DNA of 64,000 nt from Cloacibacterium caeni (lineage in GTDB: Bacteria > Bacteroidota > Bacteroidia > Flavobacteriales > Weeksellaceae). The first letter of the stretch is position 1. Each line of letters starts with the position of its first letter. Location: positions 558,001-622,000 of the forward strand of contig NZ_OU015319.1 in assembly GCF_907163125.1 (NCBI RefSeq). The letters are read 5' to 3'. Below the pieces are notes generated by a model that searched no databases, was not told the DNA's origin, and saw only the letters and a list, made by a program, of their open reading frames with translations. Below are positions 1-64,000 of this stretch, piece by piece. The translations under genes were made by a program, and so were the position numbers.

Positions 1-773
1 TTACAGCTGAAGAAGTGAACCTCATTATCGTAGCTACTTCTACACCAGACAGACAAGCGCCTTCTACGGCTTGTTTCGTACAAGAAAAAATAAATGCACC
101 TCATGCTGTCGCTTTTGATATTTCTGCAGTTTGTTCGGGCGGAATTTATGGTTTAGCCATTGGTAGCCAATTTATACAAACCGGAATGTATAAAAATGTT
201 TTGGTGATAGGAGCTGATGTTTTTTCGAGCATTACAGATTGGTCACGTAAAGATTCTGTATTTTTTGGAGATGGAGCAGGAGCGGTATTGTTATCGGCAA
301 CTACTGAAGACAAAGGGTTTATAGATTTTAAACTTCATGCAGATGGTACAGGAAAATATCATTTTAATATTCCGGCTGGTGGTTGTGAAATTCCGGCAAG
401 TGAAGAAACCATCAAACAAGGGCTTCACTATTTCCAGATGAATGGAAAAGAAGTTTTTAATACAGCGACTAAAGTATTGCCAGAAGTAATCCACGAAGTT
501 TTAGCGGATAATAACTTAACGGTAGATGATATAGACTGGGTGATTCCACATCAGCCAAGTGTTAGAATTTTACAAAAAGTAGCAGAAGAAGTAAATATTC
601 CGTTTGAAAAAGTAATGACCAATATGGATAAATACGCCAATACTTCTGGGGGAACCATCCCAATAGTTTTAGACGAAACCTATAAAAGTGGAAAAATAAA
701 AGAAGGGAATACCTTACTTTTTGCAGCCGTAGGTTCTGGTTGGACTTGGGGAGCAGCCTTATATAAAGTCTAA
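1..773 (+). CDS. 3-oxoacyl-ACP synthase III-like protein, 5' end cut off by the window
   Basis: This is the C-terminal part of a ketoacyl-ACP synthase III (FabH/thiolase fold), which condenses an acyl-CoA with malonyl-ACP. The reading frame is open from base 3, so the first in-frame GTG at 15 is not the true start. The nucleophile Cys lies in AVCSGGIYGLA. The catalytic His is in IPHQPSVRI, where the usual HQAN is changed to HQPS, and the catalytic Asn is in ANTSGGTIP. The HQAN change and the neighbouring FabI-like reductase suggest a paralogue for a special lipid rather than the housekeeping FabH. The family call is firm; the exact substrate is unknown. Confidence 0.85.
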   Translation, partial: TAEEVNLIIVATSTPDRQAPSTACFVQEKINAPHAVAFDISAVCSGGIYGLAIGSQFIQTGMYKNVLVIGADVFSSITDWSRKDSVFFGDGAGAVLLSATTEDKGFIDFKLHADGTGKYHFNIPAGGCEIPASEETIKQGLHYFQMNGKEVFNTATKVLPEVIHEVLADNNLTVDDIDWVIPHQPSVRILQKVAEEVNIPFEKVMTNMDKYANTSGGTIPIVLDETYKSGKIKEGNTLLFAAVGSGWTWGAALYKV

Positions 774-828
774 AATTTCAGACGTGTATTAAAAATTTTA
801 TCAATTATTTCAAACCCCCTATTTTATT

Positions 829-1653
829 ATGTTTACTAATCAAACCTTTTTAATTACAGGAATCGCAGACGAAAATTCACTCGCTATGTACGTTGCCAAA
901 AAAATCATCAAATATAACGGAAACGTAGTGTGTACAGGTCTTGGCGTAACTCCATTTCATAAAAATCTTTCAGAAAAAGCAGAAAGTTTTCTTAATAAAT
1001 CTTACAATGACTTTGAAAATGCTTGTAAAAAATTATTAGGAGAAAATGTGCTAACTTTTCCTTTAGATATTACCTTGCCAGAAAGTTTAGAGGCTCTCAC
1101 AGATTTTCTAAATGAAAAGAATGTTAAGCTCAATGGTTTTCTTCATGCAATTGCTATGGACAAAACCATACGTCAGAAATCTGTAAAACCCATGCTGGAA
1201 GTTACAGCAGATGAATTTAATGATACCATGAAGGTGTCTGCATTTTCTTTAATAAGCCTTTCTCACGCATTATTGAAAAGCAAAGTTTTACAAAACGGCT
1301 CATCTATAGTTACTTTAAGTTACATTGCAGCAGAGAAGGTTTCATTCTTTCCATATATCAATATGAGTATTGCAAAAGCAGCATTAGAAAGGTTGACGAT
1401 TGAAATGGCTTATGAATTAGGTAGAGATTTCGGCATTAGAGCAAATTGTGTTCGTTTTTCACCATATATGGGAAGTAAAGCAGGAAATGCGACGCTAAAA
1501 ATTGAAGATGTAGAAAGAGCCAATAGAATCAGTCCTTTAGGTAATGCACATCCCGAAGATTTAGCTCATGAAGTAGTACATTTATTCAGAAAAGACATTA
1601 GAATTACAGGCGAAATTCGTCATGTAGACGGTGGTTTTCACATTATGGGTTAA
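829..1653 (+). CDS. FabI-like enoyl-ACP reductase (SDR family)
   Basis: This is a 274-residue short-chain dehydrogenase of the divergent FabI type, which would reduce enoyl-ACP with NAD(P)H in fatty-acid elongation. The N-terminus FLITGIADENSLA matches the FabI nucleotide-binding loop, which has no standard GxxxGxG. The active site Y-x6-K is seen in PYINMSIAKAALE, and the protein ends in VDGGFHIMG, typical of the family. It starts 55 bp after the synthase gene on the same strand and is probably cotranscribed with it. A second, housekeeping FabI may exist elsewhere in the genome, so this may serve a specialised acyl chain. Confidence 0.8.
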   Translation: MFTNQTFLITGIADENSLAMYVAKKIIKYNGNVVCTGLGVTPFHKNLSEKAESFLNKSYNDFENACKKLLGENVLTFPLDITLPESLEALTDFLNEKNVKLNGFLHAIAMDKTIRQKSVKPMLEVTADEFNDTMKVSAFSLISLSHALLKSKVLQNGSSIVTLSYIAAEKVSFFPYINMSIAKAALERLTIEMAYELGRDFGIRANCVRFSPYMGSKAGNATLKIEDVERANRISPLGNAHPEDLAHEVVHLFRKDIRITGEIRHVDGGFHIMG

Positions 1654-1684
1654 AATTTTTAGAAGCACACGCTTTCTACATTTT

Positions 1685-1765
1685 TTCACTTGTCTTCGTG
1701 CTGCAGCCACTCGCTTTTTTTCCCAAAGCTTATGCCAACATAAAAAAGAGCTCAAACAATGGCAG
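1685..1765. repeat. Degenerate intergenic repeat, related copy at 35266-35320
   Basis: The stretch shares ordered blocks with 35266-35320: GTCTTCGTG, then TCGCTTTTTT, then AAAAAGAGCTC followed by AACAAT. The spacing and the sequence between blocks differ. The remainder of the gap between the FabI-like gene and rarA (1654-2028) holds one terminator and one small inverted repeat; I see no gene in it. Confidence 0.5.
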
Positions 1766-1879
1766 CATCACGGCTATTTTTCACCATTTTTCTTCTTTTC
1801 ACTTTCTTAAAAAGAATAGGTTTCAAATTTTAGAAATAGTAAAAAGAATAAATTCGCGAATTTTAAAAATATCAATAGG

Positions 1880-1908
1880 AACGGGCTTTAGCCCGTTTCT
1901 TTTTTTTA
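1880..1908 (+). terminator. Rho-independent terminator after the FabI-like gene
   Basis: Stem ACGGGC/GCCCGT with a TTTA loop at 1881-1896 is followed by a run of T. A second, weaker inverted repeat, ATTTGGCT/AGCCAAAT, lies at 1918-1936. Both have the GGCTTTAGCC core. Confidence 0.7.
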
Positions 1909-2028
1909 GAAAATTCCATTTGGCTTTAGCCAAAATTTAAAGATTTTATACTTTAACGGAATTTAAAATCAAATTCAAATAGAAAATCCTAAAAATTTTC
2001 TCAAATTTGTATCTCAAACCTAAAAAAA

Positions 2029-3309
2029 TTGTACCAAAATATTCCTTTAGCCGAAAAACTCAGACCTAAAACACTAGACGAAGTTTTAGGGCAAGAACAT
2101 CTTACTGGAGACAATGGAACCATCCGTATAATGCTAGAAAATGACACGCTCAATTCTCTCATTTTATGGGGACCTCCCGGAACTGGAAAGACTACTTTGG
2201 CAGAAATTATATCTTCTACTTCTGGAAGGAAATTTTTCAAGCTTTCGGCGGTTTCTTCTGGAGTAAAAGAAGTGAGAGAGGTGATAGAAGATGCTAAAAA
2301 ACAGAATCTTTTCACAGGGAAATCACCGATTTTGTTCATAGACGAGATTCACCGGTTTAACAAATCTCAACAAGATTCATTGCTTCATGCGGTGGAAAAA
2401 GGTTGGATAGTCTTAATTGGAGCAACTACAGAAAATCCTAGTTTCGAGGTGGTTTCGGCGTTGCTTTCTCGTTCACAAGTATATGTTTTGAAGTCTCTCA
2501 GTTTTGAAAAATTAGAAGAACTCGCAGAAATAGCCCTTTCCAGATACAATGAAGAAGAACAAACGCATTTTACACTCAAAGAAAAAGAAGCGCTGATTCA
2601 ATATTCTGGTGGCGATGCTCGAAAACTCATTAATTCTATAGAGTTGGTTCTCAATCAATTCAAAAATGTAAAAGAAAAAGAAATCACCAACGAAGATGTG
2701 CTTTCGGTTTTACAAGAAACGATGGCACTTTATGATAAAAATGGGGAACAACACTATGATATTATTTCGGCGTTTATCAAATCTATGCGCGGTTCTGACC
2801 CAAATGGAGCGGTGTATTGGCTTGCTAGAATGATTGCGGGTGGTGAAGATGTAAAATTTATAGCACGCAGAATGCTCATTTTAGCAGCTGAAGATATTGG
2901 TTTGGCGAATCCAAATGCTTTGACGGTTGCCAATAATTGCTTTCAAGCGGTGAATGTCATTGGAAATCCAGAATCTAGAATTATTTTGAGCGAAACAGCC
3001 GTTTATTTGGCTTGTTCACCGAAATCTAACTCTACTTATAAAGCGATTGATGCAGCACTTGCTGTCGTAAAACAAACCGGGAATTTGCCAGTTCCGTTGC
3101 ACCTGAGAAATGCACCAACGAAACTGATGAAAGACTTAGATTATGGCAAAGAATATCAATATGCGCATTCTTATGAAGGGAATTTTGTAAACCAAGAATT
3201 CTTGCCCAATGAAATTTCTGGAACCCAATTCTATGTTCCTGGCGAAAATGCCACTGAAAGAAAAATCCGCGAAGAATTGCAGAAAAAATGGAAGGGAAAA
3301 TATTTTTAG
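2029..3309 (+). CDS. rarA: Replication-associated recombination protein RarA (MgsA), TTG start
   Basis: This is a 426-residue AAA+ ATPase of the RarA/MgsA/WRNIP1 family, which acts at stalled replication forks with SSB and RecA. Walker A is GPPGTGKTT at residues 48-56, Walker B is FIDEIHRF near 103-110, and sensor 1 is in GATTENPSF. The C-terminal half carries the tetramerisation domain, with PLHLRNAPTKLMK. The only start consistent with the family N-terminus (PLAEKLRPKTLDEVLGQ) is TTG at 2029; there is no in-frame ATG between it and the upstream stop at 1990. A promoter-like TCAAATTTG at 2001-2009 would give a very short leader. The function call is very safe. Confidence 0.93.
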   Translation: MYQNIPLAEKLRPKTLDEVLGQEHLTGDNGTIRIMLENDTLNSLILWGPPGTGKTTLAEIISSTSGRKFFKLSAVSSGVKEVREVIEDAKKQNLFTGKSPILFIDEIHRFNKSQQDSLLHAVEKGWIVLIGATTENPSFEVVSALLSRSQVYVLKSLSFEKLEELAEIALSRYNEEEQTHFTLKEKEALIQYSGGDARKLINSIELVLNQFKNVKEKEITNEDVLSVLQETMALYDKNGEQHYDIISAFIKSMRGSDPNGAVYWLARMIAGGEDVKFIARRMLILAAEDIGLANPNALTVANNCFQAVNVIGNPESRIILSETAVYLACSPKSNSTYKAIDAALAVVKQTGNLPVPLHLRNAPTKLMKDLDYGKEYQYAHSYEGNFVNQEFLPNEISGTQFYVPGENATERKIREELQKKWKGKYF

Positions 3310-3363
3310 GTTTGATGTTTGATGTTGGAAGCTAGATGATGGAAGATTGGATTTCTATGAAGT

Positions 3364-4208
3364 GTTCCGTAGGAACGATAGGTTTGTAGAAAAAAGAGTA
3401 CCTAGAAATGCGTTCCGTAGGAACGCTATATGTGTAGAAAATTTTCCAAAATAAAATAAAGTTCCGTAGGAACGAAAGGTTTGTAGAAAAAAGAGTACCT
3501 AGAAATGCGTTCCGTAGGAACGCTATATGTGTAGAAAATTTTCCCAAATATAATAAAGTTCCGTAGAAACGATAGGTTTGTAGAAAAAAGAGTACCTAGA
3601 AATGCGTTCCGTAGGAACGCTATATGTGTAGAAAATTTTTCCCAATAAAATAAAGTTCCGTAGAAACGATAGGTTTGTAGAAATAATGACCACCTAGAAT
3701 GGCGTTCCGTAGGAACGCTATGTGTGTAGAAAATTTTCCCAAATAAAATAAAGTTCCGTAGGAACGCTATATGTGTAGAAGCAATACCACAAAGAAAAAG
3801 CGTTCCGTAGGAACGTTATATGTGTAGAAAATTTTCCAAAATAAAATAAAGTTCCGTAGGAACGATAGGTTTGTAGAAAAAAGAGTACCTAGAAATGCGT
3901 TCCGTAGGAACGCTATATGTGTAGAAAATTTTCGCATATATAATAAAGTTCCGTAGAAACGAAAGGTTTGTAGAAATTATGACCACCTAGAAAATGCGTT
4001 CCGTAGGAACGCTATATGTGTAGAAAATTTTTCCCAATAAAATAAAGTTCCGTAGGAACGATAGGTTTGTAGAAATTATGACCACCTAGAAAATGCGTTC
4101 CGTAGGAACGCTATATGTGTAGAAAATTTTCCCAGATATAATATAGTTCCGTAGGAACGAAAGGTTTGTAGAAATTATGACCACCTAGAAAATGCGTTCC
4201 GTAGGAAC
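3364..4208. repeat. Array of 18 palindromes GTTCCGTAGGAAC at 48-50 bp spacing
   Basis: The 13-bp core begins at 3364, 3412, 3461, 3509, 3558, 3606, 3655, 3704, 3753, 3802, 3851, 3899, 3948, 3998, 4047, 4097, 4146 and 4196. The cores at 3558, 3655 and 3948 read GTTCCGTAGAAAC. Flanks mostly alternate between two types: one core is followed by GATAGGTTTGTAGAAA, the next by GCTATATGTGTAGAAAATTTT. This makes a dimeric repeat of about 97-99 bp. Both flank types share TGTAGAAA, so the 49-bp monomer is homologous throughout. No ORF here looks coding and no cas genes are near. It fills the gap between rarA and the copper-related operon. Confidence 0.95.
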
Positions 4209-4291
4209 GCTATGTCTGTAGATACAACATCACAAAGAAAAAGCTTTCCTCAAAGTTACAAAAATCACAAAGAGTTATATTTAAAATTCCT

Positions 4292-4299
4292 TAAATTTG
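4292..4299 (+). promoter_or_regulatory. Bacteroidetes -7 promoter element
   Basis: TAAATTTG matches TAnnTTTG and lies 14 bases before the ATG of the Cys-rich protein gene. No clear TTTG -33 element is seen. Confidence 0.5.
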
Positions 4300-4313
4300 T
4301 CATTCTTTAAAAA

Positions 4314-4673
4314 ATGAGAATTGTAATTGCCATATTTTTATTTTTGGTGATGTCGGTGCGTTCTGTGCTGCCATTATTAGATTATGCGTTGAATTACAAC
4401 TACATTTCTACTCAACTTTGCGAAAACCAATCTGAACCTGATTTGCGATGCAACGGAAAATGCTACGTGAAAAACGAAATGGCAAAATCTTCTGAAAATC
4501 AATCGACTAAAATTCAGAAAGTGGAGTTTTTACAGTTATTTCTTCCCACGGAAAGTTTAGTGGTACAAGAACAAAAACATCAGGATTTTTCAAAAACGAA
4601 AGTTTTCATCCATCACTTTAATTTTACTTTTCAAGATTTTTACCCTGAGTTTTTTCATCCACCTTTAGTTTGA
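4314..4673 (+). CDS. Small Cys-rich secreted or membrane-anchored protein, possible metal-binding
   Basis: This 119-residue protein has an N-terminal hydrophobic segment (residues 1-22, a signal or anchor). A motif LCENQSEPDLRCNGKCYVK with three Cys near residues 38-52 follows. The C-terminus is rich in His, Phe and aromatic residues. I do not recognise a named family, but proteins with this CNGKC motif recur in Bacteroidetes near metal-handling genes. Here it heads a three-gene run with a YHS lipoprotein and SCO, so a role in periplasmic copper handling is inferred. Confidence 0.6.
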   Translation: MRIVIAIFLFLVMSVRSVLPLLDYALNYNYISTQLCENQSEPDLRCNGKCYVKNEMAKSSENQSTKIQKVEFLQLFLPTESLVVQEQKHQDFSKTKVFIHHFNFTFQDFYPEFFHPPLV

Positions 4674-4725
4674 AATTAATTTTCGTACTTTTATTCAATT
4701 AATTTTAACTTTAAAAAATCAAAAA

Positions 4726-4992
4726 ATGAAATCTATATTAACCGTTGCTTTTGTAGCAATTTCTATATTATCTTCTTGTCAACAAACGCCAGAAACTAAA
4801 AAAGTTCACGACCATAAAAAAACGACACAAAAATTAGACGTAAAAGTGGTGAACGAAGAAGACCCGATTTGCGGAATGAAAACAGCAAAGTTTTTAAAAG
4901 ATACTGCTGTTTATAAAGGAAAAACCTATGGTTTCTGCAATAAACTTTGCAAAGAAGAATTCAAAAAAAATCCAAAAAAATACGCGAAATAA
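4726..4992 (+). CDS. YHS-domain lipoprotein
   Basis: This 88-residue lipoprotein has the lipobox ILSSC (Cys 18). A YHS domain follows: DPICGMKT, then the second half GKTYGFCNKLCKEEFKKNP. YHS domains bind copper or heavy metals through the Cys residues. A His-rich linker (VHDHKK) sits between lipid anchor and domain. It lies 52 bp after the Cys-rich protein gene and 9 bp before the SCO gene, so it is likely an envelope copper-binding partner of SCO. Confidence 0.82.
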   Translation: MKSILTVAFVAISILSSCQQTPETKKVHDHKKTTQKLDVKVVNEEDPICGMKTAKFLKDTAVYKGKTYGFCNKLCKEEFKKNPKKYAK

Positions 4993-5001
4993 TTTCTGAA
5001 C

Positions 5002-5691
5002 ATGCCGAAACCTAAAAAAGCGTCTGGTTTTGGAATGAATAAAATGCTGGTATACCAAATGATAGCTTTAGTCGTTATTATTCTAGCATTTATCGCAGGA
5101 AATTACTTTTTCAAGAAAAGTCTTCATACGGTAATGAAGGCGCCAAATTTTGAATTAATCGACCAAAATAATCGTAGAATTTCAAATACTGATATGCTGG
5201 GAAAAGTCTATGTAGTAGAGTTTTTCTATGCGAGATGTCCTACGATTTGCCCGATTATGAATAACAACTTGAAATTCGTAGATCAAGCGATTAAGAGCAA
5301 AGATTTTGGGATTATTTCCATTTCTATAGATCCAGAAAATGACACGCCAGAATTTTTAAAAGCACACGCCAAAAAACTAGGCGTTACCAATCCCAATTGG
5401 CATTTTTTGACAGGAAATAGAGATTACATCGGTGATTTAGCCAATGAATTTGATATTTATGTAGGCGACAAAGATGACCAGTCAGAAAGTCTTAATCACA
5501 GCGGAATGCTGGCTTTGGTAGACAAAGAAGGCAATGTGAGATGCAGATTTGGAAAAGATGGCATGCCGATTCTTTATTATTCTGGACTGAATTATGATGA
5601 TCAAGAAGGAAAAAATGCGAGTTTAAAAGGCAAATTCCAGCCAGACAGAAAATTATTGATAGAAGATATTCAGAAACTTCTAGAAGAATAA
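5002..5691 (+). CDS. SCO1/SenC family copper metallochaperone
   Basis: This 229-residue protein has one N-terminal membrane helix (about 16-37) and a thioredoxin-like SCO domain. The copper ligands are visible: CPTIC (C79, C83) and His166 in LNHSGML. SCO proteins deliver Cu(I) to the CuA site of cytochrome c oxidase or keep its Cys residues reduced. The start at 5002 leaves a 9-base gap after the YHS gene, so the two are cotranscribed. The C-terminal tail carries no extra domain. Confidence 0.92.
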   Translation: MPKPKKASGFGMNKMLVYQMIALVVIILAFIAGNYFFKKSLHTVMKAPNFELIDQNNRRISNTDMLGKVYVVEFFYARCPTICPIMNNNLKFVDQAIKSKDFGIISISIDPENDTPEFLKAHAKKLGVTNPNWHFLTGNRDYIGDLANEFDIYVGDKDDQSESLNHSGMLALVDKEGNVRCRFGKDGMPILYYSGLNYDDQEGKNASLKGKFQPDRKLLIEDIQKLLEE

Positions 5692-5695
5692 AAAA

Positions 5696-5723
5696 AACGG
5701 TGAGAAATTTTCTCACCGTTTTC
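5696..5723. terminator. Bidirectional terminator between SCO and hsp20
   Basis: Stem AACGGTGAGAAA/TTTCTCACCGTT is preceded by an A-run and followed by TTTT, so it works for both converging genes. Confidence 0.85.
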
Positions 5724-5728
5724 ATTTG

Positions 5729-6178
5729 TTATTTAATCTCTATGGTTTTCACTTCTTTTTTAGCGTTTTCTCTTTTCGGAACCGCCAATTTCAGAATGCC
5801 GTTGTCATATTTTGCTTCGATGTGTTCTACATCTACAATATCAGAAGGCAAGGTAAATGAACGGGTGAATGATTGATAATTAAATTCTCTTCTGGTGTAG
5901 TTTTTCTTCTCATCTCTTTCTTCGTTTTCGGTTTGAGATTCCGAAGAAATGGTAAGAATGTTTCGATCGATGTTAATTTTAAAATCTTCTTTTTTCAATC
6001 CTGGAACCGCCATTTCAATTTCGTAATGGGTTTCGGTTTCTTTAACGTTTACAGAAGGCATGGTAAAGCCCATTTCTGTAAGGTTTTTTTCATTCCAGTT
6101 AAATAAATCTTTGGTAAAAAAATCTTCAAAGAAACTATTTAACCCTGTCATTGGATTTCTTTTCATTAAAGTTGACAT
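5729..6178 (-). CDS. Hsp20/alpha-crystallin small heat-shock protein
   Basis: This 149-residue holdase chaperone binds unfolding proteins in the cytoplasm. The alpha-crystallin domain covers about residues 38-140, from MPSVNVKETETHYEIEMAVPG to the conserved NGILKLAVPKRE near the C-terminus. The last residues KTIEIK give the I-x-I type tail used in oligomer assembly. The N-terminus MSTLMKRNPMTGLNSFFEDFF is typical for Bacteroidetes members. It is a single gene with its own promoter-like element upstream. Confidence 0.93.
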   Translation of the reverse strand: MSTLMKRNPMTGLNSFFEDFFTKDLFNWNEKNLTEMGFTMPSVNVKETETHYEIEMAVPGLKKEDFKINIDRNILTISSESQTENEERDEKKNYTRREFNYQSFTRSFTLPSDIVDVEHIEAKYDNGILKLAVPKRENAKKEVKTIEIK

Positions 6179-6244
6179 TTTTTTAAGTTTTAAGGTTAAA
6201 CATCCGTGATGAAACAGTAATAAAAAATCGCTGAATTTTCAAAA

Positions 6245-6252
6245 CAAAATTA
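6245..6252 (-). promoter_or_regulatory. -7 promoter element for hsp20
   Basis: On the minus strand TAATTTTG matches TAnnTTTG and lies 66 bases before the hsp20 ATG. I found no convincing -33 TTTG. Confidence 0.4.
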
Positions 6253-6344
6253 CAACGATTAAAAGATTTTAGAAAGTGTTTTTAGATAAATTTAGATTGA
6301 AAATTTCTATAATTTATAAAATTAATATACTAAAAATCAATAGT

Positions 6345-7184
6345 TTAAATTTCTAATAAGTATTCATTATAGTGACCTAGAAATTTCACTTCTGTACCGA
6401 GAGATTTCAGTTCTTCTAAGGCGTTATTAGACAAGACAGGATGCCATTCATTCGCTACATTAATGAAGAAAAAGTAATTTCCTAATCCAGTTTTCAGGGT
6501 TCGGCTTTCAATTTTGGTTAAATTCATTTTTCGCCATGCAAAAACAGAGAGAACTTGATGTAAACCTCCTGCATGATCTTCTGGTAAAGTAATGATGAGA
6601 GAGGTTTTTTCGGTGATTTTATTTTGTGGAAGATTCAGTCTTTCTCCCTTTTTAGAAATCACAATAAATTTGGTGTGATTTTGTTCAATATCTTGAATAT
6701 TCTGGTGAATGATTTTCAGTCCGTATAATTTTGCGGCATAAGAATTGGCAATCGCAGCATATTTTTTTTCAGGATTTTCGGCCACTCTTTTAGCAGCAGC
6801 AGCAGTAGAACCGAATTCTTGCTTTATGACATCTTTGTATTCTTTGTCCAAAAAATGATAACATTGCGCCAAAGCTTGAGGATGAGAATAAATTTTTTCA
6901 ATTTCTGTATTGTCTGGATGAATCATCAATTGATGCGAAATGGGCATCACTACTTCTGTTTCCACAAAAATTCCGTCAAAATCATAAAGATAATCCAGCG
7001 TCATAGAAACAGTTCCTTCGATAGAATTTTCGAGGGGAACTACGGCTTTTTCTACCAAATTATTTTGTACTGCCTTGAAACAATCTAAAATATTAGACTG
7101 TGGCAAGAGTTCTTCATTGGGAAAAATTTGTGAAGTAGCAAGCTGTGTAAAACTAGCTTGTGGTCCGAGGAAAGCGATTTTCAT
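6345..7184 (-). CDS. pheA: Prephenate dehydratase with ACT domain
   Basis: This monofunctional enzyme converts prephenate to phenylpyruvate in phenylalanine synthesis. The dehydratase domain covers about residues 1-180: MKIAFLGPQASFTQLA, VPLENSIEGTVSMTLD, ISHQLMI, and GSTAAAAKRVAE containing the catalytic Thr. The C-terminal ACT domain starts at SLIITLPEDHAGGLHQVL and holds NLTKIESR, the phenylalanine-binding feedback motif (ESRT here rather than ESRP). I chose the ATG at 7184, which gives MKIAFLGPQ; a longer frame opens with a TTG five codons upstream and has no family support. Confidence 0.92.
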   Translation of the reverse strand: MKIAFLGPQASFTQLATSQIFPNEELLPQSNILDCFKAVQNNLVEKAVVPLENSIEGTVSMTLDYLYDFDGIFVETEVVMPISHQLMIHPDNTEIEKIYSHPQALAQCYHFLDKEYKDVIKQEFGSTAAAAKRVAENPEKKYAAIANSYAAKLYGLKIIHQNIQDIEQNHTKFIVISKKGERLNLPQNKITEKTSLIITLPEDHAGGLHQVLSVFAWRKMNLTKIESRTLKTGLGNYFFFINVANEWHPVLSNNALEELKSLGTEVKFLGHYNEYLLEI

Positions 7185-7459
7185 TATTTGATTTAACAAT
7201 TTAAAAATGCAAAAATACAGAATATAAGTTTTGTAATTTTAAATATTGATTTAATTAGTGAAGTTAAATTATTTTTTTCTGATTTTTTTAAAGTTTTTTT
7301 TGTTTTTTTTTAGATAAATAATCCTTTTTGTGGATAAATAATAATTACTGATTAATGATTTTGATGATTTTATTAGAAATATTATTTTATTTTGACTATA
7401 TGATTTTAAATTTCGTTTTTTTTTATATTTTTAGCATCTATTTTAAGTTAATGATAAAA

Positions 7460-8467
7460 ATGAAGAAAATTTTACTGTTATTTTTAGTTAGTATTTCAAT
7501 GTTTTTTTATGGTCAAAAAAAATATGTGGTGGTAATACATGGAGGAGCTGGTACCATCCTTAAAAAAGAAATGTCACCAGAATTAGAGCAAAAATACAGA
7601 GATAAATTGAAAGAAGCGCTCACAAAGTCTTACGAAAAGATAAAAGAAGGAAAGTCCTCTCTAGAAGCTGTAGAAGCAGCAATAGTAGTAATGGAAGATA
7701 GTCCGCTTTTTAATGCAGGCAAAGGTGCTGTTTTTACCAGTGATGGCAGAAATGAGTTGGATGCTTCTGTAATGTATGGAAAAGATAAATCTGCTGGAGC
7801 GGTAGCTGGTCTTACTGTAGTTAAAAATCCTATAAAAGCAGCTTTGGCAGTTATGCAAAAGTCTGAACATGTAATGATGATAGGAAAAGGAGCGGAGCAA
7901 TTTTCAAAAAATCAAGGACTAGAGATTGTAAACCCCAAATATTTTTGGACTCAAAACAGATGGGATGCACTTCAGAAAGTGAAGAAAGCAGAGTTGAAAG
8001 CTAATCAACCTAATGCAATGAATAATCATCATTATCCAAGCTATTATTGGGTAGATAGAAAATTTGGTACAGTAGGATGTGTGGCTCTAGATAAAGAAGG
8101 AAATATTGCAGCGGGAACTTCTACAGGAGGCATGACTAATAAAAAATATGGGAGAGTGGGAGATGCACCTATTATTGGTGCGGGAACTTATGCAGACGAA
8201 AATATAGGAATTTCTGGAACAGGATGGGGAGAATTTTATATAAGAACATCTGCCGCTAGAACGGTTGCTGCAAAATACGAATATCAAAATAAAGATGTAA
8301 AAACTGCTACTGAAGAAGTAATGCTAGAAATAGAAAAATTAGGAGGAGACGGCGGAATGATCGCTTTAGATAAAAATGGAAACGTGGCAATGACTTTCAA
8401 TACCGAGGGGATGTATAGAGGCATGGTAACAGAAGATGGCGAAATTACTATTGAAATTTATAAATAA
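7460..8467 (+). CDS. Secreted isoaspartyl peptidase / type III L-asparaginase (Ntn hydrolase)
   Basis: This 335-residue protein has a signal peptide (MKKILLLFLVSISMFFYGQ). It belongs to the plant-type asparaginase/isoaspartyl peptidase family, which self-cleaves before a Thr to give alpha and beta subunits. The cleavage site is FGTVGCVALD with Thr204 as the new nucleophile; GDAPIIGAGTYAD and the GGMT segment (GTSTGGMTNK) are conserved substrate-pocket parts. It cleaves beta-aspartyl dipeptides or asparagine. The start is set at ATG 7460 because the upstream extension is not family-like and would spoil the signal peptide. Six bases separate it from the cyanophycinase gene, suggesting a joint pathway. 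Confidence 0.88.
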   Translation: MKKILLLFLVSISMFFYGQKKYVVVIHGGAGTILKKEMSPELEQKYRDKLKEALTKSYEKIKEGKSSLEAVEAAIVVMEDSPLFNAGKGAVFTSDGRNELDASVMYGKDKSAGAVAGLTVVKNPIKAALAVMQKSEHVMMIGKGAEQFSKNQGLEIVNPKYFWTQNRWDALQKVKKAELKANQPNAMNNHHYPSYYWVDRKFGTVGCVALDKEGNIAAGTSTGGMTNKKYGRVGDAPIIGAGTYADENIGISGTGWGEFYIRTSAARTVAAKYEYQNKDVKTATEEVMLEIEKLGGDGGMIALDKNGNVAMTFNTEGMYRGMVTEDGEITIEIYK

Positions 8468-8473
8468 GATAAA

Positions 8474-9304
8474 ATGAAGAAATTTTTATTAGTTGTAACT
8501 GTTTTCCTTTTTAGCCTCAGTTTTTCGCAAAACAATAAGGGTAAACTTTTTATCATTGGAGGAGGTTCCCGACCAGATTTTTTAGTAGATAGAATGGTAA
8601 AAGAGGCAGGCTTGAATCCTGGTGATGCGGTGGCTATTTTCCCTCAAGCTAGTTCAGAGCAGGATTCTTCTTTTTATTACGCAAAACAACAATTTGAAAA
8701 AAGAAATTTGAAGGCTGTAAATTATGCTTTCAAAAAAGGCGAAAAATTGCCTTCATCTAAGTTAGATTCCTTGAAAAAAGCTAAATTGATTTATGTTGGA
8801 GGTGGAGATCAGGTAATTTTTATGGATATAATTAATACTTATCCAGAAGTGAAAAATATCTTGCAAGAATCTTACGAAAAGGGTAATATGATTGCTGGTA
8901 CAAGTGCAGGAGCAGCTATTATGAGTGAGGTAATGATTACAGGGAATCAACTGAAATATAAGGATTACGAAAATACTTTTGATAATATTGAGTCTCAAAA
9001 CGTAGAAACTTCTTCAGGGATGGGATTTATTAAATCTGCTGTTATAGACCAGCATTTTGTGGTGCGCAGTAGATATAACAGGCTCCTTTCTTTAATCATA
9101 GAAAACCCAGGTTATCAAGGGATAGGAATTGATGAAGGGACAGCGATTTTGGTTAAAAATAATAATAAAGCCGAGGTTGTAGGGAGGGCTCAAGTGATAG
9201 TCTTTAAAAATCCTAAGAATTCTAAAAGTTCTTACACCGAAAAGTTAGGATCTAGAGGGATAACTCTAGATATTTATTTAAACGGTGATGAATTTACATT
9301 TTAA
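8474..9304 (+). CDS. Secreted cyanophycinase-like serine peptidase (S51)
   Basis: This 276-residue protein has a signal peptide (MKKFLLVVTVFLFSLSFSQ). The fold is peptidase S51: FIIGGGSRPD at the N-terminus, VGGGDQ, then the nucleophile elbow GTSAGAAIMS with Ser144, then IDQHFVVRSRYNRL, which carries conserved His and Arg residues. Cyanophycinase releases beta-Asp-Arg dipeptides from cyanophycin. The gene is sandwiched between a beta-aspartyl peptidase and a SusC/SusD pair, which fits stepwise extracellular or periplasmic breakdown of cyanophycin or a similar polymer. Related S51 proteins can be alpha-aspartyl dipeptidases, but the length and motifs favour cyanophycinase. Confidence 0.85.
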   Translation: MKKFLLVVTVFLFSLSFSQNNKGKLFIIGGGSRPDFLVDRMVKEAGLNPGDAVAIFPQASSEQDSSFYYAKQQFEKRNLKAVNYAFKKGEKLPSSKLDSLKKAKLIYVGGGDQVIFMDIINTYPEVKNILQESYEKGNMIAGTSAGAAIMSEVMITGNQLKYKDYENTFDNIESQNVETSSGMGFIKSAVIDQHFVVRSRYNRLLSLIIENPGYQGIGIDEGTAILVKNNNKAEVVGRAQVIVFKNPKNSKSSYTEKLGSRGITLDIYLNGDEFTF

Positions 9305-9353
9305 TGATTAAAATTAAGAAAAAACAATATTTTAATCGTTGAAAAGAAATAAT

Positions 9354-9379
9354 TTGCAAATTTTTTATGTTAAAATTTG
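9354..9379 (+). promoter_or_regulatory. Possible promoter of the SusC-SusD genes
   Basis: A TTG at 9354-9356 and an AAATTTG at 9373-9379 lie in the 120-base gap before susC. The -7 half deviates from TAnnTTTG, so the call is weak. It would allow transcription of the transporter separately from the two peptidases. Confidence 0.3.
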
Positions 9380-9424
9380 TTAAATAATAAAATTATTACT
9401 AATGTTGATAAAAATTAATTAAAT

Positions 9425-12217
9425 ATGAGAAAAAATGTGCTTAAATTATCTGTTGCGTCATTATTTTTCATTGGAGTTGGCGTGTATGGTCAAAAGTCAG
9501 ACACCATTACCAAAGAAAGAAAAATAGACGAAGTAATAGTAGTAGGTTATGGTAAATCTACAAAAGCTAAACTTACCGATAATGTAGCTAAAATTAGCTC
9601 TGAATCATTAAAAGAAATTCCTAATGCCAATTTTCAAAATGCAATAGTAGGTAAAGCAGCTGGGGTTAGAGTAAACCAAACGAATGGTAAATTGGAATCA
9701 GGTTTTAATATTAATGTTCGTGGTTCGGCAAGTATTAGTGCAGGCACAAGTCCATTGTATGTGATAGACGGAATTCCTATGATTAATAATGATGAGTCTA
9801 CTAACGGAGCAGCAGTAAACCCATTGGTTACTCTAAGTGCTACTGAGATAGAATCAATAGAAATTTTGAAAGACGCTTCTTCAGCAGCTATTTATGGTTC
9901 TAGAGGTAGTAATGGAGTTGTTTTGATTACTACTAAAACAGGTAGAAAAGGCAAACCAAAACTTACCTTAAATTTATCTCAAGGTTTTAGCGAGCCTACT
10001 AATAAAGTACAGTTTTTAAATGCAAAACAATATGTAGAATTGTTTCTAGAAGCAGGTAGAAATGTAGGACGAGAAAGTTCAGTAATTACAAGGCTTAATA
10101 GGTATTCTAATAATACAGATTGGCAAAATGGAGTAATTGATACAGATTGGCAAGACTATATCTTTAAAAAAGGAGCAGTAAGAGATGCAGATTTCTCAGT
10201 TTCGGGTGGTGATGATAAATATAATTATATGTTTACTGCTTCTAATAACGATACACAAGGTATTATTAGAAAAAATGATTTAGACAGAAATACTGCTAGA
10301 TTAAATATTAGTGCAAGTCCAACTGATAAATTAAAATTGGGATTAAATTTAGGTTTTTCTAGAACAAGTATTGATAGAGTTTCTAATGATAACCAATTTA
10401 CTACACCTATGCAAGCCATTGCATTAGCTCCTATTTCTCCAGCTTTTGTTGATGGAGAACCCTTTGATGGTACTACCTACGCTAATTTTTTATTAGAAGA
10501 TAAGTATGCAAGCTATAATACGTTGATTAAAAGAGTTACAGGTAAGTTATTTGGGGAATATAAAATTTTGAAAAATTTAACTTTTAATTCTGATTTTGGG
10601 TATGATTATTATAATCAAAAAGAGAAAAAATATAGAGGGAAAAAGACTCCATTTATGTCAACAGATGGTTATGCGTTTAACTCTTGGGTAGACACAGAAA
10701 ATATAATTTTTTCTAATTACTTATCTTATAATTTAAAATTGGGAGCGCATAATTTCAGTGCAATAGCAGGAACAGAACTTAATAAGAATAGAAGAGAATA
10801 CGGAAGTGTAACGGGAATTAGGTTTCCTTCTGATGATTTCCAAAATATTGATAGTGCTGGAGAAATTAATGCGGGTGGAGGAAATACTACAGAATATTCA
10901 TTTTTCTCATACTTTGCCAGAGCAAATTATGATTATCAAGGAAAATATTTATTTAAAGCTTCTATTCGTAAGGATGGTTCTTCTAGATTTGGTAAAGCAA
11001 ATAGATATGGGATTTTTCCAGCATTTTCTGCAGGTTGGGTACTTTCAAAAGAAGATTTCTTGTCTTCATCTGATGTAATTTCTCTCTTAAAATTAAGAGC
11101 AAGCTGGGGAAAAACAGGTAATGCCGAAATTGGTAATTTTGCATCTCGTGATTTATGGAATGCAGCATCTTATAAGCAATTACCAGCCATTGAACCAGTG
11201 CAACCAGAGAGTCCAAATCTTACTTGGGAAAAATCAAGCCAAACAGATATAGGATTAGACATTGGAGTTTTCAATAATAGAGTTTCTGGGGAAATTGATT
11301 TTTATAACAAAAAAACAAACGGATTGTTATTCTATCAAAACATACCATATACTTCAGGATATTCTAATATCTATAGAAATATTGGTGATATGAAAAACAC
11401 AGGATTTGAAATGGTAATCAATACTCAAAATATTAAAAAAGATAATTTTACTTGGGATACCAATTTTAATGTAGCAAAGAATAATAATGAAATTACTGCT
11501 TTGCCAGATGATAATAGAGATCAAATTATTGGAAATGTAATTAGAAGAGTAGGCGAAAGATTAGATTCTTTTTATTTAGTAGAATATGCGGGAGTAGACC
11601 CAAATAATGGAGATGCATTGTTTTATAAAAACACTTTAAATCCAGATGGTTCATTAGATAAAACTAAAACCAATGATTACAGCGAAGCTCAAAGAATAAT
11701 TGCAGGAAGCTCTACTCCTGATTGGATAGCAGGTTTAACCAACACAGTAGAGTACAAGAATTTTGATTTCTCTTTTACATTCTACGGAGAATTCGGAGGA
11801 AATTTATACAATTCTGGAGGTAAATTCATGTCTACTTCAGCAAGTAATGGGTATGATAACCAAACGGTAGATCAGATGAACCGTTGGCAAAACCCTGGTG
11901 ATATTACCAATGTGCCACAAGCAAGATTAGGAAAAGGAAATGGAGTAGAAGAATCTACAAGATATTTAGAAAAGAACGATTTTGTTAGATTGAGAAATTT
12001 AAGCTTAGGTTATACTTTTAATAAAAATTTAACTTCATCAATTGGAGTTAATAAGCTTAGACTATATGTGTCTGCTATCAATGTACTCACTTTTACAAAA
12101 TATAGTGGTTACGACCCAGAAGCAAGATCAGATACAAATAGAGGCGGAGGTGGTTCTACATTTTATTCAGCACCACCAGCTAAAACGGTAACTTTTGGTA
12201 TTAATGTTAATTTTTAA
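9425..12217 (+). CDS. SusC/RagA-type TonB-dependent outer membrane transporter
   Basis: This 930-residue outer membrane transporter imports oligomers bound by its SusD partner, powered by TonB. After the signal peptide (ending VGVYGQ) comes a TonB-box-like IDEVIVVGYG at about 35-44. The plug domain follows (ANFQNAIVGKAAGVRV, PLYVIDGIPM, EIEILKDASSAAIYGSRGSNGVVLITTK), then the beta-barrel ending in VTFGINVNF. It lacks the N-terminal carboxypeptidase-regulatory-like domain common in SusC proteins, so it is on the short side. The substrate is inferred from neighbours to be beta-aspartyl peptides or cyanophycin fragments. Confidence 0.93.
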   Translation: MRKNVLKLSVASLFFIGVGVYGQKSDTITKERKIDEVIVVGYGKSTKAKLTDNVAKISSESLKEIPNANFQNAIVGKAAGVRVNQTNGKLESGFNINVRGSASISAGTSPLYVIDGIPMINNDESTNGAAVNPLVTLSATEIESIEILKDASSAAIYGSRGSNGVVLITTKTGRKGKPKLTLNLSQGFSEPTNKVQFLNAKQYVELFLEAGRNVGRESSVITRLNRYSNNTDWQNGVIDTDWQDYIFKKGAVRDADFSVSGGDDKYNYMFTASNNDTQGIIRKNDLDRNTARLNISASPTDKLKLGLNLGFSRTSIDRVSNDNQFTTPMQAIALAPISPAFVDGEPFDGTTYANFLLEDKYASYNTLIKRVTGKLFGEYKILKNLTFNSDFGYDYYNQKEKKYRGKKTPFMSTDGYAFNSWVDTENIIFSNYLSYNLKLGAHNFSAIAGTELNKNRREYGSVTGIRFPSDDFQNIDSAGEINAGGGNTTEYSFFSYFARANYDYQGKYLFKASIRKDGSSRFGKANRYGIFPAFSAGWVLSKEDFLSSSDVISLLKLRASWGKTGNAEIGNFASRDLWNAASYKQLPAIEPVQPESPNLTWEKSSQTDIGLDIGVFNNRVSGEIDFYNKKTNGLLFYQNIPYTSGYSNIYRNIGDMKNTGFEMVINTQNIKKDNFTWDTNFNVAKNNNEITALPDDNRDQIIGNVIRRVGERLDSFYLVEYAGVDPNNGDALFYKNTLNPDGSLDKTKTNDYSEAQRIIAGSSTPDWIAGLTNTVEYKNFDFSFTFYGEFGGNLYNSGGKFMSTSASNGYDNQTVDQMNRWQNPGDITNVPQARLGKGNGVEESTRYLEKNDFVRLRNLSLGYTFNKNLTSSIGVNKLRLYVSAINVLTFTKYSGYDPEARSDTNRGGGGSTFYSAPPAKTVTFGINVNF

Positions 12218-12227
12218 AACTAAACAA

Positions 12228-13577
12228 ATGAAAAATTTAAAATATTTAATTTTAACCATATCAAGTCTTTTTCTGTTGACATCTTGTGATAGAGAATTAG
12301 ACATAAACCCTGAACAAGGAATTGATACTGAAACAGCAATTTCAACTCCAGAAGGAATTCAGCAAATTCTAATTGGAGCTTATGCAAACACTGGTGATGG
12401 TGACCTTTTCGGAGGAGATTTACAAATTTATGCTGATCTTCTTGCAGATGACAGTTACTTGTATTGGTGGGGAACTTATGCAGAATTAGGAAATATTCAC
12501 GAAAAAAATATTATATCTGATAATGTTTATGTAAGAGATACTTGGGGTAGAGCTTATAAAGTAATTAATGCTACAAATGTTATATTAGAAAATCTTAGCG
12601 TAGTAAAGGATGCAGATGACAAAAAAAGAATTGAAGGTGAAGCAAAATTCTTAAGAGCATTAAACTATTTTGAATTAGTAAGATTCTTTGGTAAACAATA
12701 TGAAGCTGGTAAAAATAATACACAATTAGGGGTTCCTATTGTTCTTAAAACTGTTACAGATTTTAATGGAGATTTATCTGTTGCTCGAAATACAGTAGAG
12801 GAAGTTTACACTCAAGTAATTAAAGATCTAAACGAATCAATAGCTAATTTGCCCGAAGAGAATTCTTTTTATGCAGATGCTTACTCTGCAAAAGCACTTT
12901 TGTCAAGAGTTTATCTTCAAAAACAAGACTACACCAATGCCAGAAATATAGCAAATGATGTAATTGAAAACAGTGGTAAGTCATTAATGACAAATTATAA
13001 AGATGCTTTCAATACTTCAGAAAACATAAGTGAAGATCTGTTCACAATGCAAGTAACATCTCAGTCAGGAGAAAATGATTTAATTACTTTTTATGCAGAT
13101 GAACCACAAGGTGGAAGAGGAGGAGATATTTCTCTTACTGAAGATTATTTAAATTTATTCGAGGCAGATGATGTTAGAGGATCTTTCTATTACTATAATT
13201 ACTATGATGATGTTCTTACAAGTAAATACACCAATCAATATGGTAATATTCATGTAATTAGATTAGCGGAAATGTATTTGATTAGAGCAGAATCAAATTT
13301 CAGAATGAATACTTCTTTAGGAGCAACTCCTTTAGATGATGTCAATACAATAAGAAGAAGAGCTCACGCATCAGAATTATTATCAGTTACATTAGATGAT
13401 ATTTTGACAGAAAGAAGAAGAGAACTTGCGTTTGAAGGCTTCTTAATACATGATGTTAAACGTACTAAAGGAAACGTAGGTTACTTAAGCTGGAATAGCG
13501 ATGAATTGGTTTTTCCTATTCCTTTAAGAGAAATCCAAGTGAATAAAAAACTGGTTCAAAACCCTGGATACAACTAA
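12228..13577 (+). CDS. SusD/RagB family nutrient-binding lipoprotein
   Basis: This 449-residue surface lipoprotein has lipobox LLTSC. It pairs with the SusC barrel starting 10 bases upstream. SusD features are visible: the TPR-rich helical body (WGRAYKVINATNVILENL, EAKFLRALNYFELVRFFG, AKALLSRVYLQKQDYTNAR) and the C-terminal block with LTERRRELAFEGFLIHDVKR and FPIPLREIQVNKKLVQNPGY. The start is set at ATG 12228; an upstream in-frame start would overlap susC and precede the signal peptide. Ligand specificity cannot be read from sequence, but the operon context points to a peptide polymer rather than a glycan. Confidence 0.92.
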   Translation: MKNLKYLILTISSLFLLTSCDRELDINPEQGIDTETAISTPEGIQQILIGAYANTGDGDLFGGDLQIYADLLADDSYLYWWGTYAELGNIHEKNIISDNVYVRDTWGRAYKVINATNVILENLSVVKDADDKKRIEGEAKFLRALNYFELVRFFGKQYEAGKNNTQLGVPIVLKTVTDFNGDLSVARNTVEEVYTQVIKDLNESIANLPEENSFYADAYSAKALLSRVYLQKQDYTNARNIANDVIENSGKSLMTNYKDAFNTSENISEDLFTMQVTSQSGENDLITFYADEPQGGRGGDISLTEDYLNLFEADDVRGSFYYYNYYDDVLTSKYTNQYGNIHVIRLAEMYLIRAESNFRMNTSLGATPLDDVNTIRRRAHASELLSVTLDDILTERRRELAFEGFLIHDVKRTKGNVGYLSWNSDELVFPIPLREIQVNKKLVQNPGYN

Positions 13578-13599
13578 TATTTAGAAAATAATAAAAAAG

Positions 13600-13626
13600 A
13601 AAGTCAGCAATATTTTGCTGACTTTT
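13600..13626 (+). terminator. Terminator after susD
   Basis: Stem AAGTCAGCAA/TTGCTGACTT is followed by TTTTT, 23 bases after the susD stop. Confidence 0.85.
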
Positions 13627-13645
13627 TCAATAAATAAAAATACAA

Positions 13646-13672
13646 AAAACCTCCCAAAAATGAGAGGTTTTC
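13646..13672 (-). terminator. Terminator after acs
   Basis: On the minus strand AAAACCTC and GAGGTTTT form a stem followed by a T-run, just past the acs stop codon. It works with the susD terminator to separate the converging operons. Confidence 0.7.
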
Positions 13673-13698
13673 GTGTGACCAAAAATTAACAATAATCA

Positions 13699-15609
13699 TT
13701 AGTTGATCCTTCCATCTTTTATTTCGTCTACAATTTCTGGATTGAGTAGGGTAGAAATATCTCCAAAGTTGCTGAAATCTCCTTCGGCAATTTTTCTTAA
13801 AATTCTACGCATAATTTTTCCAGAACGTGTTTTTGGCAGGCCAGAAACAAACTGTATTTTATCTAATTTAGCGATTGGACCGATGGTATCAGAAATCAAC
13901 ATATTAATTTCTTTTCTTAAATTTTCTTTGTCTCTTTCTTCACCAGATTCTTTCAAAATTACAAAACCATACAATGCATTTCCTTTAATATCATGAGGGA
14001 AACCTACAATTGCGGATTCTGCAACAGCTGGGTGTAAGTTGATGCTGTCTTCAATTGGAGCAGTTCCTAAATTATGACCAGAAACAATAATCACATCATC
14101 TACACGACCTGTAATTCTATAATACCCTGTTTCGTCTCTCAATGCGCCATCACCTGTGAAATATTTCCCAGGGAAAGCGGTAAAATAGGTTTCTTTGTAT
14201 CTTTGATGGTCGCCCCAAATTGTTCTGGCAATTCCCGGCCAAGGAAAACGGATACAAAGGTTTCCATCTACTTGATTTCCTGTGATTTCGTTGCGTTTTT
14301 CATCCATTAAAACCGGTTGGATTCCCGGAAGTGGAAGGGTAGCGTAAGTTGGCTTAGTCGGCGTAACAAAAGGAAGTGGAGAAATCATAATTCCGCCTGT
14401 TTCGGTTTGCCACCATGTATCTACTATTGGACATTTTTTCTTGCCAACATGGTCATTATACCAGTGCCAAGCTTCGTCATTAATCGGTTCACCTACTGAA
14501 CCAATCACTCTAAGACTTGATAAATCATGTTTTTCTACCCAAGAAGAAGATTCTTTAGCCAAAGAACGAATCGCAGTAGGAGCAGTGTAGAACTGTGTTA
14601 CTTTGTGTTTTTCAATTACTGCCCAGAAACGGTCTGGCTCTGGATAAGTAGGAACTCCTTCAAAAATAACCGTAGTAGCACCATTGGTTAATGGTCCGTA
14701 TAAAATGTAAGAGTGACCTGTAATCCAACCAATATCTGCAGTACACCAGTAAATATCATTTTCTTTGTAATTGAAAACATTTTTAAAAGTATAACCCGTG
14801 TAAACCATGTAACCAGCAGTAGTGTGCAACATTCCTTTTGGTTTTCCTGTAGAACCAGAAGTATAAAGAATGAATAATGGATCTTCTGCGTCCATGATTT
14901 TGGTAACGAAATCAGCAGAAGCTTTTGGATAGTAATCATCTAACCAAACATCTCTTCCTTCTTTCATTTTTACTTCGGTGTTGGTTCTTTTTACCACCAA
15001 AACCTTTTCTACAGAAGGTGTTTTTTCTACGGCTTCATCGATGATTCCTTTTAGGTCAATAGCTTTGTTTCCTCTGTAACTTCCGTCTGAAGTGATAATC
15101 ATTTTTGCTTCGCAGTCATTCACTCTAGAAGTTACCGCAGAAGCAGAAAATCCAGCGAAAATAACAGAATGTACAGCACCCATTTTAGCACAAGCCAACA
15201 TGGTAACAGCCAATTCTGGAATCATCGGTAAATAGATACAAACTCTGTCACCTTTTTTTACGCCCAATTCTGTAAGAACATTCGCCATTTTGCAAACCCT
15301 TTCGTGAAGTTCTCGATAAGAAATGTATTGCGCTTCTTCATTTGGATCATTAGGTTCCCAGATAATCGCGGTTTTATCACCTCTTTCTGCCAAATGTCGG
15401 TCTAAACAGTTTTTGGTAATATTGAGTTTTGCACCTTTAAACCATTCGATTTTGGCTTCTTCCATGTCAAATTTTACCACTTTGTTCCAGCGCTGATACC
15501 AAACAAAGTTTTCATCTGCAATTTTGTCCCAGAATTTTTTAGGATTCTTAATTGATTTTTTGTACTGCTTGAAATAATCAGGCAAATCGTGAATTACATA
15601 ATTTTTCAT
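13699..15609 (-). CDS. acs: Acetyl-CoA synthetase (AMP-forming)
   Basis: This 636-residue enzyme activates acetate to acetyl-CoA with ATP and CoA. Motifs visible: the P-loop-like LYTSGSTGKPKGMLHTTAGY, WWQTETGGIMISPLP, the hinge-region GRVDDVIIVSGHNLGTAPIE, and the C-terminal PKTRSGKIMRRILRK, whose Lys in SGK is catalytic and is the usual acetylation target. The N-terminal ACAS_N region (FWDKIADENFVWYQRWNKV) is intact. It is the last gene of a minus-strand set with prpE, a receiver protein and a CrbS-like kinase, the classic control partner of acs. Confidence 0.95.
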   Translation of the reverse strand: MKNYVIHDLPDYFKQYKKSIKNPKKFWDKIADENFVWYQRWNKVVKFDMEEAKIEWFKGAKLNITKNCLDRHLAERGDKTAIIWEPNDPNEEAQYISYRELHERVCKMANVLTELGVKKGDRVCIYLPMIPELAVTMLACAKMGAVHSVIFAGFSASAVTSRVNDCEAKMIITSDGSYRGNKAIDLKGIIDEAVEKTPSVEKVLVVKRTNTEVKMKEGRDVWLDDYYPKASADFVTKIMDAEDPLFILYTSGSTGKPKGMLHTTAGYMVYTGYTFKNVFNYKENDIYWCTADIGWITGHSYILYGPLTNGATTVIFEGVPTYPEPDRFWAVIEKHKVTQFYTAPTAIRSLAKESSSWVEKHDLSSLRVIGSVGEPINDEAWHWYNDHVGKKKCPIVDTWWQTETGGIMISPLPFVTPTKPTYATLPLPGIQPVLMDEKRNEITGNQVDGNLCIRFPWPGIARTIWGDHQRYKETYFTAFPGKYFTGDGALRDETGYYRITGRVDDVIIVSGHNLGTAPIEDSINLHPAVAESAIVGFPHDIKGNALYGFVILKESGEERDKENLRKEINMLISDTIGPIAKLDKIQFVSGLPKTRSGKIMRRILRKIAEGDFSNFGDISTLLNPEIVDEIKDGRIN

Positions 15610-15653
15610 ATCAAATTTTAATTTTTTAGATTCCTTTTGTAAGGAAAGTATCT

Positions 15654-17546
15654 TTATTTTCTATATTCTTCGAATTTTTCTTGAAGTTCACCAATGATTG
15701 CTTCATCATCTATGGTAGAAGGAATTTGGAACTCTTTTCCGTCTAACATAGTTCTGATAAGTTTTCTCAAAATTTTTCCACTTCGGGTTTTTGGGAGTCG
15801 TTTTACCACGACAATGTTTCTTAATGCGGCAACTGCTCCAATTTTTTCTCTAACCAATGCTACGACTTCTTTTTCCACTTCGGTTTCAGAAATTTGAGTT
15901 CCAGATTTTAAAACCACCAATCCGAAAGGAATTTGACCTTTTAAATCGTCTTCTATTCCTACTACACAGCATTCTGCAACATCTTTGTGTTCAGAAACAG
16001 CTTCTTCCATTTCTGCAGTAGAAAGTCGGTGTCCTGCTACATTAATGATGTCATCAACTCTTCCTGTGATGAAAATATATCCGTCTTCATCTCTGATGGC
16101 GCCATCTCCAGAAAAATAATATCCCGGGAATTTTGCTAAATAACCATAGTGGAATCTTTCGTAATCTCCCCAAATTCCCATTAAAGTTCCTGGAGGAAGC
16201 GGTAGTTTTATCACCAAATAACCTTCATGGTGTGCTTCTAGTTCGTAACCTTCTTCGTCAAAAATTTTAATATCATAACCAGGGATTGGTTTTCCAGCGG
16301 AAGCACGTTTTACGCCATCATCTTCTACGCCGCGCATTAGTGATAACATAGGCCAACCAGATTCTGTTTGCCACCAATGGTCAATAGGAGTAATACCTAC
16401 TTTTTCTTCGTACCAGTCTAAAGTAGCTACATCGCATCTTTCACCCGCTAAAAACTGGGTTCTGAAATGGGATAAATCGTATTTTTTGATGAATTCACCA
16501 TCTGGATCTTCTTTTTTAATCGCTCTTATAGCTGTAGGCGCGGTAAACATTACAGAAACTTTGTATTCAGAGAGGATTCTCCAAGTAGTTCCTGCATCTG
16601 GCGTCATAATCGGTTTTCCTTCGAAAATAATAGAGGTATTTCTGTTGATAAGCGGTCCGTAAATAATGTAACTGTGACCAACTACCCAACCAATATCTGA
16701 AGCTGCCCAGAAAACTTCGCCGGGTTTTGCGCCATAAATTTTTTCAATGGAAAATTTAAGTGCGGTAGCATAACCTCCCGTATCACGAACTACACCTTTA
16801 GGTTTTCCTGTAGTTCCTGAGGTATAAAGAATATAAAGTGGATGTGTAGATTTTACGGGGACGCAATCTGCAGGTTCTGATTTTTCTAACAATTCTTGAA
16901 AATTGGTCAGTTGAGGTTCGTTTTTCCAATCTACTTTATTGCCCCAAAGTTGACGGTCAAAAACCACAATATGTTCAGGTTTATGAGAAGCCATTTCATA
17001 AGCTTCTTTCACGAAAGGCAAATAAGGAATTCTCTTTTTAACCTCTACACCAGCACTTGCTGTAATAATTGCTTTTGGATTACAATCATCTATTCTAATG
17101 GCTAATTCATGTGGCGCAAAACCTCCAAAAACTACAGAATGAGTGATTCCTAATCTGGCACAAGCGAGCATAGCATAGGCAGCTTGTGGAATCATAGGCA
17201 TGTAAATAATGGCATTGTCACCTTTTTTTAATCCTAACGATTGCAAACCTCCCGCGAATTTTGAAACATTTTCTTTTAACTCGTTAAAAGTAATTTTCTG
17301 TTTCGTATCCGTAACAGGGGAGTCGTAAATGTAGGCAACTTGGTCACCATAACCATCTTCTATGTGCTTGTCTATGGCGAGAAAACATGCGTTCAACTCT
17401 CCATCTGCAAACCATACAGGATAGTTGTTTTCTCCTTGAGAAAGAATCGTTTGAGGTTTTTTGAACCAATGAATTTGGTCGGCTTGTTCTGCCCAAAATT
17501 GTTCCTTGTTTTCAATACTGTTCAAGAACATTTCATGCGCTTTCAT
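15654..17546 (-). CDS. prpE: Propionyl-CoA synthetase-type acyl-CoA synthetase
   Basis: This 630-residue AMP-forming acyl-CoA synthetase is related to Acs. PrpE-type signatures are LYTSGTTGKPKGVVRDTGGY, ASDIGWVVGHSYIIYGPL, WWQTESGWPM, and the C-terminal PKTRSGKILRKLIRTM with the catalytic Lys. It activates propionate, and perhaps other short acids, to the CoA thioester. It starts 44 bases upstream of acs, so acetate and propionate activation are encoded together. Assignment to PrpE rather than a second Acs rests on the VVRDTGGY block and the N-terminus. Confidence 0.88.
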   Translation of the reverse strand: MKAHEMFLNSIENKEQFWAEQADQIHWFKKPQTILSQGENNYPVWFADGELNACFLAIDKHIEDGYGDQVAYIYDSPVTDTKQKITFNELKENVSKFAGGLQSLGLKKGDNAIIYMPMIPQAAYAMLACARLGITHSVVFGGFAPHELAIRIDDCNPKAIITASAGVEVKKRIPYLPFVKEAYEMASHKPEHIVVFDRQLWGNKVDWKNEPQLTNFQELLEKSEPADCVPVKSTHPLYILYTSGTTGKPKGVVRDTGGYATALKFSIEKIYGAKPGEVFWAASDIGWVVGHSYIIYGPLINRNTSIIFEGKPIMTPDAGTTWRILSEYKVSVMFTAPTAIRAIKKEDPDGEFIKKYDLSHFRTQFLAGERCDVATLDWYEEKVGITPIDHWWQTESGWPMLSLMRGVEDDGVKRASAGKPIPGYDIKIFDEEGYELEAHHEGYLVIKLPLPPGTLMGIWGDYERFHYGYLAKFPGYYFSGDGAIRDEDGYIFITGRVDDIINVAGHRLSTAEMEEAVSEHKDVAECCVVGIEDDLKGQIPFGLVVLKSGTQISETEVEKEVVALVREKIGAVAALRNIVVVKRLPKTRSGKILRKLIRTMLDGKEFQIPSTIDDEAIIGELQEKFEEYRK

Positions 17547-17623
17547 AATTTTAGATTTTTTTGGATTTTGATTTCAGATTTTACGCTGAAACAATTAATA
17601 TTTTGTAGATTTTTTTTAATTTT

Positions 17624-17986
17624 TTAAGTTAATAATTCTTCTACCTGCTGAACCAGTTTCTTGATAGAGTAAGGCTTGGTAACATAAGCATCAGCTCCTA
17701 AACTCAATCCTTTTTCTATGTCTGCAGGATTGGTTTTTGCAGATAAGAAAATGACCTTACACTGATTCAGTTTTTCTTGTTTTTTTATTTCTTGCAACGT
17801 GGTGTAACCATCTACATTGGGCATCATGATATCGAGTAAAATAATATCTGGTGTTTCCTCCTTTAATAATTCTAAAACTTCCGAGCCATCTCTTGCGATG
17901 AAGACTTCATAACCTGCTTTTCGGAAGGTGTATTCTAAGGTCATGATGATTTTGTGTTCGTCGTCTGCTATAAGTATCTTTTTCAT
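17624..17986 (-). CDS. Receiver-only response regulator
   Basis: This 120-residue protein is a complete CheY-like receiver and nothing more. The acidic pair DDE is at residues 8-10, the phospho-acceptor Asp lies in IILLDIMMPNVDGY near residue 52, the Thr/Ser is in VIFLSAKT, and the Lys is in DAYVTKPYS. There is no DNA-binding domain, unlike the LuxR-type CrbR that partners CrbS elsewhere. It sits between the kinase gene and prpE, so it probably receives phosphate from that kinase and passes the signal to another protein. Confidence 0.9.
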   Translation of the reverse strand: MKKILIADDEHKIIMTLEYTFRKAGYEVFIARDGSEVLELLKEETPDIILLDIMMPNVDGYTTLQEIKKQEKLNQCKVIFLSAKTNPADIEKGLSLGADAYVTKPYSIKKLVQQVEELLT

Positions 17987-18021
17987 TTTTATTTTAGATT
18001 TCAGATGTTAGACATCAGATT

Positions 18022-18375
18022 TTAGATTTTTAAATTTATTTTAAAACTGTAAATCATTTTTTGAATTTCATTTAATTCTGATAATAAAATGTTTACTTTT
18101 TCCTCTTTTATTAATTCTAGTTCTTTAATTAAAATAAGTTGTGTTTGAAGTTCAAAGGAGGAACCGTTTGCGATTCCTAAAAAATGATTGAACTCGGTAT
18201 TGCTATTTCTACCAGCGCCTTCTGCAATATTCGAAGGAATAGAAATGGCAGCTCTTTTTATTTGAGAAATTAATCCAAATTTTTCTTCATGGGGTATCTC
18301 TGTACATGCTAAATATATATTTTTTGCGAGTTGAATTGATTTTTGCCAAAAAATTAATTTTTCAAATTGATGCAT
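18022..18375 (-). CDS. Four helix bundle protein (23S rRNA IVP / S23-like family)
   Basis: This 117-residue protein is of the four-helix-bundle family first noted in 23S rRNA intervening sequences and related to Avd of retroelements. Diagnostic parts: FEKLIFWQKSIQLAKNIY, QIKRAAISIPSNIAEGAGR and FNHFLGIANGSSFELQTQL. The molecular role is unknown. It interrupts a kinase/response-regulator pair and is flanked on both sides by ATCT-rich intergenic repeats (about 17995-18030 and 18405-18450), which suggests it was inserted there. Confidence 0.85.
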   Translation of the reverse strand: MHQFEKLIFWQKSIQLAKNIYLACTEIPHEEKFGLISQIKRAAISIPSNIAEGAGRNSNTEFNHFLGIANGSSFELQTQLILIKELELIKEEKVNILLSELNEIQKMIYSFKINLKI

Positions 18376-18427
18376 GGTTATTTTATGTTTTTAATAATTG
18401 CTATTCTTATATCTAGTATCTCAAATC

Positions 18428-21091
18428 TCATGTCTCAAATCTCAAGATAATGTTAAAAACCACTCCAATTTCTTTATTTTCTGCGGAGATTTCGCCTTTG
18501 TGCGCTTCAATAATTTTTTTACAAATGGCTAATCCTAATCCTGTTCCTATGGGTTTTCTAATGTTTTGATTTTTGGATTGATAAAACTTATCGAAAATCA
18601 GTTCTATATCTTCTTCAGGTATTTTTTTACCCGTGTTGAAAATGCTGATGTTCAGTTGACCATCTTTTTCTATAAATTTAGTTTGAATCATGCCACTTTC
18701 ATCCGTGAATTTGTAGGCATTTCCTAAAATATTCTGAAAAACTTGAATCATTCTGGCTTCATCATATTCGTATTCTTTTTGGCTCAATAAATCAATTTCA
18801 GAATGGTGAATATTTTTCTGTTGAATCAAATGCTGAATAGGTTTTAACGCTTTGTGATAGGTTTCTACAATATTATTTTTCTGGATATTGAGTTGAATAA
18901 TTCCTGATTCTAACTTGTCTAAATACAGAATATCATTGATGATTTCGTTCAATCGGTCAGACTCAGAAATGATGTTTCCTAAAAATTCTTTTTTGATTTC
19001 GGTAGGGATTTCGTCATCATCTAACAGAATTTCGCTGGCAGCTCTAATTGCGGTGATAGGTGTTCTGAGTTCGTGGGCAACAGAATCTAGGAAATCATCT
19101 TTTTGTTTGTCTTTTTCAATCAAATTGGTGTTGGCAACTTGCAAATCTTCAGAAAGTCTTCTGAGTTGTTTAGACTGTTCGGTGAGTTTTCTATTTAGGG
19201 TGATGTTTTCTTTAGATTCTTCTAAAATATTGAGTACTTCTGGCAAAGAAATTTTATCTTCTTTGGTTACACCTTCCACCAAAATTTTGGCAGAAGCAGT
19301 ACCGATTCTTCCCGCCAAAAGGTTTTCCGAAAACTTAATCAAACGCGAGTCTGCAGTATCGGTTTCATCGGTAATATTATATTTTGTGTTAAAGATTTTC
19401 AGCGCTTGTTTGGTCTTTTTCTCACCTAAAAATCTTACCAGAATTTTTTCAATATCAGAAATATTCGCTTTTCCTTTCCAGATGTATGCTCCTTCATGAT
19501 TTTGAATGTATTGGTCTATATCAATATAAATTTCTGCAAAATTTCGCTCTCTGTAATTGCCTTTTACACTTACAGAAATCACTGCAAAAAGGAAAGAATT
19601 GACTAAAATGCTCCAGAAAAAAACTTGAGCAAGGGTAGACAGATAAGGAATTCTGAAAAAATCAAGAATTTTATAATTTTCCAATGAAAATTCTGGGTTA
19701 ATAGTCTGGATATATTGGGGAATAATCAAATTCACATAACAAATAATAACTCCCGCGATAATTCCTGTTACAGCACCATAATAACTGCCTCTTCTCCAAA
19801 AGATAGCTCCAAAAAACGAAGGCGCCAATTGTGCAATGAGTACAAATGAAACCAAACCTACTGAGAATAAACTGGATTTGATAATGAGGTATTTATAGAA
19901 TAAAAACGCAGAAATAATCAACATGAAAATGCTTACTTTTCTGATGTTGACAATGTTTTTGGTGTTGAAATTTTCCGGATTTTTCTTGAAAGTATCGATC
20001 CAGCCGTAAGGAATAATGACATTGTTCGAAAGCATTACAGAAAGCGTAATACTCGAAATAATAATCATAGAAACACTGGCACTCAATCCACCTAAGAATA
20101 CCATTACGGAAACCAATATATTTCCAAATTTTTGAGGAATTAGAATAGGGAAAAGCTCTGGATTTACATTTTGACCTTCAAACAAAATTCTTCCGCCCCA
20201 TGCAATTGGGAATACAAAAAAATTGAAAATCAAAAGGTAAAGTGGGAATAACCAAATGGTTGTTTTTAAGTGTTTTTCCTTTCTGTTTTCTACAATTGTG
20301 GTGTGAAATTGTCTTGGCAATAGAAAAATGGCAGACATAGAAAGGAGAGACGTAATTGCGAAATTAATGCTTCCTTCTAATCCGTTAAAAGTGTTTTTAG
20401 CAGCAAAATCTTCAAATTTTTGAGCTTGTTCATAGATGTCTTCAAAACCATTGAAAACGCCATACGTTACAAATAACCCTAGAACTACAAAAAAGATGAG
20501 TTTTAAGAAACTTTCTACAGCTACAGCAGAAATAATTCCCAATCTTTTTTCTGAAGCATCTACATATCTGGTTCCGTAATAAGATGAAAAAATAGCAATA
20601 AGAATCACCACATACGTTGCAGTATCGGTAAAAATATTGTCTGAGTTTTCAGAAAGGGTAATCTGATGAAAAGTATCAGAAATCGCTTTAATTTGGATTC
20701 CGATATATGGAATAATCGCGAGAATACAAACGATGGAAATCAGTGCGCCAAAAGATCTACTGTTTCCGTATCTCAAAGAAATAAAATCGGCAATTGAACT
20801 GATTTTATTGACTCTAGAAATTCTAATGATTTTATTATTGATGACAATCCAAGCGGGAATAATAATAATAGGACCGATGTAAATTGCCAAATATTCTAAA
20901 CCTTGATTAGCAGCAACGCCGATGCTTCCGTAATACGTCCAAGCGGTGCAATATACCGCTAATGAAAGGGAATAAATGTAAGGGTTATTCGCCCAAAAAT
21001 TACTCTTCTTCTTCTCTGCCCAGTAAGCAATGAAGAACAAAAGTGCTAAATAAAGCATGATGATGGCAAATAACTGAAAATTATTCATCAA
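18428..21091 (-). CDS. CrbS-like sodium/solute symporter fused to histidine kinase
   Basis: This 887-residue sensor has an N-terminal SLC5-type transporter part with many membrane helices (about 1-510, with VYCTAWTYYGSIG and ISSIADFISLRYG). A STAC domain follows (ADSRLIKFSENLLAGRIGTASAKILV), then a coiled linker, HisKA (FLDSVAHELRTPITAIR, phospho-acceptor His) and HATPase_c (N box ILGNAYKFTDESG, GTGLGLAICKKIIEAHKG). CrbS proteins sense acetate-like substrates and switch on acs. Linkage to acs and prpE supports the same role. Its start overlaps the upstream small membrane gene by 11 bases. Confidence 0.92.
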   Translation of the reverse strand: MMNNFQLFAIIMLYLALLFFIAYWAEKKKSNFWANNPYIYSLSLAVYCTAWTYYGSIGVAANQGLEYLAIYIGPIIIIPAWIVINNKIIRISRVNKISSIADFISLRYGNSRSFGALISIVCILAIIPYIGIQIKAISDTFHQITLSENSDNIFTDTATYVVILIAIFSSYYGTRYVDASEKRLGIISAVAVESFLKLIFFVVLGLFVTYGVFNGFEDIYEQAQKFEDFAAKNTFNGLEGSINFAITSLLSMSAIFLLPRQFHTTIVENRKEKHLKTTIWLFPLYLLIFNFFVFPIAWGGRILFEGQNVNPELFPILIPQKFGNILVSVMVFLGGLSASVSMIIISSITLSVMLSNNVIIPYGWIDTFKKNPENFNTKNIVNIRKVSIFMLIISAFLFYKYLIIKSSLFSVGLVSFVLIAQLAPSFFGAIFWRRGSYYGAVTGIIAGVIICYVNLIIPQYIQTINPEFSLENYKILDFFRIPYLSTLAQVFFWSILVNSFLFAVISVSVKGNYRERNFAEIYIDIDQYIQNHEGAYIWKGKANISDIEKILVRFLGEKKTKQALKIFNTKYNITDETDTADSRLIKFSENLLAGRIGTASAKILVEGVTKEDKISLPEVLNILEESKENITLNRKLTEQSKQLRRLSEDLQVANTNLIEKDKQKDDFLDSVAHELRTPITAIRAASEILLDDDEIPTEIKKEFLGNIISESDRLNEIINDILYLDKLESGIIQLNIQKNNIVETYHKALKPIQHLIQQKNIHHSEIDLLSQKEYEYDEARMIQVFQNILGNAYKFTDESGMIQTKFIEKDGQLNISIFNTGKKIPEEDIELIFDKFYQSKNQNIRKPIGTGLGLAICKKIIEAHKGEISAENKEIGVVFNIILRFET

Positions 21092-21275
21092 ATTTTTTAA
21101 ATATTACAAAAGAAATGATAGTTGAAGCGAACCAGATTCCGAAAATGTAAATGTAAATAAACGGAAGCCCAAAATAGGCTTTAACCTGATTAAACAAAAG
21201 CAAAATAGGTGCATTGAACAATACAAAAAGCACCATACTTAGAATCACCAATTTTTGCTCGTGTCTTTTTTTCAT
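21081..21275 (-). CDS. Small two-helix membrane protein
   Basis: This 64-residue protein has two hydrophobic helices (about 10-30 and 38-58), a basic N-terminus (MKKRHEQK) and a basic/acidic tail (FKKFDE). The stop overlaps the start of the CrbS-like kinase, so translation is coupled. Small membrane proteins of this kind precede sodium/solute symporters in many genomes (DUF3311/DUF997-like), which suggests a helper subunit; I cannot assign the exact family by eye. Confidence 0.7.
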   Translation of the reverse strand: MKKRHEQKLVILSMVLFVLFNAPILLLFNQVKAYFGLPFIYIYIFGIWFASTIISFVIFKKFDE

Positions 21276-21365
21276 TTTTCAGAAGGTTTATCTAAAAATC
21301 AGAATTGAGATTTCAGTTTTCCAATGACTGAAAAAGCTGAAATCTCTTATTTCTGATACCAAAAA

Positions 21366-21593
21366 TTATTTTTTATCGGCAGAATATTCGCCTTTCAGAG
21401 AATACAAACCGAAAGTTGCTAATCCACCTACCACAATAGGCATTAAAATAAAAACGATGATGCTCCCGAAAACCAAGTCTTCTTGTTTACCCGAAGTTAT
21501 TTTTGGAATCCCTAGAACAGTCAATCCAAGGTAAGCTACCACTGCTGCTAGAGCTAGCCAAACGATACCTAATATTTTTTTTATTGCGTCCAT
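21366..21593 (-). CDS. Small two-helix membrane protein, DUF6814-like
   Basis: This 75-residue protein has two membrane helices (about 7-28 and 42-64) joined by a polar loop (GIPKITSGKQEDLVFG), with a charged C-terminus. It lies 127 bases after the MFS transporter gene in the same direction. A similar small protein follows MHS-type transporters in related genomes; I believe this is DUF6814 but cannot confirm. No catalytic motif is visible. Confidence 0.65.
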   Translation of the reverse strand: MDAIKKILGIVWLALAAVVAYLGLTVLGIPKITSGKQEDLVFGSIIVFILMPIVVGGLATFGLYSLKGEYSADKK

Positions 21594-21720
21594 TTTTTTG
21601 TTTTTTAAAGTTAATAAATTTTATTTAGATAATTTGAAAATGTGGTAATGTGATAATTTTAAAAAGAATAAGATTTTTAAATTGACTAACAAATGATCAC
21701 ATCCACAAATGATCACATTT

Positions 21721-23304
21721 TTAATCCTCTACATTTCTATCTTTTCCGTCTAAGTAAATTACCCCAATGATTAAACTCACTGCCGCTACGATAATTGGAT
21801 ACCAAAGACCTTGTAAGTAATATTCTGGATTTCCGGCTTCTTTAGCCGAGGTTACCAAATAAGTAGCTACTGCAGGCAATAAACCTCCGAAGATACCATT
21901 ACCAATATGATAAGGAAGTGACATAGAAGTGTATCTAATTCTGATAGGGAACATTTCTACTAAGAAAGCAGCAATAGGTCCATAAACCATCGTTACGAAA
22001 ACAACTTGTAAGAAAACCCAGAAAGCAAGTGTCCATTTGGTAGTGCTGTCTATTGTTTTCGTGATTTTAGTTTCTACTTTATCTTTTCCTTTTTCGTCTA
22101 GTAAAACTTTTCCGTTTTCTAGATGTTTAGTCACCACTTCTTTTACATTGCTTCCATCTGCATAGAATTTTTGAGTAGTATAAACAGAGTCTACTTTAGT
22201 TCCTTCTAGAACTTTAGCAGTTGCTTCAGAAGTGAATTTATCTTTTAATTCTTGTTTTTGAGAGAAATCTCCCAGTTTAAACATTTGGTTGTAAATAGGT
22301 CTGTATGCGAAAATTGCCAATAAAAGACCAAGCATCATAATTGGTTTTCTTCCTACTTTATCAGATAGCCAACCGAATAATACGAATAATGGAGTTCCGA
22401 TAAATAATGCGGCTGCCATTAATGAGTCTACTTGTGCAGATTCTATATTCATTACTTTTTGCATGAATGACATCGCGTAGAACTGACCAGTGTACCAAAC
22501 TACACCTTGTCCCATTACAGCACCGAATAATGCTAATAAAACATATTTAAAGTTGTATTTATTCCCGAAAGATTCTTTTAATGGATTGGTAGAAGTTTTT
22601 CCTTCTTTTTTAGCTTTTGCAAAAAGTGGAGATTCTTTCATGTTTTTTCTAATGATATAAGAAACGCCCACCATTAAGATAGAAATCCAGAAAGGAACTC
22701 TCCATCCCCAATTGTCAAATTCTTCAGCAGTTAATGAACTTTTAGTCACCAAAATCACGATGAGTGAAATGAATAAACCAGAAGTGGCAGTGGTCTGAAT
22801 CCAAGAAGTCCAGTAACCACGTCTATTATGTTCTGCGTATTCTGCTACATAAGTTGCAGCGCCTCCGTATTCACCACCAAGAGCTAAACCTTGTAATAAA
22901 CGAAGAATTAATACTAAAACAGGAGCCATAAAACCGATGGTTTCATAACTTGGAATACACCCGATTAAGAAAGTAGAGAATCCCATGATTAATAAAGTAA
23001 CCAAGAAAGTATACTTTCTACCAATAATATCTCCTAATCTTCCGAAAAATAAAGCTCCGAAAGGTCTTACTACGAATCCAGCTGCAAAAGTGGCTAGTGT
23101 AGATAAAAATGCTGCAGTAGGATTATCTGCTGGGAAGAATTTAGTAGATAATACTACAGCTAAACTCCCGAAAATATAGAAATCATACCATTCGATAAGC
23201 GTTCCTAGAGAAGACGCCATGATAATGCTCCAAAGAGTTGAAGATTTTTTACGTTCATCTACGTAAGCATCATGCTCTGCTTGTGTGTTAAATTGATGAC
23301 TCAT
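21721..23304 (-). CDS. MFS transporter, metabolite:H+ symporter (MHS) family
   Basis: This 527-residue inner-membrane symporter of the ProP/ShiA-like MHS family has the MFS signatures GRLGDIIGRKYTF (loop 2-3), LQGLALGGEYGGAATYVAEYA, and GWLSDKVGRKPIMM (loop 8-9). It carries an unusual polar insert of about 85 residues (GDFSQKQELKDKF to DSTTKW) before the last helices, which accounts for its excess over the usual 430 or so. Its neighbours (porin, CrbS-like sensor, prpE, acs) suggest the substrate is a short-chain mono- or dicarboxylate. Confidence 0.87.
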   Translation of the reverse strand: MSHQFNTQAEHDAYVDERKKSSTLWSIIMASSLGTLIEWYDFYIFGSLAVVLSTKFFPADNPTAAFLSTLATFAAGFVVRPFGALFFGRLGDIIGRKYTFLVTLLIMGFSTFLIGCIPSYETIGFMAPVLVLILRLLQGLALGGEYGGAATYVAEYAEHNRRGYWTSWIQTTATSGLFISLIVILVTKSSLTAEEFDNWGWRVPFWISILMVGVSYIIRKNMKESPLFAKAKKEGKTSTNPLKESFGNKYNFKYVLLALFGAVMGQGVVWYTGQFYAMSFMQKVMNIESAQVDSLMAAALFIGTPLFVLFGWLSDKVGRKPIMMLGLLLAIFAYRPIYNQMFKLGDFSQKQELKDKFTSEATAKVLEGTKVDSVYTTQKFYADGSNVKEVVTKHLENGKVLLDEKGKDKVETKITKTIDSTTKWTLAFWVFLQVVFVTMVYGPIAAFLVEMFPIRIRYTSMSLPYHIGNGIFGGLLPAVATYLVTSAKEAGNPEYYLQGLWYPIIVAAVSLIIGVIYLDGKDRNVED

Positions 23305-23348
23305 GTGTTTATTTTTTAGTTTTGTTAATAATGTATTGAAAGATGTTT

Positions 23349-24590
23349 TTAGAAAGAATAAGAAGCACTTACCAGTGCGCGGAAATTTCCTACATTGGTT
23401 TCATTGTTTCCTGATGTGGCATCAGTTTTTAAATCGCCCCAAGTTGCGGCAGTGTATTCTAATTCTGGCGAAATTTTAAATTTATTTTGCTTGAAATCTA
23501 CTCTAGCAGAAGCTCTCCAAACATTGTCTACCACTCTGGTTCCAGAAACACCTCTTACATAAAGTGATTTGTAATTAGCGTCTTCTAAACCACTGTTTTT
23601 AGTATATCCAAAGAAAACTCCAGGGGCTACATTCGGTTTATTACTCGCAATGTCTACCCAAAAAGCTGAGGTTTTAGTAGGTTTGTAAGAATCTATTCCG
23701 TTAGTTTCAGCATAAGAAGCATAACCACCAAGCATCACTAAATGATGTAAATTTCCACCAGAAATTCCATAGAATTTTGCAACTACGTTTTCATTAGAAT
23801 ATTTAAAATATCCCATGAGCATGGTAGAATTGAGTTTTTCATCAGAAGCCAATCCTCCACTGGTAATCACAGGTTTTAAAGATTGATATTCTGCGCCTAA
23901 ACCTGCAATCACATTTTTGGTTTTGTATTGCAATTGTGCGTGTAAAGTAGGAGTAGTAGAATTAAAAGTAGGAGAGTTATTAGCGTTTCCAGAAACTACA
24001 GGAGCTTGAAACTCTCTGTCTTTGTAAGCGACTAAATCTAAAGAAAGATTTGAAGTTAAACTTTGTCTAAATCTAATTTGACCAACCCAGCCAAAAGGAT
24101 TAAACATAATTCCCGTGCTGAAATTGGCAACTCCCGGGAAAACTTCAGGAACAAAAGAAGGGTACCAAGTCTGTCCTAAAGTAAGGGAAGATTTTTCCCA
24201 AGCCAACTGTGCATAAGCATGTCTTAATCTGAAAAGTCCGATGCTTTCTTGAGTGTTTCCAAAGAAGTCGCCTTCTAATTTTCCACTCGCTTTTGCGCCC
24301 CAAACATTGGGACCTTTAAAGTTAACACCCAATCGAGAAACTACTGATAAAAAATTACTGGCACCAGTAGCATTAATATCATCACCATTTGCATCTAATT
24401 TTTTGTCTAAAGGATAAAGGTTGAGATGGTATTCTCTCACCTGTGCAGACTGTCTCGAGTCGAAAATATAATCTGCTCTTGCAAAACCATAGAGACTTAC
24501 ATCCCATTCTTTTGGTTTCTCTTGAGAGAATAAAGCATTGCTAAATAATAAACTAGCAATACTAGCGAAGATTAATTGAGTTTTCTTCAT
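23349..24590 (-). CDS. Outer membrane beta-barrel porin (DcaP/OprO-like)
   Basis: This 413-residue protein has a signal peptide ending ALFSQ, alternating-hydrophobicity strands throughout, and a C-terminal aromatic strand VSASYSF typical of outer membrane barrels. The N-terminal WDVSLYGFARADYIFDSRQ and the internal SRLGVNFKGPNVWGAKASGKLEGDFFG resemble DcaP-like porins that take up small carboxylates. It lies just upstream of the MFS gene in the same direction, so it is likely the outer membrane entry route for the same substrate. Confidence 0.8.
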   Translation of the reverse strand: MKKTQLIFASIASLLFSNALFSQEKPKEWDVSLYGFARADYIFDSRQSAQVREYHLNLYPLDKKLDANGDDINATGASNFLSVVSRLGVNFKGPNVWGAKASGKLEGDFFGNTQESIGLFRLRHAYAQLAWEKSSLTLGQTWYPSFVPEVFPGVANFSTGIMFNPFGWVGQIRFRQSLTSNLSLDLVAYKDREFQAPVVSGNANNSPTFNSTTPTLHAQLQYKTKNVIAGLGAEYQSLKPVITSGGLASDEKLNSTMLMGYFKYSNENVVAKFYGISGGNLHHLVMLGGYASYAETNGIDSYKPTKTSAFWVDIASNKPNVAPGVFFGYTKNSGLEDANYKSLYVRGVSGTRVVDNVWRASARVDFKQNKFKISPELEYTAATWGDLKTDATSGNNETNVGNFRALVSASYSF

Positions 24591-24685
24591 AATATTAAAC
24601 AGTTTTTTGTGATTTTAACATCGCTAAACTGATAATAAAAAAAACTCTGTAAAAATTTTGTATATATTTTTGTAAATAAGTATAG

Positions 24686-25105
24686 TTACTTTTTAAAACG
24701 TTCCCATTTTATCATCATAAACTTATCCCCGAATTCGGTAATAATAAGTCCAGAACCTTTAAGATTTTCTTCATTTCTGATGTATTCTGCCAGTTCTATT
24801 TGTTTGAAAACCTTATAGGTAGCATGAAAATCAGAATGAGGTGGTTTCTTAATATTGTATTCCTTAATCCAAGAACTGATGGTGACATGAGAAATGCCTA
24901 AAATGCGCTCTATTTCTCGTAAACTGAGGCCTTCTAAATAAAGTTGTAATGCCTTCGTTACATAGTAATCATCTATCTTTTTGCCAATTTTATTTACCGT
25001 GAAATAGTATTTGCAGTCTCTACAAAAATAGCGCTGTTTCCCTTTAACAATGCCGCTTTTCACGATTTCGGAGTTTTCGCATTTCGGGCAACAATTTATT
25101 TTCAT
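24686..25105 (-). CDS. Stand-alone InsA-like zinc-ribbon/HTH protein
   Basis: This 139-residue protein starts with a zinc ribbon (CPKCENSEIVKSG, then GKQRYFCRDCKYYF), followed by a helix-turn-helix (ALQLYLEGLSLREIERILGISHVTISSWIKEY). The layout matches the N-terminal part of IS1/IS1595-type transposases (InsA), but no catalytic DDE domain follows. The C-terminal about 50 residues (ELAEYIRNEENLKGSG to MMIKWERFKK) are unlike a transposase. I chose ATG 25105; a TTG 12 codons earlier would overlap the -7 box. It is likely a domesticated DNA-binding regulator. No inverted repeats or partner orfB are seen. Confidence 0.72.
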   Translation of the reverse strand: MKINCCPKCENSEIVKSGIVKGKQRYFCRDCKYYFTVNKIGKKIDDYYVTKALQLYLEGLSLREIERILGISHVTISSWIKEYNIKKPPHSDFHATYKVFKQIELAEYIRNEENLKGSGLIITEFGDKFMMIKWERFKK

Positions 25106-25119
25106 ATATACGTTTTTAG

Positions 25120-25127
25120 CAAAGATA
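25120..25127 (-). promoter_or_regulatory. -7 element for the InsA-like gene
   Basis: The minus strand reads TATCTTTG, matching TAnnTTTG, 14 bases before the chosen ATG. This also argues against the upstream TTG start at 25141. Confidence 0.55.
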
Positions 25128-25176
25128 TACTTATTTTGCAATAATAATGTTAAATAAAATTAATTTTTTCTAAAAA

Positions 25177-25208
25177 TTTTGAAGGCAAAAAGTTAATATG
25201 TATATTTG
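25177..25208 (+). promoter_or_regulatory. Promoter of the pyrB-carA-carB operon
   Basis: TTTTG at 25177-25181 and TATATTTG at 25201-25208 are separated by 19 bases, a full match to the Bacteroidetes consensus. Transcription would begin near 25213-25217. Confidence 0.85.
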
Positions 25209-25214
25209 CAACCA

Positions 25215-25320
25215 ATGAAAACGATAAATTTTTTATTGAACATAAATATCGGACTTCAATCCGACGGACAAAATATTTTTATTTATTGAAAACGAAGCTG
25301 TTGGGGCTTCGTTTTTTTTG
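25215..25320 (+). promoter_or_regulatory. Apparent transcription attenuator in the pyrB leader
   Basis: The leader between promoter and pyrB contains a 24-codon ORF (ATG 25215, TGA 25287-25289). Its last codons are U-rich (CAA AAT ATT TTT ATT TAT). Two bases after its stop lies a strong intrinsic terminator: stem ACGAAGC/GCTTCGT at 25292-25312, then eight T. A smaller hairpin TCGGA/TCCGA lies inside the ORF. The layout resembles the E. coli pyrBI attenuator, where low UTP stalls polymerase in a U-rich tract and a coupled ribosome prevents the terminator. The ORF begins at or next to the predicted start site, so its translation would be leaderless; that part is speculative. Confidence 0.7.
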
Positions 25321-25337
25321 TTTAAAACCATAGTATC

Positions 25338-26228
25338 ATGATTAAATTATCCAGATTGTCACTAGAAAGCGTTGAAAAACTATTACATCAAGCGCTAGAA
25401 TTCGCAAACGGCAAAACAGTAAAGGCCAAATCAGACATTTTTGTAGCGAATCTTTTTTTTGAAGACAGTACTAGAACGAAAATAAGTTTTGAGGTGGCTG
25501 AGAAAAAATTAGGATTAAATGTAGTACATTTTGATGAGTCTAAAAGTTCTATCAATAAAGGCGAAAGTCTTTTAGATACGATTAAAACGCTGGAATCAAT
25601 TGGGATAAATCTTTCCGTAATCAGGCACCAAAAAACCAGATTTTATGATGAATTGAAAGGTGTGAAAATGGGAGTGGTAAATGCTGGAGACGGAATTGGG
25701 CATCACCCAAGTCAAGCGTTACTAGATTTAATAACCATCAAACAAGAATTTGGTGATTTTAAAGATTTGAAAGTGGGAATCGTAGGAGATATCAAACACA
25801 GTAGAGTAGCCAATTCTGATGCAGATACACTGAGAAGATTAGGAGCGAAAGTATATTTTTCTGGACCAAGAGAATGGTTTGACGAAGGAAGTATAATGAA
25901 TGGAACCTACAGAGATTTAGATGCAATGATTACCGATGTAGATGTGCTCATTTTATTAAGAATTCAGCACGAAAGACATGATGAAAAAATGAAATTGACG
26001 CCTCAAGATTATCTCAGAAAATATGGTCTTACCAAAGAGCGTGAGCAAAAAATGAAACCAAATGCCATCATTATGCATCCTGCACCAATCAATAGAGGTG
26101 TAGAAATAGACAGTGATTTGGTAGAATGTGAACGTTCTAGAATCTTTAAACAAATGCAAAATGGGGTATTTGCAAGAATGGCCATCTTGAAAAAAGTGTT
26201 AGAAGAGAGAGGTTTTGAATTTGAATAA
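25338..26228 (+). CDS. pyrB: Aspartate carbamoyltransferase, catalytic subunit
   Basis: This 296-residue enzyme makes carbamoyl aspartate from carbamoyl phosphate and aspartate, the committed step of pyrimidine synthesis. The carbamoyl-phosphate loop FFEDSTRTKISFE is at about 41-53, with HHPSQALLDL and HPAPINRGVEID further on. No regulatory pyrI follows; carA does. The promoter and leader hairpin 20 bases upstream suggest control by attenuation. Confidence 0.95.
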   Translation: MIKLSRLSLESVEKLLHQALEFANGKTVKAKSDIFVANLFFEDSTRTKISFEVAEKKLGLNVVHFDESKSSINKGESLLDTIKTLESIGINLSVIRHQKTRFYDELKGVKMGVVNAGDGIGHHPSQALLDLITIKQEFGDFKDLKVGIVGDIKHSRVANSDADTLRRLGAKVYFSGPREWFDEGSIMNGTYRDLDAMITDVDVLILLRIQHERHDEKMKLTPQDYLRKYGLTKEREQKMKPNAIIMHPAPINRGVEIDSDLVECERSRIFKQMQNGVFARMAILKKVLEERGFEFE

Positions 26229-26289
26229 ATTAATACAGATAAAAGTGAAAAGTCAGAGTAATACTGCTCTGGAAATCTATTAAAAAGGA

Positions 26290-27369
26290 ATGAAAAAGAA
26301 ATTAATTTTAGAATCAGGTGAAGTTTTTCACGGACAAGGTTTTGGTGCAAATACCGATACTGAAGGAGAAGTGGTGTTCAATACTGGAATGACTGGTTAT
26401 CAGGAACTCATTTCGGACCCTTCATATTGCGGTCAGATTGTAACCATGACTTATCCATTAATTGGTAATTACGGAATTAATAGAGATGATTTCGAAAGTA
26501 TTGAGCCCGCAATTAAAGGCTTAATCGTGAGGGAATTGTGTGATTTTCCTTCTAATTTCAGAAGTCAATTGTCTTTAGATGAATTTTTTTCCAAAAAAAA
26601 GCTATCAGGAATTTCAGGGATTGATACCAGAAAACTGACCAGAATTATCAGAAATCACGGGGTTTTAAAAGGGAAAATTGTAGATGAAAATGCAGATGAA
26701 ACAGCAGTAATTGCTGAACTGAAAACTAAAAATTTCCCAACCAATCAAGTAGAGCAAGTTTCTACTAAAACGCCTTATGCAAGTCCGGGAAGAGGTTTCA
26801 AAGTGGTTTTAGTAGATTTTGGTTCTAAATTAGGCATCATCAGAGAACTTTCTCAGAGAGATTGTGACATCATCGTGGTATCTCAAGATACAACTGCAGA
26901 TGAGATTCTACTAATGAATCCAGATGGAGTAATGCTTTCTAACGGTCCTGGTGATCCACAAGATGTAAAAGGTGCTTCAGAATTAATCAATGGTTTACTG
27001 GGTAAAGTTCCAATCTTCGGAATTTGTTTAGGTCACCAGTTAATTGGTTTGGCTTGTGGAGCAAAAACCTATAAATTAAAATTCGGTCACAGAGGTGGAA
27101 ATCACCCAGTTCTAGATTTAAAAACAGGGAAAGTAGCGATTACTTCTCAGAATCACGGTTATGCAATAGACGAAGAATCTCTAGAAAATACCGATTTAGA
27201 AGTAACACACGTCGCTCTGAATGACAAAACAAACGAAGGAGTTCGTCATAAGAAATATCCATGTTTTTCGGTACAATATCATCCAGAAGCAAGTCCAGGT
27301 CCAGAAGATGCCAATTATCTTTTTGATGAATTTGTGGAAATGATGGAAGAGTTTAAAAAAGCCAAGTAA
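26290..27369 (+). CDS. carA: Carbamoyl-phosphate synthase small subunit
   Basis: This 359-residue glutaminase subunit supplies ammonia to CarB. The N-terminal CPSase domain ([31 protein letters not shown]) is followed by a class I glutamine amidotransferase: [20 protein letters not shown] with the nucleophile Cys, and [11 protein letters not shown] with the catalytic His and Glu. It is 61 bases after pyrB in the same direction. All catalytic residues are present. Confidence 0.96.
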
Positions 27370-27660
27370 AAAGTAAAAAGAGCCAAGTTTTATAAAATTT
27401 ATGAAGAGGAGATACTTTTTTATTTAAAATTAACAAAATAAGCCACGAAGTGGCGCAAGAAATAGCCAAGTGCAAAGCGCTTGGAAAATAAATTCAATCA
27501 ATGATAAAAACCACAAAGTTTGTCTTTCCATATGAATCTAAATTATGAGTTTAAAAATAATGGAAATCAAATTATCTTACAGACAAAAACTGAAAAAGAA
27601 GAAATAAAAATAGAAATAAAATCTGATGTCTTAAATCTGACATCTGAAATCTAATAAAAA
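27370..27660 (+). other. carA-carB intergenic region with repeats and a doubtful 40-codon ORF
   Basis: The 291-base gap is long for an operon. It contains two small hairpins (GCCAC/GTGGC near 27443-27455 and AAGTGC/GCGCTT near 27469-27482). An ORF from ATG 27532 to TAA 27654 ends inside the ATCT-rich repeat (TCTGATGT, TCTGACATCTGAAATCT). That repeat also occurs at about 17995-18030 and 35395-35420, so the ORF end is not under coding selection. I see no terminator that would split the operon. Confidence 0.5.
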
Positions 27661-30600
27661 ATGAAAAGAACAGATATTAAAACCATTTTAGTAATAGGAA
27701 GCGGCCCAATTATCATCGGGCAAGCTGCAGAATTTGACTATGCAGGAACTCAGGCTTGCCTTGCATTAAAAGAAGAAGGGTACAGAGTAATCCTCATCAA
27801 TTCTAATCCTGCTACCATCATGACCGATGTAGAAATTGCAGACAAAGTATATATAGAGCCAATTTCTCTTCCATTTGTAAGTCATATCATCAGAAAAGAA
27901 CGTCCAGATGCGCTTTTGCCAACTTTGGGTGGACAAACTGGATTGAACATGGCAGTAGAATTACAGAATTCTGGAATTTTAGAAGAATGTGGAGTAGAAG
28001 TTTTAGGAACCAAACTTTCTGCGATTAATAGAGCAGAAGACAGAGATTTGTTCCGTGAATTAATGAGAGAATTAAACGAGCCGGTTCCAGATTCTGATAT
28101 TGTAAATACAGTAGAAGGTGCATTAGCTTTTGCAGAAAAAATTGGTTATCCAGTAATTGTTCGTCCTGCTTTTACCATGGGTGGAACAGGTGGTGGAATC
28201 GCTCATGATGAATTGCAACTGACAGAAATTGCAGAACTTGGACTGAAATATTCTCCAGTGACTCAATGTTTAATTGAAAAATCAATTGCTGGGTTTAAAG
28301 AAATAGAATACGAAGTAATGCGCGACAAAAACGATAATGCTATCGTAGTTTGTAATATGGAAAACATAGATCCAGTAGGTGTTCATACTGGAGATTCTAT
28401 TGTAGTAGCGCCTTCGCAAACGCTTTCTGATAGAGAATATCAGATGCTCAGAAATGCTTCACTCAAAATTATTAGAGCACTAGGAATAGAAGGAGGCTGT
28501 AACGTTCAATTGGCTTTAGACCCTCATTCTTTCAACTATTATATCATCGAAGTAAATCCTAGAGTTTCTAGAAGTTCGGCTTTAGCAAGTAAAGCAACAG
28601 GTTATCCAATTGCGAAATTAGCCGCTAAAATTGCAGTGGGACTTACTTTAGACGAAATGCTTAATCCGGTTACAGGAAAAACATACGCATGTTTCGAGCC
28701 TGCTCTAGATTATGTAGTGACAAAAATTCCTAGATTCCCATTTGATAAATTCGAAACGGCTGACAGAAGACTTTCTACGCAGATGAAAGCAACGGGTGAA
28801 GTAATGGCGATTGGTAGAAGTTTTGAAGAATCATTAATGAAAGCGATTCGTTCTTTAGAAACGGGATTGCAACATTTAGGATTAAAAACCAAACCTGCAC
28901 TTGCCTTAACAGATGAAGATATCGAACGCAGAATTAGAGTGTGTGATGACGAAAGATTATTCATCATCGGCGAAGCTTTAAGAAGAGGTTATGATTGGGA
29001 AACCATTGTAGAATGGAGTAAAATAGATAAATTCTTCGTTTGGAAATTCAAAAAACTCATTGATTTTGAAAAAACCATTGCGGAAAATAAATTCAACAAA
29101 GAAATATTACTGGAAGCGAAAAGATTAGGCTTCTCAGACATTAATATCGCACATCTTTGGGAAACAGACCACAGAGAAATCTTCAAGTTCAGAAAAGAAA
29201 ACGGAGTAATGCCAGTTTACAAAATGGTAGATACTTGCGCCGCAGAATTTGAATCTGCTACTCCTTATTTCTACGGAACGTATGAAGAAGAAAACGAGAG
29301 CATTCCTTCTGATAAAGAGAAAATCATCGTTTTAGGTTCTGGTCCTATCAGAATTGGTCAAGGGGTAGAATTTGATTACGCTACCGTTCACTCAGTTTGG
29401 GCAATCAAACAAATGGGTTACGAAGCAATTATCATCAATAATAACCCAGAAACGGTTTCTACGGATTTCTCGATTTCGGATAAGCTATATTTCGAGCCTT
29501 TAACAGAGGAAGATGTAATGAACATCATAGAACTCGAAAAACCAAAAGGAGTGATTGTACAGTTTGGTGGACAAACTGCAATCAACCTTGCAGATAAATT
29601 AGCAGCTCATGGTGTAGAAATTCTGGGGACTTCTCTAGAAGATTTAGACAGAGCCGAAAACAGAGATAAATTCGAACATGCACTGCAAGAATTAGGCATT
29701 CCACAACCATTGGGTAAAACGTGTTTCTCTAAAGAAGAAGCAATTAAAATTGCCAATGAAATTGGATTCCCAGTATTGGTGAGACCAAGTTACGTTCTGG
29801 GAGGAAGAGCAATGGAAATCGTATACAACGATGCAGAACTAGACCATTACATGGAACATGCGGTAGATGCAAGTCCAGAACACCCTGTTTTAGTAGACCG
29901 TTACCTTACCGGAAAAGAAGTAGAAGTAGATGCGATTTGCGATGGCGAAACTACAGTCATTCCAGGAATTATGGAACACATCGAAAGAGCGGGAGTTCAC
30001 TCAGGAGATTCTATTGCGGTATATCCTCCACAAACGCTTACTCCAGACCAGATTGCAACACTAGAAGATTATACCAAACGTTTAGCAAAAGGGTTGAAAG
30101 TAGTAGGTTTAATGAATATTCAGTATGTAATTTCTGATGGAAATGTCTATGTGATTGAGGTAAATCCGCGTTCTTCTAGAACCGTTCCTTTCTTGTCAAA
30201 AATCACAGAAGTTCCGATGGCGAATTTAGCGACCAAAGCAATTCTCGGAGCAAATCTGAAAGATTTAGGCTATAAAGATGGATTGGTTCCAAATAAAGAA
30301 GGAATTTTTGTAAAAGTACCAGTATTCTCGTTCAGTAAATTAACAAGAGTAGATGTAACTTTAGGTCCAGAAATGAAATCTACGGGAGAAGTAATGGGCA
30401 AAGATTCTACGCTAGAAAAAGCCTTGTACAAAGGTTTAATCGGTGCAGGTAGAAAAGTGCCTTTGCATGGTTCTATCTTATTCACCATAGATGATGTAAA
30501 TAAGCCAGAAGCCGCAAAATTAGCAAAAAGATTCTACGATATAGGTTTCAAAATTTGGGCAACCAGAGGAACTTCTAGATATTTTAACGAACTCAATATC

Positions 30601-30840
30601 CCAACCAAAATTGGATATAAAATAGAAGAAGAAACAGAGAACTTAATCAGTTTAATCCAGAAAGGAAAAGTACAATATGTAGTGAATACTACTACGAAAG
30701 GAAAACAATCGATGAATGACGGGTTCTTAATCCGTAGAACTTCGGTAGAAAATGGCGTTCCTTGTCTTACCAGTATGGATACCGTAGAAGCAATGCTCAA
30801 AGTAATCGAAAGCATGACTTTCAAAATGGAAAAAATGTAA
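27661..30840 (+). CDS. carB: Carbamoyl-phosphate synthase large subunit
   Basis: At 1059 residues this is a full-length CarB made of two homologous ATP-grasp halves. The first half starts [23 protein letters not shown] and the second [22 protein letters not shown]; each includes a metal-binding IIEVNPR / VIEVNPR segment. The C-terminal MGS-like allosteric domain ([17 protein letters not shown] and on to the end) is where UMP and IMP bind in well-studied members. It makes carbamoyl phosphate for pyrB and for arginine synthesis. It ends the operon, with a terminator 60 bases downstream. Confidence 0.97.
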
Positions 30841-30899
30841 ATCTGCTTTGTCAAAGTTTTTGCGAAGCAAAGAAATCTTTGACAAAGTTTTTAATAGAT

Positions 30900-30934
30900 A
30901 ACCTCTAAGATTTTATTTCTTAGAGGTTTTTTTT
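30900..30934 (+). terminator. Terminator after carB
   Basis: Stem AACCTCTAAGA/TCTTAGAGGTT is followed by a T-run. A longer-range inverted repeat CTTTGTCAAAG/CTTTGACAAAG lies just before it (30845-30890). Confidence 0.85.
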
Positions 30935-30941
30935 ATATTTG
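30934..30941 (+). promoter_or_regulatory. -7 element for the WYL gene
   Basis: TATATTTG, a perfect TAnnTTTG match, lies 18 bases before the WYL gene ATG and abuts the carB terminator. No clear -33 is present. Confidence 0.55.
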
Positions 30942-30959
30942 AAATAGAAAAATAACTAA

Positions 30960-31865
30960 ATGAATAGAAAGTTTTTAAGAATGGTTTTTTTAGTTAGAAC
31001 TGTTTTGCAATACAATGGTAAATTTAATCGTGAAGATATTATTGATGAGATATTAAAGAGGTTTAAAGCCTATGAAGATATTGAAATACTTAGAATGGAT
31101 GAATATCCTATTTCAACTTTTGATAAGGATAAGAAAGCAATTAAAGACGCTTGGAAAATTGATTTAGAATGTAAAAATAATTTGTATTATATAAATACAG
31201 ATTTTGAAAGTGTGTTTCAAAACGATATACTTAATTCATTGGTTTTTCTTTCATCAATTAATACAGATATGTTGCTTCCTAGTTATGTAATTACTGAGAC
31301 TAGAAAAAATACAGGTATGGAATATTTTCATACTATTTCATCTGCTATAGAAAAAAAACTTTGTCTCAAAATTTCTTATTTTGATTATGTAACAGAAAAT
31401 GAAAATGAAAAATTAATAAATCCATATCGTTTGAAGCAAAAAGATTTTAAATGGTATGTTTTGGCTAAAGATATAAATGATGGCGCAATTTCTTTTAAAA
31501 GTTATGCACTAGAAAGAATTAGAACAATTGATATTTTGGGAAAGTTTAAATCAGATTTAAGTATAGATTTTGAAACACCCTACAAAGATTCAATTGGTAT
31601 GTTTACTAATGAATTTCCTACAAAGGTTGTGGTAGAATACGATTATAGAGATGGTAACTATTTGAAAGCTAATCCTATTCATCATTCCCAAAAAATTCTA
31701 TCACAAAAAGAGAACCGAATTACTTTTGAGTTTTTTATAAAACCAAATGAAGATTTTATAATGGAATTAATGAAACGTTCTTGGTCTTTAAAAGTGATAG
31801 AACCTATTTTTCTAAAACAGAAAATTATGAATTATTGGAAATTGGCTTTGGAGAGAAATGAATGA
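30960..31865 (+). CDS. WYL-domain transcriptional regulator
   Basis: This 301-residue protein has an N-terminal winged-helix-like region (RMVFLVRTVLQYNGKFNREDIIDEI) and a WYL domain at about 125-200: AIEKKLCLKISYFDY, INPYRLKQKDFKWYVLAKD, FKSYALERI. A C-terminal WCX-like extension follows (VVVEYDYRDGNYLKANPIHHSQ). WYL regulators often control defence and DNA-repair genes and sense nucleic-acid ligands. The gene is tail-to-tail with the DUF3883 gene (2 bases apart), so it is likely the regulator of that three-gene operon. Confidence 0.85.
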   Translation: MNRKFLRMVFLVRTVLQYNGKFNREDIIDEILKRFKAYEDIEILRMDEYPISTFDKDKKAIKDAWKIDLECKNNLYYINTDFESVFQNDILNSLVFLSSINTDMLLPSYVITETRKNTGMEYFHTISSAIEKKLCLKISYFDYVTENENEKLINPYRLKQKDFKWYVLAKDINDGAISFKSYALERIRTIDILGKFKSDLSIDFETPYKDSIGMFTNEFPTKVVVEYDYRDGNYLKANPIHHSQKILSQKENRITFEFFIKPNEDFIMELMKRSWSLKVIEPIFLKQKIMNYWKLALERNE

Positions 31866-31867
31866 AT

Positions 31868-32554
31868 CTATTTTTTATTTGTCAGTTTTAAGGATTTTAT
31901 AATTTTATAAGATATTTTATCTTCTTTGTCATTTTCATCAAAAAACTCATTGTTTTCAAATTTTAATATTTTGATATGTCTATTTTTAGCGCTAGAATTA
32001 CAATTTGAAACAATACAAATTCTATAATTTTCTTGATTTTCTTGTAATTTATTATATTCATTTTCGCTTAAATTTATAGAATAAAATTTTCCATTAAGTC
32101 CTTTAACCTCAAGTAATAATTTTATGTTACCAATTGTTGTTTCTAAATCCCAACCACAGTTTTTTGATTCTACACTCTCTACTTTGTAGCCTTTTTTTTC
32201 ATAAAAAGCTTTAATATCATCTATTGCTCGTTTTTCACTCCTTTTCGCTTTTTTTTCGTTGTTTTTTCTATCAAATACATTATAATTGTTTGGATCTAGA
32301 TTTTTAAATTCAACAAATCTTTTCAAATAGGTTTTTTCATTTTTTTCAAACCTAGTATTTTTATCCATCGAATTTAAGAATGTATCGATATCTGAAGTAC
32401 TTTGTTCAAAAAAAGAACTAAGTTTATTTCTTTCTATATAACGATTAATTCCCTTAAGATAGTTATTTGCAAAAATCAAAGTATCTTTGATAGTGGAGTC
32501 GGATTTACTTGGATAAATATTTTTTAACCAATCTTCGAATTGTTTCTCACTCAT
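31868..32554 (-). CDS. DUF3883-type restriction-nuclease-like protein
   Basis: This 228-residue protein has a helical N-terminal half (residues 1-105, SEKQFEDWLKNIYPSK onward). The C-terminal DUF3883/Mrr-like PD-(D/E)xK fold includes IDDIKAFYEKKGYKVESVES, GWDLET, KLLLEVKG and INLSENEYNKL. The D...ExK triad (GWDLE and EVKG) of restriction-type endonucleases is present. It is the last gene of a three-gene minus-strand operon behind an AlbA_2 protein. It is the likely nuclease of the presumed defence set; target and trigger are unknown. Confidence 0.78.
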   Translation of the reverse strand: MSEKQFEDWLKNIYPSKSDSTIKDTLIFANNYLKGINRYIERNKLSSFFEQSTSDIDTFLNSMDKNTRFEKNEKTYLKRFVEFKNLDPNNYNVFDRKNNEKKAKRSEKRAIDDIKAFYEKKGYKVESVESKNCGWDLETTIGNIKLLLEVKGLNGKFYSINLSENEYNKLQENQENYRICIVSNCNSSAKNRHIKILKFENNEFFDENDKEDKISYKIIKSLKLTNKK

Positions 32555-32578
32555 AGTATTATTTTTTATTAAACAAAT

Positions 32579-33442
32579 TTAGTGAAAATTTCTATCAAAA
32601 TCAATTACATTTCCTAAGTTGTTTCGGTAAAAAAACACGCCGTTATAAAAAATATTTTGTTCTGATTTTGGGATAGCTATACTTATAAAATTACAGCCAA
32701 GAATGTTTTCTGCTTTTATTATAATTTTTTTTGCAAAATCTTTATAAATACAGGAAATCAGCCTATTAATAATATACTCAAAAGATATAATGTTTTCATT
32801 TGCAGAATAATTATCAAAGCTAGATTTTTGCCCAATAATAATTGTTCCACCATCAGAATTTGCAAAAGCACAGATGCTTTCTAATAACAATTCAATGTCA
32901 GATTTTCTATTTTTTATTTTAAATTCTATGAATTCTATTTCCTTAGGAGATTTCCCCAAAATTTTATTTTTTTTAGAAACTTCTTCCAATCTTCTACCCA
33001 TAAAAAGAATGTAAGAATGTTTATTTTCAAAATTAATTTTCAATAGATCAAAGTACTTTTTTTCTATTTTTTTTCCCTGTTCTATGTGTCTTTTCAGAAT
33101 TTCATTTAAAGAAAAATGAATATTAATAAGATAAATTTGGTTTTCTTTATCAGCCAAGTCATATTTTTTTACATCTTCATTAATTCTAATATAGATAGAG
33201 ATGCCTTTTAAATAATTCTCGGGATTTTTATAGATAATTTTGCTTGTTTTTTCATCTCGCCATATTTCTCCTTCTCGTTCTAAAACATTTATTGCTGCTT
33301 CGTAATATTCAAAGGCTTTTTCTCTTGCAAAAAGAATGTCTTGATTTGTAAATACTTGTTGGTGTATTCTCCTTAAACCAGAATTATTGGTGATAAATTG
33401 AGTTTTTACAACAAAGCTAATAAGAGGTAATTTAGTTTCCAT
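32579..33442 (-). CDS. AlbA_2 (Schlafen-type) domain protein
   Basis: This 287-residue protein has an AlbA_2/Schlafen putative ATP-binding domain at about 165-265: EFIEFKIKNRKSDIELLLESICAFANSDGGTIIIG, whose EFK...AFANSDGG block is diagnostic, and a later FISIAIPKS strand. The N-terminal 160 residues are not a family I know. They include FAREKAFEYYEAAINVLERE, which resembles a segment of the next upstream protein. The gene is 3 bases after the upstream gene and 24 bases before the DUF3883 gene. AlbA_2 domains occur in several anti-phage proteins. Confidence 0.75.
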   Translation of the reverse strand: METKLPLISFVVKTQFITNNSGLRRIHQQVFTNQDILFAREKAFEYYEAAINVLEREGEIWRDEKTSKIIYKNPENYLKGISIYIRINEDVKKYDLADKENQIYLINIHFSLNEILKRHIEQGKKIEKKYFDLLKINFENKHSYILFMGRRLEEVSKKNKILGKSPKEIEFIEFKIKNRKSDIELLLESICAFANSDGGTIIIGQKSSFDNYSANENIISFEYIINRLISCIYKDFAKKIIIKAENILGCNFISIAIPKSEQNIFYNGVFFYRNNLGNVIDFDRNFH

Positions 33443-33445
33443 AGT

Positions 33446-34423
33446 TTAGATAATATTGATAATTTCTTGTAATTCAGGATTTATATATTTTATTTCGAAA
33501 ATTTCTGTAAGTGTTGTTTGTTCATCTACTTCTGTTAGTCCTTTATTGTTTCGGATGTATAATTTTCCTTGTTTCGAATAGATTAGTTCTTCAGCATAAT
33601 AATTTTCATAGCAAAAAACTTCATAATTTATTGCATCAATTTCTAAAGAATCATAATGCTTTAATTTATTCTCAGAATCATAAGCTTTTTCTAAAATTTT
33701 TAAAACTCTAATTTTAAACCCCGAATTTTTTTTAGGAATGAATAGATATTTATTTAAATAAAAAGAATTAAGAAAGGAAAGATATATTTTTTCTATATCA
33801 TTAAAATTTTCTGTTAACAAAATCTCTTTTTGGTATAAATTTTCTTTATCATAAAAAAGTTGTTTTAATTCTCTTTTCTTAATCTGGTTAAAAAAGTTGT
33901 TTTTAGAAATGACAGGACGTAATTCTAAATTATTGTAATCTAAAAAATCTTTTAAAATTTTTATTTCTAAATTAATTGATTGATAATCTGTATTTTTGAA
34001 ATCTAAAATGCATTCTTTTATATTATATTTTGAGCTAGATAACATTATCCTCAGAAAACCATAATTTTCAAGTATTTCTTGACCATTATTTCTAATTCTA
34101 TAAGCATCCCACATAATATAATCATTGTAAGAATATTGAATAGAGTACTCTGAAATTTTTTCAAAATCTAAAATTTGTGTATTTTCTAAACAAGGTAAAT
34201 CTTCTTTCTTTTCAATTTTTTTTAATTCCAAAGAATTATTATCTGTGAAAAATTTAATAGTGATAATTTCTCTTTCAATAGCTTTTTTAATTATATCTGA
34301 TAAATAGATTATAGCTTTTTCCCTTGCAATCCTGGGATTTGAATCTTTAAATTCTCTTGTTTCATAATTTAATAATAAATTAAGTATTGCTGGTATTTCT
34401 ACTGTGTAAATATAGTTATCCAT
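33446..34423 (-). CDS. Unknown protein, first gene of the AlbA_2/DUF3883 operon
   Basis: I do not recognise this 325-residue protein. Residues near 30-60 (NPRIAREKAIIYLSDIIKKAIERE) resemble a stretch of the AlbA_2 protein, so the two share an N-terminal module. The rest is charged and mixed alpha/beta, with no signal peptide or membrane segment. I chose ATG 34423; a TTG six codons upstream falls inside the promoter-like CTTTG. It is only 3 bases before the AlbA_2 gene, so the two are translationally linked. It could be a sensor or adaptor subunit. Confidence 0.65.
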   Translation of the reverse strand: MDNYIYTVEIPAILNLLLNYETREFKDSNPRIAREKAIIYLSDIIKKAIEREIITIKFFTDNNSLELKKIEKKEDLPCLENTQILDFEKISEYSIQYSYNDYIMWDAYRIRNNGQEILENYGFLRIMLSSSKYNIKECILDFKNTDYQSINLEIKILKDFLDYNNLELRPVISKNNFFNQIKKRELKQLFYDKENLYQKEILLTENFNDIEKIYLSFLNSFYLNKYLFIPKKNSGFKIRVLKILEKAYDSENKLKHYDSLEIDAINYEVFCYENYYAEELIYSKQGKLYIRNNKGLTEVDEQTTLTEIFEIKYINPELQEIINII

Positions 34424-34455
34424 CTCTGTAATTTTTTGCAAAGAAAATTAATTTA

Positions 34456-34476
34456 ACTACCAAAAACAGGTAGTTT
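34456..34476. promoter_or_regulatory. Inverted repeat in the promoter region of the three-gene operon
   Basis: AACTACC and GGTAGTT are separated by 7 bases, 33 bases before the first ATG of the minus-strand operon. It overlaps the -33/-7 zone, where TTTTTGG and TTTCTTTG can be seen on the minus strand. It could be an operator for the WYL protein. Confidence 0.5.
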
Positions 34477-34545
34477 ACAATTTGCACACAAAAAAACTTA
34501 AAGGTTTTTTGTTTGAAAAATATTATCTTTATCAAAAATTTAAAA

Positions 34546-35172
34546 ATGATATTTATGTTAAAAAGAATTTCACTTTTCGCATTTCTAAATGTAGCAATGC
34601 TTGGTTTTTCTCAGCAATATAACATTCCGGCTGTAAGCCCAAGACAAACCGTAGAACAGCAATTTTCGGTGACCAAAATTTCTATAGAATATGGTAGACC
34701 TGCGGTAAAAGGAAGAAAAGTCTTCGGAGAACTGGTTCCTTTCGGTCAAGTTTGGAGAGCTGGAGCGAATGAAGCTACCAAAATTACTTTTGGTCAAGAA
34801 GTGCTTTTTGGCGGTCAAAAAGTGAAAAAAGGAACCTACGCTTTGTATGTGATTCCTCAAGAAAAAGAATGGAAAATCATTTTAAACAGAGGGGTTAACA
34901 ATTGGGGAGCTTATACCTATGATGCAAAAGAAGATGTAGCAACCACTACCGTTCCTGTAAAAATGATGAACGAAAAAATGGAGCGTTTTACCATAAATTT
35001 CGAAGATATTACAGACGAAAAACTCAATTTAGTTTTCGAGTGGGACAAAACCAGAGCAGATGTTCCGGTAGAAATTCTAAATGTAGAAGAAACACTACAG
35101 ATTATTGATAATTTAAAGGCGATTAAAAAAATAGAAAGCGATATTAAAAAGAAAAACGAACCGAAAAAGTAA
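34546..35172 (+). CDS. DUF2911 domain protein, secreted
   Basis: This protein of about 208 residues has a signal peptide (LKRISLFAFLNVAMLGFSQ). The DUF2911 domain follows: VSPRQTVEQQFSVTKISIEYGRPAVKGRKVFGELVPFGQVWRAGANEATKI and FGGQKVKKGTYALYVIPQ. The family is widespread in Bacteroidetes and has no known function; it is predicted periplasmic or extracytoplasmic. ATGs at 34546 and 34555 are both plausible starts; a TTG at 34513 is too far upstream. It resumes ordinary chromosome sequence after the WYL island. Confidence 0.85.
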   Translation: MIFMLKRISLFAFLNVAMLGFSQQYNIPAVSPRQTVEQQFSVTKISIEYGRPAVKGRKVFGELVPFGQVWRAGANEATKITFGQEVLFGGQKVKKGTYALYVIPQEKEWKIILNRGVNNWGAYTYDAKEDVATTTVPVKMMNEKMERFTINFEDITDEKLNLVFEWDKTRADVPVEILNVEETLQIIDNLKAIKKIESDIKKKNEPKK

Positions 35173-35204
35173 TTTTTGGGCGCGTCCTTTTTTTGCCAAC
35201 GCTA

Positions 35205-35240
35205 AAAACGCTTTTAGAAATTTTTCTAAAAGCGTTTTTT
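35205..35240 (+). terminator. Terminator after the DUF2911 gene
   Basis: A 16-bp stem (arms 35205-35220 and 35223-35238, containing ACGCTTTTAGAAA and its complement) ends in TTTTTT. Confidence 0.85.
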
Positions 35241-35729
35241 CATCCGCCGAAAAAAGGTCGGTCTTCGTGTAGTCGCTTTTTTAATTTTTTAGAAAAAAAT
35301 TAAAAAGAGCTCCAACAATACACTTCGCCCTCGCGCAAAAACAACAGAATTTTAAATAATTGTCACTCTGAGCGGTAGTCGAAGAGTCCCATCCAACATC
35401 TCACATCTAAAATCTAAAATCAAAAATACTTGTTCATTTTTCGGTTGTATCATCCATTCCTAAAAATTTACATTTGCATTACTTTGTCAAAGATATTACT
35501 ATTTTCCAATATTTCATTTGATTGCTTCAAAGTGCTTGTTTCAGTGGGTTTTACAATTTTAAGATAAGAAAACTAACGAATCCGAAAGCATCCAAATTAA
35601 GAGTTTGTTGAACTGCTTGTTGTACTTTTGTATCAGGTTGCTTCCCTTTGCGAAACCTTCTATTTAAAGGGTTTCTTTGCTTTGCACTGTTTTGCAAAGG
35701 GAATATAAAACCTAAAAATATACAACATT
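35241..35729. other. Intergenic junction before the integrase; candidate element end
   Basis: No gene is seen in these 489 bases. They contain the repeat related to 1685-1765 (35266-35320), the dispersed block TCACTCTGAGCGGTAGTCGAA (35361-35381), an ATCT-rich stretch (35395-35420), and nested inverted repeats just before the integrase (CCCTTTGC at 35644-35651, GCAAAGGG at 35694-35701, GAAACC/GGGTTTC between them). The inverted repeats are candidates for integrase arm sites or an attachment site, but I could not find a matching direct repeat at the right side. Confidence 0.4.
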
Positions 35730-36947
35730 ATGGCATCAGTAAAATTAGTTCTGAGAACAGCACAAGAATCCCAAACAGGACATTGTCCACTTTACATTAG
35801 ACTTATAAAAGACCGAAAAGCAAAATTTCTCACGACAGGTCAGAAATTAAAGCCTTCAGAATGGGACGAAGCAAAGCAAAAAGTAAAGAAAAACCATCCG
35901 AATAGTGCAAGATTAAATGCCTATTTGTCTCAAGTTATTGCCGATGCGGAAGGTCAGGTCGCTGATGTTTCAAGGAAAAATGAGTCAGTTTCTGCCAAGA
36001 AGCTAAAAGAAGCAATCAAAGGGAAAGAATCTTCATTGTTTTTTGATTATGCCTTTAAAAGATTAGAAAAAATCAATGGTTCCATTTCCATTTTAACACA
36101 ACGCAAATATCAGGCTCACCTAGAGAAGTTTAAAAAATATGTAGGTGAAAAAGAATTCTATTTTGAAGACCTTACTACCGTCTTGCTGAACGACTACATT
36201 ACCTATTGCTATTCTACTTTAAAAAACAAAAACAATACGGTACAAACCAATATAAGAAGCCTGATGAAATTCTACAATGATGCCATTGCAGAAGACATGG
36301 TCCCTCTAAATCTGTATCCTTTCAATAAAATCAAGACCAAAAAAGATTCTGCGAAAATAAAATTTCTCCAAAAAGAAGAAATTGAACTGCTGAAAAATGC
36401 AGAATTAGAAGAAGGAAGTTTAATGTCAAAATTCCGAGATATGTTTGTTTTTTGCATTTATGCAGGTGGACTTAGGATGGGCGATGTGATTTCTTTGCAA
36501 TGGAAGCACATTAATTTTGAAGATTCCAAATTATCAAAAGTTATCCGAAAAACAGGGAACTTGCATAGCTTCAAACTAGTCCAACCAGCTTTAGAAGTTC
36601 TCAAAAAACACAAAAATGAAAACAGCACCGATGAAAGCTTCGTTTTTTCTTTAGTAAAAAATGAAGAGAAATTTTTGAAAAATGAACATTATGCCATTTC
36701 AGAAATTGAAAGAATTTCTCGTAATATCAATAAATCACTATCATACATTTCTCAAAAAATTGATTTAAACAAAGGACTTTCCTTCCATATGAGCAGACAT
36801 ACATTTGCTACAAATGCATTGAATAATGGAATGCGTATTGAACACGTTTCAAAAGTCATGGATCATTCGAGCATTCGTGTAACCGAGATTTATGCAAAAG
36901 TAATCAATACAGAACTTGATGCTTCGATGGACAAGTTTGTGTATTAA
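35730..36947 (+). CDS. Tyrosine recombinase (integrase) of a Bacteroidetes mobile element
   Basis: This 405-residue integrase has an N-terminal arm-binding region (KLVLRTAQESQTGHCPLYIRL), a SAM-like core-binding domain (FFDYAFKRLEKINGS to LMKFYNDAIAED) and a catalytic domain. Catalytic residues visible: Arg in GGLRMGDVISL, Lys in RKTGN, His-x-x-Arg in HMSRHTFAT, the second His in VMDHSSI, and Tyr in EIYAKVIN. It would integrate and excise the element that follows. Position and direction mark the left end of the element. Confidence 0.93.
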   Translation: MASVKLVLRTAQESQTGHCPLYIRLIKDRKAKFLTTGQKLKPSEWDEAKQKVKKNHPNSARLNAYLSQVIADAEGQVADVSRKNESVSAKKLKEAIKGKESSLFFDYAFKRLEKINGSISILTQRKYQAHLEKFKKYVGEKEFYFEDLTTVLLNDYITYCYSTLKNKNNTVQTNIRSLMKFYNDAIAEDMVPLNLYPFNKIKTKKDSAKIKFLQKEEIELLKNAELEEGSLMSKFRDMFVFCIYAGGLRMGDVISLQWKHINFEDSKLSKVIRKTGNLHSFKLVQPALEVLKKHKNENSTDESFVFSLVKNEEKFLKNEHYAISEIERISRNINKSLSYISQKIDLNKGLSFHMSRHTFATNALNNGMRIEHVSKVMDHSSIRVTEIYAKVINTELDASMDKFVY

Positions 36948-36969
36948 TCTCTAGAATATAAATAAAGCA

Positions 36970-37013
36970 AAAAAGAAGAGTGTTATTCTTATGGAAAACA
37001 TTCTTCTTTTTTC
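36970..37013 (+). terminator. Terminator after the integrase gene
   Basis: AAAAAAGAAGAGTGTT pairs imperfectly with AACATTCTTCTTTTTT over a 12-base loop. Confidence 0.65.
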
Positions 37014-37086
37014 AATGTCTTATTATGAGTTATAGTCAAAAAAATACTTAGAGCACAAAATTTGAGATGATAAAAGAAAACTTATT

Positions 37087-37995
37087 ATGATTTCACATTA
37101 TCCACTTTTGGAAACGGCTCCTTTCATGGAGTTTACGTCTGTAAAAGTTACAGATGCTTTTAACCATTTATTTGACATAGAAAAAAACACAGAAGAAAAT
37201 TTACAGTCTTATTGCCAATCACTTATCAATAAAATTTTTCAATTGCACTATTCTCAAATCCAAAATTTTATTAACCATCATTTTAGTATTGCCAAAAATC
37301 CAATTGACTGGCTGAACACATTTGAAAAACTCATTGTTGTTAATGAAAAACTCTTTCAAAAAGGAAGTAATGAGAGCAGACATATAAAGTTTCAAACCTG
37401 TATCGAATTGAAAAGGCTCAATTTAATTTGTGATGAAACACAAGAAAGTCCTACGAGACTAAATAAAAAGCAAATTAACGCAGAAAATGAAGAAAGATAC
37501 TTCAGTTTTAAAGAAGTGAAAGAGGAACTTGACCGAATAATTATTTTTGAAGAGAAAATAGTTTATCTAACCAATCAAAAATTTGATTATCAACAATCTG
37601 TCATTGATTTTGTAAACAAAAATCTTCCCCCATTTGATGAACAATGCACTAATGAGATTGAACGTCTCATTGAAGTAAGAAAATTGGAAGAACAACTTAC
37701 AAAGAAGAAGACTAATTATATACAGAGACCCACACTAGAAAACAAAATTAAAATCAACAGCAACCTCAATCAGATTGTGGATGTATTTTTTCAACTGAAC
37801 CGTGAACTATTTATTGAAGGCAAACCATATTTGGATGCCAATACAAATGATTTTGTGGCATTAATTTGCAATAATTTCGTAGATAAAGATGGTCACGAAA
37901 TCAGCACAGCAACTGTTGAAACGATTTTACGTCCCTCTAAATACGATAAAAGACCCAAATCTCATAAACGTATTGATGTTAATAAATTAATCTAA
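37087..37995 (+). CDS. Mobile-element protein, RteC-like
   Basis: This 302-residue soluble protein is rich in Lys, Glu and Asn, with long helices. The C-terminal stretch (LICNNFVDKDGHEISTATVETILRPSKYDKRPK) resembles the winged-helix end of RteC-type regulators of Bacteroides conjugative transposons. The rest is not recognised. It follows the integrase on the same strand and is bracketed by terminators, so it is transcribed alone. A role in controlling excision is plausible but not shown by motif. Confidence 0.5.
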   Translation: MISHYPLLETAPFMEFTSVKVTDAFNHLFDIEKNTEENLQSYCQSLINKIFQLHYSQIQNFINHHFSIAKNPIDWLNTFEKLIVVNEKLFQKGSNESRHIKFQTCIELKRLNLICDETQESPTRLNKKQINAENEERYFSFKEVKEELDRIIIFEEKIVYLTNQKFDYQQSVIDFVNKNLPPFDEQCTNEIERLIEVRKLEEQLTKKKTNYIQRPTLENKIKINSNLNQIVDVFFQLNRELFIEGKPYLDANTNDFVALICNNFVDKDGHEISTATVETILRPSKYDKRPKSHKRIDVNKLI

Positions 37996-38002
37996 AAAAA
38001 AC

Positions 38003-38022
38003 AAGTCTCGGAGAGACTTTTT
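38003..38022 (+). terminator. Terminator after the RteC-like gene
   Basis: Stem AAGTCTC/GAGACTT is followed by TTT. A second short pair (GGGACTTCGGGACTTTTTTT) follows at 38024-38043. Confidence 0.65.
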
Positions 38023-38087
38023 CGGGACTTCGGGACTTTTTTTGTTTGCTCAATTTTGCTCCATAATCATTAAAAACATAAGAAAAA

Positions 38088-38372
38088 ATGGAGGCAATTA
38101 TTCTCTCAAAAGAGCAATTCGATGCTTTAATGTCAAAAATCGATGACATACATCACAAAATCAATTCAAAAAACCTACCAAAGCAGGAAGTATTTTTAGA
38201 TAACGAAGAATTTATCAAAATGCTAAAAATCTCACGAAGAACTGCACAAACCTGGCGTGATGAAGGCAAAATATCTTTTTCACAAGTTGGAAACAAAATC
38301 TATTACAAACTTTCTGATGTAGAAAAAACGATGGATGAATACTATAATAAATCCTTTTCTAAAAAATGGTAA
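38088..38372 (+). CDS. Helix-turn-helix protein, excisionase-like
   Basis: This 94-residue protein has an N-terminal helix (LSKEQFDALMSKIDDIHHKI) and a MerR/excisionase-type winged HTH: EFIKMLKISRRTAQTWRDEGKISFSQVGNKIYYKLSDVEKTM. Such proteins follow the integrase in many Bacteroidetes elements and act as Xis-like directionality factors or repressors. It starts the gene run that includes DUF3853 and the replication genes. Confidence 0.8.
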   Translation: MEAIILSKEQFDALMSKIDDIHHKINSKNLPKQEVFLDNEEFIKMLKISRRTAQTWRDEGKISFSQVGNKIYYKLSDVEKTMDEYYNKSFSKKW

Positions 38373-38408
38373 TTAAACAATTGTATTTTCCATCAAATCA
38401 TCAATTCT

Positions 38409-38660
38409 ATGAAAAACATAAATCCACAAACCCCCATTTGGAAGCTGACGGTTGAAGAATTTTTGGAAATTTCCCAAAAAATTAACTTGGAAAGCAAATA
38501 TGAATACGGACTGAAAGGTTTGGCAAAAATTCTCGGTTGTTCTGTTTCTAAAGCCTCTGAAATAAAATCTTCGAGAATATTAGATGAAGCCATTATTCAA
38601 AATGGGAATATCATTATCATTGATAAAGAAAAAGCGTTGCAACTTTTTGCAAAAAAATAA
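38409..38660 (+). CDS. DUF3853 family protein
   Basis: This 83-residue protein is of the DUF3853 type, found in Bacteroidetes integrative elements: PIWKLTVEEFLEISQKI, YGLKGLAKILGCSVSKASEIKSSRILDEAI, IIIIDKEKALQLF. The middle looks like a helix-turn-helix, so it may bind DNA. It is 36 bases after the excisionase-like gene and its stop nearly touches the next start. Confidence 0.78.
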   Translation: MKNINPQTPIWKLTVEEFLEISQKINLESKYEYGLKGLAKILGCSVSKASEIKSSRILDEAIIQNGNIIIIDKEKALQLFAKK

Positions 38661-38661
38661 G

Positions 38662-39405
38662 ATGTACTACCTTGAATTGATAGAGCGGTTTTGGGATTTT
38701 AATAAAACGGCAAAAATTAGTCCTACAGAAATATTATTGTATTTCTATTTGCTGAAAATGGGCTATGAAAATGACCGCTACGATTTCAAAATTTCTGATG
38801 TTGAATTGGGAAGAGAACTGGGATTAACCAGAAAAACGATAAAGTCAACAAAAGAGAAACTCAAAAATTTAGGTTTAATTCAATTTCAATCCAAAAATGG
38901 ACTTCCTTGTCATTACCGATTGCTGTTGAATTATTCCTTTGAAATTGAATCTAAAAAATCAATCAGAAATGAAGAAAGTACAATTGTTGAAAAAGATCAA
39001 AATAGAGAAGTTTTAGAAATATTTGAAAATATTCTATCTGCACAAAATTCAGTTGAGGCAATAAAAGAAATTGAAATTAATAGTGATGTAAAGGCATCTT
39101 CAGAATCATCACAAAAGCAAAAGCTAGAATTAGAACAACAAAACCTTAAAAATTCCAAAATTCCTTCTTTGGATGAGTTTATGGAATATGCAAAATCATT
39201 GGAAGGCTATGAACTGGAATTAGAATTGAGTATCAGCGAAAAATATGAAGTTTGGATAAATAATGATTGGAAAAACACCTCCAATCGTCCAATTAGCAAT
39301 TGGAAATCTACACTAAAAAGCACTTTGCCTTATCTGAGAAATAAAAGTGAGGAAAATTCCCTTTCGTTGCAAGACATTCCAAATATAAAACGTCCTGAAT
39401 CTTAA
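38662..39405 (+). CDS. Winged-helix protein of the mobile element
   Basis: This 247-residue protein has an N-terminal winged-helix domain (PTEILLYFYLLKMGYEN, ISDVELGRELGLTRKTIKSTKEKLKNLGLI). A long charged linker (140-190) and a C-terminal part with YEVWINNDWKNTSNRPISNWKSTLKSTLPYL follow, a pattern like DnaD/replication-loader proteins of plasmids and phages. ATG 38662 is one base after the DUF3853 stop; upstream starts in the same frame lie inside that gene. Likely role: a replication accessory or regulator, inferred from its place before the Rep gene. Confidence 0.65.
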   Translation: MYYLELIERFWDFNKTAKISPTEILLYFYLLKMGYENDRYDFKISDVELGRELGLTRKTIKSTKEKLKNLGLIQFQSKNGLPCHYRLLLNYSFEIESKKSIRNEESTIVEKDQNREVLEIFENILSAQNSVEAIKEIEINSDVKASSESSQKQKLELEQQNLKNSKIPSLDEFMEYAKSLEGYELELELSISEKYEVWINNDWKNTSNRPISNWKSTLKSTLPYLRNKSEENSLSLQDIPNIKRPES

Positions 39406-39449
39406 GGTAAAATCATCAAAATTAAATTTATTTAAAAACGAAATAAACT

Positions 39450-40547
39450 ATGACTGTTTCGGAAAAAGATTTACGGCTTATCCGTAAAGGTTTTGAAAAT
39501 AAAAACGAAAGAAATATTGACAAAATCCGCATCGGAAACCGTTTTGTGGACGATTTTATTTTTGATGATTCCGAAGCCGCAGATATTCCTATTAATGCTC
39601 TTCGTGTGATTTTTAATATTATTTCCATTATCAGTAATGAACAGTTCCGACCTCAAGACCGACCGAAACAACTTTCACTTTTTGACGAAGAATTTGAAAC
39701 CGAAAATAACATTTTTGCTTCCATCAAAATTAAAAACAGTAAAATTTCTCCAAGTGGATCTACCAAGCAAGTAATTGATGCTTATGAGTTTCTTGCTAAA
39801 TTTAAGATGGGTTGGTACAAATCGGTTAATTCAAAGGGCAAAGAAATTAAAACTTTCGGTGGACTCATTTCTACACCTAGTTATGACAAAAGAGGCTACA
39901 CCACATTTTTAGTCAGTAGTTATTGGCTCAAGAAATTATTGGTAATTCCCGAATACAACTATATTCTGTATAATTTGGTGTACAATGTGCGAAACAACAA
40001 ACACATTATTTTTGCGATTTGGCTTTCAAAATTACCTGAAAATGGAACGGTTCTAAAGCTTTCTACACTGAATAAAAAGTTTGGATTGAACTATAAAACA
40101 ACCAAGGATTTTTGTTTTAAATTTCTAAAACCAGCAAAAATCAGTTTGGATAAATTCAACATATTGTCTTTCAATTACAGATACAAAGCGGATCAAATAT
40201 ATATCATTCCAATTTTAACTAAAGTCATTTCTGATAAAGTAATGACCGAAAATAATCAGAAATCATTAAAAATAAATGAAAGATTAGGGTATTTTAAGAA
40301 AAGATACGGACTAAAAGAGCATGAAATGATTCAGTTTTTTCATCAATACAGAAACATTTCGCAAACAAGGGAATTGATAGAAAAATCCTTTAAAGAATAT
40401 GTGCGAAACTGTAGATTGAAAAAAATTAAATCAACGAACTACCAAGGTCAACAATTTCTGAATGAGATTCAAGAACATATGAAACAGATTTATAGAAGTA
40501 CAAAAATGGGAGAACTATTACCAAATGGATATCCAATCATTGTGTGA
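39450..40547 (+). CDS. Probable replication initiator protein
   Basis: This 365-residue protein looks like the replication initiators carried by Bacteroidetes plasmids and integrative elements. The N-terminal part KIRIGNRFVDDFIFDD, the middle KFKMGWYKSVNSKGKEIKTFGGLISTPSYDKRGYTTFLV, and a winged-helix stretch LYNLVYNVRNNKHIIFAIWLSKL then LSTLNKKFGLNYKTTKDFCFKF are visible. The strongest support is the location: its stop codon is directly followed by seven iterons and two DnaA boxes. Initiators of this sort bind such iterons. Confidence 0.72.
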   Translation: MTVSEKDLRLIRKGFENKNERNIDKIRIGNRFVDDFIFDDSEAADIPINALRVIFNIISIISNEQFRPQDRPKQLSLFDEEFETENNIFASIKIKNSKISPSGSTKQVIDAYEFLAKFKMGWYKSVNSKGKEIKTFGGLISTPSYDKRGYTTFLVSSYWLKKLLVIPEYNYILYNLVYNVRNNKHIIFAIWLSKLPENGTVLKLSTLNKKFGLNYKTTKDFCFKFLKPAKISLDKFNILSFNYRYKADQIYIIPILTKVISDKVMTENNQKSLKINERLGYFKKRYGLKEHEMIQFFHQYRNISQTRELIEKSFKEYVRNCRLKKIKSTNYQGQQFLNEIQEHMKQIYRSTKMGELLPNGYPIIV

Positions 40548-40833
40548 ATTCGGAATTCCGCTCATTCGCAATTCGGAATTGCGGTAGTAAAAGTTAATGA
40601 AATGTTAAAATTTTATTCTTTCTCATGATGTATTCGGATTTCCGCTCATTCGGATATTTTAGAAAACGACAAAATCGTTGATAACCCTATGGTTTTGTGG
40701 ATAAAGCGAAAAATTGAAGAGAAATATAAAATCCAATTCGGAATTCCGCTCATTCCAAAATAGGAGTTTTTTCGGAATTCCACTCATCTGAAATTCGGAT
40801 TTCCGCTCATTTCCAATTCGGAATTGCACTCAC
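40548..40833. other. Iteron array, candidate replication origin
   Basis: Seven copies of an 18-bp iteron, consensus ATTCGGAATTCCGCTCAT, begin at 40548, 40571 (degenerate end), 40632, 40736, 40770, 40793 and 40816. Perfect DnaA boxes (TGTGGATAA, reverse of TTATCCACA) lie at 40696-40704 and 40933-40941. The stretch 40850-40967 is very AT-rich and could be the unwinding region. The array fills the gap between the Rep gene and the toprim gene. Confidence 0.82.
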
Positions 40834-40967
40834 CGAAAAAGTGGTTCAAACCCTTTTCTATAAGTCGATACAGTGCTTCATTAAAAGTATTATAAAAGTA
40901 ATTAAAAAGTCTTTTTTTATTTAAAAGGAAAATGTGGATAAAAAATTTGCTTTAAAAAGAAAAAAAA

Positions 40968-41822
40968 ATGAATTGTGAAGAAGTAAAAGAAAAAATAAAT
41001 ATAAGAACGGTTTTAGAATCATTCAACCTTTCCCCTGTGAAAGAAAACAGAAAAACGGCTTTTTATTTTGCGCTCGACAGAGAAGAAAAAATTCCGAGTT
41101 TATCCGTTGATTTCGTCAAAAATAAAGCGTTTGATTTTGGAACGGGAAAAAGTTATGATGTGATTTCGATTGTTCAGCAAATGAATCAATGTTCTGTTTC
41201 TGAAGCATTGAAATATTTAGAAAAATTTGTGTTTTCCGTTCAAAAAAAGTTTCAAAATGAAGAAGCAAAGCTACAAAAAGAGTACAAAATCCTCAACGTT
41301 CGTGAAATTCAGCATCCTGCATTAATTCAATATTTAAAATCTCGAAAAGTATATGAACAAAAAGAGTTGGTGAAAGAAATTGAATACGAGTTGAATGGTA
41401 AAAAGTATTTCGGAATTGGGTTTTTCAATAATTCTGGAGGAGTTGAAATCCGAAATAAATATTCCAAAATATGTTTAGGGAAAAAAGATGTGACATTGAT
41501 AAAAAATGAATTGAATATTTCTAATGAAATTTGCATTTTTGAAGGTTTTTTTGATTATTTGACATATAAGAATTTGGAACAAAAAGAAAATTCTAATTCA
41601 GATTATCTGATTCTAAATTCTACTGCGATGCTTTTTAAAGTTGAGGAATTATTAAGAAAATACCAAAAAATCTCTCTGTTTCTTGATAACGATGATAATG
41701 GAGAGCTTGTAAAGTCAAAAATTCAGAATCAGTATAAGTATAAGAATGTAGAAGATTGTTCCTTAATTTATCAAAAATTTAAGGATTTGAATGAGTGGTT
41801 TTGCTCAAAAGAAGACTTATAA
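40968..41822 (+). CDS. Toprim/CHC2-related DNA primase-like protein
   Basis: This 284-residue protein has an N-terminal part related to the CHC2 domain of primases (IRTVLESFNLSPVKEN, IPSLSVDFVKNKAFDFGTGKSYDVISIVQQM), but the zinc-binding Cys/His set is largely lost. A toprim domain follows at about 175-270: ICIFEGFFDYLTYKN (the Glu) and ISLFLDNDDNGE (the DxD motif). It would act in DNA replication or priming of the element. It begins 26 bases after the second DnaA box. Confidence 0.82.
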   Translation: MNCEEVKEKINIRTVLESFNLSPVKENRKTAFYFALDREEKIPSLSVDFVKNKAFDFGTGKSYDVISIVQQMNQCSVSEALKYLEKFVFSVQKKFQNEEAKLQKEYKILNVREIQHPALIQYLKSRKVYEQKELVKEIEYELNGKKYFGIGFFNNSGGVEIRNKYSKICLGKKDVTLIKNELNISNEICIFEGFFDYLTYKNLEQKENSNSDYLILNSTAMLFKVEELLRKYQKISLFLDNDDNGELVKSKIQNQYKYKNVEDCSLIYQKFKDLNEWFCSKEDL

Positions 41823-42396
41823 GATATCTTTACTCATAAACATTTTAAGACATTAAAAATAATTCAATCAAAGAAAACCCTATAATTTTAATGTTTTTTT
41901 GAGTTTTTCATTATTAAATATAACTGTATAATTACTTCCGACTTTGGTTTTGGCTTTTACGTTTGCAAATGTAGGACATCATCATTCACTCAAAAAAATC
42001 TTTTTGGGTTTCTATAAAAATTCTTTCCACAAGTTCCAATAATTTTTTCAGACACTCCTAAATCCTTCGGACAAAAAGATTTCGAGCCCGATTCAAAACT
42101 TGTAAGTAATTACGGGAACTGAATCGGGTTTTGTGTGCCTGATGCTGTCCTATGATCATCGGCAAAGAAAAAGCCGGAACCTCAGTTGTACAAATCAATT
42201 CAATAGCAGTTGCTCTTTAACATCATTAGAAAAATCAAAAAAAAAACGAAAAACATTGTTTTCCAATAAAATTAAAAGAAAGAAAAATATAAAAAGAAAA
42301 GCCGAGTGTCCTCGATACCAAATCAATTCACTCGAAAATTTCAACCAAATACAGACGAAAAATCAATTAAAAAATTAACAATTAAATCGAAACATT
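41823..42396. other. Non-coding stretch with a long inverted repeat
   Basis: In these 574 bases I see no convincing gene; an 81-codon frame at 42133-42378 is Lys/Arg-rich noise with no homology I can see. The notable item is an inverted repeat CCCGATTCA (42087-42095) / TGAATCGGG (42120-42128), followed by TTTTG. It could be a terminator for the toprim gene or a site such as an origin of transfer. The last 170 bases before ssb are A-rich. Confidence 0.5.
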
Positions 42397-42801
42397 ATGA
42401 ACACAATTATCGGAAGAGTTACCCAAAACGCAAAAATCAACATCTTAAAAAACGACAAAAAAGTCGTGAACTTTTCAGTAGCCATCAATGACAGTTACAA
42501 AACAAAACAAGGCGAACGCAAAGAGCAAACTACCTATTACAATTGCTCTTATTGGATAAATGCCAAAATAGCAGAATATCTTACCAAAGGTACTTTGGTG
42601 GAATTATCAGGCAGGATAAGCAGTAGTGCTTGGATAGGAAAAGATGGAGAAATAAAGTCTGGACTGAACTTCCATACTTCAAACATCAAATTGCACGGTG
42701 GAAAGCAAAAATCTGAATTCAACAAAGAACCGATTGCAAACCCACAAAACAACAATAGCAATCCTTTTTCAGATGAAACTGATGATGATTTACCATTTTA
42801 A
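42397..42801 (+). CDS. ssb: Single-stranded DNA-binding protein
   Basis: This 134-residue SSB has an OB fold over residues 1-105 (MNTIIGRVTQNAKINILKN, VNFSVAIND, YYNCSYWINAKIAEYLTKG, LVELSGRIS). A flexible Asn-rich linker follows, and the acidic tip DDDLPF recruits replication and repair partners. It is an element-borne copy that would support replication or transfer of the element together with Rep and the primase-like protein. Confidence 0.92.
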   Translation: MNTIIGRVTQNAKINILKNDKKVVNFSVAINDSYKTKQGERKEQTTYYNCSYWINAKIAEYLTKGTLVELSGRISSSAWIGKDGEIKSGLNFHTSNIKLHGGKQKSEFNKEPIANPQNNNSNPFSDETDDDLPF

Positions 42802-42819
42802 TTCAATCTTAAAAAAATT

Positions 42820-43065
42820 ATGGAAGCACAATTTAATTTTCAGTTAAGACACCGAAACGATAAAAGAGAATGGGAAGATATTGAGGTGTATTATCAAACC
42901 CATTGCGATAGGACTACTGCAATACGCTATGCAAGAAATCTTTCCAAAATATTCAATTCGGAAATCCGATTGACAGAGGGAAAAGAGCCATTCAAAACAA
43001 GCGGAACATACATTTACGAACAAACAGAACCTTTAAAAATTAGAAATTATGGCAAATTGGTGTAG
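42820..43065 (+). CDS. Small conserved-looking mobile-element protein
   Basis: This 81-residue protein is of unknown function (EAQFNFQLRHRNDKREWEDIEVYYQTHCDRTTAIRYARNLSKIFNSEIRLTEG in three overlapping parts). It has an alpha/beta pattern and no membrane segment. It is 18 bases after ssb and overlaps the start of the next gene by 17 bases, which supports it as a real, translated gene. Confidence 0.6.
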   Translation: MEAQFNFQLRHRNDKREWEDIEVYYQTHCDRTTAIRYARNLSKIFNSEIRLTEGKEPFKTSGTYIYEQTEPLKIRNYGKLV

Positions 43066-43540
43066 CAACTCGGTTGCTTTTGAGGGCAACGAAATCGCTT
43101 TAGAACATGTAAAATTAGAGTTTATAAAAATGCAACTCCGAGAAAATGAAGAAAACTGCGGACAACTTCCCGAATTTATTTCGGATAAAAAAAGAGGTTA
43201 TTTTTTTGATATTTTATTGGAAGATGGCGACTGTATTTTCAATTACCAAACAAGATGGTCTCCCAATACCGAAATTTTATTACAGATAGCCGAACATTAT
43301 AAAGTAGATTTTATTTACAATTATGAAGAAATAGGCAATCAAATCTATGGTGTTGCAGTCTATTCAAACAACGAACTCACGGAAATCTATTTAGAAGAGG
43401 AAGACTTTGAACAATATGATTATCACGAAGAGACAGACACTTACTCTTTTGAGGAAGAAAACTACGAAAGTGATTATGAAATTTTAGAAATCTTACTGAA
43501 AAGGAAAATTAAAAAAATTCAAAGTCAAATTTTAGTATGA
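43049..43540 (+). CDS. Api92/YubB-like (DUF1281-type) protein
   Basis: This 163-residue acidic protein begins MANWCSNSVAFEGNE, the hallmark of Api92/YubB ferredoxin-like-fold proteins carried by plasmids and phages, and has WSPNTEILLQIAEHYKVDFIYNYEEIGNQIYGVAVY in two conserved strand blocks. The C-terminal 45 residues are highly acidic (Asp/Glu/Tyr-rich), which suggests DNA mimicry or a charged tail. The function of the family is not known. Confidence 0.7.
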   Translation: MANWCSNSVAFEGNEIALEHVKLEFIKMQLRENEENCGQLPEFISDKKRGYFFDILLEDGDCIFNYQTRWSPNTEILLQIAEHYKVDFIYNYEEIGNQIYGVAVYSNNELTEIYLEEEDFEQYDYHEETDTYSFEEENYESDYEILEILLKRKIKKIQSQILV

Positions 43541-43571
43541 TAAAAACAGTAAAAATTACAAACTATAAATT

Positions 43572-43775
43572 ATGAAAATTAAAGACTTAAATGGGTGTAC
43601 AATTGAAATTACTAATCTCAATGAAGCAATTCAAATAACTAGAAGATACAAAAGATACGAACACGAAAGCAAAGGTTTTTCAAAATTAGACAAAAAACTC
43701 AATCAATATTGGACGGATTTATATGAAAAACTACTTAAAATAAAATCCCAAAAAAAAGAAAAATCAAAAATTTAA
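43572..43775 (+). CDS. Small basic protein of the PRTRC region
   Basis: This 67-residue protein (start KIKDLNGCTIEITNLNEAI, end KSQKKEKSKI) is predicted helical, with a very basic C-terminus. I recognise no family. It is closely spaced, 4 bases before the PRTRC protein E gene, so it is probably cotranscribed with it. Confidence 0.55.
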   Translation: MKIKDLNGCTIEITNLNEAIQITRRYKRYEHESKGFSKLDKKLNQYWTDLYEKLLKIKSQKKEKSKI

Positions 43776-43779
43776 AATT

Positions 43780-44337
43780 ATGCAAACCAATTTTTTCAGA
43801 CAACTTGCCAATTTGAACCTTACAGGCGATTTGCAAATCACATTCAGAGCAACCACAGAAAATAGTTTTGTCCTTTCCTTATTGCTCAATAACGAACAAT
43901 GCGGTGACGAAGCAAGAAAACTCATTCCGCCACTCAATCTTCGTGGTACAGCCGAAGAATTAGACAATGGATTTTTTGAAACTATTTCTATACCATTACA
44001 AACTGCATCGGGATTGATGGTAGATATGGAAAGTTTCATGAAACAACTCGAAGAAGCCAAAAAGAAATCCGCTATGGAAAAGGGAAAATCCGAAAAAGAG
44101 AAAAAGGAAAAGGAAGCCAAAGAGAAAAAGTACAATGAAGCCTTACAGAAAGCCGAAGAATTAGAAAAAGAAGGTAAATACAAAGAAGCTTGGACAGCAT
44201 TACCAAAGGTTTCCGAATATCCCGACTTTGCCGATACAATTCGCAAAAAACAAGATGAATACGAAAGACATTTTGCACCAAGCCTTTTTACTGAAAATTC
44301 ATCGGATAGTATGGCTGAAAATCAAGAAAATTACTAA
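43780..44337 (+). CDS. PRTRC system protein E
   Basis: This 185-residue protein matches PRTRC system protein E: NFFRQLANLNLTGDLQITFRATTEN, LLNNEQCGDEARKLIPPLNLRGTAEELDNGFFETI, and ASGLMVDMESFMKQLEEAKKKS, followed by a long Lys/Glu coiled-coil (about 95-150). PRTRC stands for ParB-related, ThiF-related cassette. The role of E is not known. It opens the PRTRC run E-C-F-B-ThiF in this element. Confidence 0.88.
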   Translation: MQTNFFRQLANLNLTGDLQITFRATTENSFVLSLLLNNEQCGDEARKLIPPLNLRGTAEELDNGFFETISIPLQTASGLMVDMESFMKQLEEAKKKSAMEKGKSEKEKKEKEAKEKKYNEALQKAEELEKEGKYKEAWTALPKVSEYPDFADTIRKKQDEYERHFAPSLFTENSSDSMAENQENY

Positions 44338-44362
44338 ATACCAACTACCAAATACTAAAAAA

Positions 44363-44581
44363 ATGTTACTCGCAACCCAATTAGAAAGAGTTTTTATACT
44401 CAAAGATAACGGACAGGAAATAAAATTACCCGACCCTGAACCAAAATGGAGTGTAGAAGCCGTAATGAATTTTTACGCCAATACTTATCCAATTTTAACC
44501 AACGCCAAAGTTTCCGCACCACAAATTAAAGAAGATACTGTACAATACAAATTTGAAAGTGTAATGGGAACAAAAGGATAA
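44363..44581 (+). CDS. PRTRC system protein C, prokaryotic ubiquitin-like protein
   Basis: This 72-residue protein matches PRTRC protein C (Prok_Ub-type fold): MLLATQLERVFILKDNGQE, DPEPKWSVEAVMNFYANTYPIL, and the end FESVMGTKG. The exposed C-terminal Gly is what a ubiquitin-like modifier needs for adenylation by an E1. I set the start at ATG 44363, which gives the family N-terminus; an in-frame extension upstream overlaps the E gene and is unlike the family. Neighbours encode the matching E2-like and E1-like proteins. Confidence 0.88.
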   Translation: MLLATQLERVFILKDNGQEIKLPDPEPKWSVEAVMNFYANTYPILTNAKVSAPQIKEDTVQYKFESVMGTKG

Positions 44582-44688
44582 ATTTTGGTTGATGGTTAAT
44601 AGTTGTCGGTTGATAGAATTACAAACTAAATACTGACAACCATCAACTGATAACCAAAAAATCATTCATCAATTATCATTCATCATCT

Positions 44689-45873
44689 ATGAAATATGCA
44701 ACGAAAAATAATCTCGGGAAAAATAAAAATTCCCGAAAAACCAAAGCAAAATCAACTGCATCAACAGTTGGGAGAATTTGCAGATTGGATGAAGCAGGAC
44801 AAAAACGCTTCGGAAATTCGGAAAGACCGACGGAAATCTGTTCCGATAAATCAACTTCCGATGGTTTTCTAAAATGTACTTTTCTTCCAAAATTAAAAGA
44901 AAATATTGCTCAAAAATTGGCATCAGACGAACAAAATTTAACTCAAATTCAAAGGAAAAACACCAAAACGGAAAGAGATTTTTATCAATCCCTTTCACGA
45001 TTAACAGAGCATTATGGATTAAATCCAATATCAACAAAGTATTTTGGTTATCCTTACAATATTGCTTTGGCTTTAGATGACATTCAGAAACAATTGAAAA
45101 ATAAAGTGAAAGATTGGGAAGAAATCAGATTGATAGAGGAAAAAGGGAAAACCTACTTTACAAGTGAGGAACGATATAGTACAGGTGCAACGCTTTATTA
45201 CATTCCGATAGTTCCGTTGTACCAATTATCTAAAAATCCGAAACGAAAAAAAGTAGCTCAACTATTACAATCCGTTTGTTCTTATTTGTATCATATTACT
45301 AAAATTCCTTATTACCGAAAACAGGACAGTTACTTGCTTTGGATGTACGAAATGGTAACAGACTGGATTACCTCTGATGATGAAAATGAAGAAACACTCT
45401 TTTATTTATCAGAAATCAAACAAGCGGAACAAATAGGTGATTTTATGGAACAAAAGATTTACAATCATCATAATTTAATACGATTTAAAGACCATTTAAA
45501 AAACTTTAAAGCCAAAGACATTTTTGACAATGATTGTTTTATGTTGGCGAGAAAAATATTTTCTCTTTATAAGCAATATCCAAGTGCTACCATTTATCAA
45601 AACCTGAAATCTATTATAGATACAGAGGATTATGAGAGTGAAACTATCGTATCAATGGACAAATACATTTCTTTTTGTGCCGAAGCAAGAGGATTACTTT
45701 TCCAAACACTTTTTGAATCAGTAAATTCTGAGTTTCAAGAATGCACAACAATGCAAGAACCGATGGTTATTAAAAAATTTGATGGAAGAAATATTTCAAA
45801 CAACAACCTCGATTTTGAAAATCGCCTTTTCCCCTTGATTGAAGAACTCATTTACATTTTGAACAACTTTTAA
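44689..45873 (+). CDS. PRTRC system protein F-like
   Basis: This 394-residue protein lies in the F position of the cassette and is probably PRTRC protein F. It has a very basic N-terminus (KYATKNNLGKNKNSRKTKAKSTAS), then an alpha-helical body (RDFYQSLSRLTEHYGL, VKDWEEIRLIEEKGK, YLYHITKIPYYRKQD). No enzyme motif is seen. The gap before it (108 bases) is longer than others in the cassette, but its stop is only 8 bases from the next ATG. Confidence 0.65.
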   Translation: MKYATKNNLGKNKNSRKTKAKSTASTVGRICRLDEAGQKRFGNSERPTEICSDKSTSDGFLKCTFLPKLKENIAQKLASDEQNLTQIQRKNTKTERDFYQSLSRLTEHYGLNPISTKYFGYPYNIALALDDIQKQLKNKVKDWEEIRLIEEKGKTYFTSEERYSTGATLYYIPIVPLYQLSKNPKRKKVAQLLQSVCSYLYHITKIPYYRKQDSYLLWMYEMVTDWITSDDENEETLFYLSEIKQAEQIGDFMEQKIYNHHNLIRFKDHLKNFKAKDIFDNDCFMLARKIFSLYKQYPSATIYQNLKSIIDTEDYESETIVSMDKYISFCAEARGLLFQTLFESVNSEFQECTTMQEPMVIKKFDGRNISNNNLDFENRLFPLIEELIYILNNF

Positions 45874-45881
45874 ATAAATCG

Positions 45882-46607
45882 ATGATGAAAGATATTACCC
45901 ATGATTTTGGTACACTCTACCACCCAACAACAGCATTGGTATTTTATCAAAACAATGAAAGAAACATAGAAACTTATGTAGAGCATTTTGAAATGGATAA
46001 AAACGGAAATCCAATCAATGCCCATCCTTTGACAGAGCGAGAAGCAAAAGAATTGATTAAAGCACTTACCATTAATACCCAAAAGGAAAAAAGTCAAGAT
46101 TTTCTAAAGCCAAAAGGAATTTTACCAACCCATATTCTACATATCAATCCAAGTGAAAATGGTTCAGTATTATGGTTCACGAAATCAATGAAACGACAAC
46201 TCTATTTTACTGAAAATTTAGAAATTCCCAACGGAATGGCAGAAGTACCTGCAATGTTGTGGTTGGCAAATAAACGAAGTCTTATGATTTTTGCACTTTC
46301 AAGTAATCGAAGACCAACAGAAAAAACAGAACTTTTTTATGCACCGTTTTTCAATGTTTATGAAAACGGAAATGTTTGTATGGGAACGGTGGATGTTCAT
46401 ATTCAAAACTCAACTTCGTTGGAAGAATTTACAAAAAAATGGGAAGATTATTTTTTTAATTCATATTTCAGCCATCTGATGAATGAACACAATCCCATCA
46501 ATGGAAATTGTGTAAACTTATGGAAAAGCCTTATCAATACAGAAAAACAATTCCCAAAAGAAACATTAAGAACAGCAAACAGAACTTTAAAAAATCTATT
46601 ACTATGA
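45882..46607 (+). CDS. PRTRC system protein B, E2-like
   Basis: This 241-residue protein matches PRTRC protein B (prokaryotic E2 family D). The N-terminus is FGTLYHPTTALVFYQ, and the likely active-site Cys is C166 in FFNVYENGNVCMGTVDV, following the GMAEVPAMLWLANKRSLMIFAL core. E2-like proteins accept a ubiquitin-like modifier from E1. Its stop overlaps the ThiF start by 4 bases (ATGA), so the two are translated together. Confidence 0.87.
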   Translation: MMKDITHDFGTLYHPTTALVFYQNNERNIETYVEHFEMDKNGNPINAHPLTEREAKELIKALTINTQKEKSQDFLKPKGILPTHILHINPSENGSVLWFTKSMKRQLYFTENLEIPNGMAEVPAMLWLANKRSLMIFALSSNRRPTEKTELFYAPFFNVYENGNVCMGTVDVHIQNSTSLEEFTKKWEDYFFNSYFSHLMNEHNPINGNCVNLWKSLINTEKQFPKETLRTANRTLKNLLL

Positions 46608-47431
46608 ACACAGAAATAACGAAATACCAAGAAGTCAAAACAAAAGTTCATTTTACGGAAAATACGTTAATCAATCCAACAAATCCCGTTACTGTTAATT
46701 TAATTGGAGCAGGTGGAACAGGTTCGCAGGTTTTAACTGCATTGGCAAGAATGAACCACGCTTTAACAGAACTCAATCACGCAGGTTTATCTGTGAGATT
46801 ATGGGACGATGATGTAATAAACGAAGCGAATTTAGGCAGACAACTTTTTGCAGAATGTGAATTGGGATTGTACAAATCTGTAGCATTAATCAATAGAGCC
46901 AACAGATTTTTTGGAACAAATTGGAAAGCCGAAAAACAAAAATTCCAAAAAGACGATTTAGGAAAATTGCAAAGCAATATGAAATCAGAAATTTATATTT
47001 CTTGTGTAGATAGCGTAAAATCACGTTTTGATATTGCTGAAATTTTAAATGAATTGAAGATTGATAAAGGATATTACAGAAATAAATGCAAATATTGGAT
47101 AGATTTTGGAAACAGTCAATTTACAGGACAGGTTTTGCTTTCGACCATCGGAAATATCAAACAACCTAATTCCGAGAAATATGAAACGGTGGAAAGTCTT
47201 CCTTTTATAACTGAAGAATTTGGTGAACTTTTGAAGATTTCTGAATTAGAAGATAATACGCCAAGTTGTAGTTTAGCAGAAGCACTAGAAAAGCAGGATT
47301 TGTTCATTAATTCTGTATTAGCACAAATGGGAAGTTCGCTACTTTGGAGCTTATTTCGCAATGGATTGATTGAAAACAGAGGCTTTTTTCTTAATCTGAA
47401 AAATTTCACTGCACAGCCAATTAAATTGTAG
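46604..47431 (+). CDS. PRTRC system ThiF-family E1-like adenylyltransferase
   Basis: This 275-residue E1-like enzyme has the ATP-binding loop VNLIGAGGTGS at 31-41, acidic residues in LWDDDVINEANLGRQ (Asp, Asn, and the Arg that contacts ATP), and the likely catalytic Cys222 in NTPSCSLAEAL. It would adenylate the C-terminal Gly of the ubiquitin-like protein and pass it to the E2-like protein B. ATG 46604 overlaps the previous stop; earlier in-frame starts lie inside the B gene. No JAB deconjugase is visible in the window. Confidence 0.9.
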   Translation: MNTEITKYQEVKTKVHFTENTLINPTNPVTVNLIGAGGTGSQVLTALARMNHALTELNHAGLSVRLWDDDVINEANLGRQLFAECELGLYKSVALINRANRFFGTNWKAEKQKFQKDDLGKLQSNMKSEIYISCVDSVKSRFDIAEILNELKIDKGYYRNKCKYWIDFGNSQFTGQVLLSTIGNIKQPNSEKYETVESLPFITEEFGELLKISELEDNTPSCSLAEALEKQDLFINSVLAQMGSSLLWSLFRNGLIENRGFFLNLKNFTAQPIKL

Positions 47432-47606
47432 GTTTTGCGGTTCGATGTAAAAATCGGGCTGCAAAAATGCAATTCCTCCCTTTGGTCGGAAACGCATTTT
47501 TGCAGAAAACGGAGCAACCATATTTCTAAAATATTTCTATCCTTTTCCTTTTATGATGTTTTTGAAAAAAGGTTGCAGAGTTTTTAGTGATAATTTTTAG
47601 GAAAAA

Positions 47607-48146
47607 TTAATTCCAATTTACTTTCAAATCTTTAAATTCTAGATTTGATTTCGTATCCTCAAACAAGTTTCTTATAGGCTGTGAAGTTTCTTTGAATCTA
47701 AAAAGTTTTATAAAAAGTGGCTCGTTTTCTACATTTTTAAAAGAAAAAGTTAATTTAATAGGGGTATTCAAAGCCAATTCAGGGTACGGTTTACTGGATT
47801 TGTAAAAATCAATTTCATATTCTACTCCTTCAATATCAATAATAGAAATATCTCCAATTGTCATCTTTTTGTTCTCATCTTTTGCTTCCACAAGAAAGGT
47901 AATAGCAATCGTTTTTTCGGCTTTGTTTCCAATTACTTTTGTTATTTTAAACGAAGAGTTATCTTTCTCTATTTCTAAAATTGCTTTATTAATCTCAACT
48001 ATTTTTTTTAGATAGTCATTTTCCAAAGTCAAAATTTTATTCGTTGATTGAAGAGCTTCGTTTTCTTTTTTGAGATCTTCGCAATTGGTTTGGCTGAACC
48101 CAAGTGTTGTGATTGAAAGCACTGATAATATTAATAATTTCTTCAT
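47607..48146 (-). CDS. Secreted coiled-coil protein of unknown function
   Basis: This 179-residue protein has a signal peptide (KKLLILSVLSITTLGFSQ). A heptad-like coiled coil follows (NCEDLKKENEALQSTNKILTLENDYLKKIVEINKAI), then a beta-rich C-terminal half. I recognise no family. ATG 48146 gives a clean signal peptide; an ATG seven codons upstream is also possible. It is opposite in direction to the PRTRC genes and ends about 175 bases from them, so the mobile element core may end near 47.5 kb. Confidence 0.65.
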   Translation of the reverse strand: MKKLLILSVLSITTLGFSQTNCEDLKKENEALQSTNKILTLENDYLKKIVEINKAILEIEKDNSSFKITKVIGNKAEKTIAITFLVEAKDENKKMTIGDISIIDIEGVEYEIDFYKSSKPYPELALNTPIKLTFSFKNVENEPLFIKLFRFKETSQPIRNLFEDTKSNLEFKDLKVNWN

Positions 48147-48190
48147 TTTGTTTTTGTTAAAATTCATTGGTTAAGATATTGATTGATGTT

Positions 48191-48198
48191 CAAATATA
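48191..48198 (-). promoter_or_regulatory. -7 element for the coiled-coil protein gene
   Basis: The minus strand reads TATATTTG 44 bases before the ATG at 48146. A TTTTGG lies 13 bases further upstream, closer than the usual 19. The rest of 48199-48473 shows no gene. Confidence 0.45.
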
Positions 48199-48473
48199 CA
48201 ATTAAATTTTCCAAAATTCCAGTACTTTAAAAGCTATATTACTTGCAATAAATCTAAAAATCTTTACAAATTATTAAAAGCTATGATATAAATCCTCGAG
48301 TGCATTTTCCAATTTTCTGTTCAAAAAATCCAAATTATTTCAAGTCGGAAAAAATACTGAAAATGCATTTTGCAAGAAAAGAAACAATAACATTTTTAAA
48401 AACTCTCATTTTAATTTTTAAAAATAGATTTTTGTACTAAAATAAAAAAGAAGATAAGATATTTGTAATATGT

Positions 48474-49772
48474 TTATCTCTCATTTTCATAAAATTCCAA
48501 TAGTTTTTTACTAAAAATAAAAGAATATTTTGATTGTAGCAATGAACTTTGTGCATTTATGTAGTTATTTCTAGCAACATTAACATCATAAATTGATGTT
48601 AAGCCTGCTTTAAAACTTTTTTCGGCAAAATCTAGTGCTAAATATGCACTTTTTTCATTTTCCTTTGCAGTAGAATATATTTCAAAATTAGATTTCATAT
48701 CAAAAAGTATTTTTTGTATTTTTTGTTCTACATTCTGTCTTTGCTGATCTAAGTTATTTTTTGCAAGATTTTCATTTATTTCACTTTGTTCAATTTGTAA
48801 TTTGGTAATGCCTTTATTAAAAATAGGAATATTTGCAGATACCCCAATTTCTTGAACAAAATTGTTTGAATATTGTTTTAAAAAACTACTTTTATCTTTT
48901 GTATTTAATAAATTATTATAAAAACTGTTCATCCCTAATTGAATAGTTATTGATGGATAATAATTAGTCTTTAAAATAGATGTTGATAATTTTGCAGAAT
49001 TAATTCTACTTTTAGCAGCCTTTAATTCTGGTTGAGCGCTTGTTATATTCCAAATATCTTTTTCAATTATATTATTCTCTAAATTGTCAGAAAGATTAAT
49101 AGCTTCTATATCAAGTTCTTTATAATTAGACATCTGGAGAAGTTGTGAGAGCAAGAATAGACTTTTCTCTGTTTCTATCTCTGCGGTTTTTAAATTTTGT
49201 TTTTCCCTAGATAAAGCAGCTGCAGACTCATACTCAATTGTTTTTGAGGTTGTTCCCGCATTGGTGGTAATTTTTGAACGATCATATATTTTTTGAGCAT
49301 TTTCAAATGAACTTTGAAATATTTTAATCTTTTCTTTATTCAGAAGAATTGTTAAGTATTGTTGAATAATCAGTACGGATATATTATTTTGAGTGCTTAT
49401 AATATCATATTGGCTAGCTTCTACTTCAAACTCAGCTTTCCGAACAGATTTTTCTAACCTTCTGTTATTGTATAATAAAACAGAAGCTCCAACATTAATT
49501 GTATTTTTAAAATTATCATTCCTTACATTTGTTCCTAAATATTGAGCTTGTCCAAAATTTATACTATTGTTGAAATTTCCAGAAATGACAGGCAGGTATT
49601 CTCTTTTAGCAATTTCTAAATTTTTGTCTTGTATTTTTTTTGAAATAGTATTTTGTGCTATTTGCAAATTATTTTTTTTAGCATATTCTATGCAGTCTTC
49701 TAAACTCCATTTCTTTTGGCACAATCCAAAAATAGAAACGAATAAGATAAAAACAGTTAAAATCTTCTTCAT
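48474..49772 (-). CDS. TolC-family outer membrane efflux protein
   Basis: This 432-residue outer membrane protein has a signal peptide ending FGLCQ and two OEP repeats: WSLEDCIEYAKKNNLQIAQ to LLQMSN, and QPELKAAKSRINSAKLSTSIL to SIYDVNVARNNYINAQSSLLQSKYSFIFSKKLLEFY. Long helices form the periplasmic tunnel. It is the last gene of the bacteriocin export operon, 6 bases after the ABC transporter gene, and gives the outer membrane exit for a type I-like secretion complex. Confidence 0.92.
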   Translation of the reverse strand: MKKILTVFILFVSIFGLCQKKWSLEDCIEYAKKNNLQIAQNTISKKIQDKNLEIAKREYLPVISGNFNNSINFGQAQYLGTNVRNDNFKNTINVGASVLLYNNRRLEKSVRKAEFEVEASQYDIISTQNNISVLIIQQYLTILLNKEKIKIFQSSFENAQKIYDRSKITTNAGTTSKTIEYESAAALSREKQNLKTAEIETEKSLFLLSQLLQMSNYKELDIEAINLSDNLENNIIEKDIWNITSAQPELKAAKSRINSAKLSTSILKTNYYPSITIQLGMNSFYNNLLNTKDKSSFLKQYSNNFVQEIGVSANIPIFNKGITKLQIEQSEINENLAKNNLDQQRQNVEQKIQKILFDMKSNFEIYSTAKENEKSAYLALDFAEKSFKAGLTSIYDVNVARNNYINAQSSLLQSKYSFIFSKKLLEFYENER

Positions 49773-49778
49773 AAAACT

Positions 49779-51938
49779 CTAACCTAAATTTGTTATTTGT
49801 TTTTCCCACATAGATTTATAAGAGGTATCAGTAGAGAGTAAATCTCTATGAGTGCCTTCTTCAATAATTTTACCTTCTTTCATCACCAAAATTATATCAG
49901 AATTAGCAATAGTGCTTAATCGGTGAGCAATTACAATCATTGTTTTTCCTTGTGCTTTTAATTCATTAAGTGTTTTCTGAATAATTTGTTCTGCTTCAGT
50001 ATCAAGAGAAGAAGTAGCTTCATCTAAAATTAAAATTTCAGGATTTTTGTATAAAGCTCTTGCAATAGCAATTCTTTGTTTTTGTCCGCCAGAAAGTTGA
50101 GAGCCATTTTCACCAAGATAGGTTTGAAAACCATTAGGCAATTTTTCTATAAATTCTAGAATCCCTAAATTTTTTGTGATGTCAATGATTCTTTGAATAT
50201 CAGGAATATCTTCACCTAAAGCAATATTTTCAATAACATTACCAGAAAATAAATCAATTTGTTGAGGAACTACCGAAACTAAATTCCTTAAAGAAAAATT
50301 AGAAATGTAATTAATGTCATAATCTCCAATCATTATTTTACCATTCTTTAAAGGATAAAGATTTTGTACTAAAGAAGCCAAAGTTGTTTTACCACTTCCA
50401 CTTTCACCTACGATAGCAGTAGTTTTCCCTTTTTCTATTTCACAATTGAATCCTTCAAAAACATCAACCCTACTTCCATAACTAAAATACACATCTTTAA
50501 ACTGTATGTTTCCTATACTTTCTGCTGTAAGTTCAATCTTATCTGTGGTTTCTTCCCTTTCTAAATCCATTATCTCAAAAAGTCTGTCAGCAGCAATCAA
50601 TGCGTTTTGTATGGTTTTATTCATTCCAATCAATTGAGAAACAGGACCAGTAAAATAGCCAATTAAAGCATAAAAAGAAAGCAGTTCTCCAGGTGTTATT
50701 TCTCTATCAATAACATATCCTGCACCGGCCCAAAGTAAAACAATAGTAAATATTCTAGATAAGAATTCAGATGAATTTCCCGAGAACAAAGCGTTAATAA
50801 CAGACTTGTAAATCGTCTTTAATAAATTTGAAAAACGATTATCGGTTTTATTATTCGCAAAGGTTTCTACGCCAAACTGTTTAATGGTTCTTACAGAATT
50901 AAGAGATTCTACTAAATGACTTTCTAGTTCTGCACTTTCTTGCATTAGCTTTCTTTCTACTTTTTTGTTGAGTTTATTCGTTATAAAATAAACCAACAGA
51001 TAAAAAGGAATAACCAAAGCAGTAATTAAAGCCAGTTTCCAATAGTATGTAAACATTAAAGCGAACGAAAACAAAACAATAAAAATGTTTACAAAAATTT
51101 GAATGGAAACATCATTAATAAAAGTTCTAATTTTTACGGCATCATTAACTCTGGAGATAATCTCCCCGACTTTCATCGTGTCAAAAAAACGTTGAGGAAG
51201 TTTTAATAAATGTTTGTAATAACCCAATATCAAATGTTTATCCATTTTCTGTCCTGTTTGCAAAACCAAAACAGATTTCATATATCCAATGAAAATTTGG
51301 AAAAGAAGAATCACAATCATTGCAATAGAAAGCAAATTAAGTAACCTTCTATTTCCATCAATTAAAACATAATCAGTAATTTTCTGAATATAAATAGAAG
51401 TAGATAAACCTAGAACAGTATAAACAACAGCGCCAATAAGCGCTTGTATCAAAATGCTTTTATGTGGTTGAACCAAGTTCCAAAATCTACTGTATATACT
51501 TGTACTTTCGTCTTTTTGCTCAAAATATTCGTTAGGTTCTAGTAAGATAAGAACACCTGTCCAAATTTTTGAAAAATCATCTATGGTGTATTCTTCTATT
51601 TTTCCAAAAGCAGGATCCATTACATAGATTTTTTCTTTGGAAACTTTATAGATTACTACAAAGTGGTGCAATTGCTCTTTTACAACTACGTGTGCAATTG
51701 CAGGAAGCGGAATTTCTGGTAAAGCATCTGCTCCACCTTTTACACCTTTGGCATTAAAACCAAGTGCTTCTAAACCTTGCACCATACCTAGAACATTAGT
51801 TCCTCTTTTATCAGTATGACAAATTTGTCGAATTTTTGCAATAGGAATTTTAAGTCCGTAATGTGCCGAAACGGAAGCTAAACAAGCAGCTCCGCAGTCT
51901 CTGATGTCGTGTTGTTTTATTAATGTAGAATTTTTCAT
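49779..51938 (-). CDS. C39 peptidase-containing ABC transporter (PCAT)
   Basis: This 719-residue protein has an N-terminal C39 peptidase (Cys15 in QHDIRDCGAACLAS, His92 in HHFVVIYK, Asp108 in VMDPAFGK), a six-helix transmembrane domain, and an ATPase: Walker A GESGSGKTT, signature LSGGQKQRIAIARAL, Walker B ILILDEATSSLD, H-loop VIAHRLST. PCATs cut double-glycine leaders and export the core peptide. Three double-glycine precursors lie within 14 kb (55636-55806, 57973-58122, 63527-63736), and this is the only such transporter seen. Confidence 0.95.
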   Translation of the reverse strand: MKNSTLIKQHDIRDCGAACLASVSAHYGLKIPIAKIRQICHTDKRGTNVLGMVQGLEALGFNAKGVKGGADALPEIPLPAIAHVVVKEQLHHFVVIYKVSKEKIYVMDPAFGKIEEYTIDDFSKIWTGVLILLEPNEYFEQKDESTSIYSRFWNLVQPHKSILIQALIGAVVYTVLGLSTSIYIQKITDYVLIDGNRRLLNLLSIAMIVILLFQIFIGYMKSVLVLQTGQKMDKHLILGYYKHLLKLPQRFFDTMKVGEIISRVNDAVKIRTFINDVSIQIFVNIFIVLFSFALMFTYYWKLALITALVIPFYLLVYFITNKLNKKVERKLMQESAELESHLVESLNSVRTIKQFGVETFANNKTDNRFSNLLKTIYKSVINALFSGNSSEFLSRIFTIVLLWAGAGYVIDREITPGELLSFYALIGYFTGPVSQLIGMNKTIQNALIAADRLFEIMDLEREETTDKIELTAESIGNIQFKDVYFSYGSRVDVFEGFNCEIEKGKTTAIVGESGSGKTTLASLVQNLYPLKNGKIMIGDYDINYISNFSLRNLVSVVPQQIDLFSGNVIENIALGEDIPDIQRIIDITKNLGILEFIEKLPNGFQTYLGENGSQLSGGQKQRIAIARALYKNPEILILDEATSSLDTEAEQIIQKTLNELKAQGKTMIVIAHRLSTIANSDIILVMKEGKIIEEGTHRDLLSTDTSYKSMWEKQITNLG

Positions 51939-52034
51939 GTTATGCTATAAGTCAAAAGCAATATGCTATAGACTTTAGAGATCATTTTTTAATTATAGAA
52001 CTTTGTTTACTGCTTAAAGCTTATAACCTACAGC

Positions 52035-53114
52035 TTATTTCAAATTTGGATTAAACCAATCATCAACTCTATCAAATAGTAATTGCCAAAGTGTTCTATC
52101 CAGTAAATAAAATCTTGTGGTAAGCGTCATTCCTTTGCCAACTTGTCCTTTGTAACCATTTTTTAGTTGTAGATAATTTTTATCCATCATACAACGTACT
52201 TTAAAGTAAGCATCTCCAGTTTGTTGGTTTACAGTAATGTTTTGATCAATATCCATTACTTTTCCTTCTAGCAGTCCCCATTGGTTATAATTATAAGCAT
52301 CTATCTGAAACTTTACTTTTTGGTTTTTCTTAATAAAGCCAATGTCTTTAGGAGATACCATACATTCTGCCACTTGGTTTTCTTCTGGAGAAATTTCCCC
52401 AATTGGTTGACCTTGTACTATAAAATTTCCTTTTTGTATTCCTGAAAAATTAACCAACCTACCTGAAATAGGAGCTGTAACAATATAATTTTTTTGTTCT
52501 TGATTGATACGAGTAATCTCTGAGCCTAGAGATCGAAGTTGTCTTTCTGTATCTCTTTTTTGAGCTTGCCATTGCGCCAATTGTTGCTCTTTTATACTAG
52601 AAATTTGTGTTTTTAGGTTTTGATAGTTGTAAAAGACTTTATCATAATCTGCTCTAGGAATTACACCTTGGTTATAGAGTAATAATGCTCTATCATAATC
52701 TTTTTTGGCGAGAGCTAGCTGAGATTGTACTTGTGCTATTTTTTCTTGCATAGCTGAGACCTCTCTGATGTATTGCCCTGTCTGCAATCCTGTAAAATTA
52801 CCACTAGATACTTTTTGCAAGTCTGAAAGCTGTGCTTGGTAGTCTGCACTTTGATTGGCTTGTAGATTTTTTTGCGTATCTAGTTGTTCTGCGGTTACCA
52901 CTAGGAGCGTTTCTCCCTTTTTTATGTTTTGGTTATTCTTTTCTAGTTTTGTTTCTATCACTCTACCGCTTACTACTGCCGTAAGCTGTGTGTTTTCTTG
53001 CACAGAGCGCACCACCCCTCTGCTAGAAGAAGATATGGGAAGATGAATAATAGGTAAGGTTACAAGAATTACTATTACCATTGCTAAAATGGTAAGATTT
53101 ATGGTTTTTGACAT
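52035..53114 (-). CDS. HlyD-family membrane fusion protein
   Basis: This 359-residue periplasmic adaptor has one N-terminal membrane helix (about 6-24). Split lipoyl halves (SSSRGVVRSVQENTQLTAVVSGRVIETKLEKNNQNIKKGETLLV, and YIVTAPISGRLVNFSGIQKGNFIVQGQPIGEISPEE) surround a coiled-coil hairpin (about 95-205). It links the PCAT in the inner membrane to TolC. It lies 96 bases from the PCAT gene and 17 bases from the YbaB-like gene in the same operon. Confidence 0.92.
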   Translation of the reverse strand: MSKTINLTILAMVIVILVTLPIIHLPISSSSRGVVRSVQENTQLTAVVSGRVIETKLEKNNQNIKKGETLLVVTAEQLDTQKNLQANQSADYQAQLSDLQKVSSGNFTGLQTGQYIREVSAMQEKIAQVQSQLALAKKDYDRALLLYNQGVIPRADYDKVFYNYQNLKTQISSIKEQQLAQWQAQKRDTERQLRSLGSEITRINQEQKNYIVTAPISGRLVNFSGIQKGNFIVQGQPIGEISPEENQVAECMVSPKDIGFIKKNQKVKFQIDAYNYNQWGLLEGKVMDIDQNITVNQQTGDAYFKVRCMMDKNYLQLKNGYKGQVGKGMTLTTRFYLLDRTLWQLLFDRVDDWFNPNLK

Positions 53115-53131
53115 TAGTAAAATTTTATATT

Positions 53132-53407
53132 TTACATAAGGTTCATCATCTCTTTTTGAAGGAGCTGAGCTTGTTTTACTTCATACTCTTGTCTAGCTTT
53201 TGCAATAGCTTCATTTAGAATAAAAATAATTTCTTCTAAATTTTTATTCAGGGGATTAGAAATTTTTTTGATATTTCCTAAAACAGAAATTTCAATTGAA
53301 ACTCCATTAGAGCTATGTGTAATGACTTCTTGGTCTAATGTGTTTTTTATATCTTCTATTTTTTGCTTTAGAAGTTGTGCCTTTTCTATAGATATATTTG
53401 GTAACAT
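53132..53407 (-). CDS. YbaB/EbfC-like small protein in the export operon
   Basis: This 91-residue protein has the YbaB/EbfC layout: a first helix (SIEKAQLLKQKIEDIKNTL), three strands (ITHSSNGVSIEISVLGNIKKI), and a long second helix (NLEEIIFILNEAIAKARQEYEVKQAQLLQKEMMNL). YbaB proteins are nucleoid-associated DNA binders. In a bacteriocin export operon this is unexpected; it could instead be an immunity, leader-binding or chaperone protein with the same fold. The call rests on pattern only. Confidence 0.6.
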   Translation of the reverse strand: MLPNISIEKAQLLKQKIEDIKNTLDQEVITHSSNGVSIEISVLGNIKKISNPLNKNLEEIIFILNEAIAKARQEYEVKQAQLLQKEMMNLM

Positions 53408-53443
53408 TTGTTTTGTTTTAAAATTTGTTCTAGTTTTTTTAAT

Positions 53444-54454
53444 TTATTTTTTGGCGTTCTTTTGTTCCTCAATATCATTTTTGAAAAACGAAGAGAATAT
53501 ATCAATTGTGTTAGGGAAGTTGCTATCTTGCCAATAAGATTCTTGGTAAGAACTTTTATTTTTGCTAAAACCTATGTCATCTTTTGGTTTGACATATTCA
53601 TAAGAAATAGGAATAAATTCTGTGTATAAAACGACATCATTATTATTTTCCTCAGATTTGTGTTTCATACTAAAACGGATTGTATTAGAAAACTTATTAA
53701 GATAATTAAAGGGATAATTCTTAAGAGAAGCACCAGATAAATAATTGGCAAAGATTTCTCTTGAAAAGTTATTCATTTGAAAGCCCAAAAAGTTCACATT
53801 CATACTTTCAATATTCTTTTTGGTCAAGCTTATTTTTTCGCTCTCTTGTTTATTTTCAGAGAAAGAATACTTGCCATTATCCATTACTGCTTTTATGTTT
53901 TCGACTGCTTCTAATTTTGGAAGTTTCATTTGCGTTTTCAAATCAAAAGAAGCTACTTTTTTATATTTTTGATCCGCATCTTTTAAGGTAAAAACTCGGT
54001 ATTGCTCTAAATATTCATTTTCAATTTTGCTCTCTTGTTTATTGATTTTATAAGTAATAATACCATCTGCATAGCAATTGAACTTCTTGTTCATCAATAC
54101 ATAAGTTATGAAATATCCTTTAATGTAATATTCTTTTAACTCATCTTTCTTTTCTAAAACAATTGGTTTAATTTCTACAATTTTATCAGAAATATAGAAA
54201 CTATTCATTTCTAAATCTGCTAACCTCAAAGTATCTGTGATAATGTTTTCGTGAGAAAGTAAGTAGAAGTCTTCTTTGGTAAGTTCTTCTTTATTAATTA
54301 CACCATTAATGTCCGTTTTTGTAACCACATTGCCGTTTTTGTCAAAAACTAAGACATTGACTAAAGGCTTATTAGAAGTTTTAGATATAAACTTAACTTC
54401 TTGAGCGTTTGCTATTGAAAACAATAGCATAAAGGTTAAATAAAGTATTCTCAT
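53444..54454 (-). CDS. Secreted protein of unknown function in the bacteriocin operon
   Basis: This 336-residue protein has a signal peptide (LYLTFMLLFSIANAQ). A short beta-sandwich-like region follows (SKTSNKPLVNVLVFDKNGNVVTKTDINGVINKEEL), like a carboxypeptidase-regulatory or Cna-B-type domain at 20-75. The remainder is unrecognised and rich in Lys and Asn. It sits 6 bases after the aspartyl protease gene. It could be an immunity or surface protein for the peptide made here. Confidence 0.55.
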   Translation of the reverse strand: MRILYLTFMLLFSIANAQEVKFISKTSNKPLVNVLVFDKNGNVVTKTDINGVINKEELTKEDFYLLSHENIITDTLRLADLEMNSFYISDKIVEIKPIVLEKKDELKEYYIKGYFITYVLMNKKFNCYADGIITYKINKQESKIENEYLEQYRVFTLKDADQKYKKVASFDLKTQMKLPKLEAVENIKAVMDNGKYSFSENKQESEKISLTKKNIESMNVNFLGFQMNNFSREIFANYLSGASLKNYPFNYLNKFSNTIRFSMKHKSEENNNDVVLYTEFIPISYEYVKPKDDIGFSKNKSSYQESYWQDSNFPNTIDIFSSFFKNDIEEQKNAKK

Positions 54455-54460
54455 GTTTTA

Positions 54461-55567
54461 TTATTTTACGATATTTATTATTTTATCATTTTTCAATCGA
54501 ATTATCATCTGAGATTTTTCAAATTGAGCTACAATATTTTGCGCATCTGTACATAAATCATATTGTTCTAAATTGATGCCATTAATGGAAGCTATTTCAT
54601 CCAATACTTTTAGTCCACTTTTATCTGCCAGACTGTTTTTATAGACATTTGAAACTCTAATATTATTGTAGAATTTTTCAATTGAAAAACCAAAATTCAT
54701 TTTAATATCCACATCCGTTTTAAAATCTTCATGTTTTTTCAGATAGATATTCTTAAAACCTTCATCAAAAATAACTTCAAAGTTTTTTAAAAAACCAGCC
54801 CCTATGGATGTTAACAAATGATCAGAGTATTTTATTGGGAGATCAACTTCCTTGTCAATTACATAAATTTTACCTTTTGCAATATATTCTTCAGAAATAA
54901 TATTTCCATAAGAATTTTGCATTTCTAATAATTTTATTTTAGGGATTTTCTGATTTTTCTTATTTACAGATATAATATCGAAAGAGCCTGTATCAATAAT
55001 AAAATCAGTATTTATGTCATTTATCTTTAAACTAAAAGTTGGCTTCTTATCTGACCCAAAAAACTTTCCCCCATTATGTTTAAAATTTATAGGATATATA
55101 CTATAGCCATCGTTATTAAAAGCTGAGTTCGAGTATAAAAGTTCATTATTTTTTAAATTAAGTTTCCAATTATATTTTTTAATGATATCCATCCCGATTA
55201 TGCCAATAATATTTTCAGGATTACAACTCCCTAAAATCTTTTTAATATCAATAAACCTAACTTCTATTTTTTCTTCTCTTAAATTTCCTATTTCGAGGCT
55301 ATTTAATCTAATATTCCTAAAAGATAATTGACCATAGTAAGTATTGATTGTTTCTTTTCTTCTATAATTTTCTATATCCAAAGTACCAACGTCCAATAAC
55401 GTTTTTGTTGAACCTGTATCAAATATTAATTTACCCGAAACAAATCTGCCGTTAATTTTTATAGAATCACAAATCAAAACATTACCTTTCTCTTTTAGAT
55501 GAAAAAGTTTGAGTTGTTGTGAGTTAAAAAGATTAAATATCAGTAAAAATTGTAGAGCAAATTTCAT
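54461..55567 (-). CDS. Retropepsin-like aspartyl protease with PDZ domain
   Basis: This 368-residue protein has a signal peptide (ALQFLLIFNLFNSQQ) and two aspartyl-protease lobes with IFDTGSTKTLLD (about 48-60) and FIIDTGSFDIIS (about 195-206). A C-terminal PDZ-like domain (ADKSGLKVLDEIASINGINLEQYD) completes it. It would act in the periplasm or outside and is a candidate for trimming exported peptides. ATG 55567 is chosen over a GTG two codons earlier. The gene lies 68 bases after the first precursor gene. Confidence 0.85.
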   Translation of the reverse strand: MKFALQFLLIFNLFNSQQLKLFHLKEKGNVLICDSIKINGRFVSGKLIFDTGSTKTLLDVGTLDIENYRRKETINTYYGQLSFRNIRLNSLEIGNLREEKIEVRFIDIKKILGSCNPENIIGIIGMDIIKKYNWKLNLKNNELLYSNSAFNNDGYSIYPINFKHNGGKFFGSDKKPTFSLKINDINTDFIIDTGSFDIISVNKKNQKIPKIKLLEMQNSYGNIISEEYIAKGKIYVIDKEVDLPIKYSDHLLTSIGAGFLKNFEVIFDEGFKNIYLKKHEDFKTDVDIKMNFGFSIEKFYNNIRVSNVYKNSLADKSGLKVLDEIASINGINLEQYDLCTDAQNIVAQFEKSQMIIRLKNDKIINIVK

Positions 55568-55635
55568 AACCACAATTGTAGATTTTTATTGAATAATTTA
55601 GGAAAGGGAGAAAACCTCCCTTTCTTTAATTTAAA

Positions 55636-55806
55636 TTAATTCCCAACCCTTTTCCCATTAACAGTTGTTATAGTATCAGGGTTATTATCTTTTGCAAATG
55701 CATCAGCTAACAAAAGAATAGCAGCAACAAATAATACAGCTAGCCAAGGAAACCCTCCTTCTGTCTCTCTCATCTCTTGAAGAGACATTTCTTGTAAATT
55801 TTTCAT
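55636..55806 (-). CDS. Double-glycine bacteriocin-type precursor 1
   Basis: This 56-residue peptide has an 18-residue leader (MKNLQEMSLQEMRETEGG) ending in Gly-Gly, as needed for C39 cleavage. The core starts FPWLAVLFVAAILLLADAF, a hydrophobic helix of about 18 residues, then a polar tail AKDNNPDTITTVNGKRVGN. There is no Cys. This resembles class II-type bacteriocin precursors seen in Flavobacteriia. It is the first gene of the minus-strand operon that encodes the protease, HlyD, PCAT and TolC. A weak hairpin at 55604-55618 separates it from the protease gene. Confidence 0.82.
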   Translation of the reverse strand: MKNLQEMSLQEMRETEGGFPWLAVLFVAAILLLADAFAKDNNPDTITTVNGKRVGN

Positions 55807-55969
55807 TTTGTAAAATTTTTAAAGTTAATAAATTTGTGTCATATAAACCCTGACATTGGGATTTTGCTGATCAGCATTTTTGAATTGTACACTTCAAAAA
55901 GGTAAAGAATTAGGTTCTTTTCCGAGAACAAAAATGAATTAATAATAAAGATAACACAAGTAAAGCTAT

Positions 55970-55988
55970 CCAAGATTGATAAATTCCG
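55970..55988 (+). promoter_or_regulatory. Conserved 19-bp motif, copy A (RiPP regulon)
   Basis: CCAAGATTGATAAATTCCG differs from copy B by two bases. It lies between the divergent precursor-1 operon (163 bases from its ATG) and the AraC-type regulator gene (128 bases from its ATG). A TACTTGTG near-match to the -7 box for the minus strand lies at 55955-55962, so the motif covers the -33 zone of that promoter. Confidence 0.7.
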
Positions 55989-56068
55989 ACATTTTGAATA
56001 CTAAAATTTATAAATTAACGGTTTAAATCAAATGCCTACCTTTTCATTATCAATCAATTACATGCTAA

Positions 56069-56100
56069 TTGTTAAAAATTAATAATAATCACTAATTTTG
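56069..56100 (+). promoter_or_regulatory. Promoter of the AraC-type regulator gene
   Basis: TTG at 56069-56071 and TAATTTTG at 56093-56100 are 21 bases apart; the ATG is 16 bases downstream. This promoter has both elements and is separate from motif A. Confidence 0.65.
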
Positions 56101-56116
56101 TGAGATAAAATCACAT

Positions 56117-57844
56117 ATGAGAAAAATTTATTTAATATTAATCATTATCTGTCCAATTTTATTCTTTTCTCAGAGTAAAAAGGGATTTTATTTGCCCGAT
56201 ACTTTAAAAACTAAATCTTTTGATTATTTAAAAAAAGGATATGATAAAGAATTTCAATCGAAAAAGAACTTAGCTGAATTATATGCCAATTGTTTATTAT
56301 TAAAAGGTAAAAAAGAAAAAAATGATTTAAAAACAATAGATGGATATATATCATTGTATCGTTTAAAAGATGATGATTTATCTGCTTTGTCATATTTGGA
56401 TAGTATGATGATAGTTTCTAAAAAAATAAATAATAAAGAGTATTTGTCTGATGGTTATATGTACAAAGGAAATTACTATTATTTGAAAGGAGACTATTTA
56501 AAATCACTAGGAAGCTATTTAGAAGCGAGAAATTATGCTGAAAATAATAGTGAAACTTATCATATTCTTAATTTTAATATTGGGTTATTAAAATTAGAAT
56601 TAGGCAATTATCAAGAGGCTCAAAATCTATTTTTTGATTTTAAAAAATATATTGAATATAAGGGGCAGACAAAACGCATTGACTACGTGAGTTGCTTATA
56701 TGCTATTGCATATACTTATAACAAAACAAATATGATTGATTTATCAGAGTCTTTTGTAAAATTGGGTTTAAAAGCAAATGAACAAATAAAAGATCAAGAA
56801 AGTTATCTGAATTTACTTTTGGTATCGGGAATAAATTCTTACAAAAGGAAAAACTATAAGGAGGCAATAGAGAAATTAGAAAAAGTGGACAAATTGACCC
56901 GAAAAAATTCTTATAATCTGCAAAACCTAGCTCTTAGTGAGTTTTATATTGGTAAAAGCTTAAATAGGATTAATGATGCTAATTTTTTAAATAAATTCAA
57001 AACAGTTGATTCCATCATATTTAAAACTAAAAACGTTACATCGGAGTTAAGAGAGATATATCCTTTTTTAATTGAACATTATAAGGAGAATAATGATAAG
57101 CAAAAGCAATTATTATATATTGAACATTTATTAACTTTTGATAGCATATCGAGTTCTAATAAATATAACCTTTCTACAATAATTAATAAAAAGTATGATA
57201 CTCCAAACCTTATAATTGAAAAAGAAAAATTGATTTCTGATTTAAATTCTAAAAACTCTACATTATTTTGGATAATTGGAATTATTGGATTGCTGACCAT
57301 CTCCTTAATAATAATTTATTATAAAAATAGAAAGCAAATTAAATTTTATGAAAGACAAGCAGAAGCTCTATTAAAAAATTCAAAAGATATTGTTAACATA
57401 GAGGACATCTCTATTAATACAAATAGTTGGAATATTGGAAAAGAAGAAGTTGATAAACCAAAATCCTCACTTCCAGAAGATATTATAGAAAACCTTAGAC
57501 TGAAGTTCACACAATTTGAAAATGAAAAAGGCTTTTTGAATAAAAGTCTTACCTTGGATAACTTAGCAAAAGACTTTGAAACTAATAGAGATTATCTTTC
57601 AAAAACGGTTAATGAGTTGAAAGGGAAAAATTTTTCTCAATATATTAATGAATTAAGAATTAACAATATAGTGGAAGAACTTAAGAACAATCCTCATCTT
57701 CAAAAATATACAATTGCTGGAATTGCAGAAGAAGCAGGATATAATAATTCTGAATCCTTTACTAATTCTTTTAAAAAACACACAGGAACTTTGCCTTCAT
57801 ATTATATAAAAGCATTACAAGAGAAAAAAAACGAAATTTTATAA
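56117..57844 (+). CDS. Membrane-bound TPR/AraC-type regulator
   Basis: This 575-residue protein has a signal peptide (KIYLILIIICPILFFSQ) and a periplasmic TPR-rich sensor (about 100-330, with GNYYYLKGDYLKSLGSYLEAR, FNIGLLKLELGNYQEAQNLF, KEAIEKLEKVDKLT). One membrane helix (LFWIIGIIGLLTISLIIIYY, near 382-402) leads to a cytoplasmic AraC-type DNA-binding domain (LTLDNLAKDFETNRDYLSKTVNE, YTIAGIAEEAGYNNSESFTNSFKKHTG). Such one-component regulators sense envelope signals. It sits between the two biosynthetic arms and is the natural candidate to bind the 19-bp motif. Confidence 0.88.
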   Translation: MRKIYLILIIICPILFFSQSKKGFYLPDTLKTKSFDYLKKGYDKEFQSKKNLAELYANCLLLKGKKEKNDLKTIDGYISLYRLKDDDLSALSYLDSMMIVSKKINNKEYLSDGYMYKGNYYYLKGDYLKSLGSYLEARNYAENNSETYHILNFNIGLLKLELGNYQEAQNLFFDFKKYIEYKGQTKRIDYVSCLYAIAYTYNKTNMIDLSESFVKLGLKANEQIKDQESYLNLLLVSGINSYKRKNYKEAIEKLEKVDKLTRKNSYNLQNLALSEFYIGKSLNRINDANFLNKFKTVDSIIFKTKNVTSELREIYPFLIEHYKENNDKQKQLLYIEHLLTFDSISSSNKYNLSTIINKKYDTPNLIIEKEKLISDLNSKNSTLFWIIGIIGLLTISLIIIYYKNRKQIKFYERQAEALLKNSKDIVNIEDISINTNSWNIGKEEVDKPKSSLPEDIIENLRLKFTQFENEKGFLNKSLTLDNLAKDFETNRDYLSKTVNELKGKNFSQYINELRINNIVEELKNNPHLQKYTIAGIAEEAGYNNSESFTNSFKKHTGTLPSYYIKALQEKKNEIL

Positions 57845-57880
57845 TGCACTTATTTAAAGGTGTTTAAATATGATAAATTC

Positions 57881-57899
57881 CCAAAATTGATAAATTTCG
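57881..57899 (+). promoter_or_regulatory. Conserved 19-bp motif, copy B (RiPP regulon)
   Basis: CCAAAATTGATAAATTTCG lies 73 bases before the ATG of precursor 2. TGATAAATTC at 57871-57880 and TGATAAATTTCG at 57888-57899 form a direct repeat 17 bases apart, the arrangement AraC-type regulators often bind. No standard -7/-33 pair follows, as expected for an activator-dependent promoter. Confidence 0.75.
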
Positions 57900-57972
57900 A
57901 TATCTTTTTTTACATACATTATAAAATATTCACTTTTTTTGTAACAAGTTTAATTTAAAAAATTCGTCCAAA

Positions 57973-58122
57973 ATGAAAAAGACACAAAATCAAAATCAGA
58001 AAAAGCTATCTCTAAACAAATTAAGAATAGCAAAAATTAATAATCCTCAAATCATAAAAGGAGGAGATGCAGATGCTAACATACCAACTGGTACAGTCCC
58101 AACAAAGAAAACTGATCAATAA
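57973..58122 (+). CDS. Class I lanthipeptide-type precursor 2, without Cys
   Basis: This 49-residue peptide has a leader with the Bacteroidetes natural-product pattern KLSLNKLRIAKINNPQIIKGG, ending in Gly-Gly at residues 30-31. The core is DADANIPTGTVPTKKTDQ, with four Thr, no Ser and no Cys. LanB could dehydrate the Thr residues, but thioether rings cannot form within it. Its stop (TAA) shares a base with the ATG of the next gene (TAATG), so it is coupled to the peptidase gene. It is short and easily missed by gene finders. Confidence 0.85.
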   Translation: MKKTQNQNQKKLSLNKLRIAKINNPQIIKGGDADANIPTGTVPTKKTDQ

Positions 58123-60305
58123 TGCATAAATTCAAATTCTGCTTTTATACTTTTTTTATCTTTTGTTTGGGATTATTAAATGCTCAAAAAATGAATCTTG
58201 CACCATCTTCAACTGTAACAGAAAAATATTTTGGAATTAATATAGTTGATGAGTATAGAAATTTAGAAAATTTAAAAGATTCTTCTGTTGTTAATTGGAT
58301 GCGTGAGCAAACAAAATATTCAACAAATACTTTGAAATCCATTTCAAATAGACAATATTATATTGATAAAAGAAAAGAATTTGATAAGCGTAAATCATTT
58401 TCTGTAAATAGTATAAACGTTACAGAAAATGGTTTTTATTTTTATTTGAAGAAAAAACCCGAAGAAAGCACAGCTAAACTATATTTTAGAAAGACTTTTA
58501 ATGGAACAGAAACTGAAATATTTAATCCTCAAAGTTATAAACCTGAGAATAAAAAAAACTATCAAATTAGTTACATTAAACCAAATTTTGATGGTTCAAA
58601 AATAGCAATTGCTTTAACTGAAAGTGGTAAAGAAATTTCTGAAATGATTATTTATGATGTGAAAAAGAATAAATTACTCTCTGATGTTATTACCAATTGC
58701 TGGCCATCTGATGGTGGAGGTGTATCTTGGTTCCCTGATAATGAACGCTTTATTTATCTTCATTATCCAGTTATTGACCCAAATTCAATTTTTTTTCTAA
58801 AAAATATGGAATCGGTCATTTATAAAATCGGAGAGGATCCCCAAATATTAAATGACATATTTTCAAAAGAAAATGATCCCAATTTAAAAATTAATTCCGA
58901 AGATTTTCCTATTGTAAATTTACCCAATAAAGAATCTAAATTTCTATTTGGTTATATAGCTGGTGCTACAAATTTTGTTAACACCTATTACAAGCCGTTA
59001 AATGAAATAAATAAAAAAGGCAGTTGGAAATTATTATTTGACAAAGATAAAAAAGTAAGCAATTTTATTGTAAAAGGAAACGATATTATTTTTGTATCAG
59101 AAAAAAATGGTATGACAGCTATTTATAGGACTTCATTATTAAAACCTAATTTTGAAAACCCGGATTTAATAGTCCCTAACACTTCTGATGAAGTAATAAA
59201 TGGATTATCTAATATAAAAGATGGATTTTTATTTAGTAGTACAAAAAATGGAGTAGAAGCAAAACTTTATTTATACAAAAAAACACATGTAGAACAATTA
59301 GTCCTTCCTTTTCCTGCTGGAGACATTTCAATAGGCACACAAAGTTCTAGGTCAAATAATTTTTGGATTACATGTAGTGGGTGGAAAAATGACTCTGAAA
59401 GATTTAAATACAATTATGCTTTAAAAAAATTCACATCAGAAAATCTTTCCCCTATAATTGATTATCCTGAGTTTAAAGATATTATTGTAGAAGAAACTGT
59501 TGTGAAGTCTCATGATGGAGTAGACATTCCTCTTTCTTTAATATATAAAAAAGGAATAAATAAAAATAAACATAATCCTCTCCTTATTGATGCATATGGT
59601 GGCTATGGAATTATTAATAGCCCTTATTTTTCAAAAACATATATGTTATGGGCTTTAGAAGGAGGAATAATGGCAATTGCACATGTTAGAGGCGGAGGAG
59701 AGAAAGGAGAAGAATGGCACCTAGGTGGGTTTAAAGAAACTAAACCAAATTCATGGAAAGATTTAATCTCTTGTGCCGAGTATATGATAAATAAAGATTA
59801 CACATCTTCAGAAAATATAGCTATTTGGGGAGCAAGTGCTGGAGGAATTACCATAGGAAGAGCAATGACCGAAAGACCTGATTTATTTAAAGCCGCAATT
59901 ATTGATGCTGGCGTTGTAAATGCTTCAAGAATGGAGTTTACTCCAAACGGACTAAATAATGTGAAAGAATTAGGTTCATTAAAAATAGAATCTGAATTTA
60001 AGGCTTTACTAGAAATGGATGCGTATCTACATATTAAAAAAGGAATTAAATATCCTGCTGCACTTATTACTGGGGGAATTAATGATCCTAGAGTATCACC
60101 ATGGATGCCTACCAAATTTGCAGCAAAACTGCTTGCAAATAATGATTCAGAAAATCCTACCCTTTTAAAAATTGATTACGAAGGCGGTCATGGTGGAGAC
60201 ATTCCAACTCTACAATTATATGAAAATCTAGCGGATATTTTTGTTTTTGCATTTTGGCAATTAGGACATCCTGATTATCAACTCAAAAAAGACGAGAAAA
60301 AATAA
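58122..60305 (+). CDS. Secreted prolyl oligopeptidase (S9A), candidate RiPP protease
   Basis: This 727-residue protein has a signal peptide (FYTFFIFCLGLLNAQ), an N-terminal propeller and a C-terminal alpha/beta hydrolase. The triad is Ser572 in WGASAGG (GGSNGG in most relatives), Asp655 in INDPRVSPW, and His690 in EGGHGGD. It cuts short peptides after Pro. It lies between the precursor and LanB genes with overlaps or zero gaps, so it very likely processes the product; the core has Pro in NIPTGTVPT. Export before cleavage is implied by the signal peptide. Confidence 0.9.
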   Translation: MHKFKFCFYTFFIFCLGLLNAQKMNLAPSSTVTEKYFGINIVDEYRNLENLKDSSVVNWMREQTKYSTNTLKSISNRQYYIDKRKEFDKRKSFSVNSINVTENGFYFYLKKKPEESTAKLYFRKTFNGTETEIFNPQSYKPENKKNYQISYIKPNFDGSKIAIALTESGKEISEMIIYDVKKNKLLSDVITNCWPSDGGGVSWFPDNERFIYLHYPVIDPNSIFFLKNMESVIYKIGEDPQILNDIFSKENDPNLKINSEDFPIVNLPNKESKFLFGYIAGATNFVNTYYKPLNEINKKGSWKLLFDKDKKVSNFIVKGNDIIFVSEKNGMTAIYRTSLLKPNFENPDLIVPNTSDEVINGLSNIKDGFLFSSTKNGVEAKLYLYKKTHVEQLVLPFPAGDISIGTQSSRSNNFWITCSGWKNDSERFKYNYALKKFTSENLSPIIDYPEFKDIIVEETVVKSHDGVDIPLSLIYKKGINKNKHNPLLIDAYGGYGIINSPYFSKTYMLWALEGGIMAIAHVRGGGEKGEEWHLGGFKETKPNSWKDLISCAEYMINKDYTSSENIAIWGASAGGITIGRAMTERPDLFKAAIIDAGVVNASRMEFTPNGLNNVKELGSLKIESEFKALLEMDAYLHIKKGIKYPAALITGGINDPRVSPWMPTKFAAKLLANNDSENPTLLKIDYEGGHGGDIPTLQLYENLADIFVFAFWQLGHPDYQLKKDEKK

Positions 60306-62477
60306 ATGCCAAAATTCCCTTACAATTTTTTTGATGATTTTATTGTCAGATTACCTCATTTATCTTTTAAAGAATTTAAAAGAAATTTTTATGAGAAATG
60401 CACAGATGATGAAAATATAGAAAAATATCTTACTAGTATTATTTTTAGAGAAGCCATTTACTTAGCTTCTCTTTCTTTGTTTAATGAAACTAAGACTAAA
60501 ATTAGTGAAAAGTCTAAAGTCTCATTAGTGAAATATTACAATAGAGCTAGTACACGCTATACACCATTTGGATTATTTGCTGGAGTAAGTTTAGGTAAAT
60601 TTGATAAAGAAGATGATTTCCCTAAATTATTTTCAGAGAATGAAAGATCTAGAGACACCAAGCTTGATATGCACTTTTTGGTTGAACTATCAAAGCATCT
60701 TAATTCAATACCTCATATTAAAAATAACATTTTATACTTTCCCAATAATAGTATTTATACAATTGGAAAAAATAAAATCCGTTTTGTAGAATATGAAAAT
60801 AAAGAGGGAAAAAGAGATTACATAATTTCTTCTGCTCCTCTTTCTGAAGAGTTAGAACAAATATTACTTGTTTCTAAAGAAGGTAAAACAATTGATGAAC
60901 TGTCATCAGTACTTATTAATGAAGAAATATCTTTAGAAGAAGCTAGAGAATTTATTGATGAGCTCATAGAAAATCAGGTTTTGGTAAGTGAACTAGAACC
61001 AAATGTAGCAGGAAATAATTTTTTAGATTCAATCATTTCAATTTTAGAAAGAATTGGAGCTAACGAAGAAAGAGACCTTTTGGTTGCCATAAAAATTAAA
61101 ATGCAGCAGCTCGATTTAAATTTTGGAAATTCAGAAAACATGTATGCTGAAATTGAAGAACTTATTAATAATCTCAATTTAGAATATGATAAAAAGTATC
61201 TCTTTCAGACGGATTTATATTATGATAGCAAAATAAAATTATCATATGAATGGAAAAGACAACTAAAAAAGGGGATTTCATTTTTAAATAAGATTACTAT
61301 CTTAAATAGAGAAACTGTTTTAGAAAAATTTAAAGAAGCATTTTACGAAAGATTTGAAAATGAAGAGGTTTCCCTTTCCTATGCTTTAGATTCTGAAATT
61401 GGGATAGGCTATTTGCAAAATATACCAACAAAAGGAGTTCATCCGTATTTAGAAGATATAGTCTTACCTTCTTCCAAACAAAAAAGAGAACTTCAATTTA
61501 AATTAAATCCAATACATCTTATTCTCAATCAAAGGTTACAAAAATCCTATTGGAATAATGATTATGTCATAAAATTATCAGAAGATGATTTTAATGATTT
61601 TGAAGAAAATTGGAATGATTTGTCGGATACTTTATCGTTAATTGGAGAAATAGTTTCTGATAATCAACAAGAAAAATTATACATTAACAATATTAGTGGA
61701 AATGCAGGAAGGTTACTTGGAAGATTTTGTTCAGAAAAGTCAACAATAAAAGATTTTGTAATACAAATTTCGGATAAGGAACAAGAACTAAATCCAGAGA
61801 AAATTTTAGCCGAAATTATACATCTTCCAGAATCTAGAATTGGAAATGTGATAAGAAGACCTCAATTAAGGAGTTACGAAATCCCCTACTTGGCTAATTC
61901 TGCTTTAAAGAAAGAAAATCAAATATCAGTAGATGATTTGTATCTTTCAATAAAGAATGGTAAGTTATTTTTAAGATCAAAAAAACACAATAAAGAAGTT
62001 ATTCCTCATTTGACGAATGCTCACAACTATTCTAATAACTCTTTGCCTATCTACCATTTTTTATGCGATTATAGTAAACAAAAAATTAGGACAAGTTTAT
62101 TTTTTGATTGGGGTGGATTGTCAAAAATTTATGATTTCTTGCCAAGAGTTGAATATGAAAATATAATCCTTTCAAAAGCTCAATGGAAAATTAATTCTGA
62201 GCAAATTAAAATTTTTAATTCAATTATTCTATCTGAAAATATGGAACACTTGTTTCAAAAAATTGAAGAGTGGAGAAAATTAAAGCAAATTCCACAATGG
62301 ATTCAATGGGTGCAAGGAGATAATACTTTGGCAGTTAATTTACAAAACTTCGATTTAGTTCAAATGTTTTTTTCATCTGTTAAAAATGAAAAAGAAATTA
62401 TTATTGAAGAGTTTTTAATTAATGATAAGTCTGATTATGTTCATCAATTTGTGTTTTCACTTTATAAAGATTTATAA
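60306..62477 (+). CDS. Lantibiotic dehydratase, glutamylation part (LanB N-terminal)
   Basis: This 723-residue protein is of the LanB family and activates Ser/Thr of a precursor by tRNA-dependent glutamylation. The conserved block YYNRASTRYTPFGLFAGVSLG lies at about 77-97, with later SGNAGRLLGRFCSE and LPRVEYENIILSKAQWKI. The elimination domain is missing here and encoded by the next gene, 5 bases away. It begins immediately after the peptidase stop codon. No LanC-type cyclase gene is seen in the window. Confidence 0.92.
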   Translation: MPKFPYNFFDDFIVRLPHLSFKEFKRNFYEKCTDDENIEKYLTSIIFREAIYLASLSLFNETKTKISEKSKVSLVKYYNRASTRYTPFGLFAGVSLGKFDKEDDFPKLFSENERSRDTKLDMHFLVELSKHLNSIPHIKNNILYFPNNSIYTIGKNKIRFVEYENKEGKRDYIISSAPLSEELEQILLVSKEGKTIDELSSVLINEEISLEEAREFIDELIENQVLVSELEPNVAGNNFLDSIISILERIGANEERDLLVAIKIKMQQLDLNFGNSENMYAEIEELINNLNLEYDKKYLFQTDLYYDSKIKLSYEWKRQLKKGISFLNKITILNRETVLEKFKEAFYERFENEEVSLSYALDSEIGIGYLQNIPTKGVHPYLEDIVLPSSKQKRELQFKLNPIHLILNQRLQKSYWNNDYVIKLSEDDFNDFEENWNDLSDTLSLIGEIVSDNQQEKLYINNISGNAGRLLGRFCSEKSTIKDFVIQISDKEQELNPEKILAEIIHLPESRIGNVIRRPQLRSYEIPYLANSALKKENQISVDDLYLSIKNGKLFLRSKKHNKEVIPHLTNAHNYSNNSLPIYHFLCDYSKQKIRTSLFFDWGGLSKIYDFLPRVEYENIILSKAQWKINSEQIKIFNSIILSENMEHLFQKIEEWRKLKQIPQWIQWVQGDNTLAVNLQNFDLVQMFFSSVKNEKEIIIEEFLINDKSDYVHQFVFSLYKDL

Positions 62478-62482
62478 ACAAA

Positions 62483-63310
62483 ATGTCTGAAAGTAGAATA
62501 TTTTATCCAGGAAGTGAATGGTTATATTTTAAGATTTATACAGGAGTTAAAACTTCTGAATTTCTTTTGGAAGTGATAAAGCCATTTGTTGAACAATTAC
62601 AGAATGAAAATAAGATTAAAAAGTGGTTTTTTATAAGGTATAACGACCCGAAACCACATTTAAGAATAAGATTTAATATTAGTAACCTTAACAACTATAA
62701 TTATATTTTGGGAAAAATTAATTCTCTATTTGGAGAATATTTGAATTCTGGAGAGATTTCGAATATAATTATTGACACTTATAAAAGAGAACTTGAACGG
62801 TATGGAGAAAATACAATAGAATATGCAGAGGAAATCTTTTTTAGAAGCAGTGAATTGATTCTAAAATTTTTAGAATACGATGATGAAGAGAAAATAATGG
62901 TTGCTTTATTTTATATTGATTTTATTTTTTCTGAATTAGGATTATCAAATGAAGAGAAAATAAATTGGATTAAGAATTTTGATAATGCTTTTAAGACAGA
63001 ATTTAATGCGGACAAAAATTTAAATAATCAATTAAAGAGAAAGTATATAGATTTTCAGCCTAAATATTTTGAATTTATTAAGTCAAATGAGTTTAAAGAC
63101 ATTAGGAACTTAATCACAAATAATATTTCAGACATTCATATTGTTATTGAAAAAATTTTAGAATTGAAAAAGAAAGAGTGTTTGAACGTAGGAATGATAG
63201 ATTTTTTTCAAAGTATTTTTCATATGCACATCAATAGACTATTTGTTTCTAATCAAAGATTGTTTGAAATGATTATTTATGATCATTTGTTGAGGTTTTA
63301 TAAAGCATAG
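62483..63310 (+). CDS. LanB elimination-domain protein (SpaB_C / thiopeptide-type)
   Basis: This 275-residue protein is the SpaB_C domain as a separate subunit. Visible parts: GSEWLYFKIYTG, KWFFIRYNDPKPHLRIRF with the RY-DP-HLR motif, IIDTYKRELERYGE, and FFQSIFHMHINRLF. It removes glutamate from the glutamylated Ser/Thr to leave dehydroamino acids. With the upstream gene it makes a split class I dehydratase, as known from thiopeptide and some lanthipeptide clusters. Confidence 0.92.
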   Translation: MSESRIFYPGSEWLYFKIYTGVKTSEFLLEVIKPFVEQLQNENKIKKWFFIRYNDPKPHLRIRFNISNLNNYNYILGKINSLFGEYLNSGEISNIIIDTYKRELERYGENTIEYAEEIFFRSSELILKFLEYDDEEKIMVALFYIDFIFSELGLSNEEKINWIKNFDNAFKTEFNADKNLNNQLKRKYIDFQPKYFEFIKSNEFKDIRNLITNNISDIHIVIEKILELKKKECLNVGMIDFFQSIFHMHINRLFVSNQRLFEMIIYDHLLRFYKA

Positions 63311-63350
63311 AATGTCAATCTATTAAGGCAAATAGATGGCTTGTTATTAA

Positions 63351-63397
63351 CCAAAATTTATCAATTTCGGTATGCTTTTATTGGATTTATATATTTG
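63351..63397 (+). promoter_or_regulatory. 19-bp motif copy C with a -7 box, upstream of precursor 3
   Basis: CCAAAATTTATCAATTTCG at 63351-63369 differs from copy B by two bases. TATATTTG (perfect -7) lies at 63390-63397 with no TTTG at the -33 position, which the motif nearly reaches. The ATG of precursor 3 is 129 bases beyond the -7 box. Confidence 0.75.
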
Positions 63398-63526
63398 AAT
63401 TTTCAATTTTGGAAAAATAAAAAACACAAATGATTTTGTTAAAAAAATCAGGAGGTAAAATATAATAACAATAAAAGCGGTATCCGAAAAGCTTATAGAG
63501 TAGGGAAAATTTAAAAAGAAATCACT

Positions 63527-63736
63527 ATGAAAAAAAACAAAAACAACTTTTTTGTATCAAAAGATACAAGTAAAGAAAAACTTCAAAATGTTTTTTCTAC
63601 ATTATCTCAAAAACAACTAATTGATATCAAAGGAGGTATGGTAGAAGAAGAAGAAGAAGAAGATGGTTTAGATTGGAAAAACTATGCTGAGAGCACTTCA
63701 TACAATAGAGCAAGACCAGTAAAACCAAAAATATAA
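63527..63736 (+). CDS. Double-glycine RiPP precursor 3 with acidic core
   Basis: This 69-residue peptide has a leader ending FSTLSQKQLIDIKGG (Gly-Gly at 36-37), like the GG-type natural product precursors of Bacteroidetes. The core starts MVEEEEEEDGLDWKNYAEST and ends SYNRARPVKPKI: an acidic head, aromatic residues, and a basic Pro-rich tail, without Cys. It is followed by the start of a radical SAM gene, whose enzyme probably modifies it. The purine-rich GAAGAAGAAGAAGAAGAAGA run encodes the Glu stretch. Confidence 0.82.
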   Translation: MKKNKNNFFVSKDTSKEKLQNVFSTLSQKQLIDIKGGMVEEEEEEDGLDWKNYAESTSYNRARPVKPKI

Positions 63737-63765
63737 AAAAAATTAGACTCTTAATTTTTGAAAAC

Positions 63766-63790
63766 AAAGCGTTCTATGGGACGCTTTTTT
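63766..63790 (+). terminator. Terminator-like hairpin between precursor 3 and the radical SAM gene
   Basis: Stem AAAGCGT/ACGCTTT with an 8-base loop is followed by TTT, 12 bases before the radical SAM ATG. Partial read-through would give excess precursor over enzyme. Confidence 0.7.
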
Positions 63791-63801
63791 AATAATATCA
63801 T

Positions 63802-64000
63802 ATGAAAATTAATTCGATTGTTTTAAAGACCGCAAGTTTGTGTAATTTAAATTGCTCTTATTGTTATGTTTATAATAAAGGTGACGATACATATAAAAAT
63901 ATGCCCAAAATTTTTGCAAAATCACTAATTCCTATTTTGCTTAAAAGAATTCTAGAATATATGGAAAAAAAAGATTTAAAAAAATATAATATAATCTTTC
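63802..64000 (+). CDS. Radical SAM RiPP maturase, 3' end outside the window
   Basis: Only the first 66 residues are present. They contain the radical SAM motif CNLNCSYCYVYN (CxxxCxxC) at about residues 14-21, right after a strand (INSIVLKTAS), the usual layout of SPASM-type peptide maturases. It follows precursor 3 directly, so modification of that peptide, for example by crosslinks at Trp, Tyr, Asn or Arg, is the natural guess. Subclass cannot be told without the C-terminal cluster domain. Confidence 0.85.
   Translation, partial: MKINSIVLKTASLCNLNCSYCYVYNKGDDTYKNMPKIFAKSLIPILLKRILEYMEKKDLKKYNIIF

Follow-up and report, generated by a model that had tools for sequence, protein, structure and literature searches.

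The window, the whole stretch of 64,000 nucleotides of Cloacibacterium caeni DNA analysed here, contains an island of four genes. The island and its flanks comprise the following features.

27661-30840: carB, named from its open reading frame; left flank of the island
30919-30932, + strand: short repeat CTTAGAGGTTTTTT flanking the island, left copy (direct reading; empty-site joint in L053)
30960-31865, + strand: WYL regulator gene, 301 aa (Pfam WYL, 9.2e-11)
31868-32554, - strand: third (exchangeable) gene, here NOV_C/DUF3883, 228 aa (Pfam NOV_C, PF13020, the DUF3883 domain, 7.8e-12)
32579-33442, - strand: gene B, 287 aa (Pfam SLFN_AlbA_2, 2.6e-8)
33446-34423, - strand: gene A, 325 aa; start is the ATG at 34423
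34438-34446, - strand: TTTCTTTGC, -7-like element in the promoter of the operon, from aligned upstream regions
34456-34474, - strand: palindrome ACTACC-TGTTTTT-GGTAGT, a putative operator for WYL that overlaps a -33-like element, TTTTTG
34497-34510, + strand: short repeat CTTAAAGGTTTTTT flanking the island, right copy (direct reading; empty-site joint in L053)
34513-35172: DUF2911 gene (Pfam, 1.7e-57); right flank of the island

The four open reading frames lie where the original prediction had placed them, with the WYL gene convergent on a three-gene operon. The gaps are as claimed (3 bp between A and B, 24 bp between B and the third gene, 2 bp from stop to stop at the WYL gene), and Pfam returned the expected WYL, NOV_C (DUF3883) and SLFN_AlbA_2 domains and no match for A of the window. 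A TTG is present upstream of the ATG of gene A, at 34441.

The island, defined as the segment between the two repeat copies, has a G+C content of 23.7%, compared with 31.3% for the window and 37.6% for carB. Its predicted position between carB and the DUF2911 gene is correct, and sister genomes lack the island between the same flanks. This empty site is found in five of the six other members of the genus. The left repeat sits in a hairpin 3' of carB, which resembles the carB terminator. An Rfam search over positions 30000-36000 gave no lead.

Co-inheritance and distribution of the four genes

Strong matches to A (E ≤ 2.1e-33) define 12 loci in 11 of 320 genomes of the family; identifiers that repeat one place (L004-L009 and L035-L039 are examples) were taken as a single locus. 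The complete set of A, B, third gene and WYL gene is present at 10 of the 12, with the WYL gene convergent and from one clade. A, B and WYL are kept across the complete loci; the third gene is not. Weak matches to A in four genomes (G230, G111, G103 and G058, E 8.8e-5 to 8.6e-4) were not counted as members, and direct reading of the G230 and G103 regions revealed no such operon. The set is rare, and A was not found outside the family in 395 genomes of the order and 395 of the phylum. Scanning viral contigs by alignment with WYL, B and A gave no lead, nor did protein-only scans of viral and genome contigs for A.

The WYL gene is the best conserved of the four, with 58-68% identity between it and its relatives in the identity matrix. 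At E ≤ 1e-60 its clade comprises 11 loci in 10 of the 320 family genomes; ten of these are complete module loci and the eleventh is a broken copy. The order of the four genes is repeated in other genera, and also on a 50-kb plasmid, where ParA and replication genes lie within 9 kb. Because of this recurrence, and because sister genomes lack the island between the same flanks, the grouping exceeds what chance would give. The four genes are a real, mobile and co-inherited unit. Four of 14 loci (the 12 strong A loci, G326 and C. formosus) are broken, namely those of G003, G328, G326 and C. formosus.

The relatives differ in their neighbourhoods. An N6 methylase gene, a GmrSD gene or a PDC-S26 nuclease candidate accompanied by a WYL gene of its own lies near some copies but not near others. 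At locus L029 the N6 methylase lies about 5 kb from A, outside the conserved unit. Alongside the window copy, defence genes were not seen among the minority of neighbouring open reading frames searched. Within the module, no methyltransferase match as in restriction-modification was found in any of the four genes. Neither PADLOC 2.0.0 nor NCBIfam matched A or B of the window at E ≤ 1. For the relatives of B, PADLOC 2.0.0 gave only Cas5c (0.0019) and PDC-S09 (0.012), for two B proteins. The combination of A, B, third gene and WYL was not found described among the literature matches listed, which agrees with the earlier view that it is unfamiliar.

Genes A and B and their relation to Schlafen proteins

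A had been described as an unknown protein. It is not independent of B, since the N-terminal domains of the two proteins are homologous. Their profiles align with an hhalign score of 42.4, compared with a maximum of 19.9 in 200 column shuffles; an unrelated WYL alignment used as control scored 21.8, which is above the shuffles and half of the observed value. Plain blastp found no similarity between A and B. Homology of the C-terminal halves was also considered and was not found by sequence, the hint coming from the fold only.

The model of A (AF2, from 6 sequences) is weak, with a pLDDT of 61.4. Its residues 190-276 match Alba and IF3-C chains with a best Z of 7.8, a value within the background range of the aligner, and the C-terminal part may, with low confidence, be Alba/IF3-C-like. 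Among the VIA-align matches listed, Alba, IF3-C, SepF, SpoVS and SirA-like chains occur together, so no single family is favoured. Foldseek gave no match for the model at E ≤ 0.001, a sequence match of A to an Alba or Schlafen domain was not found, and the profile of A gave no lead in the PDB. Among eight relatives of A, weak Pfam matches below cut-off were to IML1_N in two (best 0.0016), ORF45 (0.0055) in one and Ig_VWDE (0.13) in one.

B carries the SLFN_AlbA_2 domain at residues 168-276, C-terminal to the domain related to A. Its structure model (pLDDT 54.3 overall, about 77 over residues 161-280) predicts a Schlafen-like (AlbA_2) core fold, with matches to 3lmm (Z 10.7) and to SLFN14 and the SAMD9 tRNase domain (Z 8.6). 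By sequence profile, SLFN5, SLFN13 and SLFN14 were matched (best 6.4e-5). These matches would suit a Schlafen-type RNase system, where infection leads B itself (or A-B together) to cleave tRNA or mRNA and the third protein has an accessory role. Schlafen proteins have been ascribed a part in bacterial defence (PMC12839542), and PUCH has one Schlafen-like subunit with potential catalytic residues and another without (PMC10567574). The two related subunits in one operon resemble such pairing of Schlafen lobes or subunits.

However, the active site argues against this function. The positions of the SLFN13 catalytic residues, E205, E210 and D248 as named in PMC5862951, were transferred from the profile alignment by the spacing of the SLFN13 residues and read in 6 of the 10 B proteins. 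The E210 position holds E or D. The E205 position is S, S, N, S, S and S, and the D248 position S, E, E, P, P and Q, with E in two and D in none. Two of the three residues are therefore not kept in these six proteins, and with the full triad absent B is unlikely to be active as a Schlafen RNase. Furthermore, the sequence of A matched no Schlafen domain, and the operon differs from Schlafen and PUCH in having a separate nuclease-like gene. An RNase effector of this kind is considered improbable.

Exchange of the third gene

The third gene encodes a NOV_C/DUF3883 protein in the window and at two Kaistella loci, and three other kinds occur elsewhere. The D...ExK motif reported for the window protein is present as D136 ... 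E149-V-K151 and is PD-(D/E)XK-like; GWDLE and LLLEVKG are common to this protein and both Kaistella NOV_C proteins. DUF3883 has been termed a novel REase domain (PMC3710099). The window protein also matches the NOV_C-like C-terminal region of the PADLOC families TmtA of Tmt (5.8e-7) and HmaA of Hma (2e-5), but those models are 1176 to 1782 positions long and only the domain is shared.

Two Chryseobacterium replicons (L003 and L023) illustrate the exchange. Their A-B segments are 93.2% identical over 2006 bp of DNA and their WYL genes 91.9% over 916 bp, whereas the third gene in between cannot be aligned, and this gene has thus been swapped as a unit. In the tree of A, a single clade of NOV_C carriers is rejected (p-AU 0.0015); in the tree of B it is borderline (p-AU 0.051). 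The module genes are under purifying selection, with dN/dS of 0.12-0.37 in 11 gene comparisons from three pairs, in two of which the third genes could be compared. Several interchangeable genes occupy the third place, DUF3883 being one of them, and a fixed pair of AlbA_2 and DUF3883, which had been taken as the system, was ruled out by this variation.

Between the classes NOV_C, X25/X3, X29 and X23, blastp gave no link at E ≤ 1. A single superfamily for all third genes was considered when two of the six pairs of classes scored barely above the best of 30 shuffles (17.6 versus 16.4 and 17.7 versus 16.7). With 200 column shuffles for each pair, the observed scores were equalled or exceeded by 6 to 109 shuffles, so no relation is shown. 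NOV_C is the only class with a nuclease-type Pfam domain. X25/X3/X40, X29, X23 and X70 have none above cut-off, and their reading as nucleases therefore comes from motifs seen by eye: X25/X3/X40, X29 and X23 give the impression of being HNH-like, and X70 that of an HNH motif. For X70, a Pfam match at E ≤ 0.01 and a PDB match were not found. A profile of X25/X3/X40 relatives searched against the PDB, a search for X29 in phages and a search for X23 in plasmids gave no lead. Relatives of the third genes also occur without A or B. A C-terminal adaptor specific to the system and common to X25 and X70 (30% over 116 positions) was rejected; this idea is weakened by a stand-alone plasmid relative that matches X70 over 96% of its length.

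Toxin-antitoxin modules commonly exchange their toxic part. The third protein could accordingly be a toxic nuclease restrained by A-B (or by the WYL protein), with persistence of the element as the benefit and diversification of toxins leading to exchange. The small operon with its regulator and the plasmid copy close to ParA and replication genes are consistent with addiction. On the other hand, A and B (325 and 287 aa) persist next to a wholly changing partner, and a single antitoxin pair would need to neutralise unrelated toxins. Additionally, addiction should resist the decay seen at the four broken loci. An addiction module is rather unlikely.

The defence systems Lamassu, CBASS and Avs pair a constant sensor with effectors that vary, and the present module likewise combines a constant core with a swappable effector gene. 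It differs from them in that its four proteins have no SMC, cyclase or STAND ATPase match and A and B no PADLOC match. Lamassu features the SMC-type gene LmuB; an SMC-like match was not found in A, B or WYL.

The WYL regulator, the promoter and a proposed mechanism

The WYL domain of the regulator scores above the Pfam cut-off (9.2e-11). The match to WCX (0.0017) reaches 19.1 bits against a cut-off of 23.9, and this domain is therefore weak. A Pfam HTH was not found at E ≤ 1.

The TTTCTTTGC -7-like and TTTTTG -33-like elements resemble the Bacteroidota promoter form. The palindrome pattern overlaps the promoter of A at 10 of the 12 A loci, and the spacing from TTTTTG to TTTGC is 24 at all ten palindrome-bearing loci. 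With at most one mismatch the pattern has 2 matches in the window, compared with 0.05 expected, and the copy at 34456-34474 is perfect. In the whole chromosome it occurs once, as does a backward-read control. The pattern is absent upstream of A at L003 and L023. Shuffle tests for upstream palindromes covered 9 of the 12 A loci, leaving out the near-copies L024, L026 and L031, and found no significant palindrome at L003. The conserved palindrome is likely the WYL operator.

BrxR and CapW, WYL repressors of BREX and CBASS, repress phage-defence operons via promoter palindromes (PMC9122601 and PMC9122588). Here, too, a WYL protein adjoins a defence-like operon with a palindrome in its promoter. 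In contrast to BrxR and CapW, the present gene is tail-to-tail with the operon, the putative site overlaps the -33-like element and no HTH model was matched. From this likeness and the palindrome we infer that a WYL dimer would bind over the promoter of A and keep the operon off, and that a signal of infection or nucleic-acid damage would release it, so that the operon is derepressed.

WYL proteins such as PafBC and DriD are reported to answer DNA damage. The module might therefore serve stress or DNA repair outside defence, under a WYL sensor of single-stranded nucleic acid. Its patchy presence with empty sites, the plasmid copy, the fast divergence of A and B and the changing third gene do not fit a repair pathway, and such a role is improbable.

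The locus is best described as a mobile, regulated nuclease module, and we lean towards an anti-phage or anti-plasmid function as the most likely. Points that weigh against this reading are the rarity of the set, the broken loci, the mixed neighbourhoods, a nuclease-type Pfam domain in the NOV_C class only, the third-gene relatives that occur apart from A and B, the weak model of A, the WYL control score in the A-B profile comparison, the two loci that lack the palindrome pattern and its equal count with the backward-read control in the chromosome. The candidate defence system originally proposed is real as a modular unit; its role in defence is inferred. In the proposed mechanism, the related Schlafen/Alba-type proteins A and B would jointly act as the constant part that senses or binds nucleic acid, possibly as a complex. 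The third protein would be the cutting part, in the window the PD-(D/E)XK-type NOV_C protein. Its gene would be swapped as a gene-sized cassette, with recombination taking place in the conserved gene ends on either side, those of B and the tail-to-tail WYL gene. More tentatively, the locus may be an immune module of a new kind. A Schlafen-like pair that is catalytically silent would then be a common sensor or loading platform for interchangeable, unrelated nucleases (PD-(D/E)XK, HNH-type and others), and the slot between conserved 3' ends would be the site of exchange.

If this holds true, a small modular defence system of Weeksellaceae would be added, and the Schlafen fold would be in use without its full catalytic triad. 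The predicted compact operator bears on the control that a WYL gene may exert over an operon to which it lies tail-to-tail. The two replicons with near-identical A, B and WYL but differing third genes are a natural experiment, and their comparison would show whether the third gene sets the target that is cut or the phages that are stopped.

Gene order and insertion site

The window covers positions 558001–622000 of a 2.98-Mb genome in a single contig. Four genes are flanked there by carB and a DUF2911 gene:

30960–31865, plus strand: WYL regulator gene (301 aa; Pfam WYL)
31868–32554, minus strand: third gene (228 aa; Pfam NOV_C, DUF3883)
32579–33442, minus strand: gene B (287 aa; Pfam SLFN_AlbA_2)
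33446–34423, minus strand: gene A (325 aa; no Pfam match)
34456–34474: palindrome ACTACC-TGTTTTT-GGTAGT, upstream of A

The minus-strand genes converge on the WYL gene, with gaps of 3 bp (A to B), 24 bp (B to third gene) and 2 bp (third gene to WYL). The original prediction, a candidate defence system in which a WYL regulator faces an AlbA_2/DUF3883 operon (30960–34423), is borne out in its description of layout, domains, gaps and flanks, with A unmatched. For the third protein, PADLOC 2.0.0 gives matches to the TmtA and HmaA models alone, confined to their NOV_C-like ends, and for A and B it gives none at E ≤ 1; NCBIfam gave no match at E ≤ 1 for any of the four proteins. DUF3883 is termed a novel REase domain in a passage of PMC3710099, and the window protein is predicted to be of the PD-(D/E)XK type.

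Five of six other members of the genus lack the module and have the DUF2911 gene next after carB; G003, the remaining one, carries a remnant of A. The joint of the empty site in G001 falls in CTTAGAGGTTTTTT, which flanks the window island on both sides (30919–30932 and, with one change, 34497–34510). Two Kaistella copies (L027 and L028) also lie after carB, the Chryseobacterium copy L025 adjoins a DUF2911 gene and L026 has the same neighbour ORF. Three Kaistella copies, the plasmid copy of Chryseobacterium oryzae and the Chryseobacterium copy of G216 are located elsewhere. The carB-DUF2911 site is either an ancestral location that has lost the module many times or a preferred point of insertion.

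From beside the DUF2911 gene, positions 35730–47500 resemble an integrated element (tyrosine recombinase, Toprim/CHC2 protein, SSB, PRTRC protein E and Prok-E2 family D protein). Positions 48474–62477 look like a lanthipeptide-type cluster, with a C39-peptidase ABC transporter, an outer-membrane efflux protein, an HlyD protein, an AraC/TPR regulator, an S9 peptidase and a lantibiotic dehydratase N-terminal protein.

Occurrence of the four genes as a unit

A profile of the window A and its C. oryzae plasmid counterpart gave 16 matches in 15 of 320 family genomes, 12 of them strong (E ≤ 2.1e-33; 11 genomes). Reading of the regions and comparison of ORFs revealed the complete order A, B, third gene and convergent WYL gene at 10 of the 12 strong loci. 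Broken loci are present in G003, where A is truncated and the adjoining ORFs are transposase-like by eye, and in G328, where A is intact, B is reduced to its first part and neither WYL nor any queried third gene lies within 16 kb. The reverse test with the WYL protein yielded 11 matches at E ≤ 1e-60 in 10 of the 320 genomes. Ten are the complete module loci; the eleventh is in G326, where the WYL gene is interrupted by an ORF (transposase-like by eye, with a second copy nearby) and the third gene is convergent. A WYL alignment scan of genome contigs gave six loci, five already known; at the new one, in Chryseobacterium formosus, a frameshifted WYL gene faces a third gene plus a 60-residue remnant of B. 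A, B, the third gene and the WYL gene form one unit. That this unit is an addiction module is unlikely.

Wider ranks were covered by evenly spread samples, each of 395 genomes. In the order sample A turned up in the window's genome and G328 alone, and in the phylum sample in the window's genome alone; in the class sample, the N-terminal part of B was likewise confined to the window's genome. Since these samples contain few known carriers, they set a bound on abundance only.

The Kaistella copies L029–L031 lie near another WYL gene, L029 also near a DUF2779 gene and an N6 methylase gene. The G216 copy has in its vicinity a PDDEXK_4 protein (PADLOC class PDC-S26) with its own WYL gene, and the C. 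formosus remnant is near a GmrSD gene; these observations do not measure enrichment. No defence gene was noticed beside the window copy, L025–L028 or the plasmid copy among the minority of ORFs searched in PADLOC. A stress or repair module is the least probable reading.

Exchange of the third gene

The NOV_C gene is present in the window and at two Kaistella loci (proteins 53 and 52% identical to that of the window). The third gene encodes a 285-aa protein (X29 class) at three Kaistella loci, a 352-aa protein (X25) in two Chryseobacterium genomes, a 219-aa protein (X23) in G216 and a 249-aa protein (X70) in G326. X3 (C. oryzae, 209 aa) and X40 (C. formosus) are distant relatives of X25, X3 being shorter; the X3-X25 link is weak (E 0.009), and X40 connects both. 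X25 and X70 have ~116 C-terminal residues in common (E 9e-9). NOV_C, X25/X3, X29 and X23 have no mutual blastp match at E ≤ 1, and the profile scores of the six class pairs were equalled by 37, 6, 11, 109, 13 and 43 of 200 column shuffles. With 30 shuffles two pairs had stood just over the top shuffle; with 200, no relation among these classes is shown.

The third gene is exchanged between loci, most clearly between C. oryzae and G216. Here, 2006 bp align at 93.2% from before A to 25 bp past the B stop codon (plasmid coordinates), the third gene gives no alignment, and 916 bp align at 91.9% beginning 6 bp inside the WYL stop. Kaistella sp. SH40-3 has two module versions with different third genes, one after carB (L028) and the other elsewhere (L030).

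In both the A tree and the B tree, the window lies outside a sister pair made up of the Kaistella NOV_C and 285-aa versions (support 100/99 for A, 93/92 for B); the window is a long branch, which drew a tool warning. A topology uniting the NOV_C carriers is rejected in the case of A (p-AU 0.0015), and for B the test is borderline (p-AU 0.051). Each tree requires four third-gene changes with five labels, the minimum possible for five labels; with X3 merged with X25 they could fall to three. In the Kaistella NOV_C pair, dS is 0.12 for the third gene versus 0.30–0.39 for the other three genes, another sign of separate transfer. In the Kaistella pair L029/L031, the WYL genes differ at dS 0.43, far above the 0.06–0.10 of A, B and the third gene; thus recombination breaks at the WYL side too. 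The dN/dS is 0.12–0.37 in all 11 gene comparisons (three pairs; third gene comparable in two).

Relatives of the third proteins were also seen on other plasmids. On pSRC1 of Selenomonas ruminantium (L048:6713-9592), a WYL gene is met tail to tail by an X25-like gene and a TPR gene, with DUF2779, metallophosphoesterase and AAA genes nearby; this layout from another phylum is similar to that of the module, with no A or B among the annotated genes. The IncC plasmid pKAZ2 (L071:6001-6714) has an unannotated 237-aa ORF, a full-length X70 relative with C-x2-C, AAHV and LCSDCH motifs and no A- or B-like neighbour by eye. A Treponema saccharophilum plasmid (L050:6965-8167) encodes a 400-aa relative of the 285-aa protein (E 4e-13, single comparison), along with Imm6- and Imm1-type immunity genes.

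Partner proteins, promoter palindrome and interpretation

The N-termini of A and B are homologous. Their hhalign score is 42.4 over 40 columns; 200 column shuffles reached at most 19.9, the reversed profile 13.6 and an unrelated WYL alignment 21.8 (plain blastp of A against B gave no match). The model of B (6 sequences; pLDDT 54.3 overall, ~77 over residues 161–280) predicts the fold of a Schlafen AlbA_2 domain, with best matches to 3lmm (Z 10.7), SLFN14 (Z 8.6) and the SAMD9 tRNase domain (Z 8.6). The SLFN13 residues E205, E210 and D248 (given in a passage of PMC5862951) were placed on B by their spacing in a profile alignment with SLFN8/13. The six B proteins have S/S/N/S/S/S, E/D/E/D/D/D and S/E/E/P/P/Q at these positions; thus the SLFN13 triad is not kept. 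A Schlafen RNase system is a rather improbable reading. The model of A is weak (pLDDT 61.4), and its residues 190–276 are similar to Alba and IF3-C with Z 7.8, which by the aligner's own account is a common value. A is likely a B-like partner. In PUCH, according to a passage of PMC10567574, potential catalytic residues are present in TOFU-2 and none in TOFU-1.

Ten of the 12 A loci each have a single occurrence of the pattern ACTRCNNNTTTTTGNNAGT, located 51 to 63 nt ahead of the ATG; in all ten, the spacing between TTTTTG and the TTTGC of a -7-like element is 24. The arms co-vary in places (ACTACC/GGTAGT in the window, ACTGCC/GGCAGT in G328). With at most one mismatch the pattern is found at two places in the window versus 0.05 expected, the other at 15780. 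It occurs once in the whole chromosome, as does a backward-read control, so that weight lies on position and conservation and not on rarity. The pattern is absent upstream of A in C. oryzae and G216; G216 has a different imperfect palindrome there (112/2000 shuffles as good), and none stands out in C. oryzae (1807/2000). Passages of PMC9122601 and PMC9122588 describe the WYL proteins BrxR and CapW as acting at promoter palindromes to repress defence operons. By analogy, the module WYL protein may repress its operon in the same way. Two more WYL-domain regulators, distant from it, are encoded on this chromosome (G000:C1:175204-175950 and 1597551-1598291).

Within the library searched, no paper combines AlbA_2, WYL and anti-phage, and none joins three of the terms Chryseobacterium, Kaistella, defence system and WYL; in wider searches the combination appeared in no title or abstract start among the matches listed. 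Lamassu, CBASS and Avs are modular defence systems. The constant A-B core, the exchangeable third gene (PD-(D/E)XK-type in the window), the WYL gene with its promoter palindrome, the empty sites and the plasmid carriage lead us to favour, with moderate confidence, a modular defence system whose nuclease can be swapped.
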